A stretch of DNA of 64,000 nt from NCBI GenBank assembly GCA_039545295.1, contig BCIK01000016.1, positions 567,375 through 631,374 on the forward strand, read 5' to 3'. Shown here piece after piece: positions 1-64,000 of this stretch. The notes beneath the pieces are model-generated. The model was given only the letters and a program-made list of their open reading frames with translations. It searched no databases and was not told where the DNA came from. A program made the translations under genes and the position numbers. Source of the DNA: Udeniomyces pyricola. Lineage: Eukaryota > Basidiomycota > Tremellomycetes > Cystofilobasidiales > Mrakiaceae. How positions within the stretch are numbered: position 1 is the first letter of the stretch; each line of letters begins with the position of its first letter.

Positions 1-3000
1 AAGGTAGGGGGTTCGCGATAGGATTCAGGTTAAACGTACACTTCATGACAGCCGCGTCGCTGTTGAACTTGCCCATACCCGCCGTCGTGAGAAGACATCG
101 TCTATTCCAATCGTGCTGATCGAGCCAAGTCTGGTCCAAAAGACTGATGGCATCGAGGAAAGAATCGAAATCGTTGGCGACGAGGTAATTGTCGCCATGA
201 ACCGAGACCGCTTCCGTGATGGGCGAGTAGCCTTCGCCAAACATGTTGCTCTCAATCGCGCTGAAGACGCGAGCCAGTCGGGGAGATCGCTGCGAGATAG
301 CGGTGGGTTGGAACTTGTTGTTGTATCGTTGCTCATCGACCTGGGGCGTGAGGCTGATAGAGGAAATGTCAAGAGCAATGGGTGAGCTCTGTGGTTCAAA
401 AACATCTCACAAATCATATCCTACTTATGTGCGAAGCAGTCTACTTACAAACCAAAGGTAAAGCACTGCTCCTCTCCAACTTCCTCAATGATCTCTACGT
501 TAGCACCGTCTACGGTACCAAGCAGCAGAGCGCCGTTCAAAGCCAGCTTCATGTTCGATGTGCCTGCAAACCGTACAAGGGGATTGAATGGTGGGTTTTC
601 CGAAAAGACGCAGCAGCAATCTCGAATAGATGGGAATTGACATACCGGAAGCCTCAGTACCGGCGCAACTGATCTGGACGGAGACATCAGCCGCCGGGAT
701 GATGACTTCAGCCAACGAGACTGAGTAGTCAGGCAAGAAGACAAGCTGAGGTCGTGACACGCGTAAAAATTCAAGGGAGACACATAAAATATGGGAGAGG
801 AATTGAGTCAGCGATGTGGCACGAATGACGCACTCCAAAGATTTACGAGGTGGTAGCTGCAGCATACGTACCTTCAACAGATCTCCAACGTCCGGGTCGT
901 TGTTGATTGTCTTCGAAGCATTGACAATGAGCTTGATGATCTGCTTAGCCATCCAGTAACCTGGCGCAGCCTTGCCGGCGAAGATGCAGACTCGAGGGAC
1001 GACCTTCTTTTTTCCCGCTGCCGTCATGTCCTTGATCTCGAGGTACTGATGAATGATAGCAAACACTGAAAGTGAGGTAACGAGGTAGTAAGTTGCCATG
1101 CACATGTTGTCAATGTAAAGATCAGTTACCTAACGTACAGTTGAGCTGCTGCCTCTTGTACTCGTGAATTCTACAAAGATGGTAGAGAAATTCAGCTGCA
1201 ATACTTCAGAGCAAAAGAAAGAAGAAGAAAAAGATGGGTAGCAGAGCAAGATATACTCACCGCTTGATCTGTACGGTGAACTGTGCCGCAGGATTGACTT
1301 TGAGGCCAAGCTCAGTCTCAATAAGATGGGCAAGCTTCCGCTTGTTATCTTCCTTGACCTTTTTGAAGGCCGACAAGAATTCATTATCTTCCGAGAACTT
1401 CTCAAGTCCCCTTATAGAGGAAGAGAACGGGTCGAGTCGAGTGTGAGTTCATGATGCCTCTTTGACCCTGATCAGTCCTGATCTCTGAACTCACTTGAGT
1501 AGGTGCAAGTCTTTGAGCCAGTCACGCGTCTTCAGAGTTTGAGTGATAAGCTTTGAGAGCCCCGGGTTACACTGATCGAGCCATCGTCTCGGAGTGATGC
1601 CGTTTGTCTTCGAAACCATGGAGAAAATGGGAAGGACAGGTTATTTAGACCAACGTGCACCTTCCAGAAGCTGAGTAAAGAAGGGTATGCAAGTCACGTA
1701 CGACATTGGTAAAGTGATCGCCACCCTCGCCGCCCACTCGCTTGAAAAATTCAACAAAGTCGGGGAAAAGCAGCTCTTGAACAAGCCTGGAATGAAGCTC
1801 AGCCACGCCGTTGACCTTGTGAGAACCAATGACAGCAAGGTTGGCCATCCGGATCTGCTTAGGTTGTCCTATTTTGATGCAGAGAGGGAAGGAGTATATT
1901 AAGGTTTCCTGATTCTATAAAGACTCGTGTCGAAGCGAAAGAAGGGTAACCAAAGAAAGGTAACCCACCTTCCTCAATGAGAGACATGCGGCTCAGTCGA
2001 GCCATGTCACCAGGGAAGACCTCAGAGACAGCTCGAAGGAAATCCAGGTTGATGTCGTAGATGATCTGGAGGTGTCGGGGAAGAAGCTTCTCGAACAGGG
2101 GCACCGACCACTTCTCGAGAGCCTGTAGGAAGTGGGAGACAAGCGAGGGTATAAGTTGCTACATAGAAGTCCAGCATCAGAGACATTAGAGGCTACCAGC
2201 TTACCTCGGGAAGAACAGTGTCTATAACAGAGAATGCGTTCTGGTCAGTCCATCAAATTTCAAGAGCACGCGAGGACAAACAGAAAAGAACAGAATATTT
2301 AAGAGCTCGATAGTGACGTACGGTTGGTGTACGCGAACACCTTGATGGTGATCGACCACGCTTGGTCGAAGGGGACGTCCTCCTCATCCACGAGAATTCG
2401 CATCAACTCGGGAATAGCAATGCTCGGGTGCGTGTCGTTGAGCTGAATGGCGACGTAATCTGACAAGACCGACCAAGGCTTTTCAAGCTTCTTGAATCGT
2501 CGAAGAACATCTGCGAGCGAAGCAGAGACCCAGAAAGCTTGCTGTAAAAACGAGGTAAGTCAGAATGCGTATCAGGATGCCAAGATTCATCTCCGTGGCA
2601 TGACATAGAGAGTGACACCGACCTGCTTGAGTCTCAACTCTTTGCCAGACTCGTTGTTATCGTTGGGGTACAAGACTCGCGTAATAGTCTCGGCTTCGCC
2701 TGCCGCTTGAACGGACGCAAGCTTTTTAGAAGGAACCGGTAACAAGTCAGCGTACTGTCTTACGAGCTTGGCGTTGTACATCGACGTGCGCAGATGAATT
2801 AGTGAGGAAATGCGCTTACGTAATCTCCGGCATTGAAGCTGACGAGATCAAAGCCAGAAATTGGCCGAGCCGACCACAGCCGGATATTGGAGCAGGATCG
2901 AGTATCATGGCCAGGGACTGGCACGTCATGAGCAACAGCCAGGACTTCTTGTCCTCCAGACCAGCGACCCTTGCCTTTGATGCCCTTGACTTGTTGAACT

Positions 3001-4542
3001 GGAAGAGATGGGATGCAATGTTAGCTGAAACGCACTGTGTAGACATCTTCAAGATCCGAGCAAGTTGGTCGACATAAGTTACAGCAGATGAGAGTAAGGA
3101 GGGAAACGAACCAGTTCCGTAGAATCGGATGTTGTACGTCACGTCAGGCCTTGGAAGCTCCCAAGGGTTCTATAAGGGGCATGATGTTTCATCGCAGTCA
3201 GATTCTGTGCTATACCGGCAAAGGACGCTTGAGGCAGAGAAGCCTTACGTTTCCAGATGCAAGCCAAGGGTCAGGAACCTCCTGCTGCGCGCCGTCCTTG
3301 TCGAGGCATTGTTTGAAAATGCCGAAGTCATAGAACAGAGAATAACCCTGAGATGCGAACGGATGAAGGTCAAAGGAGGAATGACGAGTAAAACTGAGCG
3401 CGGATCCTCGTTCAACGCATCAATAGGTAGATCAGTCACTTACCCAACCAGGCAGCTGAAGAGTTGCAAAACTGTCAACATAGCACGCGGCAAGTCGACC
3501 AAGGCCGCCATTTCCTGGTGAGACATGGGCGAGGGGCGAGTCAGCATCGAGGAAGCACTCGTTGAGATAGATCCAGGCAACTCACCAAGCCCAGCGTCTC
3601 GTTCGGAATCAATCAAATCTTCCATCCTGAACCCGAGTTTGTTGACGGCAGCCTCGTACTCGGGCTTGACTGAAAGGTTGAGCAACGCGTTGTCGAGACT
3701 TCGGCCAATGAGGAACTCAAAGGAAAAGTAGTAAATCCGTTTAGGTGATGCCTGAGTGTGAACCTTGGTGGTAAGGTTCCAGTCCCGAATAAGGGAGTCT
3801 CGAGCGCTCAGGGCCTGATGAAAGCGAGGCGAGAAGCGATAGGCATGGGCAAATGGGCAAACAAGAGCGCGAGATTAGACAAGTGAGATGGGGGCGGAGC
3901 GGAACCGATGCGCGGGAGCCGGTTATGCCATGAGCGAATCAGAAACATGACTGGCAAACATGAAGATCAAACGTACCACGGCCGAGTACGCGGCAAAGTC
4001 ATCGCCTACGAGATTATCGGGCTGACGTGCGAGAACAGTGGTGACGTTGTGGACGATGGATTGGACAATGGATGGGACGGCTAACAGAGACGGCAGGGAG
4101 AAGGATCCAATAGGGAAAGCGATGAGATCGGTGAGATGGGCCGGATGAAGCCGATGTTGATGCTGGCCAGAGTTCTTCCTGTAGAGCTGTCATCACTTAC
4201 AGGTCTCATCTTCCGCTGCGAGAGCATCCTTCCATACCTTCTCATCGCCCAGAGGCCATGCTTCTGGCTCACCATCTTTACCCTCGACCTGAGCTCGGCC
4301 AAAGTGAGCGCACAACACGATCAGCGACCCGCGCAGCTTGCCGGACTCCGATCGCAAAGCCAAGTTCTTGTTGCCAAGAGGGACACTGCTCCTGTCATGC
4401 TCTAACTCACCTGGTAGTGACCGGTCAAGGATCTCTTGTGGTTTCGAGCTCGGGGTTGAGGCTGACCAATGGCGGCAACATCGATCGTTTCGCCGACGAG
4501 AGACTTGCGTCGGTTGACCGCGGGTCGGGATGGAACGGGCAT
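1..4542 (-). CDS. GPH1: Glycogen phosphorylase, 3' end cut off by the window
   Basis: This gene encodes the cytosolic PLP enzyme that releases glucose-1-phosphate from glycogen. The start is the ATG at 4542 ([18 protein letters not shown]), followed by a clear gtgagt donor at 4410. Conserved blocks appear in family order across many exons: [20 protein letters not shown] near 3700, [20 protein letters not shown] near 2080, and the PLP-lysine motif [14 protein letters not shown], split by an intron near 560-640, followed by TVDGANVEI. The last visible exon carries the C-terminal [15 protein letters not shown] block, so only a short terminal exon should lie beyond base 1. SYO1 lies upstream on the same strand with 624 bp between the two coding regions. 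Family identity is certain; individual introns are approximate. Confidence 0.93.
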
Positions 4543-5166
4543 CAATGGTAATTCTGTAAGGATATTTGTGCTGATGGATGAGGTCCAGGGATGGATGTTG
4601 ACTAAAAGAAACGAAAGGAGAGAAATGGTTGAGGAGTGATTTAATGAGACGGCAGAGGACGTGGGGAAACAAGGCAGAAGGTGAGATCTAAAGAGGGGAA
4701 GGAACGGGAAGGTCGGACGGCTGACGGCTGACGGCCAGACCGGAGCACCGAGGGAATTCCAAGACGAACCAGTAAGAACGCGTCTTCTGAGAGGGCAACC
4801 GGGACGTCAATCGAGGGTTGAGATGGTGGGTAAGTGGGAGATGGGGGTCAGAAAGGGAGATGGTTGAGATGGGAGATGAATCGAATCGATGGACTGCGTG
4901 CGTGACCCGGTTCTCATGAGGGAAGACTAGAGTGAAGCTCGAGGCAGCCAGTGGGAGCAAAGATGGTCTCATCTCGCCATCGTTGACTAGAACATTGCCA
5001 CCAAATGAACAATACGATCCAGCCGAAAAAGAGCTAAGTTTCATGCAAGCTTCATGATGTATAGCGACGAGGAGACCAAGAATGAAAAAGAACCAAAACA
5101 TGAATCAAGGAGAGAACACCATGACATGTGAAAGGCAAGAGAGAATCGTCCAGCAGCAGACCGTCA
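4543..5166. other. Intergenic: glycogen phosphorylase upstream region and SYO1 3' flank
   Basis: No coding sequence is supported here. The stretch carries the 3' untranslated region of SYO1 and the promoter of the glycogen phosphorylase gene, both read on the minus strand. Open frames in it are short and lack family resemblance. Confidence 0.6.
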
Positions 5167-8100
5167 TCAGAGTACACTTCGTCGGTACTTGATGTAGGCA
5201 ACAAGGTTCTCGTACGCCTCATCCGCACGCGCCCTCAGGTCCGCATCCTTCCGCTTGTCGATTCCTCGGGTCTGAGTAGATAGCGAAGAGATCAGGTACG
5301 ATGGGAGCAGCACGCGTCGTCAGCACAGTATCACCCAAACAAAACCCGGCCCGGGTAGTCGCCCTTTGTAAGACAGCGACAAGGAGAGCATACGCACAAT
5401 AGCTCGAACTTTGCCAACAACACCCTTGAGACCCTCAAGGAAGTTGCCCTTACGGAAGACCTCGACGTCCCAAGGAGCAGTCTCATCAGCGTAAACATCA
5501 AAGATGCCGTTGAGAGCAACAACCATAGGCTCAGGCGTAAGGGTCGGGGAAGTCAGGACGGTCATGAGGTAAGTTCCAATCGTCTGCAAAGATCAAGAGG
5601 AAAAGACATCATGCGCAGAGGAGAAAAGTCAAGTCAGCACACTAAAGTCTAGCTTGTGTTCCAGAGAAAACCAAGATATCAACGCACCTTGTTGGTCTCA
5701 ATTTCTTGGAGCCCAACATCCTTGTCCCGAGCAGCGAGGGCACTCAGGGTTCCGATGACCCTGCACCTGAGGCTCTCCTTTGTTCCAGTTCCTGAACCCT
5801 TCTCGACCTGAATAAGTCCAGCGACCTGACCCTCGCCGAGCATGACGTTGCCTCTGGTCAAGCCAGCAACACCCATGAGTCCTCCGACGAGAACCTCAAG
5901 AATCTCCTTCCTCATTTCCTGACCCTTAGCCTCGAGCACATCCGCACCAGGAGCAACGACGCCAGCGCTCGCAAAGAGGCCGTCCCAAACGGGCTGAAGC
6001 GAGGTCTGAGCCGACGCAAAGAAAGACTGCCACTGAGGAGTCGAAAATTCAGGCGAGGTAGGTGCAGGAAGGAAGAAGGTCGTCGACATGAGAAGGTTGT
6101 TGAGCGTCTCGAGCGACCGAAGGTGGATGGTTGAGAGCAGGGCAGTGGTGGGAGGGTGCGGGGAAGGAAGCGAGGTGCGCGGCGAGACGGTCGTGTCCAG
6201 GGGCAAGAAAGAGAGAGCAGTCGGCTGCGAAAGGGTAAGTAGCCGAGTCGGGAGTGCGAGAGTCGAAAGAAGTGTGACAAGCGTCGAGGGAAGGGGCAAA
6301 GAAGCGTCCGCAGATGCAAGAGCAGAGATATCGGTAGGCTGGTCCCGACCGAGCGAGATGAGGGCTTCCTCGTCCATTTCAGCTCCGTCCTCGCCGTCCA
6401 TATCCTCGTCCATCATTTCGTCGGCCTCCTCCTCGGTGGCAGGTGTCCCCTCGACGTCTGAGAGAAAACAAGTTAAAAGGGATGAGTATCGGATCCTATG
6501 GAAGGGCTGAACGCCCAAAAAAGGCTAAAGTACATCAACTCACCATCGTCTTCCTCCTTGTCCTCAGGAACCTTGGAGCAGATACCCATGAGGACCTCCA
6601 GTCCAACCTGAAGAGTCGTCAACTTCTTCTCAATCTCTTCGAGCGCGCGTTCCGAAGGCGTCTTGTGGTCGGTCTTAGGGTCTTTGAGCGATGCAGCAAT
6701 CGTGGCAGCATCGGGCTATGCGTCATAAATAGGAGTGATCAAAGTGAGGTCTTATACTTGTATAACAGTAACTGCAGGGCTGGGTCTCGAGAGACTTACA
6801 AGATCGTTTGAGAGTCGAGCCGCTTCTTGCGAAAGCTGGTTGAGGTCAAGGTCAAGGAGCTCGTTGAGAAGGGGGATGATCAGGGTCTTCTCGAGGTCGA
6901 GAGCGGCAACAGGAAGGAGGGGAGGGAGAGGAGAGATGTGTCGGATGGTGCCTGCAGATTCGTCGAAAAGGAGACAAGAGTTGTTGAGCAAGACTATCGC
7001 TACGAGTGGAAAGCTCAAACTTCACCTCTTGTCGTGCCGCCCCAGACTTACCACACGCGAGAACCCTCAAAAGCATGTCTTTCTGCAAGGCGGTTTGCGT
7101 CTCGACGCCATCCATGCCGTTGCTGACCTCCTTGCCCTTTCCCTTCCGGCTAGCGTCTTCCTCCGACTTGGCTCCGAATCGAATGACGTCGACGACAGTG
7201 TTGATCCAACTTGAGTCGGATCGGAGGTGGGTGTAAGCGGGAGGATTGTCGTCGGTCAGGACGTAGAGGCAGTGAGCGGCAGAGGTGACTAGCGAGAGGG
7301 GAAGTTGAGCTCGCGACGAGAGGAATGATAGGAGGAAGGGAAGCAGCGAGAGCGCGTTGACGGCAGTAAGAGCCTTGTCGGAAGTTTCGCTGCAAAGTAT
7401 AAGAGAAGCGTATCGTCGTTCGGTAAGGTTTTTTTTTTTCGCTAATTCGACAGGTGTTGGTATGAACGTATAAACACTGACCTCAAGCACCAAAGAATGG
7501 TGATGACGTTCTCAGCGAGGTCAAAGACGAGCTTTCGCTTGGTGATTTCGGCGTGGTCCTTCTTGACGTCGACCGGGGCCGCGGAAAAGATCCTGTCAAG
7601 AGTAGCAGAAATCTGTTGTATTGGATAACGCAAACAGAGTGGTACATGAGCTTCATGTCGGACGATGTACGAGATACTGCAGAGGGCATTAGAACGAACC
7701 TGGCCAACAAGCGAGGTCAACGGGGAAAGAACGCCTTTGTTGTACATTTCAGCGCAAAGGTCATAGCCTCCATCGATACAGAGATTTCTGCATTAAAATG
7801 GAAGATTGTCAATCCGTTAATACGAATGTCCCACCAAGTCGGTGGGATCCAGTGATTCTAAGCCAGGAAGAATCAACCCCCCCCCCCCGACCCTCACCTC
7901 CTTCCTCAACAGTTCAGCCAAAATTAGCGTGACTGACCTGAGCGCTCCAGCAGCCTCAACAACGACGTCCTCGGTGGAGTCGGTCAGCCTCTGGATAAGA
8001 GCACCAACGATGTTCTTGCCTTGGAGCAATCGTCGGGTACTCGGGTCGTTCTGGATCAAGTTAGAGACAGCCGCACACGCCCAAACTCGGTCGGCCGCGT

Positions 8101-8392
8101 CAGGGGCAGAGAGCTGCAGCATTACCAAACGAGGCGACGAGAAGAACAAACAAGTTTAATCACTGATGCCACTTGACTGAGAGGACCAGCCAGATGAGAC
8201 TATGCGCTCTGGGCAAACAGGTAGACGCGCAGAACGAACCTTGTCGATGATGGGCAGCAAAGCTTGCTCTTTGGCGGGGTGGGCTTTGGCGGCCGACGCG
8301 CCTGTGCCGAGATGCGCGTCTGGCACTCGAACGGGGTTGTGGCGACCGGCTCGTCGATCCTGCTTTCGCTTGGTCTGCTGTTGCTTGCCCAT
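5167..8392 (-). CDS. SYO1: Symportin-like armadillo/HEAT repeat protein (SYO1/HEATR3 family)
   Basis: SYO1 escorts ribosomal proteins L5 and L11 into the nucleus and hands them to the 5S RNP during 60S subunit assembly; it is known as HEATR3 in animals. The start MGKQQQTKRKQDRRAG matches the basic MGK N-terminus of the family. Repeats include ADRVWACAAVSNLIQ and VVVEAAGALRS near 8000, then NLCIDGGYDLCAEMYNKGVL across the 7790 junction, matching the HEATR3 segment with a GG and a Cys-acidic pair. An acidic stretch rich in E, D and M near 6400 corresponds to the family's acidic loop. The C-terminus, ending YENLVAYIKYRRSVL, fits the family's final helix. At least six introns are needed. One intron contains a 12-nt G run on the sense strand (7877-7888). 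Confidence 0.85.
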
Positions 8393-8637
8393 TGCACAGG
8401 TGAAGTAGAGAGAAGGACGGGACGGGAGGGAAGGGAAGGGTGGTGGAGGTTTAGATCAGGCTGGGATTTGGTTGCAAGCTGTTGCGCGCTCGAATCGAAA
8501 TCTCTGAGCCGATAATTTCCCACCCTTTCTTTCTTTTTCGATTTTTCACCGTAACTTCACTTTTGGTCGAGACCACATGACTCTACGAACACGATCATCC
8601 CAGGCACATATGCTGATCTGCCGCACCCACTTGTAAA

Positions 8638-10645
8638 TCAGTCCATAGATAATCGTCTGCTGTCAGCGCCCTCTACTTTAGGTTTGACTCTCCGGTCGTC
8701 CAACGTAGTCTCGGAGCGACGCGATTTGAGGCTTCCCCGCTTAATCAGTTCGGGCTCGGGAGCGACACCGAGATAGTCTTGGAAGAGGTGGTTGTTACGT
8801 ACTAACCAGGTGCAGGCAGCACAGAAAACATATCGAACAGCACACAGCCCATGAAAATAAGCGTGCAAGATCATTGTCATGCGTTTCTTGGTGGATGCGG
8901 AAATCAGGGATACGTACAGTCGCCTTGTAACGCTCTTTTTCGATCCTGCTTAGCCTGATCCAGGACTTCCTCCACTAATTCGTATTTGTTCTGTGCAAGT
9001 GCTGCTCGGTTGGTAGTGGGCGTACTCAATCGGACTGTCTGATCCGCGACGCGATCAAGGTGGTCGGTGCCGCGGAGGAATGCGACGGCGAGGTCGACCT
9101 TGTCTGTCAAGACAGCCAGCATGCCGAGGCAAGAGCCAATAGGATGGGTACGCATCATGTCAGATATGGGAACAAAGACAACCCAAACACAACGAACGTG
9201 GCTCAAGCCATGATGCTCACTCGCTTTAGCAACGTGTCGAAGCGACTTGTGCGGCTGATGCAAATGACCCCAGGTAGAGTGAGAAGAACAAGGGACAATG
9301 GGTTCGGAGGGGAGCAAAATATCGCGAAGAAGGTATTCAGCAGGATGATGCTTCATGGTGACTGACCCGGACGAGAGTGAAACAGATTAGCTCACGATAT
9401 AAACAGGCCACCAGGGAGGAGTGATGCGAAGCTTCATGTCAACGTTGACCGGAAAAGTCTTCTCCACAGCGGCTGAAGCAAACCAGGACTCGAGCACGAG
9501 TGCTAGCTCATCAATCGACAATTTCTTAAAGACTTGTACGTAAGAGTTTCCTTCTCGCCGTAACTCTCGGTCAGGCTTAGGATGGAAGGAGGAACGCTTC
9601 CCTTTGTTAGCGGCGGGATTTAGTCTGTCTGGAGGATGTGGTAGCGATTGCTCTATTAGTGAACGAGTGGACTGAGGTACGGCGTAGGTATCGTCCAAGC
9701 AAGGCATCGTTGCTGAACCGGGTGAAGTGGGTCCAGAGGTGTTCAGGTTGTGAGTGCTAGAATAAGGCGCGGACACGCGATGGTTGGTGGAGTGAAGTAA
9801 TGCACGTGTCAAAGAAGTAGATACGTTGGGTACTGAAGATACGATATGTGAAGGCTGAACGACGATGCGGGGAGTAGTGGCGAGGGAGGTCGAAGTGGTG
9901 CCTGGTAACGGAAAAGGTGGATGGCTTGCCTGCGCATCGGGCTTTGGAGTGATATGCCGAGACGATGTGAGCGGATTTGAGGGTTCGATGGTATCAGTAG
10001 CTCCACAAGTGGAAGATGCAGGAAGAGCTGGACATATGAGCCGAGTTGGCGATGAAGGCGAGTATGTCTGCATGACTGACGGTAGCATGGGACGATTTGG
10101 ACTAGGTAAAAGACCCTTTGGTGATGCTAGAGGAGGCGTTGGACTTCTTGCCTGTGCCTGAGCCGTCTGGGGGTCCAGGACTTGCTCGTCCTCGTCAAAG
10201 ATATCCTCACCCAAGCCATCGTCCAGCGTATCATCTGCTCGTACTCCGCCCTTCAGGGATATAGACTTGCTCCCACTGTTGTTTGACCTTTTGACAATTG
10301 TTCTGGCTTCAAGCATGAGCTCGAAAGGGAAGAATTTGGCTGCCAGATCCTTCAGAGCAGCGGAGGAGTACGTCTCCACCCCTGCGTTGGGGTTAACCCA
10401 GAGAATGGCAAATTCGGAGTGGTTTGAGAAACAGCAGCCAGCGAGGAGAGTGATGATGCGATTACGATTAAGCTTGAAGTTGGCCTGATGATCGTCAAGA
10501 AGAGAAGGGCCTGGGGCGGGGAGTAAGGGCTGCGACCGGAAGTTAAGACATGTATCACACAGGCAAAGAAGCCTCGCAAAGAGTCAGCGGCCGCACATTA
10601 CAGGGTAGATACTACAAGTGTAGAGAGACCAACGTATGATGCCAT
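8638..10645 (-). CDS. Uncharacterised protein, Ser/Pro-rich middle
   Basis: I do not recognise the family. A long minus-strand reading frame (9387-10379) encodes a conserved-looking start (FAILWVNPNAG, then LKDLAAKFFPFELMLEA), a long Ser/Pro/Thr-rich middle, and a second folded-looking stretch, SIDELALVLESWFASA followed by DMKLRITPPWWPVYIV. Downstream exons encode a helical piece (LTDKVDLAVAFLRG, KYELVEEVLDQAKQDRKRAL) and end in a basic tail closing RRLSMD. My start (ATG at 10645) assumes a first exon MASY joined across an intron of about 130 nt to PLLPAPGPSLLDDHQANF; this join is inferred and the true start may lie upstream. The predicted WW/proline-rich parts give no clear function. Confidence 0.5.
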
Positions 10646-11014
10646 GGAAGCGTAAAGCTTTCGGAAAACAAAAGTGTGAGACAGAAAGGAACTAGTGAGA
10701 GGACACAATGCTTGCCAGGTCGACGTCAGTCTAGAAGTGAGCGCTCGGCCTTGTGCGATTAGGAACTTGGAAGCTTGAGGACGTTGCACACTGGAGCGCT
10801 GGTTTCTGCTGGGTTCACGATCTTATCGGCATGTGACTATATAGGCAACATGCGTTTTCTGCTAATTTTTCGACTATCTGTGCCTATGATACCCGCATCA
10901 CCCAGGCTTAAAGACCAAGCATTTGGCTGTGCTTCAAACAACCTACAGGGAGCTTCAAAAAGAGGCGCAAGCTAGCTGTCGGTCTCAAGCCATAATTACT
11001 GCATGTCATTTATC
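10646..11014. other. Short intergenic stretch
   Basis: This is the 3' flank of the membrane-protein gene and the upstream region of the uncharacterised gene, both minus strand. Two copies of the hexamer AGCGCT (10740 and 10795) sit 95-150 bp upstream of the proposed start; the same hexamer recurs in several other intergenic regions of the window. Confidence 0.4.
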
Positions 11015-12345
11015 CTACTGTCCCGTCACCTGCCTCTGCTCCCATCTCTTCCTCGTCAACTTCTGCCATCCTGTCTTCCACCCAAACACGCCGATAACTC
11101 CGTCTTCTTGCTGTCCACTAGGACCCACGAGGCTTTTTTCGAATCCTAGGCTCGCCATCAGGCGAGACTTTCCCATCGCCGTCGGCAGGTCGCGTACAAA
11201 GATAGCGTCGAGCTTGTTGGACCGAGAAAAAGCGTGCGAGATAGCTTCCGTCAGCATATCATTTGGGAGGGGAGAGTTGACGTATGCGAGGCTACAGGAT
11301 GAATGAAACGAGTCGTGTCAGCGCCGAGATCTACACCAAATCCATGATGGTTGCCGCATGTAAACGGAAGCAGCTGATGAACCGATCACATAAGGATAGG
11401 GGCAACATACTCGGTGTGGTAATGTCGAATCAAAGCCACCTGTTTGCTTGGTCCTTTCTTTTTCAGCAAGCCGAGAGTAGTCGAGGTAGCCTCGGCCGGG
11501 CTGGTTGCAGACGTCACCGCTGATGAGGCAACGGTGCTGTTTGGGTCCTGAGAGTCAATCTTCTTGCTCAAAGCAGACTCATCGATAGGAAGTCTGTCGA
11601 GTTCCTCTGTCGGATGAGCAGCATCGATGGCGATAAGAGAGATGATGGCACCGTTGTGTGAATAGACCAGGCAAGTTGACGAAGGCGAGAGGGAATAATA
11701 GACCTCTGGAGAGGTGACGTCGGTTGTCGAGAGGGTGGTTCTCAGAAGAGTCTCAAAGTACTGTCGATGAAGCCTAGGTCAAGCAAGAGGGACAACTGAA
11801 GGTTAGATTGAATGTCGAAAAGTGGAGTGCATACAAGAGGGCCAGTTGAACATAATTCTGGCGAGACCTACCACTCGAACGCAAGGAGGATAGGGATCGA
11901 CGTTGTGAAACCGGCCTGATCCGGAAGAAAGTCGGCAAGGAGGATGTCAGCTCTTTGGTGCTCTTTCATGCCGTTCCAGTCGCGCGACCAATCAACGTAC
12001 GATGATTGGGGCAATCCAGGTCGTGTAGTCAGCCAGAATGGGCCACCAACTGGTGATGTACATATAGGCTAAGATGCATAAGAACCATCCAGCGAGCGTG
12101 ACAGGGTGCTTGTATGCTGGCAGCGATGGGTTCGGAACCAGATCCGAACCAATCAGCCTGGTGATCTTGTGTCTGCGAGGACAGGTAGAGAGTAGCAGAG
12201 GCCAGAAGACTGACTAACCTTTGTTGTTGGCCGAACCAAGTTGCTCCATTGAGCTACTGCCGATGAGGAGTCGGGTCTGCTTTAGGTCCTGCGGACGATA
12301 CGATCGAATGCCGTCACCGTCGGTGTGGTCGGGAGAAAAAGCCAT
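11015..12345 (-). CDS. Membrane protein, possibly Pho86-like with an acyltransferase-type fold
   Basis: The gene starts MAFSPDHTDGDGIRSYRPQD at 12345 and ends KRWEQRQVTGQ at 11015, with several introns. After about 60 residues there is a hydrophobic stretch (LAGWFLCILAYMYITSWWPIL) that can span a membrane, followed by a second one near 12000. The C-terminal part resembles a GNAT acyltransferase fold: a strand with ALIRHYHTEY, then LPNDMLTEAISHAF and AIFVRDLPTAMGKSRLMASL. One membrane hairpin plus an acyltransferase-like domain is the layout of the ER protein Pho86, which helps phosphate transporters exit the ER, but I cannot confirm this by eye. Treat it as an integral membrane protein of unproven function. 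Confidence 0.5.
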
Positions 12346-13060
12346 TTGCGGTGAGTACCCTTGGAGGTTGTATTTGACGGTGGGGTGTGAGGGGGAGAAA
12401 GAAAAGAAGTGGTCGTAGTCAAAGGATGACAGGAGAAAAAAAGCCTGGACAAGTGGGAAGGTCGTGTGAGCGGGATTTGACGTGGAGATTGCCGCGATTA
12501 AAGCGAACGTGGGTGGTCCTCGCCACGTTCTGATTCTTTGCCGTCACGTACACGCATACAAACGTCGACGCGTCGATCATCGTATCATTAGCTGCCTTTG
12601 TCTTTCTCTACACTGTCAACAATACATAGGACAATCCAGAGTAGGGTAAAACTGTCAAAATATAGTCTGATCTGACTGTTTCGATTTGTTTTCGATTCAA
12701 AACAGCTTCACTAGAATAGTCTCATAGCCGTTTTGAAAATATGTTTTGCCTGTTATACCTTTGTTTGACGTTCAAAGGAGTCAAAACAGAATGGTAGATT
12801 CGCCGTGACGTTCGACTAAAAGACTCAAATGTAGGGACAGTTCGAAACTTCGTACACCTCTGTATCTGCCCATGTCACTTCAGAATAAGTTTGCGCGCGA
12901 TTTTGACGATTTGAGCAAGTTCAAGACAAGTTTTGAGAACGCCGTTTTGGACAGAAAATTCCAAAACAGATCGAAACATTTTTTGGACCCTCTCGGTTCT
13001 CGAGCGAACCCAAGATTTCACAAGTGATCTTGTACTACATAAATCTACCGATCCTGGCAC
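12346..13060. other. Gene-free block of unusual composition
   Basis: No gene is supported. From about 12600 the sequence turns richer in A and T than its flanks and repeats short related words such as TCAAAACAG (near 12697, 12780) and CAAAACAG (12962), with the opposite-strand form CGTTTTG (12730, 12940). No coding frame or clear terminal repeat is visible. It borders the relic described at 13061-14157 and may be decayed mobile-element sequence. Confidence 0.4.
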
Positions 13061-14157
13061 TTATACAAGAGCCGAGGTGGTTTGAGCAATCTTCGAGGCA
13101 GAGAAGATCCGTAAAAGAGAAGTTTGCTCACCTGAAGAGTTCCCCATGGTGGCGACCGAAGCAGAAGTGGGAGTGGGGACCGTGAACAGAGTAGGGGACG
13201 AAAGCAAGGGGGCAGATGTGAACGGACGCATGAACGATGGAGACACCATCATTCGTAGTGCGAGGTGGTGTCGGGCACGAGGGCGAGGTAGGAGGCCAAG
13301 GAAACGTTCAGTCGAGGTCCAGAGCGTCGAAGAGGGCATCGGTCGGCAAAGTGATCGCTGTGGCCGGAGTAGGAACAGAGACCGAGTTGTCGACGGCTAA
13401 GTTTCTCGGCATTGAAAAAAAGGACCTCTTGCTCCCTGAACAGCAGTGGACAAAGTCGCAGATGGCCGGCCGGCAGGAGCGAAGGTTGAAGGCCGAACAG
13501 ATGATCACTCCATCCCCCTTCCGTACCACCTTTCCTCCTCTGCTGACATCGAAGTCGTTCTCATTGCACCACGTAAACTCGTGCCCCATTCCTCCACAAA
13601 AGATGCACCTCCCCGCGTAAGGGGCGGCCGAAACGCTGGGTTCCACCACGGCATCGCCCCACTCTTCACCTCCTCCTCCCCCAACACCCAGTCATAAATT
13701 CCCTCCACGGCTTCCTCGATCCCTCCACCTTCGTCTTTTGGTACAAGTCGAGCCACTTGGGAAAGCGGCGGTGAACTGTTCTTTAGTTAACGCCTCGTCC
13801 TCCAGCACCTCCACCATGCCCCTCGCATCCCGCCCCTCTCCCCCTCGACCCGTTCCTTCTTCCACCCGCAACGAGGCCTTCATCGTCTCCGGGAGACAGA
13901 CAGCGAACGGAACGTTTAGCTGCTTGGCGGCACGCTCGACGTAGGACTTCGAATAGGTGACGTAGTTTCGAAAGATCTCGGAGGGGGGACCCTACACCAC
14001 AACCAGGCTTCGCTCAACGCCTCCGTCAACCCTTGATCTCCTCCCCTTCCCCCTTCGGCTCCCGCCCCGGTGGCCCCCTCCATCCCGGTAGTGCCTGGGG
14101 TGCCCCCCGAGCCACAGCGTCGGCAGCGTTGTTTGTGTTTGAATTGTTTGACGACAT
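13061..14157 (-). pseudogene. Gag-like relic with a CCHC zinc knuckle
   Basis: Read on the minus strand, three frames each hold a plausible protein piece. An Asn-rich start (MSSNNSNTNNAADAVARG, ATG at 14157) meets a stop near 14030. A second piece contains PSEIFRNYVTYSKSYVERAA. A third holds a perfect zinc-knuckle pattern, CIFCGGMGHEFTWC, then CSAFNLRSCRPAICDFVHCC, a cysteine/histidine arrangement I associate with basidiomycete transposon-encoded proteins. The pieces follow each other in the right order but do not share one frame, and no intron set I tried joins them cleanly. The likely reading is a decayed retroelement or recombinase-element gene; a live gene with introns I failed to see is the alternative. 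Confidence 0.45.
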
Positions 14158-14527
14158 AATGAAGTGATGGAATTGAAGTCTTGTAGAAGATTGGAATTAT
14201 GCGAGGTGTTTGGCTGTGCGTAGTGATTTGTGAGAAGGTGTGATGGCTGTCGAAACAGAGGGCGATTCAATTCATAGTTGATAGTTCCGCTCGGCCAAAG
14301 GCTACAGTCTCGTGACTCGCCAGCTTCTCATGGGCGCCATGCATCATGAGACTGATATATATTATATGATAAATCATAATTCGATCATCTTCCGCTCAGC
14401 GCTCATCGATCATCGATCATCGACTGTCCTCCATCAACTATCCTACGCAATCACCCATCTGCAGGCTACAGTCCCCATCCAACATCCTCCCCTTACCCCC
14501 TTCAGTCCAACTCGACCCATCCTTCAC

Positions 14528-16399
14528 ATGGTTCGCCTCCCCGTCCATACCTTTATTCATGCTTCCAATCGCACTCAACCCGTGTTCACCTTTCTTCTTT
14601 CCTCCCCCCCCTTCCTGTTCTGGTCCATCATCCGCCTGCGCCCCTACTATCTTCCCCTTCATTATCTAGTCTTCCAAGTCCAAACCTTCGGCCAACGACC
14701 AAAAAAAGCTCATCGAGCAACTCCAGGAGCTCACCCATGCCACGTTGGTCCTTTACTTTTACCATTCCAAGCCGCTCATTGCCCGACTGACGCTCACTCA
14801 CCTTATTTCACGGCGTTATCCTCTCCTCTTCACTAACCCCCCCCCCCCCCCCCCCTTCCTCCAAAGATATGCCGATGCTTCGCGCATCATGAAGGCCGCC
14901 AAGTGGAACGTCAACTCTGGAGTCGAGTCTTTCTTCCTCGATGGTACTGCTCAGGCCAACGCTCATGCTGCCAGCCGTGGTGCGGGCGGCGAGGCAAAAG
15001 TCCAGAGGGAGCAGAAGCTCAAGACGGTCTTTGATGCGTATAAGGGTGCGTAGACAGAGAGAGCAGAAGCTGTACGACCAAGAGAGCTCCCTATCATCAC
15101 ACGACATGCGAGACTGATCCATGTAGTCAACTTGATCTGGCACTACTACCAGATGAGAACGCGAAGGATGCCATCACCATCGAAACCATTGCCGACTACT
15201 TCTCCGCCATCGGCATCACCGACATGGACTCGGATATTGCCGTTTATCTCATCTCGTTCGAGCTCAAGTCGCCTTCGCTTGGCACACTTCCCCTGTCTGG
15301 TTGGTGCGAGGGCTGGGGAGCGATGAAGTGAGTTTGTTTCTCCCGTCCGACTTGGTCGCATCCACCTCGTGCTGCGTGACGATTGAAACTCAACGCGTTC
15401 TTGGTCTCGCCCTGCTTCATCATCCGCACACACTCTGGTCTTGCCTTCAATGCTCAGAGTCGACTCGATAGAAGGCATGACATCTCAGGTCCCATCGCTG
15501 CGGAAAAAGTTCGTCCAGGACGCAGACTATTTCAAGAAAGTCTACAAATACGTCTTCGATCTGGGCAAGCAGGAAGGGGCAAAGGTTGTTGGTGAGTTCC
15601 CTGACAGAATAGCTTGATTAGTGAGACATGATGTGTAGTTCGTGATTACGTCGACTGCAATTAACTGACTTGAATTTTACTTCGAATCAAATTACGTAGC
15701 TCGCGACATGGGTAAGGCACCTCTATCTGTCCTTTCTGCTGCGTCGCATATGTTGGTCTAAGGGTGCGACTGACACGCCCGCTCCATGTTTCCGCTTCTT
15801 ATATCAGCTGTTGGTCTATGGCAAACCCTGCTGCCACCCGTCTTCAAATCGAACCCTTCTGCTCTCAAATACAGCACTCCAACAGGGGCTCCCGGTTTGG
15901 GTCAGAGGGAGTTTGATTGGTGGATCGAGTTTTTGGAGGAGAGGAGCGTCAAGGGCGTCTCAAAGGACCTCTGGAATCTTGTGAGTCGTTGGTTCTGATT
16001 GCCTTTTTCTTGTTCCGGATGGGAGCCCTCAATGGTAGGCAAGGGATGTGCGGTACTTGGCGAGTAGGAAGCCAGATCAGAGTGACAGGCACAGTGAGTG
16101 TTGAGCATCGACGCTTATACGATTCAACAAATTCGCTCTTCCTCCTATCAGTTCATTGAATACGCAGTCAAGGTTCCAAACACATTCGACTCGTACGATG
16201 AGGATGGTCAGTCTCCTATGTTCCCTCCCATAGTCATCGTCAGAAAAAGGACAATGCTTTGTGTGTCGGCACGTACACGATCTTGATTGCTGACACTACG
16301 CGTTTCCTTCCTGTAGGAGCCTGGCCGTCTCTCCTCGACGAGTTCTACGAGTACGCCAAGCAGCGGCGAGCTAAGGAGGGCGACATGGACCTGTCATAA
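14528..16399 (+). CDS. DCN1: Defective-in-cullin-neddylation protein, E3 for NEDD8
   Basis: DCN1 is a scaffold E3 that helps the E2 Ubc12 attach NEDD8/Rub1 to cullins. A UBA-like N-terminus is readable (KKLIEQLQELTHAT joined across an intron to YADASRIMKAAKWNVNSGV). The potentiating neddylation domain follows over several exons: ETIADYFSAIGITDMDSDIA, LPLSGWCEGWGAMK, KVYKYVFDLGKQEGAK, VGLWQTLLPPVF, FDWWIEFLEERSVKGVSKDL and the C-terminal DAD patch DSYDEDGAWPSLLDEFYEYA. The stop is TAA at 16397-16399. The start is uncertain: an in-frame TAG before the KKLIEQ exon reads as an intron 3' end (near 14680), so the ATG must lie in an upstream exon; 14528 is my best guess. The intron before the UBA exon contains a run of 19 C residues. 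Confidence 0.88.
14837..14855 (+). repeat. Poly-C run (19 nt) inside a DCN1 intron
   Basis: Nineteen C residues lie directly after a CTAAC branchpoint-like word (14832-14836) and before the acceptor ttcctccaaag. The run therefore sits where the polypyrimidine tract belongs and is all cytosine rather than mixed C and T. Confidence 0.9.
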
Positions 16400-17387
16400 T
16401 TTCTATATCGTTCCTGATTACAACCTTTTTTACACGACACATATGGATATTCTTTGTACCCGCGAGTGTAATCAAAACGCATTGACCTGGTTGTTGCCGA
16501 TGTACGATGATCGGGGTCTAATTGCTTTTGTGATGAGTCTGGTCACCCATCATTGCTCACCGCCTCGTTGAACGTGTTATAGGAAGCCTGACGCGACCAA
16601 CGCAGAAACCGCTCGTGTGTTTGATTGCAACATGTGGATCTGGACTTGATACATCAACTTTTCAACCACCAATTACTCCTCAACGGTCCACGCTACTTCA
16701 ATAGCCCTTTACACAGACCGTCGATGAGAGTTCCTGTCCTGAACCTCAATCTGTCAAAGTGCCTCGCCTCAGTTGAGATTCAAGCTTCGGACGCTGCCTG
16801 ATTTATAGACATCAACGCACTGTGATCTGTAACCCCTTTGGCTATATATATATATATGTCGATTGCTTTTTTCGTCTTAACATCCTTTCCTCACTACCAC
16901 CACCGTTCGATGCCAAATTTCCGGGATACCCACCTGAGGAGATGGAAGGACAGGTCAACGACGACGAGGAAAATCAGATGCAGGACCGGTGATACACGTA
17001 TCGTCGATGCTCAATCATTCCTCAATCCGCTTTTTTCTCATATCCAAGCTTCACGTTCAACCTCTGACACAGAGCATCGCGCAGCAGCTAGCTACTAGTC
17101 TATTTATTTCTCAGTGTTGTTTTCGCATTACGTCTATAGAGTGTCGCTTGATGATTCGATTCCATCTGCACGCAAGTATACGACGACAGAGTGTTCCAGT
17201 TGTTTACCAGAAGGCCATTGAAGCAGAAAGGAAGTGGTGCCAAAAGGTCCCTCGACCGCATCATTCAGTTAATCGCTTCGCTTCGATCCACCGGGGTGGG
17301 AGGCCGTCTGTGAACTCGGCCATCGTCTACGGCTGCTGCTTCGAAACGAAGGAAGGCGGAAAGAGACCAGGAACCATGGCTATCATA
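16400..17387. other. Convergent intergenic region
   Basis: DCN1 and the Ser/Pro-rich gene converge here, so the stretch holds two 3' untranslated regions. A short TA repeat lies near 16845-16856. Several short open frames show no family resemblance. I see no gene. Confidence 0.5.
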
Positions 17388-19628
17388 TCATCTCAGTACT
17401 TTCCCAAGCGCGTTGCTCACCCAACCCATGATTCCCTGAGGCTGGTCGGTTGTGGCAGTGGATGGAGATGGCGATGAATGTGATGAAGGCGGTGATGGCG
17501 ATGATGGTGTCGGTAGATGTGTGGTAGACAAAGGAAGATTAGAGGGTGGAGTGTGCAATGTAGAGGATGTGAGTGATGATGAGGATGGAAGGGGAGATAG
17601 GTTGCTGTCTATAGATGATGCGGATGATGTGCGTGACGAGGTCGGTGGAGTTGATGCAGTGGACGAAGGGAGTGATGGAGGCAGAGAAGGAGAAGGATGT
17701 GAATTGGGAGGCGTCGCGTTCTCGGCTCGACGCCGGGGGACAAGCATTCCGGCTGGAAGCGACGAGGTGGGTGGTGGCCTCCTGAATGGGGCGAGATATT
17801 CTTCTCGCCCTGGATCGTCCTCTGCTTGAGATTGCTCTATGCGAGGAGCTGCCGAGGAGGGGATTCCCAAAACGCGCAACCTCCTTCCCAGAGCCTCTTT
17901 AGCCGCTACCAGTCCACCTACGCGTCTTTCCTCACCCGGACAGGCAGCAAATCCTTCGAACGTGCTGAGACCATCCTCCCAAACGACCTGCTCTATCTTG
18001 GTAAGACGATCGAAGTTGGAAGGGATGGGAGCAGTAAAGGTCCGCGAGGCGGTGAAATAGGTTTTGGGTCTTGGATCGTGGTAACCCGATATCTCTACAG
18101 AGAGCGTCCAATTCGAAACTGACGAGGCTGAGGTATCTGAGCCAGTAGAGGATTGATGCGATGCAGAGGACGGGATGAGAGCAGAGGACGCATCGAGAGT
18201 TGATTGAAATGGTGCAAGGGTAAGCTGAGGGATGTGTGACCAGTCTTGCGAGGGTTTCGCCGCTCGAAGGAGCTCTCGAAGAGACGGCCCGGGAAGCCGC
18301 TTCTGTTTGGAGGATATGGACGGGATAGAGAGTTGGAAAGAGGTGCCTAGTTGACCATCAGACAGCTCGACGAGGTCCGGATCGGAGGGAATAGAGAGGG
18401 GTTGCGGCAGAGTGAAGCGGCAGACAGGTTGATACGCGGCCGGGTATACGATGGCACCGGTCTGTCGGACGAGGATATAGAAATATCGTATGGAGATCAG
18501 CTTTGACGTGTTGCCATCAGGCACTCCGCAAGCACGTCTGATATCGAGGACTAAATCAAGCATACGTACAGGCGGAAACGAGAAGCTCTCGAGTCGTCCA
18601 AATTTCGATTCAAGCGCGCCCACGCACGCCAGCCTGACTGCTAGCAGACCAAAGTCGGCCTGGACAAGTTCATCTGGGTTTCCGGGTAGTTGGGAAGGGT
18701 TGGAGAAGATAAAGTGTGCTCGATAGCTTCTGTTCGTCGATGGGTCAGGTGGTAGAAGAGGACGAGAAGCGGGTGTAGGAGGACGGGAGGGGAGCGTCAA
18801 TGAAGACGGTTTGCTAAGATCGCCTGGACTGGAATTCGTCGAAAGTATTGGAGAAGTCGATGGCGAGGTCAAGTGCGATGGTCTGGGGACGTAGGTAAAG
18901 ACAGGAAGCTCCCGGCGTGTCCGACGGACGGGAGGAGGATCCGATGTTGGAATTCGCGTCGGGGCCGAGGGAAGGAAGTGGAAAGGAAAGGCTTGATTGG
19001 GCATCGTCGGCTCTGCCGAGGCCAGTTTGTGATGGCTGGGTTGACGACGATGAATGAACTCGTCATGATAGGATGTGTTGGAAGGGGCGGTGGCTGGAGG
19101 CCATGAAGGCACTGGCGGGGGGCTGCCATTTGGGGGTCGCGAGTGAGAATGTGGTGGTGGTGGTGGTGGTGGGGGTTGCAAGGATGAGGCAGAGGGAAGA
19201 GGCTGGGTAAGGGGTGGTGGTAAGGATGGTGGTTGTGGTGGTGGTTGTGATATTGATGGGGTTGTTAGGAGGAGGTTGTTGTTGGCGGGGCGTGGATATG
19301 ATGCTGTGGGTGAGGCAAGGGGAGAAGAAGGAGAGGAAGGGGTAGAGGAGGACGAAGAAGACGAAGAAGACGATGTCCTGTGGGCCGATGGAAAGGATGA
19401 GGCATGGATGATTCGCAGTCTGGATCGGCTTGCGATCATTCCCGTGGATAGGCGATAGGGGACGAGAGGGTGACTCTCGTTCTGGTTCTGGCTGGGAGGA
19501 TGGGCGGGTGTGGTTGAGACGCCAGAGGGCAAGGTCCGTTGGAAGAGGCGAGGACAGATCAGATGGAGTGTGAGTGTCGGTTTGAGTTTCCTCTTGATGA
19601 TCATGAGCGATGACTTTCGAAATCTCAT
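17388..19628 (-). CDS. Ser/Pro-rich uncharacterised protein
   Basis: An open frame of about 746 codons ends QGIMGWVSNALGKVLR. I do not recognise the family. The first third and the last quarter are Ser/Pro/Thr-rich and probably unstructured. The middle looks folded: HFIFSNPSQLPGNPDELVQA, GLLAVRLACVGALESKFGRL, a Tyr/Pro segment IVYPAAYQPVCRFTLP, and NWTLSVEISGYHDPRPKTYF, a pattern of beta strands. A 108-nt stretch (18462-18569) is bounded by a gtacgt donor and a cag acceptor and could be an intron without changing frame. The N-terminus is uncertain because a second frame starting MNNEISKVIAHDHQ overlaps the first 200 codons. APC1 is divergently transcribed upstream. Confidence 0.6.
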   Translation of the reverse strand: MRFRKSSLMIIKRKLKPTLTLHLICPRLFQRTLPSGVSTTPAHPPSQNQNESHPLVPYRLSTGMIASRSRLRIIHASSFPSAHRTSSSSSSSSSSTPSSPSSPLASPTASYPRPANNNLLLTTPSISQPPPQPPSLPPPLTQPLPSASSLQPPPPPPPPHSHSRPPNGSPPPVPSWPPATAPSNTSYHDEFIHRRQPSHHKLASAEPTMPNQAFPFHFLPSAPTRIPTSDPPPVRRTRRELPVFTYVPRPSHLTSPSTSPILSTNSSPGDLSKPSSLTLPSRPPTPASRPLLPPDPSTNRSYRAHFIFSNPSQLPGNPDELVQADFGLLAVRLACVGALESKFGRLESFSFPPVRMLDLVLDIRRACGVPDGNTSKLISIRYFYILVRQTGAIVYPAAYQPVCRFTLPQPLSIPSDPDLVELSDGQLGTSFQLSIPSISSKQKRLPGPSLRELLRAAKPSQDWSHIPQLTLAPFQSTLDASSALIPSSASHQSSTGSDTSASSVSNWTLSVEISGYHDPRPKTYFTASRTFTAPIPSNFDRLTKIEQVVWEDGLSTFEGFAACPGEERRVGGLVAAKEALGRRLRVLGIPSSAAPRIEQSQAEDDPGREEYLAPFRRPPPTSSLPAGMLVPRRRAENATPPNSHPSPSLPPSLPSSTASTPPTSSRTSSASSIDSNLSPLPSSSSLTSSTLHTPPSNLPLSTTHLPTPSSPSPPSSHSSPSPSTATTDQPQGIMGWVSNALGKVLR

Positions 19629-19828
19629 TATTCATGATCATCAATGGAGCTCTGCTTATGAGCGCTTATAACCAGCGCTTAGCTCTGCTGTGGGTGTAAT
19701 TGATTGATTGATTGATTGATGGATTGAGTGGTCGATTCAATCATAAAGATAATATACAACTCAACGTATTACTCAACTCTCAACATATCCATCCATCCCT
19801 GTTCGACATGGCTCTCATCCCCTGATTT

Positions 19829-22800
19829 ATGGCTACAACTCCCCACATCACATATACCCTACTCATCAACTCATCATCATCATCATCATCACCATCATCA
19901 TCACCACCACCACCACCACCACCACCCCCTGCTCCTCCCCCTCAAGCATTTCCCATCCACATGATTCCTCTCATCGAGCTCGGTTCTACTCTCGATCCTG
20001 CCACGCGCCTGCACCAAACAGACCTCAACCTTCTGCATCCACGGCCTCCTGGTATTCCCACCCCACCGACACCAACTTCAACATCCATCCGCTCTCAACT
20101 CAACCAACCCAGTCATCAGCCCTCATCCCAGCTTCTCGAAAAACTTCACGCCATTTTCAAACTCGATGTGCCCCCCGAACCACATGGCTCCGACCTCAGC
20201 CGCGTCAACCCCTCGGCCTCGACCGACCTCCATCAGACGACGTCTCGTCTCAGGACGGATACCGCTCCAAGGCCAAGCGCAGACAGCACCGAGTCCCTCA
20301 GCTGGTATGGTTCAAAGGTTGTCTGGTCCAAAGGTGTCGGTATCGTCCGGACATATAGTTTTCCTCCCCGTCATCAGGTCGTCCAAGCCCTTTTTGCCTG
20401 GTTCGACACCTCGTCCCCCTTCTCCCGAGTTTCGTCCCCTGCCAAATCGACCACCGCTGCCTCTTGCTTCAATCCCACCGCAACATCTTCGCCCAGTCTC
20501 TTTCCTCGCAAGACGCTCGATACTGTCAATACATTCTCCAATACTACCTCGCCACCTTCTAGCTCCGAGTCTGACCAGCATCAGCCCAGCAAGATGCGAG
20601 CAATCTGCATCTTCTTCATCGACTCATTACACGTTTTCCTGCCCTCAGGAGATACCCACACGATCAGACTACCCTTCTCATTTCGACACGCATGGCCACT
20701 CACCACCGGTGTTCTCATTCAGAGGGAGCTCACCGAGCATGATTTTTCTTCCTCACCGCCATCAACCGTTCAAACCGGTCTTCTTACCTCGGCCTCGGCT
20801 CCTCTGACCTCTTCCTCTCTCTCTCGTCACACATCTCTCTTCACCCTGTCTGACCTCTTTTCCGAGGTGAGACCTGTCCTGGTCGACTCCAAAATTTTAA
20901 CTCCGACATATGACGGCCTTCCACGAACCAACGCGTCCCAAGCAAGCCGGGCCTTGCCCGAGCACCTCTTGGAATCTGCTCATGTTCACTTTGTCGCTCC
21001 CATCTCGTCTGACTTTTCCATCGCTGTCGCATACTCACCCATAGAATCCCAAGTCATCATCTTCCAAATGAGTCCATCTCATGAGGCAAATCCTTGTCCT
21101 TCGCCTTCTGCGGCCTCTTCTACTGCTGCTCCACGCGTGCCATCTTCTCCCAACCTGTCGACGAGCGTTCCATTGTCCTCCTCGACCCGCTCTTTACGCC
21201 GTACTAGCGGAAGAATTCAGCGAAGGAAACCCTCAATCGACCCCGACCACTCCTCCACTCTACCTCTAGGGCATACGCCATCCACAAATGTCCGTCGACG
21301 CTCGACTCTCAACTCCTCAATCAAACATCCTTCCTTGCTTTCAACGCCTCTGATCGACCTCTCAAACGCTCATGAGCCTCATCACATCCGGCTTTCGCTC
21401 GGTAGAGCCGACTTGAACAAGAGTATGGATCGAATGGCCTTGAGCGGGGTGAGAGAGGACGACGAGCTGGGCATGAATCACGAAGACGAGGACGACCTCG
21501 ATCGATCTAAGTGCGAACTACAGCTGACCGTGCTACATTCTTGGTCGGCCCGTAACCTTTCGTGAGCATCCCATTAGTTTTGGATGAAGTTGTTTGAAAG
21601 CAGGCTTTTCTGTGCGATACTCATCGGTCCATCATTTTCTTATGCTCCCAGTACGGCTTTCGCATCTAATCACATCAAGTTTGCCCTCGTACCCACGTCC
21701 AAGACGACTGCAATACTCTACCTTCACGACAAGTTGTCCTCCAGACTCATCACTCATCGGCTCTCGCTTGATACAAATAAGCAGCTCGCTCTTCAACCAG
21801 AGGCGGACTCGCCGTGCCTCGATCTTGCTCAACTCCTGGACTCCTTTCCTCCCTCTGATCACCTACGTCTAGATCCTGTCCGTGGTCTTGTCTCATCTTA
21901 TGATTCTCTTTTGACGAAAGATGTTGGACCTACCCCTTACGCTGGACGCCCTAGTTCGATCATGATCTCGTCCACCACCTCGGATCCCGTCCTCTCCTCG
22001 GCCTCAGCCTGCTCTATTGCTGTCTGCTTACCCTTGCGTCCACAGGGTCTCATTGGAAAGTGCTTGGATGTTCTTTGTTTCGCTCTCCCCAGCTCAATTC
22101 TCATTGAACTCCAAACGACATTGACAGGTTCGCTACAGGGGAAGACCGACCTGGCAAGCTGGTCCGTCTTTTCCTCAGAGCTCCTCGGTGCTCTCGGCAT
22201 CAGCTCAAGCTGCCCCAGTCCCACGAAGCAAAGCAGCTGGGACCGTCTTCGCCAGTCCACTTCCCGCCACCATGACCAAGCTTTGCTTGCTCTCGAGCGG
22301 AAGGCGCACAATGACTTCCTTCCCGCTTTGCGTCTGTCGTTCTCTACGGTGGACTGTAATCGAGCGGCCGGATGCCTCCTGGCTTTGCATCTCCTTGGCG
22401 AGGACTGCAAGCTGGACCTTGAATCGTTCTGTGAGCTTGAGTCGTTGGCACCGTTGCTTGTCGTCTTGGCCGCTTCGCTCGGAAGGTCGGATTGGGTCGA
22501 TTACTGGGTACGAATGAGCCCCTTGGCAAAACGAGAAGTACCTCCGACAGGTGAGTCTGGCTGTTCGCTCGGGATGCTGCTGTTGGGTATATCTCGAACA
22601 ACCATCTGACTTTTCCCTGTCCACAAAACGCTCTCCAGTTCCTCACATGGCATCTGTCGCTTTTTTACCGCCGCCACCCGATATCTACGATCATCTAACA
22701 TCAACGCTTCAACGGAACGGCAGTCTCAAACCGTGGCTCGACCTTCACGCCGTCGCCCGCTCCATTCCTTACCACCTGGGACGCACTTACCCAGCCGATG

Positions 22801-25800
22801 TTGAGCCATGCCGCCTAACCACCAATATTCTGGCCGTGTATGACACGATTGTTGCCCCTTCAACCTCGAGTTTAGACTCGGTTGCCAACGTCATCCTCGC
22901 TATGGTCAAGAACGGAATTTCCTCAAACGTCCTCGACAGGATCCCCCTCGGTATCGCCGTTCCCCTTCACGAAGTTATCCGCACGTGCCAGTCTTCGCCT
23001 CCAATGAACCTTCCCGCCGACGCGTACTCGCTCATCCGTCGGCCTGACCTTGCCCAGCGCTCTCGTTCAGTTCAAACTCCTACGTTTCCAGCTAGGCCAA
23101 AGGTTGGTTCTTCACTTGAGTCTCAATGTTTTCAGACACTAGGAGAAGGCCCCGTTGTTGATCGAATTTTTGCCTGTTTCGTGGCAGCATGAACCGCTTG
23201 CAGGCACTTCGATAAAGCAGCTCTCATCTGGCCCATCCAGTACAGGCGGTAAGAAGCCGGTTGCTGCCACGACACGCTCCGTCAAAGACCTCCGGTTTGG
23301 CAACGATCGTCGGCTTGAGGAGGTCGAGAGAATGTTGTCGACCACACGCGTTGTCACGATCAAGACAACAGACAGGCCGAACCAATCGTGAGTTTAGCCA
23401 TACAAATCTGGCTATCTCCATTGATGCGATCTCATGGCTGACCACCCTTCTCGATCACTGACTTCATCCGACAGCGACCAGGATATCGCAGCCGCTCAAA
23501 AGGCCTCGGCAACAGCAGTCTCGCTCCGAACATCATCCCTTCCTATCGGCCAGGGCATCTTTACCTTTGCTACAGCCCAGGCTAACATCACTCAGTCCTG
23601 GCCGATCCCACCCATCAACCATTCGGTTCGATTTGTCCCTTCAAACGCCCTTGTCGTCGAAACCGGATCCATGTCATCCGAAGCGCGGGATTGGGCCAGC
23701 TTTCATAACGGCGTTGCGGCTGGTCTCCGTATCTCGCCAAGCTCGCAAGGAATCGACAGCTCGTGGATTGTGTTCAACAGGCCGGCTGAGCCTTGTCCCT
23801 CTCATGCTGGCCTTCTCTTTGGACTCGGTTTGACGGGTCACCTCCGATCGATGGTCCCCTGGCATGCTTTCCCCTACCTCGACTCCCGCCACGACTTCAC
23901 CTCAAGTGGGCTCCTTCTCGGTCTTGCCGCCTCATACGCCACGACAGAGGACGTCCTTCTCACCAAAATTTTCTCCCTACATGTCCAAGCCCTCCTTCCA
24001 CACGGCTCACGCGAGCTCAACGCCTCTCCCCTTACCCAAGCCGCCGCTCTACTCGGCATCGGCATCCTCTACGGCGGCTCAAGAAATCGCAAGATGGCGG
24101 AGACAGCCTTGGCTGAGATTGGTCGACACTCCTCGCCGTCAGTCGAGTCGTTCACCGCCTACGCCGAATCGTACGCCTTTTCAGCCGCGATGTCGTTTGG
24201 AATGATCATGGTTGGGCGCGGAGGCGAAGCCGGCTATTCAGGGGACCTCGACCTGGTTGTCCAACTCAAGCAGTGGATCTTTGGTGTCATCGGACCCCTT
24301 CACGTGGATCAAGACGGACATGAAGCGTCCGAGAAAAGTGACACGAACGTGACAGCCCCGGGAGCGACAGCAGCTCTCGGACTCATGTATCTTCGCTCAG
24401 AACGAGTCGACATTGCCGAAATTTTAGAGATCCCTCACACCCGGTTCGAACTCGATCTCCTTCGGCCGGACCTCCTTCTCCTTCGAGTCCTCTCCCGGAG
24501 CCTAATCCTTTGGAACGACATCGTTGCGTCGAACGAATGGGTCGAGTCCAACATTCCTAACGTCATCAAGTCGGCACTGCGCAAGAGGAAGAGGTCAGGA
24601 CAAGGCTTGGATCTCACCCTCGAGCTCGCCTATTTCAATATCGTTGCCGGCGCCTGCTTCGCCATTGGGCTCAAAAATGCCGGTACAGCTCGATCTTCGG
24701 TCCATTCTCTCCTCCTACATTACTACGATCTCTTTTGGGCTGCCTCCAATACCAACCGTAAGCTGAACCCCTTGTATCTTGTGTTTTGGGATAAGCTCGT
24801 GTTGACTGATTAATCTATAAATCTGTTGGATCATGTTCCTTAGCCACCACTTTTCAAGGTCGAACCCGTCTCAGCTCGTCTCGCTCGTGCCTCAATGTCG
24901 TCGCCATTTCGCTTGCCGTCGTCATGGCCGGAACCGGAGAGCTCAGTGTTCTCTCTCGCCTTCGACTCGCGCATGGGCAGCAGGAGAAGGGAACCACCTT
25001 TGGCTCTCACACGGCCATTCACATCGCCCTCGGCCTCCTCTTCCTCGGCGAGGGCAAGTACACCCTTGGTTCGTCAAACGCCGCTGTTGCCGCTCTCGTC
25101 TGTGCATTCTTCCCTCGCTTCAGCCATGAGCCATCGGACAACAAGGCCTATCCGCAGGCGTGTCGACATCTCTGGGTTCTCGCCGTTGAGCCTCGGTGCT
25201 TTGTCGCGCAAGATGTCGAGTCGGGCGAGTCAGTCTATCTGCCCATCAAGGTCAAAATTCGCGAGGACGAGGTCGTTCGATCCATATCCCTCATCTCGCC
25301 GACGCTCCTTCCACCCGTCGATCTCCTTCTGGCTGTCAAGGTCGACAGTCCCAGGTACTGGCCTATCTACCTTGATCTTGGTGGGAATCCATCGGACCGT
25401 AAGACGCTCAGCCAAAATGAGACCATCTATGTCAAGCGCAAGTCAGGCTTCCTCAGCTACGACGCCGACCCGAAAGGCAACCGAAGTATTTTTGTTCAGG
25501 CAGGGCTCGTTGGACTCTCACCAGACCTTGGTCCCATGGCGATTGGCCCGTCGTCTGGAGATACAGACCCAACGGCGATCATCTCGGGGGCAGCCAACCT
25601 CGGTATGCTCGATGGGCTTATTCCTTCCCTTACCTCGAATCCCCTCCTCATATCCTTCTTCCGCCGGCTATGCAGCGATATTGCCTCTTCCAAACCCTCC
25701 CCAGCTATGCAACACTTTTGCAGTTTCATCCTCCTCGAATGCCTCGTCTCAGACCAACCCCAAATCCTTCCTCTCTATCTTTATGCTCGACAACTTCTCT

Positions 25801-26306
25801 TTGCGTCCGACACAACTCCGTTCCTTTCCCTTGCCCTTCGGAACATTGATCTCGCCCAGACTCATATCAGTCGGTTCGCTCGATCCCCGACGCAGCCTTC
25901 CAAGTCCGTTCTCCGTTCGTCGCTGCTCCAAGAGGTCTCTCGCTCGCTCGAGCAATTCGTTCGATCCCCTTCCTTCTCGTCGACGACGCCCAACCTCCTC
26001 AAACAATATCTCTCCAGCGGAAACTTTGATTTGTTCACCGCGGCCCAAGTCCATCAACTCGGGCTTTACCTGACGTTCAACCGAGTACCATCTGGTCCTA
26101 TCCTCGGTGTTCTGGGAGAGCTCATCGGCCAAGCTCATCGGGAGCTACAAGCGCGAGGCGAAGGAGGGCACTCGAGAGGGGAGACAGAAGCAACGAAGGG
26201 AGCATTGAAGTTGGTTTTGATGTCGACAGTGAAGGCGATAGGTGGCGGAGGATCGGAGTGGAAAGAAGAATCGGTTGATGAGGTCTTGGACATCTGGGGA
26301 TGCTGA
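19829..26306 (+). CDS. APC1: Anaphase-promoting complex subunit 1
   Basis: APC1 is the largest scaffold of the APC/C ubiquitin ligase that triggers anaphase. The diagnostic part is the PC-repeat region: HAGLLFGLGLTGHL, then GLLLGLAASYATTEDVLLTK, LTQAAALLGIGILYGGSRNR and AETALAEIG (23800-24120). It is followed by SLAVVMAGTGELSVLSRLR, AIHIALGLLFLGEGKYTLG, ACRHLWVLAVEPRC and GFLSYDADPKGNRS, which match the C-terminal APC1 blocks in order. The stop is TGA at 26304-26306. Several introns are visible, for example donors at about 21562 and 22551. The N-terminus is uncertain: translation from 19829 crosses an ATC/CAC microsatellite and gives Ser and Pro runs, whereas a second in-frame ATG at 19961 gives MIPLIELGSTLDP and may be the real start. 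Confidence 0.93.
19868..19926 (+). repeat. ATC/CAC trinucleotide microsatellite
   Basis: About seven ATC-type units pass into about eight CAC units. In the APC1 frame they read as Ser then Pro; in another frame they give a pure His run. Because the next in-frame ATG lies just after it at 19961, the repeat may in fact be 5' untranslated. Confidence 0.85.
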
Positions 26307-26507
26307 GAGCGTGAGGCGATCTCAAGCTGGATGGACGTTCGTTGAAGCTAGCCCGGAAGAGGAAAGGAATACGAAGGGAGGAGAAGTCGAGGTCTGACAC
26401 TCTTTCATGACACACAAAACAAACACTTTAATCGTAAAAGGACGCGATCTGGGAAGGCAAGGTCAAGCACGGCTGAGCTGTAAAGTTCTTTAAATTCATG
26501 ATCATCA

Positions 26508-28583
<2,076 letters not shown>

Positions 28584-29039
28584 GATGAAGGAGTGAGCTT
28601 TTGAAGTAAAAGAAAAGGGGGGGGGGGGAGACAAAGGGTGGTGGGGGATGTGGTAGTGGGTAGAGGAGAGAGAAGAAGTTGCCGGAAACAGCGGAGTCAC
28701 AAGAAGCCTCGGCCTGGCGCTTGAACCAACAGTTGAACCAGCTGATTGATCATCGATCATCGGCAAAGTTGGGCAAAGCTCATGAGAGCTCACACGTTCA
28801 AGCGCTCATCGCTCAAAAGCAAAACAAAAAACCCTACAGTATATATGATCCTATCTCAAGATCTCAATCATGAAACCAGGAAGAGCACTGTAATATAGAT
28901 GTCATCAAGATATGTCGTCTTCAGTCGTCAATCGAGCTTGTCTGGTGCCTAGCCTTTCTCAACGTATAACTCCTGCTCCCCCGTAACGTACTGCGACCTG
29001 CAGTGGACCCAATTTAACCTATGCCCGCCCCTTTTCCCC
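28584..29039. other. Intergenic: DAHP synthase promoter and 3' flank of the METTL14-like gene
   Basis: No gene. A 12-nt G run lies at 28617-28628, within 45 bp of the DAHP synthase start and read as C on the sense strand. An ATCATCGATC-type word lies near 28748-28760 and an AGCGCT hexamer at 28801. Both words recur in other intergenic regions. Confidence 0.45.
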
Positions 29040-31673
29040 TTACGGGTAACTCGGTGGTCGGGTGTTATAGCCGCCCCCCGGGTCAAACTGTGGGAACGCT
29101 TTCATCTCTACCACCAGGTTGAAGAACATGAGCTATGCATCCGAACGGACGGACAAACGTAGAGATGTGAGAAAGGGAGCTAACTCACGGTTCTGGAGTT
29201 GTTGCTGGATTTGTTGAATGTGAAGCATTTGCTGCTGTTGCTCGCGCTCCTGTTCCTGCTGCTGCAACTGCTGTTGGAGGTGTTGTTGATGTAGATGTTG
29301 CTCTAGTTGTTGCTGCTGTTCGAGCTGTTGCTGTTGTTGAAGTTGTTGTTGAAGTTGTTGTTGAAGCTGAAGCTGCTGCTGTTGAGCCAGCAGATGCTGT
29401 TGAGCAGCAAAGATGTGCTCCTGTTGCGTGGGAAGGAATCTGAATTCCATCAAATGCACAAAAATTAAGCCGGATCAGTCAAGCTTCTCACAGTTGGGTC
29501 TGTGATTGGCGCCAAAGTTATAAGTGGGGCTTCACCCTCCTCCCAGCTGCATCATATCGGACATATGCATATCAGCCATTCCCAATCGCATCTGCATCTG
29601 CATTTCCTCTGACATACTGCTGCCGCCTGGGTAATTCCTGTACTGTCCATACGTCGATTCGCCTATGGAAGCAGGCGAGATGGTGGTCGATGTGGATTGG
29701 ATAGGTCGTGTGCGATATGGACGATGCACCTCCGGCACCGATTGTGGCGTGTATCTCATGATGGAGGCATCGACTTTGGGCAGATGATCGATGTTGTGTG
29801 CAGGAACGCTGGCGGTCGCGGCATATTGGGATGTGGATGAGTGAGGTCTGCCCCTGTTGGAGGGGGACTTTGGGCGGAGGTTTTCGATATCTGAAAAGAA
29901 GAGAACCGGGCCAATCACGATGTTAATTGAGAAGAGGAAACCTCATATCAAAAGGAAAGGTTCTGATGCAAGCCGCTTACCCGTAGTGTTAGGAACGACG
30001 TGTCGCCCGTTTAACAGAGTAAGTGACTCGTATGTCTCCGGGTCAAATTTTGCCCAATCACTTGCCTTCCTTTGAGCAGAGGACTGGTAGCTGGAGGGTA
30101 CATCATCAGCTCGGTTGTCATCCGAACCGTCCGATGCAAGCGAGCCTTCAAGACTAGCAGTGACCCAGCCTCGTCTCGGCCTGGTTCCGAACAAATCTAG
30201 TCGTCGAGTACCAAGGCAAAGATTTTCAATCAAGCTATAAATTTCGGGGGGACGTTGAAGGGAATCTGTATGGGGAAATTTCAGTTTCGTACCTGACGCT
30301 TTACAGGTCCGAGTCAAGAGAGTATCTTGTCACTCACCTTGAGGGTTTCCTTCCCAAACGATCACGTCCGTGTCCACATTAGTATGCACAAACCATCCCT
30401 GGAAATGTGCACGCAAGTTAATCATGGGCTATTCGATTGCATCGGATGGTCGCAAACTAGAGGCAGAGAAACTGACATCAGTGGCTCTTCTGAGTTGCCC
30501 GCGAAGGCCAATGAGGCAATGCTCCTTTCGGCTGGTGAAGATAGATGATGTAGGTGGATCTGTCTGAGTATGGTATAGGTTCCGAGGATGAAGTCGTAAG
30601 CCATTAGTCCGTCGAGATACGTATGCGATGAGAGCGAGCCAGTGCGCCTAGCGGAACACTTCCGACTTACGCCTGGTCCAGAGTTAGTACGGTTGTTCGA
30701 CTTGAGCCAAACAATCTCTTCGGCTCGTCGAAATCCCCATCTATGGCACGTTATCAAAGACATTTCCCAGGATGTGTTATTGTTATCAGCCTAAGTATTA
30801 CAGCCAGGTTTGAGGGTATATCAGAGACATTCCTGTCGACACAAGCTACTCACCGAACCAGGCACTCCTTGGCTTTCTCAAGTTCGTTGTCTGGTCCACA
30901 CCATAGACAGCAGAAGGCGATATCCGACGCAAGCTCCCGAATCGGAAGGGCACTTAGATCCGACCAATTGACGTCGGGCGGTGGAGTGACGAGGATGGCG
31001 TCGAAGCGGTTGGTCGGTCCGAGAACTTCAACAAGTCGAGGAGTTATCTCGGATACGGCTGAGTGCAGTTGGGCAAGCAAGGGAGGGTGAGCGGAGGCAT
31101 CGACCTGAGCCTTCTTGAGAGTGAGCAACTGTCGTAGGCGTGGGTATCTGAAGCAAAGGACGTCGCCCAAGATTCGGCCGCAGTCCGATCAGCTGGGGAA
31201 CTCTCTACATCCTAATCGAAGTTCTGTCCCTGTCATCGCTTCTCGGGACCTCACTCTTCGAAACGCTCATCTTCGCTTGAAGCATAGATGTAGTTAGCAC
31301 CCCACTCCCCGGCGGCAGCGTAGCGAGCTGGAACATCGTTTCTGATGGTCTCCTCCTCATGAACGTAGTTGGGATCGTAGGCTAGATGCTTTGCTCGTTT
31401 GAAGGGCGAAAGCTCGCCGGAATTTCTCGCAAAATAAGACGATGACTGAACCGGACGAGGAGGCAGATGCGCAGGGACATCGAACCGAAGAGGTTTGGTT
31501 GGCAAGACGCGGTCAGTCGTCCAGGACCCGTCGCAAGGAGGACCGATGGAGGCAGGCGTTGCATCGGAGCGCAAACCGCCTCGAGCGGAACGTTTTCGAG
31601 CGATGGCATCGATGAGTGATCTGTGATCTTGGAGAAGTGTAGGAGATTGACGAGTTGACGGAGAAGTAGCCAT
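29040..31673 (-). CDS. METTL14/KAR4-like MT-A70 family protein with glutamine-rich tail
   Basis: MT-A70 proteins form the N6-adenosine mRNA methyltransferase complex; METTL14 is the RNA-binding, non-catalytic partner of METTL3, and yeast Kar4 is its relative. Exon 1 starts MATSPSTRQSPTLLQDHRSL and ends SSEDERFEE. The methyltransferase fold follows: YPRLRQLLTLKKAQ, RFDAILVTPPP, ASDIAFCCLWCGPDNELEKA, WGFRRAEEIVWLKSNN, HCLIGLRGQLRRATD, VHTNVDTDVIV and CLGTRRLDLFG. The motif that reads DPPW in METTL3 and EPPL in METTL14 is VTPPP here, so catalysis is unlikely. The METTL14-specific word RPKSP follows near 29870. The tail has about 90 residues, mostly Gln. The last exons are inferred: a gtgaag donor near 29540, then MKAFPQFDPGGG to a TAA at 29040. 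Confidence 0.85.
29200..29420 (-). repeat. Glutamine-coding low-complexity tract
   Basis: CAG/CAA codons with interspersed Leu, His and Glu codons encode the Gln-rich tail of the METTL14-like protein. The codons are mixed, so it is not a pure trinucleotide repeat. Confidence 0.85.
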
Positions 31674-32402
31674 CCTGTAGTGAGAGCCTGCGGTGAAATG
31701 AAGGAGCTTGACCCTTTGTCGAGGTAGTTAGATTCGACACATAACATTGCAAAGCAAAGCCAGACTGGGAGAGCCAGAGCGCCAAAGAGAGCTAAGTCGA
31801 TCAGCCAAATCAGCCATGAGCCAGATCCCAGACTTGGGCGCTTGAGCGCTTGAGCCAAAGATCGTCCGTCGCCTACGTCAGCCATATGATTAGCAGCTTA
31901 ATACCAGCCATGCTTAACCAAGCTTATGTATGCATAATGTAACCCGACATTTTCCGTCTTCTGAGTAGCCCCTTGTAGACTGCAGGCCGCACCAGATTGA
32001 CCGATCGTCAACAGTATGACACTCGACTGACATGGGCTGCATAGCTTGGACTGGCTCAAAGGTCGAAGGACAATATGTATGCGCCATGCAGCGGTCATAA
32101 TAATACGAAGGATGATATGATTACGGCCTACGATGGCCGCCGTCGCGTCGACGTTCGACCGCCGCGCGGCGGCCGGTCCTCACTTTCTTAAGCCTCGTAT
32201 AGCTCGTTTCCTTTCGATTTACGAGCTTCGGAACTCTCGACTCAACTTGAAACCCAGCTCCATCATCGATCAATATCCAGCGCTCGCTCGTGTTCCCTCA
32301 CTTACCAAACATCTGGCTGGTCTCCCTAATTTTGCTCAATAAACCCTAGGCCTGCTACAAACCCTCCTCGTCTCCTTCCTTCCTCGATCCTCCTCCTCCA
32401 AC
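31674..32402. other. Divergent promoter region
   Basis: The METTL14-like gene (-) and the uncharacterised gene at 32403 (+) are divergently transcribed from here. An AGCGCT hexamer lies at 31845. A 69-codon open frame at 32133-32342 has a GC-rich start but no family likeness; it may be 5' leader. I see no supported gene. Confidence 0.45.
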
Positions 32403-35195
32403 ATGCCAGATGGCAAGCCGTCCCCCATTCGGAGATCAACCTCTCCCAATCCGCCGCCTCACATGATATCCGCCCCTGCATCTCCCCGTCCAAGCAACTC
32501 CTGCCCTAGCGATAGCCTCATGGATCGGCCTGTCTCAATGATTTCCTGTCAGTCAGGTGCCCCTTCGTCAACACAAGGTCCCGAGGGCGATGAAAGGCCC
32601 GAGAAGGCAAGGAGAAAGAAGGCCAAAGCGCCGCATGAAGTAAGCCCTAAGCCGTGTTCCGATTCCCTCCAGGCTTGTATGGTGCTTGGCCGCAGGTCCA
32701 GCTCGAATGGGCTCTGCGTTGCTCGCTTCGAGCATCGCATCCATCCCAGCTTCTGTGCACATTTTGCTACGAGTCCATTCGACTTTCCGCTGCGTGCCCC
32801 GTTGATCCTGCACATCAATCCCATCGACTCGTCTGAATGCCAAGCCGTTGGGTCGCTCGACCCTCTCTCGTACGAGGTGGTCCTCCGCTTGTCCCCCCGC
32901 GTTGACTCAATCTGCTCGCCTCTCCCTGCCCCATGCGGTCTGTTTACTCGACAGACCCTCATCTTTGTCCGACCTCCTCCCACGAGCAAGAACTACCCGA
33001 TGAACTTCCAGTGTCAGCTAGTCGCTCCCGGTGCTAATCGACCGAGGGGATCTTCGGTGAGTACCTTCGACCCCCGGCTCGGTGATCCCTGCCACCCGCT
33101 TAGCAGCTCGAGCGCTGCCCTTGTTTCTCCACTTTCCGCAGCGACTTGCTCGCAGTGCTTCGCTGACGTATATCGCGCGCCTGCCCAACCCATTCGGTTT
33201 CTCTTCTCTTCCCTGGTTTCACTCTCTACTAGGACACATCGTATCACTCCATCAACTCTCGTTATTCGTCTTACTCCACCACCTCGACCACCAACGATCA
33301 ATTCCCCAGCGGTCAGGATTCGACCGAGACCGAACAGATGGAGTCCCTTGCTCCCCCCGGCCAGGAAGGCTACGGAGGGACTGCCAGGCCCCTGAGTAGG
33401 AGCAGCAGCATGAAGAGCACAAATAGCATCACGAGCAATGGCACGGCCGTCAGCCGTAACAGCGGTTCGGCCAATACCAAACGTATAGTCCCATTGTACA
33501 ACCTCAACTACCATGTATGTTGCCCTCGTTTGTCGTCATGAAGGAAGTTTGGTCCGGTATTGTCTCTTAATCTCTTATGCTGATCCTTATCACTACGTCT
33601 CAACAGACCGTCTTAACGACTGTCATCGTGCGTCCACGTCTGTTTTCAACGGGTTTCTGTCATACCTGGGGTTCGATATCGGATTACTCACGCATCATTT
33701 TCCCTCGGCCATCTACCTTCCACCTTCAGACCGACGCGGGAACAGATGCAAAGGTCGCCAGGTTTCTCAAGCGTCACGTCGAGATTACTGGTGTTGGTGT
33801 TCTCGAGCCATACGAACAATGGCCACCTCTTACTCCCCTGACGAGTTTTTCTGCCGAGACCTCGCCTGCCTCCCTGCGAGCCCCCCTCCCTCTGCCCGAC
33901 CCAACCTCGCCTCGACTGAGTCTTGATGGTGTTTTTGCCCGAAGAGGAGCTACTGCTCAAGACGAACAGAACGGGTCGGAACCGAAGAAACTCTTTGGCA
34001 AATTGTTTGGTGGAGGCAAGAAGAAGGACGCGTCCGCAACGAATGGCGGGAACGGGACGAACGAATTTTCTTTCTTCAAATCGGGTGGGCTTGGTGGAAG
34101 CTTATTTGGATCAAGGTCATTCCTTTCCAACACATCATCGACCGAATTCACTTCTAAAGGCGCTGAAGGCATCCCCGTATCGAGCTCTGTTCAGGCACTC
34201 GATCGACGCTCCTCCGCCGGCTCAGGCGGCCATGACGGTCCTCGAACTCAGCCTTATGTCGGCCTCCCTTCCCTCGGCACAAGTCCGATAGTCCGACCAC
34301 CGACCGAGAAATCCTCTTCTACTGCTCGCCCATCGGCTTACGTGTAAGTCAAGAAGCCGCCCGGCTCTTCTCTCCCTTTTCAGTCTGTCTTTATAAGGAC
34401 GATGAAGCTGACTCCTTTTGATGTCTGTCTTGAGTTAGTTGGACCGTCACCAAATGGGCTTCAGCACATGATGCTTGGTCGTTCGCATCGCTCGCTGAAT
34501 CACTTTCACCGAATCCTCCGCCGTCTTGCACCGATTCCTCCGGCGCCGCGCCGTCCGTCCGCTTTGAGTGGATTCGAGGTACCGTTCACTCATCCAGGTC
34601 AAATCGGCCTTCTCGACCTGAAGCTCCACGGCGCGTTTCTGCTTCGGGTGACGCCCGCTCAGCTTCTCGACAGCGCCAACTTCATGCTAACGCGTTAGCT
34701 GTCAACAGCGCCGGTGCCAACTCGGCCTCCAACTCACCGCGGGAATCCAGAACCAGTCTCGCTCTTCCCACCAAAATTGACAGTCCAAGGACTTCACTGG
34801 ATGTAATGCGTGCAGAGGACGAGGAAGAGGATCAAGAGGACAGTGAGGTTCCATGGCATTGTTGGGTCAAAAACTCAGCCGGAGCGTCCTGCTTCCTTGG
34901 CACGCTCGTAAGTGCCTGCTCCTGATTTTCACTCGGCGATGTCTTTCAAGAGCAAAGTAGTAAATTTGACCGTATGCTTGGTGTCTTTCTCGCCTAGTCC
35001 CCCGCCCCCTACCATCCCAAAGTTCTCGCCCAGCTTCGCTCGCCATATCCGATCCCGCCTTTTGCGCTTCCTGGCCTCAAAGACAAAACGTCCCTCTCTC
35101 CTGAAGCGCTCAAGGATGTTCTCACGACAACCGCCATCTATCTTCTCGTCCGAGAAGAATGGGGTGGCATTGGCAAAAAGGGCAAGAAGGGCTGA
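32403..35195 (+). CDS. Uncharacterised multi-exon protein
   Basis: I do not recognise the family. The start MPDGKPSPIRRSTSPNPPP begins a Ser/Pro-rich leader that ends KAPHE before an intron. Following exons appear folded: PFDFPLRAPLILHINPID and YPMNFQCQLVAPGAN; then a low-complexity Ser/Thr stretch to RIVPLYNLNYH; then DAGTDAKVARFLKRHVEITG and VGVLEPYEQW. A Gly/Ser-rich region with FGKLFGGGKKKDA follows. The last two exons read VPWHCWVKNSAGASCFLGTL and YHPKVLAQLRSPYPIPPFAL, ending EEWGGIGKKGKKG at TGA 35193-35195. The mix of folded and disordered segments and a basic C-terminus gives no clear role. At least six introns are required and several joins are tentative. Confidence 0.55.
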
Positions 35196-35642
35196 GCCTG
35201 CCCTGGTCCTCGTGCTGCTTTTCCTTGGTTTCTTTTGCTTTTGCTTTGTTTCCCGTCGCTTTCGCATCCATACATGTTCGCGTTCTCCTTTGCTCCTTTC
35301 TTTCTTGAATCTTTCGTACTTGTCCTATCTCTCTGCAATGTGCGCCATCACACGATCATCTCGCTTTGCTCAAGCCTTTTCTTTCTATACCCCCGCGTGT
35401 TGGCCTTTTTACCTCCTTGAACTCTCCATACCGATACCATCTTGTTCTAGATCCAGATATGCAATACCATGTTCTGACTTCATGGCAATTGGCGTGACGG
35501 CCACGCAATTCAGTTATGTACTGATCAGGATCGGGCTGTGTAAAGCCTTAGTTCGCGTTGGTTCACGCGTTCTCGACGCCGATGCGATATTCGGCAACGA
35601 CCCGAAGTCATCAACTTCCATCTCAAAACCCTTTAGGACGTC

Positions 35643-38600
35643 ATGATCTTTTCATCGTCGCTCCTTTTCGTCTCCATACTGGCATATCTGCCGGTGAATG
35701 CTATTGAGGCCACCCTCGCTGGCGTCGTCGACTGGCACCAACCTCATATCGGTATTCCCCTTCTGCACGACGCTGGGGCTGCACCCTCCTTCATCTCAGC
35801 AACCACCTCAACTCCCTCGACCAACGACTCGATTGTCACACTCACGCAGAGTAACGTGATTGCTAGCCTTCATTCTTACGATGGATCGATAGGTCAGCAT
35901 TTACTCTGTGATTGCGTGCTGTACCGAGGCGGGGTCTTTCGAGTGTATGAACACACGCTCATTCCCGAGCCGGACTTCTGTCTCAACTTGTGTTTTCCTC
36001 AACTATCACTCGATTGGTTTCTGCAGCGTGGAGACATCAGCTTCCCTTGACAGACAAAGTACTGGCGTATCATCCCCTCGACGAAGATTGTAAGTAAAGG
36101 TACATCGTCACGACTTCGGGGCTACACATGAAGATTGAGCTGATTCTTGCGTGCTTGATTTGTTTTGAAGCTATCCTGCTTGTCTCAAGTTCATCCGACG
36201 CGATTCACTCTCGACTGCTTGATTCTCAGACCGGTTCGTTTCTCTGGGAGACTAGGGTACCTATCGAGGAAAACCTCCCAATCAATCAGGTGTCGCGTAG
36301 CCCCTGCAGCGTTGCAGCGCTTTCGGGTGGCTCCGGTGATGTGATCGTTCTAGCGGCCAACACAGTCTTCAGGCTAGACAAGCAGACGGGCTCCATCTCT
36401 TGGAAACATTCCAACTCACCAGGGAGGTAAGAAAATTGAGACTCTGGCTGAATATATGCGTTGGAATGTATCTGACTCAACGTGACGCGTCCTCCACGAC
36501 CGTGATGAGGAATGTAGCGTTTATCAACGCCTTAGCATATCCTCGGACGGTGCTGTCGCCGTCTTCGGCTTCGCCAAGACCTTTCAATCTTTCTCCCTGG
36601 TTCTCCAGCTGATTTCCACCTCAACTGGCGAGTCGGTTGCTCCACTAAACGAGATTTCGTCAACTCGGTTTCCTATGGCGGCTGTCCTAGTTTCTTCTCT
36701 TGCTTCGCCTAGCATCGCCTGGATCGAACATGGATCCCTTCGGGTGGCCACCTTGAACGGACAACAAGTCAAAGAAGCCAGCCTCTCGTCCGTCTACGAC
36801 TCTCTCGTGGATGTCAACCTTGGAGACCAAGGACTCTTCGTGGCTCATCGCGCCGACAGAGCTGGAACTGATGTTGTGAGGGTTAGGGCAGACGGTCTCG
36901 ACGTGGTCTACAAGTTTCCCGAATCGGTTCGTATGAATGGCAAGCCAATCGGACCCCAATTTGTTCCATTCTCAGTTTCTGATTTTCGCTGATCATCATC
37001 CTCCCTCAGGCTCAGACCGACAGGACATCTCCTTCAACCTTTGCCGGCTATATCAACAAGGCGGGCGATCCTTTCATAAGTCGAACTTTCTGGTCATTCG
37101 ATCTTGGAGTGAGTTCAGCTATTCAGCTTTGTGGTTAGGACACCAAGAAGATGAAACTGATGTCATCACTTTTGGGTTCAGCTCGCGAATGTCCACGTTT
37201 ACTCGCCAAACGGCGATCGAGGCGACGGCATGCTCTCTGGGCACACCTTCCCCTTCGATACGCAGTCTCACGGTGTTATCACTCATGTGAGAATTAGTCT
37301 TTGGCTTGTGGTCGATTCGACGTAAACAAAGGTCTTGTCCTTACATCGTGTTTGCTTGCAGACTGCTCTTCGCGTCACCGCCGCGAACGAGTTCCTTGAT
37401 GTCATCGATCTAGTCATAACCACGAGCACCGGTGCGATGCAACTTTTCCGACATGGTCGCCTCGAGTGGACCAGAGAGGAGAGTCTCGCGGAAGCTCAAT
37501 CCATCGTCTTTGTTGATCTTCCGGAACGAGAGACCGCCGGAACGGGTATCAGGGAGAACGAGTCAATTATGGAGAGATTTGGTCGGCATATCATCAATCT
37601 CCAGGTGAGTCACATCCACCTTGTTGTGTGGATCACTTGCCTAGCTGTTGAGCTAACTTTTGGAATGTTGACTGCCAGTTACTTCCCCGCTACTTCGTCC
37701 GATTCGCCTCTCGACTTATCACGTCCAATGCTAATTCGATCCTCGCACCCACAGTCGACGTCGATGACATGTGGAGAGATCAGTTTGGATTCCGCAAACT
37801 CATCGTCATCGGCACTTCGACCGGCAAGTTGTTTGGTTTGGACTCGTCTGATGGTCGAATAGTTTGGAGCCGGTTACTGGGCAAGAGTACCGCCGATGAG
37901 TCTCTTGAGATTGAGGGCGTTTGGGTCACCCGAGCATCTCAGACTGGGCTGCGACCTCAGGCAGTTGCTATTGGCGTTGGTCGTAAAGGCTCGGTATGTC
38001 TTCAAATCTAGTCTGTTCTACGAGGGTTCCCATGTCCTCGCTGCACATTATTAATCCAGACTGGCTGTTGGTCATAGCTGGAAACCACTTCGGCTTGGGA
38101 ACTGGACGTACTCGACGGAACTCTCAGCTCTACTGAGGGTGTCAAGCTCCTCGACGGTCGACCAAAGGGCATCTATCTCCTAGAAGGCGAAAATCTTGGA
38201 CAATCCAGTCGGCTTGCCATAGTTGACCAAGGAGCACAGGTCGGTGAACTCGTGGCATGGCTGCAAGGCACTCAACAACCCATATTTGAATTGATAAAGT
38301 GACGTTTGCTTTATCTGTCAGATCCAACTCTTCCCCTCATCAACGGAAGGGCTTGAGGCTCCTTCATCGCTCCTTGTTGTCGATCACATCTCATCTCTTT
38401 CAGGAGAATTGTTGATCGGTCTCAACGCTTCGGTTGCCGGCGATGGGCAGGCGGTCTGGAAATTGGCCCTGCCAGCAGGTGAGACTGTCAAGGATATCGT
38501 CTCCACTCGCCCTGGCCCGGTGGCATCATTCGCTCGAGTTCTTGGCGATCGAACGTCGCTTTACAAATGTAAGAGCTTCCTATTGTTGCGTCGAGACGGT

Positions 38601-39817
38601 GAAGATGTTCGAGCCTAACTTCAAGAAAACGCGATGGCCTGTGTGTAGACCTCAACCCCCATCTTGCCGCCATTTTGACTGTTCGGACTGCGGACAAGGT
38701 CGGCAACGTGTACTTGGTCGACACTGTCCGAGGTGCGATTCTTCATCACATTGTCGTTCCCGGAATCGACGTCAATCATGGGATTCAGGCGACTCTGTCC
38801 GAGAACTGGCTTCTCTACAACTACCGTCTCTCAGACTCTCACGCTGGGCCTTCGCAAGGACATCGGATCGTGACAGCTGAATTGTTTGAGCTCGGTGTCT
38901 TCCAAGACAAGATAGAGAGGTGCGCTTGCATCCTTCACTCACCGCAAACTCATCAAGGCGGTAGATGGTTGGTTTGTTGCTGATTGCCAATCGGGTCCAC
39001 TGTTTGCATCATTTCTAGCTCTGATTTGACCTCTTTCTCTGCTGAGCACAATTTCAAGATCATTTCTCAAGCTCTTAACATTCCTTCCGGCGTCAAGGCT
39101 CTTGCCCTGACCAACACTCGACAGGGCATCACGGCTCAAGACATTCTAAGTGTGTCTGAATGTGGCTGTGACTCATCGGCGTCGATGCGCAAGGACTGAC
39201 ACGTTATCGACACCTTTTGGTTTCGTCCACCATAATCCAGTTGCCAACGAAAACAACCAGCTCAGTTCAGTCTCTCGCAGATGGCTTGATCCTAGACGCC
39301 CCTTTGGTAAGCTCTCCGCTTCGGAGCGAGAAGAACAGCTCATCCCATACGATCCGGTCGTTCCGATTGACAACAAAAAGATTCTCTCGCACGAGTACGA
39401 TGTACGTTGGTCACCTCACGTTTCCTCTCTTATCGACAATAGAGTATCTCTGACCTATGCCACTCTTTCCCGCACGTCTGCCCCCTTAGCTCGTCGGAAT
39501 AACCAAGATCGTGACTTCGCCTGCACTGCTTGAATCGACAACGCTCGTGTTGGCGTACGGTCTCGATCTTTTCCTCAGCCGCACCATGCCATCTGGAACG
39601 TTTGACATTCTGTCCGACTCGTTCAACAAAGCTCAACTCCTGCTTACGATGGTCGGGCTTTCCGTTGGAATCTTCATCACAAAGGTGAGAAAGCGCGACC
39701 TGTCGTCCGGCCCAACGTGCTCGCTCTGCGCTCCTGGCTGATTTTGTCCTGGCTTGGTTCCTGTTGTGTCGAAAGCCTATTGTCGAGCGGAGAAAGTCGA
39801 AAGCAAAGTGGTTCTAG
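35643..39817 (+). CDS. EMC1: ER membrane protein complex subunit 1
   Basis: EMC1 is the large lumenal beta-propeller subunit of the ER membrane complex that inserts tail-anchored and multipass proteins. The start MIFSSSLLFVSILAYLPVNA is a signal peptide. Propeller-like blade sequences follow: WHQPHIGIPLLHD, SLHSYDGSI, LLDSQTGSFLWETRV, LIVIGTSTGKLFGLDSSDG. The C-terminal block is diagnostic: RRPFGKLSASEREEQLIPYD, then ALLESTTLVLAYGLDLFLSR, SGTFDILSDSFNKAQLLLT and the membrane helix MVGLSVGIFITK. The last exon (acceptor before 39775) reads PIVERRKSKAKWF and stops at TAG 39815-39817, matching the family's basic, tryptophan-containing end. Many short introns are present. EMC5 lies tail to tail on the other strand, 82 bp away. 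Confidence 0.93.
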
Positions 39818-39899
39818 TAGAAGTGAAACGTGCCGTATTGCATGGATTTGTTTTGCGATTGACAGAGCCGACTAGAGTTCTCAAAACGTATCATTGTCG

Positions 39900-40565
39900 T
39901 CATTGTGCATAAAAGGCCGAGGCGCGATTTCGCAATGTCATAAAACTTGACTTTGAGTCCATTTCGTCTATGGTTCTGCGGGTAGACGAAGAAATGTGTT
40001 AGCTCGAGGAACCATCCGTCGACAAGCCAAGGACTCGTGAGGCTGCAGCTACTAGGGCAACGTACCTTGTCTGCATGTAGGCTTCCCATGCAATAGGCTT
40101 GAGAGGTGCCGAGGTGATGATGATGCCAACCAGGAACGTCACGAGAGCGAAGCAAGCCTCTGATACGATCTGTCAAAGGGAAAGGCGCAGCGACGCGTAG
40201 ATCAGATCACCGGCCGTGCGAGCCGGGCATGGAAACGAGATGGATGTGCGTGGAGAGCTTGATAGAGACTGACTGAGAAAGGAAGATGCTCGCTTTGATC
40301 GAGAGCTTTGAGATGACTGAGACCTGGGAGCGGTCAAACATCCTGGGTCAGTCTGTACAGCAGATCTAAGTGGGTAGCGAAAAGGCAGGGCAGACTTACA
40401 TTCATACGATGAGAAGGCAGCTGCAACGCAGAGCAGATATGGAGAGTCTCGGTCAGTACCGGATAGAGACTGGTTCGAGTGACTGGGATGGTAAGAAGAA
40501 GACAGACCATGAAGAAGGACGAGCAAGGGCGCGTAGACGAGGAGGATCCTAGCAAGAGACGGCAT
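39900..40565 (-). CDS. EMC5: ER membrane protein complex subunit 5
   Basis: EMC5 (MMGT1 in animals) is a small two-helix membrane subunit of the same complex as EMC1. Exon 1 reads MPSLARILLVYAPLLVLLH and joins across a gtctgt...gttgcag intron to AAFSSYE, giving the conserved LLHAAFS junction. The next exon gives SHLKALDQSEHLPFS, then an intron, then the second helix IVSEACFALVTFLVGIIITS and APLKPIAWEAYMQTR. The final exon reads TIDEMDSKSSFMTLRNRASA and stops at TGA (39900-39902); the family ends the same way with a FxTLRNR element. The predicted length is close to the 110-130 residues usual for EMC5. Exon joins are inferred from splice signals and family pattern. Confidence 0.85.
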
Positions 40566-40988
40566 GATGAGGAGGGGTTGTATAGTTATAGCTGGGAGCG
40601 ATGATGGTCAACTAGTAGTAAGTAGCGCTGTAAGCTGTACGTGTGATACGTATACTTTACAATAGAGTTGGAACATAATATACAGCACCAAGCAACCAGC
40701 TACCAGCTACCAGCTGGCACAACCGCAGACAAGGGATAGAGAGGACACGCGCTCACGTCTTCCTGCAGGCCAGCTCCCAAGTTCCCAGTCGTCCATTCAT
40801 CCATCATCCCCCTCTCCTCCATCTTCGTCTACGTATACGCCATCAATCAAGACTCTCCCATCCGGCCCATCCTGCTTTGATACCCATCCACCTCATCCCT
40901 TTGTTCCGCTCCATCAATCCACCATCATCTCAGTCAATCGCTGCTCCCTCCCCTCTCCTTACATTTACCCACCGCCGCCGCCACCCTC
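40566..40988. other. Divergent promoter of EMC5 and CAF1
   Basis: The stretch between the two start codons holds no gene. An AGCGCT hexamer lies at 40624, about 60 bp upstream of the EMC5 start. The CAF1-proximal half is pyrimidine-rich, typical of a fungal 5' leader. Confidence 0.5.
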
Positions 40989-42514
40989 ATGACCGCCTCC
41001 CGCATACATGAAGTTTGGGTCGACAACCTCGAGGCTGAACTCGTCGCCCTTAGACAAGCGATAGATGCTTTCCCGGTCGTCTCCATGTCAGTCCTACCCT
41101 TGCTTCACAACATCGTGCCGTTTGCATCAACGTTGACGTGTTTGTCGCTTGACTAACATGCTTCTCTCCCTTACGCGTACAGGGTGAGCACATGCGCATC
41201 TATCCAGGCGCGATTATCGTAATCGATCGTTTTAGCTGCTTATGCTCGCCTTTTGTCTCTGTCTCTCGATCCGACAATACCATCGGTTTCATCCCTAGGA
41301 CACTGAGTTCCCGGGCATCGTCGCACGTCCGATGGGTAACTTCAAGACGGGAGCGGATTACCACTACCAGACCATGCGCTGTAACGTTGACATCCTGCGG
41401 CTCATTCAACTTGGCATCACCCTTTCGGATGAAGACGGGATGATGCCGGACGCGTGCACCTGGCAATTCAACTTCAAGTTCAACATCAAGTAAGCTCTTG
41501 CTCTATCTTCTCTTTCCTCTGTCAGGTACCTCTGTCATGGACTGTTGGATATATATCGGTGGAAACAGACATACTACTAACTCCATGCCCGCTTACCCCC
41601 TTTCCTTTCTCAACTCTCAGCGAAGACATGTTCGCTCCGGAATCGATAGAGCTTCTGACCAAGTCTGGCATTGACTTCAAGCGACATGAGGAGCAAGGAA
41701 TCGACCTCGAATACTTTGGCGAGGTGCTTATAACATCTGGGCTGGTCTTGTTTGATGACGTGAAATGGGTGTCCTTCCATAGGTAAGCTCGGATGCGCCG
41801 AGAGCGTCCACCCTTCATCTCTCAAGAGGTGTCTCCTCTGACGCATATTGATTCATCGGACTGATTGTCATATCCTCTCCAATTCCTACACGTTTGATGG
41901 TAGTGGTTACGATTTTGGATACCTCGTCAAGATCCTCACCTGCTCACCCTTACCTCCAACAGAGGCCGAGTTCTTTGACCTCCTGGCACTCTGGTTCCCT
42001 AGTATCTACGATATCAAGCACATCATGCGGAGCTGCAAGTCTCTCAAGGGTGGCCTTCAGGATGTTGCTGATAGTCTTCAGGTACGTACACGTCACAACT
42101 CGTGTCGCTATTGGTTTTCGAGCAGCGTGCTTAATTCCCATGTGCTGCAAGATTATGAGCTGACAATGCTTGTTAATCTTCATCGTATCACGTTTCTCTC
42201 TCACCTCTGCAACTGGCACTGTTCCCGTTGACGGAACAGGTCGCTCGTATAGGGCCCCAGCATCAAGCTGGTAGTGATAGTCTGCTGACAGCAGCCACGT
42301 TCTTCAAGATGCGCAAAGTGTTCTTTGAAGACAAGATAGAGGATGAATTTTACAGGTACGTGCCTGTCGGAATATGCAAGAGGCATATGTTTCGTTGACT
42401 CGCATGTTGACAGCCATTCGTTGGTCTTTCAGAAATTTCCTTTACGGTTTTGGTAACACCCGGCAGATGTCGCTATCGGCAGCTGGAAGGGCTCAGATAG
42501 GTTCGCGGCCATAA
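40989..42514 (+). CDS. POP2: CCR4-NOT deadenylase subunit CAF1/POP2
   Basis: CAF1 is the DEDD-family 3' exonuclease of the CCR4-NOT complex that shortens mRNA poly(A) tails. The start [20 protein letters not shown] fits the family. The exonuclease signature follows: DTEFPG (first Asp and Glu) with [20 protein letters not shown], then [25 protein letters not shown] (third acidic), [15 protein letters not shown], and [20 protein letters not shown] (last Asp). All four catalytic acids are present. The gene ends at TAA 42512-42514. The junction before DTE is odd: an in-frame ATG-GAC can be rebuilt only with a single-base exon at 41183 between introns 41087-41182 and 41184-41298. The protein is about 270 residues, the usual length. 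Confidence 0.93.
41183..41183 (+). other. Proposed 1-nt exon of CAF1
   Basis: Exon 1 ends ..TCC AT before gtcagt. The DTE exon begins GACACTGAG after cctag. Directly joining these shifts the frame, but one G flanked by gtacag on the left and gtgagc on the right restores ATG GAC and the conserved S-M-D-T-E sequence. Confidence 0.6.
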
Positions 42515-43258
42515 TGATCTCGATTTCATGACCTCTTTTCACGCCTCTTGCACTGCCTCTGATCAAGAGTTACAGCTGTGTCTGTCATCTGTTGTCGTAA
42601 AGATCTCGTACCCAAAGACTGATAACACGCACGGCACGAACAAACATAATAACGTAATTGTCGAAAGATGTAGGACTGAGTGACGCTGCTTTTCATCAGC
42701 TAGTTGCAATCTGATGTCCTGTTCAGGTTCAACGTTCAACATGAGTCGTGTGCCCCTGGTACGTACATATGAAGAGAGCAGAACAGCGGCCGAACTCATA
42801 GGCTGATTCTCCAAGCTTGTATTCGAAGTCAAGACTGTTCTTCGCGTCAGTATGACGCTACACAATCAAGGCGTGAGTAGATTATACGAAACGCTTGACG
42901 TTGGGACTTGGCACGTGTGTCGTGGAGTCTGAGATCTGAAACGAGCATGACGATGGCGGGAGATGCCGAGCCGAATGCAGCAGAACAAGGCGAGAAGAAC
43001 AACGAACAACGAGTTAACAAGACCCAGTACCCAAGGCCCAAGATCCCAAGGGCCGACATGTGGCGCGTGGCGCATGGCAGGCAGAGCGGGTCATCGGTCA
43101 CAGATTCAAACAACGATTTATGAGAACGGACGGATCGAATGCAACGCACGTACACTGCGTGCGCGGTACGCGCCGAAGCTGACAAGGGAAATCCGCGACG
43201 ACGCGTCTTGGATGATCATGGTGGCGCGAGTGGCGCACAAACGCGCGAACGCGCATGC

Positions 43259-43363
43259 AAGCTGCTGCACAAGCTGCAAGCTGCTGCACAAGCTGCAAGC
43301 TGCTGCACAAGCTGCAAGCTGCTGCACAAGCTGCAAGCTGCTGCACAAGCTGCAAGCTGCAGC
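43259..43363. repeat. 19-bp tandem minisatellite
   Basis: Five perfect copies of AAGCTGCTGCACAAGCTGC run from 43259 to 43353, followed by a partial copy. The unit is rich in CTGC and GCAG words. As 19 is not a multiple of three, all frames are read in turn and give a 19-residue protein period. Confidence 0.97.
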
Positions 43364-43686
43364 AAAGCGCATGCCGATCATGTCCATTGCATTTATCATT
43401 GTCTGATCATGCATTCGCTTGTTAGTACGTTCAATACTCAAACCTCAGGCCTCAGGGCGCATATATCATATATCGTATGTCAGATATCATATGTATCGTG
43501 TTGACGTCCTCGACGCGTTCGTTCGTTGTGCATTTCAAGATCGAGCCGATTGCAGTTTAATTTACACAGATCGCCGGCCGTTGTGTGTTTCGGTGTGCAT
43601 GTGTCTCATTCGCTGAATGTTGTTCTTGTTCCCCTATCGGCTCGTTCGTTGTTTGACGTTGATTTCTAGTCCGGCCGACGGCGAGC

Positions 43687-43694
43687 TTTAAAAG
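43687..43694 (+). promoter_or_regulatory. TATA-like element upstream of pheromone gene 1
   Basis: TTTAAAAG lies about 150 bp upstream of the pheromone start codon and is followed by a CT/CAC-rich leader. It is the best TATA-like word in the region; no transcript start was available to test it. Confidence 0.35.
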
Positions 43695-43822
43695 ATAGCC
43701 GTCAGTTAGCTTGGACTTTCTTATCCCATCAACCTCTATCTACTACGATCGTCTGCATCATACCCTTTGCACTCCATCCATCCAACCTTCACTCATCTTC
43801 TTTCATCTTACCCACACTCCTT

Positions 43823-43917
43823 CACACTCTCACCTCTTCACAATGGACGCCTTCACCGCCATCTTCACCCCCTTCGTCGCCACCGCCGCCGAGTCGACCG
43901 AGGCCCCCGTCGCCGAG
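43823..43917 (+). repeat. Left arm of an inverted repeat shared by the two pheromone genes
   Basis: These 95 bases (20 of 5' leader and 25 codons) match 63906-64000 in reverse complement without a difference I can see. Identity may extend further beyond the window edge. Confidence 0.93.
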
Positions 43918-43971
43918 TCCAGGAGGAGCTTCCAGAGCAGCTGGTCNTCCTTCATCTGCACCATCGCTTGA
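43843..43971 (+). CDS. Lipopeptide mating pheromone precursor 1
   Basis: The 42-codon gene encodes a precursor with leader MDAFTAIFTPFVATAAESTE followed by APVAE, and a mature-peptide region of about 17 residues ending W-S-S-F-I-C-T-I-A. The final CTIA is a CaaX box, so the Cys should be farnesylated and methylated after the last three residues are cut off. Cryptococcus pheromone precursors share the MDAFTAIF start and a CaaX end, so the class is secure. Base 43947 is written n, but the codon tcn is Ser for any base. STE3 lies 1.1 kb downstream on the other strand. The mature N-terminus is not visible, and which mating type this peptide represents cannot be told. Confidence 0.95.
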   Translation: MDAFTAIFTPFVATAAESTEAPVAESRRSFQSSWXSFICTIA

Positions 43972-45105
43972 GGATCTTTTAGTGTAGGTTTTTCTTGGGC
44001 TCCCGCTCGCGTCTGACGTGTGTCCTCGGTCTCGAGCCGTCAATACCTCGAGCTGACTGCTGCGTACCATCTCATTTCATTTGTTCTCCCGATTTCTGAC
44101 AATCCAATTCGCTTTTACCTCGTTCAACGTTAAACCACAATCAAACATCACCTAGCTCTCAGTTTCCTTGAGCCTTCTTGGCTGGCCTAGAGGGTTTCAG
44201 GATCAGATGGATTCTTCTATATGATGTATGGTTATATCTTAGCGCTTGTGATACTTTGGAAATACTACTGAAGTCCATCAACTATCAGGCGACTGAACTT
44301 ATATCGTTTCCACCCTGTCACCCTGTCACCACGTCATATGTTCCTCGAGTCTGTCCGGTCGGTCTGCTCCACCCGATCAGACTCACTCGTACTATATGTA
44401 CCACTTGTGTTATATCATGTGTGTATGACATCATCGTGATGAGTAGATTACATGGATCATTTCTCCAGCAGCGTCGCGGCGTCACTCAACCGATGCTGGA
44501 TCATTATGCTGGGTCATCCGCTCGGTTCCGCAGGCCGGCCCTCATCTGACCGGACGCGTTCGCCAAGTGTGTATCGTACATATTTATGTCGATCCTCTCG
44601 CTGACTCGCTCTTGTCTTGCTCCCAGTACCACTTTCTGCCACTCCGATTTTGGTCAGCTTTGGCCTGTCAGAACTGTATTCCTACAGCCAAGGTCGGTTC
44701 CGCTTTCCTTGTCTGTAATCAAACCTGTTGGATCATCAGCTGTACTCGTCGGGATGTCATCTCGATCACTTGAACTCATCATGACACCGATGTATATTTT
44801 CTTCCATCACATACGTATAGTCTGGATCGTTCCCTTGAGCCCCATTCCCTCAACACCGAGGGCTAGAAAGATAGCTGATCACTGATCAAAAGACTCTGAT
44901 CCCGGCCGCGTACAGCGCTACAGAGTGTCCAGACTGCTAGAATCGATGCTGAACGATAGTGTGTCAGTGTCAATGTCTAAATGACTATCAAGCACATTTG
45001 ATTTTTGGATGCAAGGAACGATGCATGGCTTTCTGGGCCGTCAAAGACATGGTATGGCAGCAACAATCATGAGGTATACGGGTCATCTGGAAACAACCCT
45101 ACAGA
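43972..45105. other. Intergenic region between pheromone gene 1 and STE3
   Basis: The 3' sides of pheromone gene 1 and STE3 face each other here. Open frames are short, start in poor context and lack family likeness. AGCGCT hexamers lie at 44241 and 44914. I found no further pheromone-like start (ATGGACGC) on either strand. Confidence 0.5.
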
Positions 45106-46548
45106 TTATGTATATCTTTCTCCTGACACCACTTCGCGCTCGATCTTGACCGCTATCTGAGACCTTGATCGTCCTACCTCCTGTTCTGCATCACCTTTTT
45201 CGTCCGGCGAAAAACTTTGCTTCTCATACCCGACATCTTTAGTGCTCCATCCGAGCTCTGATGGAGAGGCGACACTAGTCCCGAGCCTAGGTATGTAGGA
45301 CTCGACTGGCGTAGCTGGCAGCCGACTGGGATAACAAACAGCAAGTCAATAGACACGCGGCAGAACAAAGTCAGCATTTCAGCGAATGTGACCGATTGAT
45401 CGACTCCAACCTGAAACATGAAGATATCGGACTTACGACGTATGTAGGACACAAGAAACCGAATCCATCGACTTTCTTGCACTCTGCAGCAGAGTCGACC
45501 ATACTGAGGCATACCCGCTCATCGCTTCTTCTTGCATTCCGAAGAACGTGAAGTAGAGGAAGGCGGTGAAGACAGGCAGCCATCGAGCAAAATTAGTCAG
45601 GGCGACGGCTTGAGGCGTGAGGCTATGAGTAGCTAGAGAAGCGAAGAAGATCCTCGAGTACTGATAATGCACATCGGCCCATGACTGTGAAGGTTCCTTC
45701 AATTTGGCGTTCTGTACGACGACCCAGGCGGAAAAGGGAACGGAGAAGAGCATTTCCACAGAAGAGAGGGCGATGAGTCGAAGAAAGCGACCGGTGTTGA
45801 GCCCAGAGTTGCCGTTTTGCATGACAGTTTGGAAATGACGACGACGGGAGATGAAATTGTAAAGGGCCCGACCTAAAGAGCATCACAAACGTATCAAAAT
45901 GCAATCTCAGTAAAGACGCAGGAAGAGCTGTGAAGCTGCCATTATTACTGACCTCCGAAGATAAACGATATCACGCCCAGTAAAAGGGGAGGGACGTAAA
46001 GCCCGAGAATTGTCCATGTTTCGGTGTATGTGGCTATTCCACAGCCATAGGCTTCAATGATGACGTATCTGGAGGCCTGAACGCAATAGGCGACAACCAT
46101 AACGATGACGGGTGGAACGGTAACGATGGCGACGTCGGCCCACAATGCGAGTCTCCGATCTCTAGGGGTCACGGCCGCCCTCTTGACTGATGAAATGATG
46201 GCAAGACGGCGGTTGATACACAGAGTTGAGGCAGCAAGACCAGTGTGAAGACCTGACTGAATTTTGATATCTGAAGATAAGGCTTCGTATCAGTGAATGC
46301 TGCACTTGAAAGAATCAAGAACAATGGCCATTAGACGTGCGCGCACCGATATCGCACCACACAGGAATTGAATTCGCGAGGCTGTCCCACCAGACAATTG
46401 AGTTGACCAGAAATCCTAAGGTTTTAATGAACGACCAGGAAACGAGAGCAATGGCCCCAATGTTACCGGCCCGCCAGTGGGGAGGAGAAGAAGCCGCAAG
46501 AAGGATGAGGGCAAGGGCGGCGTAAACGATGTATATGAGGTCGTGCAT
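45106..46548 (-). CDS. STE3: STE3-type pheromone receptor
   Basis: STE3 is the seven-helix G-protein-coupled receptor for a-factor-like lipopeptide pheromones. The start MHDLIYIVYAALALILLAAS begins helix 1; PPHWRAGNIGAIALVSWSFI and NSIVWWDSLANSIPVWCDI match the conserved first loop and second helix. Next come AASTLCINRRLAII, TPRDRRLALWADVAIVTVPP, YGCGIATYTETWTILGLYVP (extracellular cysteine), and the intracellular RALYNFISRRRHFQTVM. LVEMLFSVPF-type and FFASLATHSL segments close the helices. The last exon, joined by a phase-2 intron, gives a charged tail ending QIAVKIEREVVSGERYT at TAA 45106-45108. An alternative upstream ATG at 46599 would add 17 residues; I chose the shorter start, which begins like known Ste3 proteins. 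Confidence 0.95.
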
Positions 46549-47777
46549 TGGAATTCGGATCGATGCGAGAGTGTCGTGAATGATGTTAAAGAAGGCCAAA
46601 GAAGGTGGGATGCTGAGTTAAGGACAGACGTGTTTCAATTCTGAAGGCAGCGAATAAGGCTCGACCTTGAGAAAGAATGAGGGAGAGGATGCCGGCTACT
46701 GAAGAAGAACAAGGCCAGGAGGACAAGGAACGAACGGACAAAAGGGCAGTCTGCGTCAGTCTGCGCTGGTCTGCGCAACCAAACCCTTCCGGCCGCGGGC
46801 GCCGCCCTAACGCCCCCATTATCGTCAAGTGTCAAGCTGTCAACAAGTAGTACGTGACGCGACCTTGTCTGACGCGACCATGGGCCGTGAGTGCATCATG
46901 AGTCTTAATTACCAGTCGACCAGTCGACCAGCGTGCCAGTCCGCCAGGGCCCTGGACGTTGGACCCAGGGGCCTCAGCGCTCAAGCGCTCGTGATTGACA
47001 TACGATTGACATGTGTCAGATCGCTCAGACTGGCTTGGATCGCAAATCTGATCTGATCCTCAGAGCGCGCGTCAGCATGTCAGCACCCCATGAGCTGCAA
47101 GCCGGCGGCTACTACTACAAACCCAATATATATCCTCCCAAGTAGTACAAGGTACACATGTACTCACGATCGGTACTTGAGCTTTGAGCGCTTGAGCCAC
47201 CACCACGATGTAATTGCCAGCAGTGTGTTCAGACAGTTACAGCAGTACGCATAATATTCGATCGATCGCGCGACGACCGAAACCACGTCGTATTCGACAC
47301 CGATCGCGATTTGCATCGACTTACAGGTCATGATTGAATCCATGATGTACGTACTTATCTCAGCCCTCCAGCGCTCCAGCCTCGATCCATGCTAGGACTA
47401 TTATACGTCTTGCTTCGTCGTCATCACCGTATATATAGTCTCTCACCATGATATATATATATATTTGCTTGATATCGCGTCGTGACGATCGTGCATTGCA
47501 AGGTGCATAACATACATGATTAATCTGTCTGGACGTCGTACGCACGAGCGCATGCGCGAAACTTGGCGAAACCAAGTGCAATTCGAAGATGCACAAAAAT
47601 CGAAAAACCCCTGGAAATTCTTTTAGTTCAGCTAGAATCCAGAAATGGCCTGATCTTAAACTTCACTCTGCGCCAAAAAGATCCACACCGTGACGTTCTT
47701 TGTGATGTGGGTTCTTGATCGATGGGAGACCATCTCAATTCGCATTGATTATCATGTATGATTAGCCACATAACGGA
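46549..47777. other. Intergenic region upstream of STE3
   Basis: This stretch holds the STE3 promoter and the 3' flank of the small charged-protein gene. AGCGCT hexamers lie at 46976, 46984 and 47187, and a short TA repeat near 47447-47464. No gene is supported. Confidence 0.5.
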
Positions 47778-48862
47778 TCAGAGAGCACTCAGAAAATCAT
47801 CGACATCCTCTTCCCGGTCTGTTATGGATGTGCCAGTCTTTGCATGGCCAGGGATCGGCTTCGGTCGGTGAAAAGATAGGTCGATTCCAAGCATCCGAGC
47901 CTTTAAATCTGACGTCAGAAAGCAGTTCGATAACAAGTAAATCGTCAATTTGTTTCTTGTGGTAATGATATATACGGATCATTCCAATGCGGAATACGTG
48001 AAAGTAACATTATATTTAAAGTCAACTCACCTGCCAAAGCATCCGCCGATTTCCTATCCTCTAGCATCTTGGACATTGCGGCGCGGTCTTGCACACTCAG
48101 CAAGTGCGTCTTCGTAGCACGTCCAGGCGCGCGGGAGGCCAAATGTGCCAATGACGTGTCGACATCGGCATCCTCGACCTCAATGTTTTGTAGCGATTCT
48201 GCCGAGAACTTGTGCCGCTGCGTTTGTAAAAATCGAGCAACCTCTGCTTCGTGTTTGGCAGCCATTTGCTGCTCTGAATAATCATGGAGAAGTGAGGAGG
48301 AAGATGTCAGATGACTATCAAGAGATTATTGATGTGCCACGATGATGAAGCAAGCTGATGATCACCTGCTTCGGCTTCTTCTTCATCTGGTTCTGGCTCC
48401 ACATATCGGTGTGCGTTGTTGGTCAGATTGCGGCTGGGATAGCTAAGTACAGCTGTCAGCGACCCCATGAAGAAGTTTCGAATCGTGAGCAAAAACGACC
48501 CTATCAGAATAAGGCATGCTGATTTGACGGCAGAGTGAGGACATACCTTCGTTGACATCCATATCATTCGCGCCCTCGTCGTCCTTGTTCGCTCCTTCCT
48601 CTGATTCTTCAACCTCCTCTTCGACCGTAGATGCGTCAGAACCCTTGACGAGGTCGGAGGTCAACGTGGTTTTATCCACATTGCTCCGGGCTCTGGTATC
48701 AAGCGAGACCCTGGCCTATCAGCAACGGGGTGGACCTCACCCACTTTGAACCCGGTATGAACCGTGACGCAAGGGCGTGTTGAGTAACAACTAACGATGA
48801 GCAATAACTAACGATTTCCACTTGTTGCTTGCTCGCTTCTTGTGTTTATTTTGAAGAACCAT
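47778..48862 (-). CDS. Small charged protein of unknown function
   Basis: Four short introns join into one clean protein of about 220 residues. It starts MVLQNKHKKRASNKWKS (basic), then VSLDTRARSNVDKTTL, an acidic stretch with VEEEVEESEEGANKDDEG, then AVLSYPSRNLTNNAHRYVEP, more acidic residues, and a helical part: EQQMAAKHEAEVARFLQTQR, ALADLKARMLGIDLSFHRPK, closing DREEDVDDFLSAL. One acceptor (gacag near 48433) had to be chosen over a stronger tag a few bases downstream because the latter gives a stop. I recognise no domain. The basic start and coiled helices would fit a nuclear or ribosome-assembly factor, but that is only a guess. It sits between STE3 and STE20. Confidence 0.7.
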
Positions 48863-49648
48863 TTGACGTCGGCTAAAAGCGGTAGTATGAATTGGGAGTT
48901 ATGAGAAATGAGGAGACGGTTGGTCGATCAAGGGTACGGTCTATTGTTGGCTGCTGTGACATGTGAAACGGGTCGTGCGAATCGCGGATGGGGCAGATAC
49001 GACTAGTTACGTACGCAAGCGGTAGTATATAATACGTCGTACGCGCGTAGTATATATATATACGGTCAACTCCTCTAAACTCATAACTTCGATCGACACC
49101 CAAACCTATGGGTATAAAGGGAGTATGGTACTACACAGAGATTTGAGGGGGAAACCCATAATTGCTCATAAGGGCGTTTCAAGAGCGATCTAGGCGCTCA
49201 GACAGACCAAGGAGTGTATATCATGGCATACGGGAGCTTTTGCATGACATCATACAGAAACAATTATGCAACCGATACAGTCAACGTTGACTGTAAGCTG
49301 TAGTACATGAGGACATCGCCGGCCTCGCCCCGGGCTCGGGAGCCGCGCGCCCGCCGACTCCGGCTGCCCTGGAATGTCGACCCGCCTGAATTGATTACTT
49401 GTATACATACTTCAATGTGATCTCTTGCTATTTCTTGTCGTCAGCTTCTGTGCACTTCTTGTTTCCTGGAAAGCAAAGCTGACAGTGCAGTCACGAGACG
49501 TGCTCCCCTGAGTCGCCCAGCTCTCGTTAGGTACGGTTTGTAATCTTCTACGGATCAAATCCCAACATCGGGCTGATCAGTCAAGCACACAAAAGTCATG
49601 CTATACAAAAACACCATCGCCTTGCGCCGAGAATCTGTAGACAAAACA
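48863..49648. other. Intergenic region 5' of the small charged gene and 3' of STE20
   Basis: No gene. TA-rich stretches (for example 49050-49062) alternate with a sharply GC-rich block at 49315-49376. The latter holds no open frame worth reporting and no tRNA-like fold that I can see. Confidence 0.5.
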
Positions 49649-52467
49649 TCAATCCCGCTTGAATCGGAGAAGAGGAGCCAGATGCGATACATCACAAGCC
49701 TTGCCCAGGAAGTCATGCTGCAGTGAGCGATGAGAAGTCTGATGTTAACACAGTCTCACAAAGATATTGCATGGCAAACCGAGCGCGAAGTTCGAGCATT
49801 GTAATGAAATTGAAAACGAAAGGCGGCTCACCTCCAACAGCTCGGTTGCGGTCGCTCGCGATTTGACGTCAACACATAAGCAAACTGAAAGGAAACTTTT
49901 GAGTTCTCCACTGAGCGCTTCCGGCTTCTTAAGAGTTGGCGTGCCATTAGTTGCGATAAGGTAGAGAGCCTTGAGCGGTTCCTCGTCGAGATACGGCGGT
50001 TCGTTCTCGATCATCTCGATAGCCATGATCCCGAGCGACCAGATATCAACCTTAGCGCCATACTCCTTTTGTTTGACAACTTCCGGTGCCATCCAGTAGG
50101 GCGTGCCGACCATAGTCGCCCGCTTAGATTTCTCGGATGAGAGCTTCGCACAAAACCCAAAGTCGGCTATAAGAGGCAAATCGCCGGCGTGAATTCACAA
50201 GTCACTACATGAACAAGACATATGGGACATGACCATGATAAGAACAGACTAACTGATCTTGACTTCGCCAGCGATGTTGAGTAAGACGTTGTCGCTCTTG
50301 ATATCGCGGTGGATGATGCTACGCTGATGGAGGTGCTGAAGACCCTTGCACGTCTGGTGATGAAGCCAGATAAGAGCGGGAGATGTTACGTAAATTCAAC
50401 CAGTCAATTCTGATCCTGGCATTCAATATCGATGGGATTGAATGAAGAAGACACACCTCAAAACAAATCCCTGCGATCTGATCTTCTTCGAGTTTGTTGT
50501 TCTCGATGACATCGGTCAAAGCTCCGCCCTCCATAAACTCCATCACAACCCAAAGTTCGGTGTTCTTGATGAGAAAAGCCTCAATAAAGTTTACGACGTT
50601 GGGGTGGTGTGACTCTTTCATGACCACGATTTCGTTGACGATCAGTTCCTTGCGGGGTTGCTGTGCCAAATCCATTTGTTTGATGGCAACTTTGGAACCG
50701 TTATCAAGCGACTTGGCAACGAATACCATTCCGGAAGCTCTGAAGGATGACGATAAGGACGAGAAGATCATTCAGCGATTACGATCAATCTCAACGACGA
50801 AATCCCAGGCAAAGAAGGACATCGACTCACCCTTGCCCAACTTTCTTGATTTTCGCATACAGCACACCAGGATCGTCTTTACTGACGACTTGCCGGAGTC
50901 GATCCATAATTTGAGCCTCGCTCATTGTGCTGATGCGTCTTTCGGATTGCTTGGCGATGGCAGCTTGCTCAGTGGCAACGTTGGGAGTTGAAGGAAGAGC
51001 GATTCTAGGAGGAGTCGCAGTCGAAACGGGATGGAAAGACGGTTGGGAGGGCGCATGAGACGGAGTTTGACCTGAAAGAGAAGGGGTCTCGCTGCCATTT
51101 GGTTTCTAGTTCGAGAAGAAAAAGGGAGACAGTCATTGTCAGTTATGTGACTCGCCTGGGAATACATGAGAGAAAGGCTGAGTTTGATGTACCGGAGCTT
51201 GATGAGGTTGAGGCTGACGACTTTGTTTCGGTGGTGGTGGAGCGGGTCGCGCGGCCACAGGATAGATTTGAGAAGTGTTCGGGCCATTCGGGATTGACCG
51301 ATTCTGCCGAGAAGCTACCGATGGAGCTGATGGACGAGGGACCGGCGGTGTATTCGACGAGGTAGCTCCAAGACCAGTTCCACCGAAGCGGGCCGGAGGG
51401 GGTGTAGGAGTGGACGCCGAAGAAGGGTTATGTCGAGCAGATGAGCTGGACGGACCAGGGGCATTGGTGGGACCAAGTCCAAGGCCGAAGTCGTCGTATT
51501 CGCCGCCTCGTTTTTGGATGTCGGTATAGAACTCAAGCACGTCAAGAACTGCCTGAGGGTTCTTTGCGTAGTCTTCTTTGGTGATGGCTGAGGACGTGAG
51601 AAGTCGGGTCCATTGTTCGGGCAGACCCTGATTTTGCCATATGGACGATCAGCCTTGAACCACTAGATAGTCCAATTCCGACAGCGGAAGCAGGTACTGA
51701 CAGTGAATGCACCGCTCACGGGATCGAAGCCGACGTGGACCTGATGGACAAAGTTGGTCGGGCCACTGACCCCGAGCGGGGAGCGTTCGTCTACCGGCCA
51801 CACACGTATGGAGATGAGCCGGTGCCAGATTTCAAAGGTCCAAGGGTAGTGAAGCGCTTACAAATGATGTCCAGCCAGCTGTACAGCTCTTCGTCACTCT
51901 TGAGGGAGATGAAATGCGTCTTGTCCTTGGTCACGATCTCGATGCAGTACGGCTTCAGATCCGTACGCTGCACGTTACTGATATCTCGGAGTTGAACAGA
52001 AGCGGACGCGTGAGGGGAAGTCTGGATCGGAGAGGGATGTCAAGACTCAGCTCCAGAATGACATGTATGCAGACTGATCGGATATTCTCTAGGACGCGGC
52101 CTGCTGGGAGGAGGAAAGAGGGATATAGCGAGATGGAGAACGCCGACATCACATTCGTCCTCAAACTATCGCAAGCCCCATTGGATTACTTGGGACGTAC
52201 CTCAGACTTTCTGAACGACAGATACTGATCTTCTAGCATCATCCACCGCTTACTCCACATGAGAAAGTTGTCTTTCACGCTCACGTAGCCAGCACGGAAC
52301 GAGAAAGGGCCCGAGCTTTGGCCGATGATGGATGAGGTGGGCGAGCTCGAGTTGGAGGAGAATGACTGATTTGCCGAACGAAGGGATAGTGATGCCATCG
52401 ACGCTGACGGGGGAGCTGGAGCTGCCCGCGAAGGGGTCAGCGATGTTGATTTATAGGACGACGCCAT
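49649..52467 (-). CDS. STE20: PAK-family protein kinase
   Basis: Ste20/PAK kinases act downstream of the pheromone receptor and Cdc42. Three domains are readable in order. A PH domain begins near residue 50 ([20 protein letters not shown], then [17 protein letters not shown]). A CRIB motif [20 protein letters not shown] follows near 51740, with [19 protein letters not shown]. After a proline-rich linker the kinase domain begins with GQGASGMVF, then VAIKQMDL (ATP lysine), [37 protein letters not shown] and [12 protein letters not shown]. The last exon reads [20 protein letters not shown] and ends at TGA 49649-49651, the standard Ste20 end. I start at MASSYKSTS (52467); an in-frame ATG at 52494 is possible. 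The PH-CRIB-kinase order is the fungal type found in Cryptococcus mating-type loci. Confidence 0.95.
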
Positions 52468-53690
52468 GTGGTACGAATGGTAGAGACGGCTCAAGGGAAG
52501 GGGGGGGGGGAGAGGAGAGTGTGATGATAGGAGGGGGAAAGGCTACAGACACAGGTCTGCTGGTCGTCATGATTCGTTGTGCTTGCACCTAGTTAGTTCA
52601 TCTAGGCTCACTAGCAGTGCGACCGTGTCGAATGTTCATGATGGACGCACGATAGGTGGAAACAGACAGTTCGCGTCGACAGTACTTTGAGTTTCGAGGC
52701 CTGCAAGGCGATGAGTGCGGCTTGTGCAAGCGTATATCCGGATAAGAACAGATAGGCGAGATGGGGATACGGGGATGTCGGTAAAGTGGTCTCGCGTGAA
52801 ATCGTAGTGGAAGCCTGTGGTGGCCAGGAGCAAGACGGGTGATGAGGGATCTGACGAGGTCAAGGGTTGGTGGATGTCGCGGGAAACAAGGGGGACGGGA
52901 CAAAGAGATCGCCAAACAGAGCCAAACAACGCCCTCCGCGATCCGGCTTCATATATGCACGCTTATGATGCAAGACAACTCACATTCATGCTTCATATGA
53001 TGGCAGCCTGATTAATTCGCTCTGCATCTAGGGGTCAGTCTCATGATCGAGAATGCCTGGATCAGCGCGAAGAGATTGCAAGCCCAAGGCGAGCGATCAC
53101 AACCGACCTAGCATTGAGCGCTGAGCATCGGTCATATATGAGCCTCACCCTGAGCGCCCCGAGCAATCAAGTTGAATGGTCAAGAAGCGGCGAGCCTGAG
53201 GCGAGCTGTCACAGCCCTGCAGTCTTAAGCATGGACCACAGCCCAAGTAACGATCAACACTGCATTATAGTGGCGCTTTCTTCACATTTTCCCATATATC
53301 CGCAGTCTAACATAAGAACGCTTGCACAACGCAAGTGTCTCTTCCTACTGCGAAAACATTTTTTTCTCGTAATACGCTACCATCGGCAGACGCTTGCGGG
53401 AGCCCGGTACGTCCAACGCCGCTCTCGAGTGCACGCATGATTAGGATATAACGTGAGAATTACGTCCATCGTTCAACGTCTATCGACCATCGTCCAACGT
53501 CCAACGCTCATGATTGCCATATCGTCATCGAACATAAATCATCGATCATGACTGTCATATTGCCAGCCCATCGACAAGCCGACTTCTCCAGGCAAATCAA
53601 GTTCCAAATGAATGTCTAATACTGCCAAATCAATTACACTCTGCACAGAGACTGATCTGTTCTAAATCACTCCTCTCGCATTATGGCTCA
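52468..53690. other. Intergenic region between PMS1 and STE20
   Basis: No gene is supported. An 11-nt G run (52500-52510) lies in the likely STE20 5' leader and reads as C on the sense strand. An AGCGCT hexamer lies at 53117. Short direct repeats related to CGTCCAACG and ATCATCGATC cluster at 53460-53550. Open frames here are proline/arginine-rich and look random. Confidence 0.5.
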
Positions 53691-56600
53691 TCAGATTGAT
53701 TTCCAATCAAGCGGAGGCCCGTCTCTCGAGCGAGACAAACTTGGACTTATGCTAGTCAAATGTCGCATCGTTGGGCGTCCATGAGGACAGTTCTGTACAA
53801 AGACATGAGGAAGATCAGTGATGATACAGCAGAATGCATGAAGTTCCAAGTGTAAAGCTTACCCATGGTTGTTCGATATTGGAGAGATTACACAAGACCT
53901 GTATATCGAGCGGCATGGAGAACAAGATGAGCTGTCGGCCGCGACCATAACGGAAAAGGACAAGGTGCATACACGGACCTTCTTCATCTGACCCTGTGTC
54001 AACGACTTGCCTATCATGATGCTTTTGCGGCAAGCACGCATGGCAAACATGCTTCGGGCCTTAGTACATCGGATCATCTGACCAGACGGGCGGTCCTGCA
54101 TCATGTGTAAGAGTTCTTCAAGATCTGCGAATCAAAGTACTTGTTCTGATATCAGACACTCGAAAGAGAGAACTTCCACACGAGTAAGCATCAGTACTCA
54201 CCTCGAAAATCAAATACCGTCTCTTTACTTATGGGTTGAGCCGCAAGATAGACTTTCTCGGCGTGTTCAGTGCCCGCACCACCGTTTGGGTCGCCGATCA
54301 CGAGCTCAAACCCATTCTTGCGAAGCATGTCGAGGTTTTCCGAAACCAAAACGGTACTGGCGGCACCCAGATCAAGAGGACGAGGTCTGGTCCAGTCGAA
54401 GAAAGCAGGGTTGTATTAGAGAGAGTACAGGCACATTGCCTCCATGTAGCTAGAAATAGACTAACCGGATGAGCTTTTGAGATTGAATGACTGTGTTCTG
54501 CTGAAGGTCTTCGAAATTGATCTTTTCGTCCGAGGCATGCTGATCGACGATAAAGAGGTCGTCACCTGACTCCGACTTCTTACGTGCTATGATGAACCCA
54601 AGATTGAACTGGCCAACGACGTTCATAGATAGGAAGTCTGACTTTTTGATAGTCATCTCCAACATCGCCTCAGCACCAGGTGCATCGAAGTTCAGCCCAG
54701 ATGAAGGCACTTCGGCGTCTGATACTGGACAAGCGATGCGGAGGGTGTCGGCTTTTGCTGCGTATCGAGAAAGAAGCTCAGCTTGATTGAGGGAGAGGGC
54801 CGATACGAATGAAGGAGAACGGCTTGAAATCTCAGCGAAAGGCCCAGCTGCGCGTGAGGATGGCGTTCGCTGAAGTGGAGAGTTTGCTGGTCGAATTGAA
54901 GACAAGAGTGAAGGGATAGGCAACTGATAATCATCCTCATCGTAGTGCATGCCGACATGATGATCCTCAGATGACTCAATCTTGATAGCGCTCTCACGAT
55001 TGAAGGGTGTGTCGAATAAGGACATAGTTGGGCGCCGCGATGCGCAATTGTCCTCGTTTGACCCCGAAGTGGACGAAAATGCGTTGGAAAACAGCCGGAT
55101 CGGAGGTTTTTCCGTAGTCATTGGTGATTGCTGTAGGCACACGTCTGATTTTGCTACAAGGTGAGGTGGTGTTTTGACGAGGGGCTGAACAGGGGAACCC
55201 GACGTCGTTGAATCCGATGTATCACGTCGCCGCTCATGAAGGCTGGATATTGTCGAATTTGCGTTCATAGATGGATGGGAGTGGGAGACTATGGCATAGG
55301 CAGCTGAATCCTTGGGAGATAACAGATTCTGGATTGCGTTCTAGATATGAAGTAAACTACGATCCATGAACATGCGCACTAACAAACGCATGGATCGCTC
55401 GATGTATGCGAAGTTATTGTATACTCACCGGTATAGCGTCAACAAGGTACGCCTCTTGGTGAAGAAGGACAGTCCTTTTGTCTGGGGTGAGATTCACATC
55501 ATACGAATCTAAGAAAGCAAACAAAGCGTTTTAAGTTGCGATTGAGTCAGAATGAAGAATAGCCTAGCATATACTACAACGCACTAGTTGGAAGCTTGAT
55601 GTCCAGTACGATAATTGGGTATTGAAGGGAATTGAGTGTGCGATACACATCGTTGATTGCCTTTTGTATCTAAATCCAGGAAGTTCCGAAGATGAACGGA
55701 GTCAGTGAGTAGCGAAGGCCACACTCGTTTCGGTGTTTGGAATCACCTTGGGCAAGAAACATGGCCGTCCGTTCAGATAGAAGAATTGTCGGTCGTTGCT
55801 CAATCTACCAGTAGATGCGGCAGAGATCAATCCCTCGAGAACGATGGGTCTGATGAATACATGATACATATCAGCTGAATGGGGAAGCATGAATCTAGCG
55901 GCGGCACAGTGCTCACGGTTTTGCTTCTGTCATATCGTGGTCTTCGTGGGAATCGTCGTAGCGATCAATAGTGGTAGTAATTGCTCTGAGTGACTCCGTC
56001 GTTTTTGGCTGCCAAAGAGCAGAAACTGCCGATAAGAGGGAAGGAGTGCCAGATGTCTGAATATGAACGATCCGCTTTCTATAAGAAAGAGGAAGATTAC
56101 CGGTCAGCCATAAACGTTAACGCAATGTCATCGCATGGGCTGGAGGTTTGTATTACCCATTCACGAGTCCGATGACCGATAATCGTACACCGCGGGCAGA
56201 ACTGGCAGGTACTAGAGCATACGCGCTGAGAAGGGTCAGGGCTTTGGCGTACTCTCGCTTAATGTGCTTTCGAAGTTCCTGGTGTCGAACAGGAAGAGGT
56301 GCAAAGAGGCCTTTGACTCTGATTGTAGTACCTCTCTGGATCGTACAGATGGAAAGTTCGATCAGATAGTCAGGACCGTTGACAAACCCAGCAATCCTGA
56401 GAGTACAAGCAAAGGCAAAGAGGACTGACTTGACGGGCCGTCTTGCTCGCCGAGTCTACAAGTGTGCCCAATCGGTCAAGCTTGAGAACAGTCCCAACCG
56501 GTGCTTCCGAAGACGTTGCTGTGACGATTTCGACGGATGTGCTCAGCGCGCATAGTGATGACAAAGCTTCACCCCTAAACCCAAACGATGTCACTGCGTC

Positions 56601-57090
56601 GAGATCATTGAATGAGCTGAGCTTTGATGTGTGGTGCTTGAGACCTGTATATATTAATTAAGGCTTGTGAGCCACGCATGTATTGTCAGCCATATTTGAA
56701 GAGATAATAGCGATTATCCGGATGATTATCTGTGGACCGGACGCACCGATTCCTGCGTAATCCGAAGACGCGATCCCTGACGCGTCGTCGATCACTTCTA
56801 TGGATTCCAAGCCATGGTCCTTAAGTCTGACCTCTGTACAAGAGCGAACATGTATGGTCTGGCTTAGAGGTACGGCTTTATCTGCTCGGAGTAATCGGCT
56901 AGGGTAACAAATTGGAGGGCGAAACAGGCTAATGGTGCGTGAGTCGCGTACCAATATTTCTTGCTCCAGCGTCAAGCGAGTTTTCGACGAGTTCTTTGAT
57001 CGCGGTCTGAAGGTCGACCACTACTTGACCAGAGGTGATGCGATGAACAGATGTGTTGTCGATGGGCCGGATCGCGTTGGTAGTCGTCAT
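53691..57090 (-). CDS. PMS1: MutL-family mismatch repair protein PMS1
   Basis: PMS1 pairs with MLH1 and nicks DNA during mismatch repair. The start [20 protein letters not shown] is followed by the GHKL ATPase motifs [17 protein letters not shown] and [16 protein letters not shown]. The C-terminal half carries the endonuclease domain: [35 protein letters not shown], and [21 protein letters not shown] short exon [11 protein letters not shown] joins to [12 protein letters not shown], the typical PMS1 end; a short tail then stops at TGA 53691-53693. The metal-binding DQHA(X)2E(X)4E motif is present as [12 protein letters not shown], so nicking activity should be intact. The linker between ATPase and endonuclease halves is long and Ser-rich. 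GAPDH is divergently transcribed. Confidence 0.95.
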
Positions 57091-58175
57091 GTGGGAGGTG
57101 TGGTTGTTAGGAGGTAAATCGGGAATCGAGTTTGCTGTAGATCATCAACGCATTACACATCTTCGACGCGTTTCGTTCCTTCTGTTTGGTAGAATATGGT
57201 TATACATAGTAACATGCAGGACTCAGCGCATGACAATCATGATCTCAACCCCTATCACAAATACCACATCGCAGATATGTTGTTCATAGAATTAGCCCGG
57301 CGTGTGGTCGATGAATGGCTAGGAATTATGACTTATATGGCTTGTAAATGTTGACGTGACGCGACGTAATGGTACGTGGCTATGCGCGTCATCAAGGAGA
57401 AAGTGACCACAGACTGCTCGATACTACTAGGTCTGATATATAAAGCTAGCTAGCAGTGAAAGTGTAGGCTCGAAACATCGAAAGAGCGTGATAGCTGTAT
57501 CCAATCCAGAAGAGAGTCGTTAGATGAGAGATCATCGATCAACGTTTGGTACTCGACGCATGGAAGCTCCTGCCGTCTTCGAAAGTGGTGACATCACTCG
57601 CGTGTACGTATATATGAATGCGACGATGACCACAGGTTTGGGAGTCTACATCCTGAATACGTTCAGATGTGTGTTCATGAGATATCAGATCATCGGACAG
57701 GACATTCTGAATGTGGGGTATATACGCTCGGTAACAATGTGATTGATTGCGTGCGCACGCAGGGCCGAAACGTCGGAAGCTGGTACCGGTATAGTCAAGG
57801 CTGACTGGTATGGCTGAATAGCCGGGCGCTACTCATGAGGCAAAGAGAGAGGATAGAGGGACGAGGCGACCGATTCGGTCGGAAGAGAGCGATATAAGGA
57901 AATGAATGGGGCAGAATGTGGATGAACACGTTGGGGAGGGGGAGCTCATGGAAGGAGAGAAGATGGGGAGGGGACAACCCCAGTCGGGGAAGCTGGCGGG
58001 GACGAAAGTCGAGATTGGTGGGAGCGATCTCGCAACTGCAAGAGAGGGCAAGCTTAGTGATGAACTAAAAGTCGCTCGAGCTTTTCCTCTTCTTCGACCC
58101 CCATCTCTCTCTTTCTCTCTCCCTCCACCCCCTCCCCTCACAAACCACCCCTTCACACCCCTTTCTTCTATCATC
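57091..58175. other. Divergent promoter region of PMS1 and GAPDH
   Basis: No gene is supported. The part near GAPDH ends in a long CT tract. An ATCATCGATC word lies at 57531. A small frame at 57524 (MRDHRSTFG) has no CaaX end and no family likeness. Confidence 0.5.
58079..58175 (+). promoter_or_regulatory. Pyrimidine-rich tract of the GAPDH core promoter/leader
   Basis: About 95 bases just upstream of the GAPDH ATG are almost all C and T. Such CT tracts next to the transcript start are common in strongly expressed fungal glycolytic genes; the assignment rests on that and on position. Confidence 0.5.
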
Positions 58176-60351
<2,176 letters not shown>

Positions 60352-61080
60352 TGTCAATGTTTCCCTTGTTCTACGTTACTTCCGATCGCATGACCTTCGT
60401 GTTTCATTTCTCTGATACTTTCGCCATTGTAAAGAAGCATATCGTGTTCGCTGCTTGCCAAGCAAATCCTCTTGTGTCCATCGGTAATCGTTTCACGAAC
60501 CTGAATGCTTGCCAACATCTACAAGCTTGAACAAAAACCGAGCAGATGTCGGCTCCCAGCCCTTCAGGTTGCTAACCATCAATCAGATACATAATCGTTG
60601 ACGTATTTCTATCATATGCTAGCCAAGCCTACCAGCATGCAGACCTAGTACATATATGGCCGTCAAAGTCTGACCCGATCTTCAGAACTGCGTTCGTAAT
60701 CAGTCACTCGATGTCGTCGTTTCTCAGATCTTAGTAAGCACCCACAGTTACAAGTCACAAGTGTCATGATTGCGATTGATCCAGAGAAGGCTCGATCAAA
60801 AGATCCTGGAGCTAGCTGTTCAATCTATTGCGAAATGCATCTTGTACCGCATAGTACTTATGTATTACTAGAAATGTTGACTGCGACGTAACTACACTTG
60901 ATGTCGACGACCGCACCTGCGGGCTGATTGCGCTGTGATCAAACGTCAAATAGCGCTCATCACAAGCTCACGTCCCCGCTAACCTCACCCGGACTACCAT
61001 CTCCCACCGGTGTCATTCTTATCCATCACTCCCTTCAGTAGCTCACGTCTAGCTCACACCCTTCAGGCCCAAATTACACC
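60352..61080. other. Intergenic region between GAPDH and the double-Myb gene
   Basis: No gene. It holds the GAPDH 3' region and the promoter of the Myb-type gene. An AGCGCT hexamer lies at 60952, about 130 bp before the proposed start. Confidence 0.5.
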
Positions 61081-63572
61081 ATGCTTCGTCAGACCTCCGA
61101 CTCATCAAAGCATCCGCCGACATACCCTCTACACAGTCGCCCCCTTCGCAGAACGTCTCTCCCAACTCCATCGGCCTTTCCCGTTGAGACCCCTCACCCA
61201 TCTGCTATCGCACCGGCTCCAATTCCCTCAACCTCAGCTGCACATCTTCTTCGTCCTGATGCGAATTTCACATGTCACTCGCGACTGGGCTCACTCTCAC
61301 GCTCTCGTACCTTCACCAGCTCGCTTACTGGCGCAAGGTCCAGTTCCGAGTCTCCAAATCCTGACAGCGTTCCCTCACCGTCGCCGAGATTGCACCAGCG
61401 CGCCAAGTCAAGTAGCCACATTCAAGGTCATCATATCACCGGTAGTTGTAGCGTAAAAGCTGTCTCAAGCCTTAACGAAGGGCCGCCGTCGAAGAAAGCG
61501 AGGAAAAGATGGACCGAGCAGGAGACTCAACAGCTTGTCGATGGTTGTAACAAGGTCGGTCATGCCATCTTCTTGCCTCCCTTTTACTCTTATCGTACTG
61601 ACTTTCTTGATTGATTTGTTGGGCGGAACAAGTGGGGAGTAGGAAACTGGAAGACAATGCTGAACGATCCCGAACTGACGTTCGACGATCGGTCTGCGGT
61701 TGACCTCAAAGATCGGTGGGTACGGGCCACATGCCGAGCGCTGATCATACAACGAATGTCCAAACTGATATTTCTTGTGAACCCCTTGTCCACGGAACTA
61801 TATCGCTGTCAAGATTTCGAACACATTTTCCTCAAGCTTACCATCAGGTAATCTTGCTAACAGTTGCCTTAAGCATGAGTCTTGCCCAGTGCGATGAACT
61901 GAACCCCTGTTCTGCTTTAGCTCTACCCTAGTGCAAAAACCCACAACGCCTCGGCCTCGAAGTTGAAAGACTCTCGCGCAGAGGAAACTGGCCTTCGCGT
62001 CGAGAAAAAGGAGGGGAAGAAGAAGCGCACCTTCTCGGCGGCTGAGGATTTGGCTCTCAAGACTGGTTTTGATCTGGTGAGCCACACTATCCTTTGCCTC
62101 AACTGCAATGACGCAAACAGTAGAAGTTCACGGATATCTGAAAAACTTACTATAAGGTCTTGCTTTCTGGGCTAGCATGGTGCGGCATGGGCCAAGATCG
62201 TCAAGGATCCTATATTTCAATCGAGGAAGAGCATCGATCTCCGGGACAGATTCCGTAACGTCAGTTCCTATGCGTTTTGAGGTCCCGTTTATGATTGTGT
62301 TACTGACTTTTTGATGGTTAAATCTCACACTATAAGGCTTTTCCGGATCTATATGCTCAAGCAGGTTACAAACCTCGCATGACCAGATCGAAAACTTCGC
62401 CAGCTTTCGAGCACTCGTCATCTATTGACCCAAGCGAGGCTGGTCCAAGCGACACATCACCTCGACGACGCAGACGCTCTCTCAGCATCAGCATATCCAA
62501 TCACGATACCTCGATCGAGCTTGGTCCTGCAACTCCAACAGTCCAAGGCAGAAGAGCATCGCTTTCGAGCGCGGTCGCCCTTGCCTGTTATCCATCGCAT
62601 AGTGTTGTACCAGAGTCACTATCCCCTACTCAATCAACACGATGCCTCCAGTCCCTCACCAAATATTCGAGCTCCCTTTATCAATCGTCCTCTTCTCACT
62701 CCCCTACCAGTCCACCAGGCCATCAGCAAATTGTGCCGCCAACATGTTATCCCTTCGCTCAATGGTCTGCCTTCGATCTCGTCTTCGATCAAACCCACAC
62801 ACTTGCTCCCGCTCAGTCTAGCTGGCTTCCTTCTCACTATGGTTACAATAACACAACTATCACTCAACAGCCCAATCATGTAATCCCTTGGCCCTCTGCA
62901 TCAGACTCCGGCGCGCCGGACCTGTATTGCCCGTCTGAGGCCGCCCCTTCAACTCCCACTGTTCTTGCTTCCAACTTCAGTTTTACCCATCATCCAACAG
63001 CAGGCGATCTTATATACTCCACAGCTCGTCGATCGTCTCATTACGAATTCGATCGTCTTACGCTTCCGGCTATGAGCGCAGACGCTTTGAATTCTTCAAG
63101 CACAGCCGACACTTCAACTTCCTCTTTACTCAGCGATCTCCACTCAGACGCAGAAGAATCTTGCTCGTCCTTTCTCTTCGCCACATCGCAGCTGGAAATC
63201 AGCGCGGCACACCGGTCTAATCTCTCGCTGCCGGTCCCTGAAAGCTTTTCATTCTTGTCATGCGATCCATCGTTGCCGGTCCACACGTCACAGTCGTGCG
63301 TACCTTCGGCTCGCACCACCGATGACTACACCATACAACGTCAACCATCCGTGCGCTACGCAGACGCTGGTCAGGGCGAATTTTACCTTGCGCATAACTC
63401 CGGACGTTTTCCTTCCAGCCCTCCCGCAACTACTTCTCAGGATGACATAGGCTTGGACAGTGGGTCTGGAGCAGCAAGGAAGAGGAAACGGGTGGCGAGT
63501 AAATTGGCATTCGAAGACGGACTGCATTGGCTGGACCTTTCTATGCTAGGAGGAGAGGGCGATAGTTGTTGA
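61081..63572 (+). CDS. Double-Myb telobox DNA-binding protein (Tay1/Teb1-like)
   Basis: Two Myb repeats of the telobox type are readable. Repeat 1 is KRWTEQETQQLVDGCNK joined to WGVGNWKTMLNDPEL and DRSAVDLKDRFRTHFPQAY. Repeat 2 is KKRTFSAAEDLALKTGFDL joined to HGAAWAKIVKDPIF and RKSIDLRDRFRNAFPDLYAQ. The VDLKDR/IDLRDRFRN words are the telobox signature that contacts TTAGGG repeats. Two tandem teloboxes resemble the fungal Teb1/Tay1 proteins, which bind telomeric repeats and some promoters. A Ser/Pro-rich N-terminus of about 135 residues precedes them and a long Ser/Thr-rich tail follows, ending LHWLDLSMLGGEGDSC at TGA 63570-63572. The start at 61081 is the first good ATG of the long frame and is not proven. 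Confidence 0.82.
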
Positions 63573-63857
63573 TCTTTCGCGCTGAGATGACGAAACTTTG
63601 CTGCGGTCAAGTGTCTATGTACGGGTTGACTCATGTTTCTACTGCAAGAACAAACGGCACGACGAAGAAATGAAGATCACATATATCATCAACGAATGTC
63701 ATCAGAGATCGGTCCGGCCGATTGATGAATGATGAGAGACCTGGGAACAAGGAAATTGATGCGGCAGGAAGAAAAAAACATGATCAGAGAATGATAAGCA
63801 CAGGACAAAGCGGTACGGTGATAAGACTTGGATGGTACGTACTACTAGGATAGCTGA
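63573..63857. other. Short intergenic stretch next to pheromone gene 2
   Basis: The 3' ends of the Myb gene and of pheromone gene 2 face each other. I see no gene. Confidence 0.5.
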
Positions 63858-63980
63858 TCAGGCGATGGTGCAGTTGAAAGGCATGACGTTTCGGTTCCAT
63901 CCCTTCTCGGCGACGGGGGCCTCGGTCGACTCGGCGGCGGTGGCGACGAAGGGGGTGAAGATGGCGGTGAAGGCGTCCAT
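63858..63980 (-). CDS. Lipopeptide mating pheromone precursor 2
   Basis: A 40-codon gene on the minus strand whose leader of 25 residues is identical to that of precursor 1 (MDAFTAIFTPFVATAAESTE then APVAE). The remainder is different: KGWNRNVMPFN followed by the CaaX box CTIA. The Cys should be farnesylated as in precursor 1. DNA identity with gene 1 covers all 75 bases of the leader codons and the 20 bases of 5' leader visible before the window ends (63906-64000). Base usage and processing pattern agree, so this is a true second pheromone gene and not an assembly echo, because the mature segments differ completely. Confidence 0.94.
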   Translation of the reverse strand: MDAFTAIFTPFVATAAESTEAPVAEKGWNRNVMPFNCTIA

Positions 63981-64000
63981 TGTGAAGAGGTGAGAGTGTG
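63906..64000 (-). repeat. Right arm of the inverted repeat, running into the window edge
   Basis: Reverse complement of 43823-43917. The window ends inside the match, so its true outer limit is unknown. Confidence 0.93.

Follow-up and report, generated by a model that had tools for sequence, protein, structure and literature searches.

The window, meaning the whole stretch of 64,000 bases that was analysed, contained two pheromone precursor genes in inverted orientation, 20 kb apart and on the same contig (C16) as a STE3 pheromone receptor gene. P1 was an ORF of 42 residues on the forward strand (43843-43971) and P2 an ORF of 40 residues on the reverse strand (63858-63980), both with TGA as the stop codon. 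An earlier note on this DNA had described two pheromone genes; both ORFs were present at their places, but a third copy, P3, was found on contig C27, with the mature peptide of P1 and the leader common to P1 and P2. Since P3 encodes the P1 peptide, P2 is the odd one of the family. All three precursors finished in CTIA-stop, the CAAX end of a short MFA precursor. This ending had previously been claimed for P1 and P2 and was confirmed at both ORFs, their tails matching at 14 of 15 bases (chance of about 4e-8 at one site and 2.6e-6 over 60 offsets, with equal base frequencies assumed).

Manual inspection of the N-terminal processing site revealed two charged residues, RR in P1 and P3 and EK in P2, after which cleavage is predicted. 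Assuming these cuts, the mature 11-mers would be SFQSSWSSFIC for P1 and GWNRNVMPFNC for P2, with 2 of 11 residues in common. The mature peptides had been called unrelated, and the corresponding middles of 39 and 33 bases indeed lacked significant similarity, their alignment score being reached by 131 of 2000 shuffles and so not exceeding the shuffled background at a 5% threshold. Base 43947, the only N in the window, was the third base of a TCN codon in P1, and the residue is therefore serine whichever base is present. The P2 mature peptide was found at a single place in the genome by a search allowing up to 3 mismatches.

Upstream of this divergent part, P1 and P2 were identical at 95 of 95 bases, comprising 20 bases of 5' UTR and the 75 coding bases of the leader. 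The two stretches formed an exact inverted repeat, with arm 1 (43823-43917, forward strand) spanning 20 bases of 5' UTR and the whole P1 leader, and arm 2 (63906-64000, reverse strand) spanning the P2 leader and 20 bases of 5' UTR. As arm 2 runs to the last base of C16 (64000), which lies 20 bases upstream of the P2 ATG, the shared stretch is at least 95 bases long. The P3 piece on C27 stopped at the base matching this contig end. The claim that both precursors begin with the same 25 residues thus held at the DNA level, the leaders being identical at 75 of 75 bases in P1, P2 and P3, though most leader codons have silent alternatives. The tails of P1 and P3 differed at 2 of 15 bases, both silent, and their 3' flanks were unrelated. 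The sharp boundary reported at the leader/mature junction was also upheld, as the identity between P1 and P2 stops there. The leader but not the tail was identical at silent sites, a pattern that favours gene conversion or recent copying of the 5' part over selection on the mature part alone, one of the two readings put forward in the earlier note. For base composition, GC3 in the mature parts was 12 of 13 in P1 (with the N codon scored as not GC) and 8 of 11 in P2, and GC3 in the exons of PMS1, STE3 and STE20 was 0.51-0.56. The pooled mature parts (20 of 24) gave a binomial P of 0.004, and P2 on its own was not significant (P 0.19).

The STE3 gene (45433-46548, reverse strand) was convergent with P1 and was recognized by matches to Pfam PF02076 in three exons (46548-46347, 46270-45953 and 45872-45433) and by its homologues. 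The splice model of 319 aa was drawn by eye from candidate GT-AG sites, and its C-terminal tail may be incomplete. STE3 was 1.5 kb from P1, and P2 lay on the same contig 17 kb from STE3, an arrangement that shows the receptor-pheromone linkage of a P/R locus. Between STE3 and P2 was a STE20/PAK-type kinase gene (49745-52467, reverse strand) of several exons, with its name and first exon assigned by eye. Two of its exons matched Pkinase PF00069, the exon at 52186-52467 had no Pfam match, and as DNA the gene was single copy except for a 150-base, 78% match on C17. It was followed by a MutL/PMS1-type mismatch repair gene (54450-57090, reverse strand; several exons) with a MutL_C domain (PF08676), in which the N-terminal HATPase stretch gave a weak match below the cut-off.

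The nearest named relative of the STE3 protein was that of Mrakia frigida (51% over 88% of the query), and the receptor is probably Cystofilobasidiales-like rather than Cryptococcus-like, judging from sequence similarity. Cryptococcus as the host was set aside on STE3 similarity, using a homologue search and a tree of 8 of the 12 homologues plus the window protein, in which 4 of the 8 were incomplete sequences and a long-branch warning was raised. The earlier note had taken Cryptococcus as its comparison; the fungus is probably a different one. A pheromone leader beginning MDAFTAIFT is also known from Cryptococcus.

A segment of 3585 bases (43948-47532), holding the P1 tail and 3' flank, STE3 and the STE3 upstream region, was also present, identical in every base, at C27:25781-29365. 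The C27 copy begins one base after the N at 43947. The segment therefore occupies two places in the assembly, and its copy number in the cell may be one or two. Past the end of the repeat, after two mismatches, nine further matching bases gave a local-alignment score of 18, not above shuffles (mean 18.2, maximum 25). Identical sequence at the pheromone copies comprised the 3585 bases carrying the P1 tail and STE3 and the 95 bases common to P1, P2 and P3, with the shared upstream part ending at contig ends. One other contig end was inspected for shared ends of the 96-mer type and was found to lie in a copia repeat.

When the genome was searched with the STE3 profile, the 6 exon matches represented one sequence at two places. 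A second STE3 gene, as in the primary homothallism of Phaffia, was not found beyond that one sequence. The genome search also returned a single STE12 and a single PF05920 homeodomain gene, the latter adjoined by a divergent second homeodomain gene. These counts, together with the one STE3 sequence, make the assembly look haploid. A diploid assembly or a mixture of mating types was set aside on the same grounds, the genome-wide homeodomain search having covered PF05920, one of the two homeodomain types (the other being PF00046).

The leader pattern, allowing up to 3 mismatches, matched 11 places genome-wide, compared with 2 for the reversed-pattern control. Three were exact (P1, P2 and P3), and the 8 with 3 mismatches look like chance. 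The CTIA-stop pattern, restricted to TAR stops, gave 4 places versus 2 in its control and included P3; P1 and P2, which end in TGA, fell outside the pattern. At the remaining three places there were open frames of 56, 34 and 14 residues, none with the leader of P1, P2 and P3. Within the whole window there were eight CAAX-type short ORFs, two of which (P1 and P2) carried the leader. The only protein-database relative of the precursor was P0001, the sole candidate in one search and recovered among 2 candidates in another. Upstream of P1 and of STE3, the Ustilago-type pheromone response element had 2 matches each at ≤2 mismatches versus a background of 2.65 per 800 bases, and one match with 1 mismatch was located upstream of STE20. 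At ≤2 mismatches the motif had 212 matches in the window.

Taken together, we put at about 0.5 the probability that this is a P/R-locus pheromone family homogenized at its leader, and probably its promoter, with one member carrying a second mature peptide. The locus would be the mating-type P/R locus of a tremellomycete yeast, haploid-looking and probably Cystofilobasidiales-like, with a small CAAX pheromone family around one STE3 type. The copies would trade sequence by gene conversion, or have been copied recently, keeping the leader and 5' UTR identical and probably the promoter too. Exchange would halt at the leader/mature boundary, where P2 diverges, leaving P2 with its own mature part. 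The main reading is supported by the DNA-identical leaders, the open frame and closely matching tail of P2, the pooled GC3 of the mature parts and the single STE3 sequence, STE12 and PF05920 gene. One mating type may then emit two signals, with both precursors being expressed, cleaved behind the basic residue that follows the leader, farnesylated at the CTIA cysteine and secreted. The earlier suggestion of one haplotype sending two signals stands in so far as one genome with one STE3 sequence encodes two clearly different pheromones; the sending itself is predicted from sequence. We lean towards P2 being an outgoing signal to a partner receptor, either a second receptor allele or the same allele read loosely, since the genome retains P1 in two or more copies, as a strain still courting partners would be expected to do. 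According to the cited excerpts, Cryptococcus pheromone 'amplicons' are identical within an allele and maintained by intra-allelic conversion (PMC526376), and inversions at pheromone copies have been described (PMC12510652). Counting against homogenization with a second signal, for the Tremellales covered by PMC4374795 P/R is described as biallelic, which would leave no third receptor for P2 to address. Moreover, the conversion is derived from three sequences in one genome, the P2 promoter lies outside the assembly, the codon test on P2 alone was not significant and matches to the Ustilago-type response element did not exceed background at P1 or STE3.

Alternatively, P2 could be an opposite-type pheromone under the local leader that activates the resident STE3 and makes the strain homothallic, a possible though less probable explanation. 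One STE3 sequence with two unrelated mature peptides in a haploid-looking genome is consistent with this, as are, within the excerpts cited, the homothallism of C. depauperatus through a Ste3a/MFalpha pair from opposite types (PMC9296135), the reciprocal pheromone/receptor pairs of Phaffia (PMC4915694) and the homothallism of about one third of described Cystofilobasidiales species (PMC8545103). The retention of P1 in at least two copies argues against it, given the single pheromone of C. depauperatus (PMC9296135, in part). The single-copy P2 peptide, lying past STE20 at a distance from STE3 and with its promoter beyond the contig, might instead be a relic of another P/R allele that is out of use and has its leader kept identical by conversion. 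In U. maydis, Urban and colleagues reportedly described a pheromone remnant in 1996, a parallel for such a relic. Without constraint, however, so short an ORF should decay, and in P2 the frame, the charged residues where cleavage is expected and the CTIA tail are all intact, making this unlikely.

An assembly artefact, in which the assembler fused the P2 mature part with the P1 leader or the P2 mature part came from a contaminating strain, was judged very unlikely. C16 does end within the shared stretch, the P3 piece ends at the matching base, STE3 was assembled twice within the 3585 bases and P1 holds an N; 95 shared bases at ends are what a 96-mer graph would be expected to leave. However, a join in the leader should not yield an in-frame 11-codon peptide with a tail so close to that of P1. 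As DNA, 49300-57300 had one other match (150 bases, 78%) and 57300-63800 had none, and STE12 and PF05920 occurred once each. The refutation foreseen by the earlier note, a second copy joined from another mating type, is likewise unlikely, as the tail of P2 is its own, complete and in frame, and the genome has one STE3 sequence, STE12 and PF05920 gene.

The locus touches on how P/R loci acquire new specificities and how single strains turn self-fertile. About 11 codons vary within a stretch that is identical elsewhere, and the genome has a single receptor sequence, which narrows the question to two synthetic peptides and one receptor. We tentatively suggest, as a rather doubtful extension, mature-peptide capture, whereby a foreign core of opposite or third type was placed or kept between the family-shared leader and CTIA tail and a single-receptor haplotype emits two signals. 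If this were true and P2 fitted its own STE3, self-compatibility would arise by one small gene change and not by receptor gain. There are precedents, a weaker one among them being that of Cystofilobasidium ferigula. The Ustilaginaceae, considered here as well, belong to a different subphylum.

The comparisons below follow the excerpts of the cited papers. In Ustilaginaceae the triallelic P/R loci likewise each combine one receptor with no more than two pheromone genes, but there are three receptor alleles (PMC3248468), whereas in the literature examined no third STE3 type was found for Tremellomycetes and leader identity does not come up. The MFalpha/MFa amplicons of Cryptococcus also have several pheromone copies, there often divergent or inverted and set in repeats (PMC526376, PMC12510652); however, copies within a mating type are identical there (PMC9296135), while P2 differs, in its mature part only, from the one peptide per mating type of such amplicons. 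C. depauperatus, with MFalpha and STE3a, similarly has ligand and receptor of opposite types in one haploid genome, a possible route to self-signalling, but its one pheromone gene is unlinked to STE3 and its HD genes are lost, in contrast to the pheromone-STE3 linkage and two homeodomain genes found here (PMC9296135). Phaffia rhodozyma, of the order Cystofilobasidiales to which Mrakia also belongs, has two different mature pheromones (MFA1 and MFA2) in one genome; its two STE3 genes, however, differ from each other and are each paired with an adjacent pheromone gene, and its precursors are about 58% identical, compared with a lone STE3 sequence and DNA-identical leaders in the present genome (PMC5103461, PMC4915694). 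C. ferigula and C. capitatum share one STE3 per strain, two MFA genes and HD1/HD2 and STE3 on different scaffolds, but their peptides differ slightly rather than sharing 2 of 11 residues, and their MFA genes are on very small, unplaced contigs, whereas P1 and P2 are on the STE3 contig (PMC8545103).

The window (C16:567375-631374, from an assembly of 25.0 Mb in 38 contigs) ends on the final base of contig C16. Two pheromone precursor genes were located within it: P1 at 43843-43971 on the forward strand, with the ORF MDAFTAIFTPFVATAAESTEAPVAE-SRRSFQSSW(S)SFI-CTIA, and P2 at 63858-63980 on the reverse strand, with the ORF MDAFTAIFTPFVATAAESTEAPVAE-KGWNRNVMPFN-CTIA. The sole N of the window, at 43947, falls within P1, where it belongs to a TCN codon (serine). 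The earlier note had described a shared leader and CTIA end with unrelated mature peptides between them. Both parts were borne out: the 25-residue leaders matched at 75/75 bases and the tails (CTIA plus stop) at 14/15, and the middle parts did not align above shuffles at the 5% level (score reached in 131/2000 shuffles). The observation is real and in its core no artefact. An exact inverted repeat of 95 bases pairs 43823-43917 with 63906-64000. A tandem repeat of 19-base period was also seen at 43256-43371, ~470 bases upstream of the P1 ATG.

When the whole genome was searched with P1, three places were found: P1, P2 and a third copy, P3 (C27:14005-14133, reverse strand), encoding the 42 residues of P1. 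P3 has A at the position of the P1 N, a TAA stop, 2/15 tail bases different from P1 and an unrelated 3' flank. Its sequence, followed on C27 by an 11,627-base N run, halts at the base matching the last one of C16; the site at which P2 diverges from P1 and P3 lies 95 bases downstream of this halt. We infer that the halt and the C16 end represent an assembly-graph break within a longer shared stretch, and a 96-mer graph may be the source of the 95-base ends. Past the gap, C27:25781-29365 matched the 3585 bases after the P1 N (43948-47532), containing the P1 tail and STE3, with zero differences; this is either a true identical duplication or one segment placed twice. Beyond it, 49300-57300 had one DNA match elsewhere (150 bases at 78%), as did C27:30001-38000 (80 bases at 79%). 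No other match in the genome was found for 57300-63800, nor a second place for the DNA upstream of P1 (41500-43822).

Several repeats were noted in these regions. A dispersed repeat between STE3 and STE20 (49051-49274) matched 8 other places spread over seven contigs (C2 twice, C4, C14, C15, C20, C22 and C23), with identities of 75-88%. The piece of C27 bearing P3 carries copia-type retrotransposon domains (RVT_2, rve, gag) at 508-8889, and the first 400 bases of C27 match a region close to the right end of C3 at 97% identity. C16:1-20 (CCCCCAACCCCCAACCCCCC) is telomere-like in look; the contig ends examined contained no TTAGG-type repeats.

The STE3 model has three exons and 319 residues. Of 7175 candidates, 12 homologues were retained at E <= 0.001. 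The best named match was Mrakia frigida (Cystofilobasidiales; 51% over 88% of the query), followed by Tremella mesenterica (38% over 99%), and five further fragments showed 65-70% identity, with 34-41% of the query covered. In a tree of nine rows, which were few, partial and long-branched, the window STE3 grouped with four fragments (support 99/98) and this group joined Mrakia (99/96). Genome-wide, the six PF02076 exon matches corresponded to a single STE3 sequence at two places. The STE12 domain was found at one place, on C27, and PF05920 occurred once, in a homeodomain gene on C11 divergent from a second one (PF00046). This one HD1/HD2-like pair, with PF00046 seen at the C11 locus, lies on a different contig from the P/R contigs. 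The assembly looks like one haploid genome with a tetrapolar layout, or a homothallic derivative thereof.

Every silent leader position was identical among the pheromone copies, whereas the P1 and P3 tails contained silent changes and the 3' flanks were unrelated; such a pattern would be explained by recent copying, or continuing gene conversion, of the 5' part. Since the mature part of P2 differs, the exchange in P2 would end at the leader. As to its function, we lean towards P2 being a second outgoing signal. Arguments for P2 being a working gene are its intact frame, the basic residue after the leader and a CTIA tail nearly identical to that of P1. GC3 of the mature parts was 12/13 in P1 and 8/11 in P2, compared with 0.51-0.56 for exons from three genes nearby (excess: pooled P = 0.004; P2 alone, 0.19), and codon choice thus agrees weakly with a working P2. 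The alternatives are that P2 is a relic or a self-signal.

If cleavage follows the basic residue, an 11-mer would be released from each of three precursor kinds: SFQSSWSSFIC (P1), GWNRNVMPFNC (P2) and GMGSAWSVLNC (P0001, the sole precursor relative found in the protein database). The predicted peptides have 4 (P1/P0001), 3 (P2/P0001) and 2 (P1/P2) residues of 11 in common, overlaps too small for placing P2 in a class. Upstream of P1 and STE3, no excess was found of the pheromone response element, sought solely as the Ustilago-type motif.

In the open-licence literature, main text only (pheromone alignments usually sit in figures and supplements), no described case was found in which leaders identical in DNA precede unrelated mature peptides next to a single STE3. 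Cryptococcus has several identical pheromone genes (PMC9296135), amplicon copies being kept identical within an allele by intra-allelic conversion (PMC526376), and inversions between pheromone copies (PMC12510652); P1 and P2 are likewise inverted. For Kwoniella and Filobasidium floriforme, each mating type or strain is described as having a single pheromone gene (PMC12510652, PMC9210288), and two pheromones with two receptors for Phaffia (PMC5103461, PMC4915694). Precedents exist for a one-receptor haplotype with two pheromones: Cystofilobasidium ferigula PYCC 5628 seemingly has two mature pheromones that differ slightly, located on very small contigs (PMC8545103), and in grass smuts, which have three receptor alleles, each locus holds up to two pheromone genes (PMC3248468).
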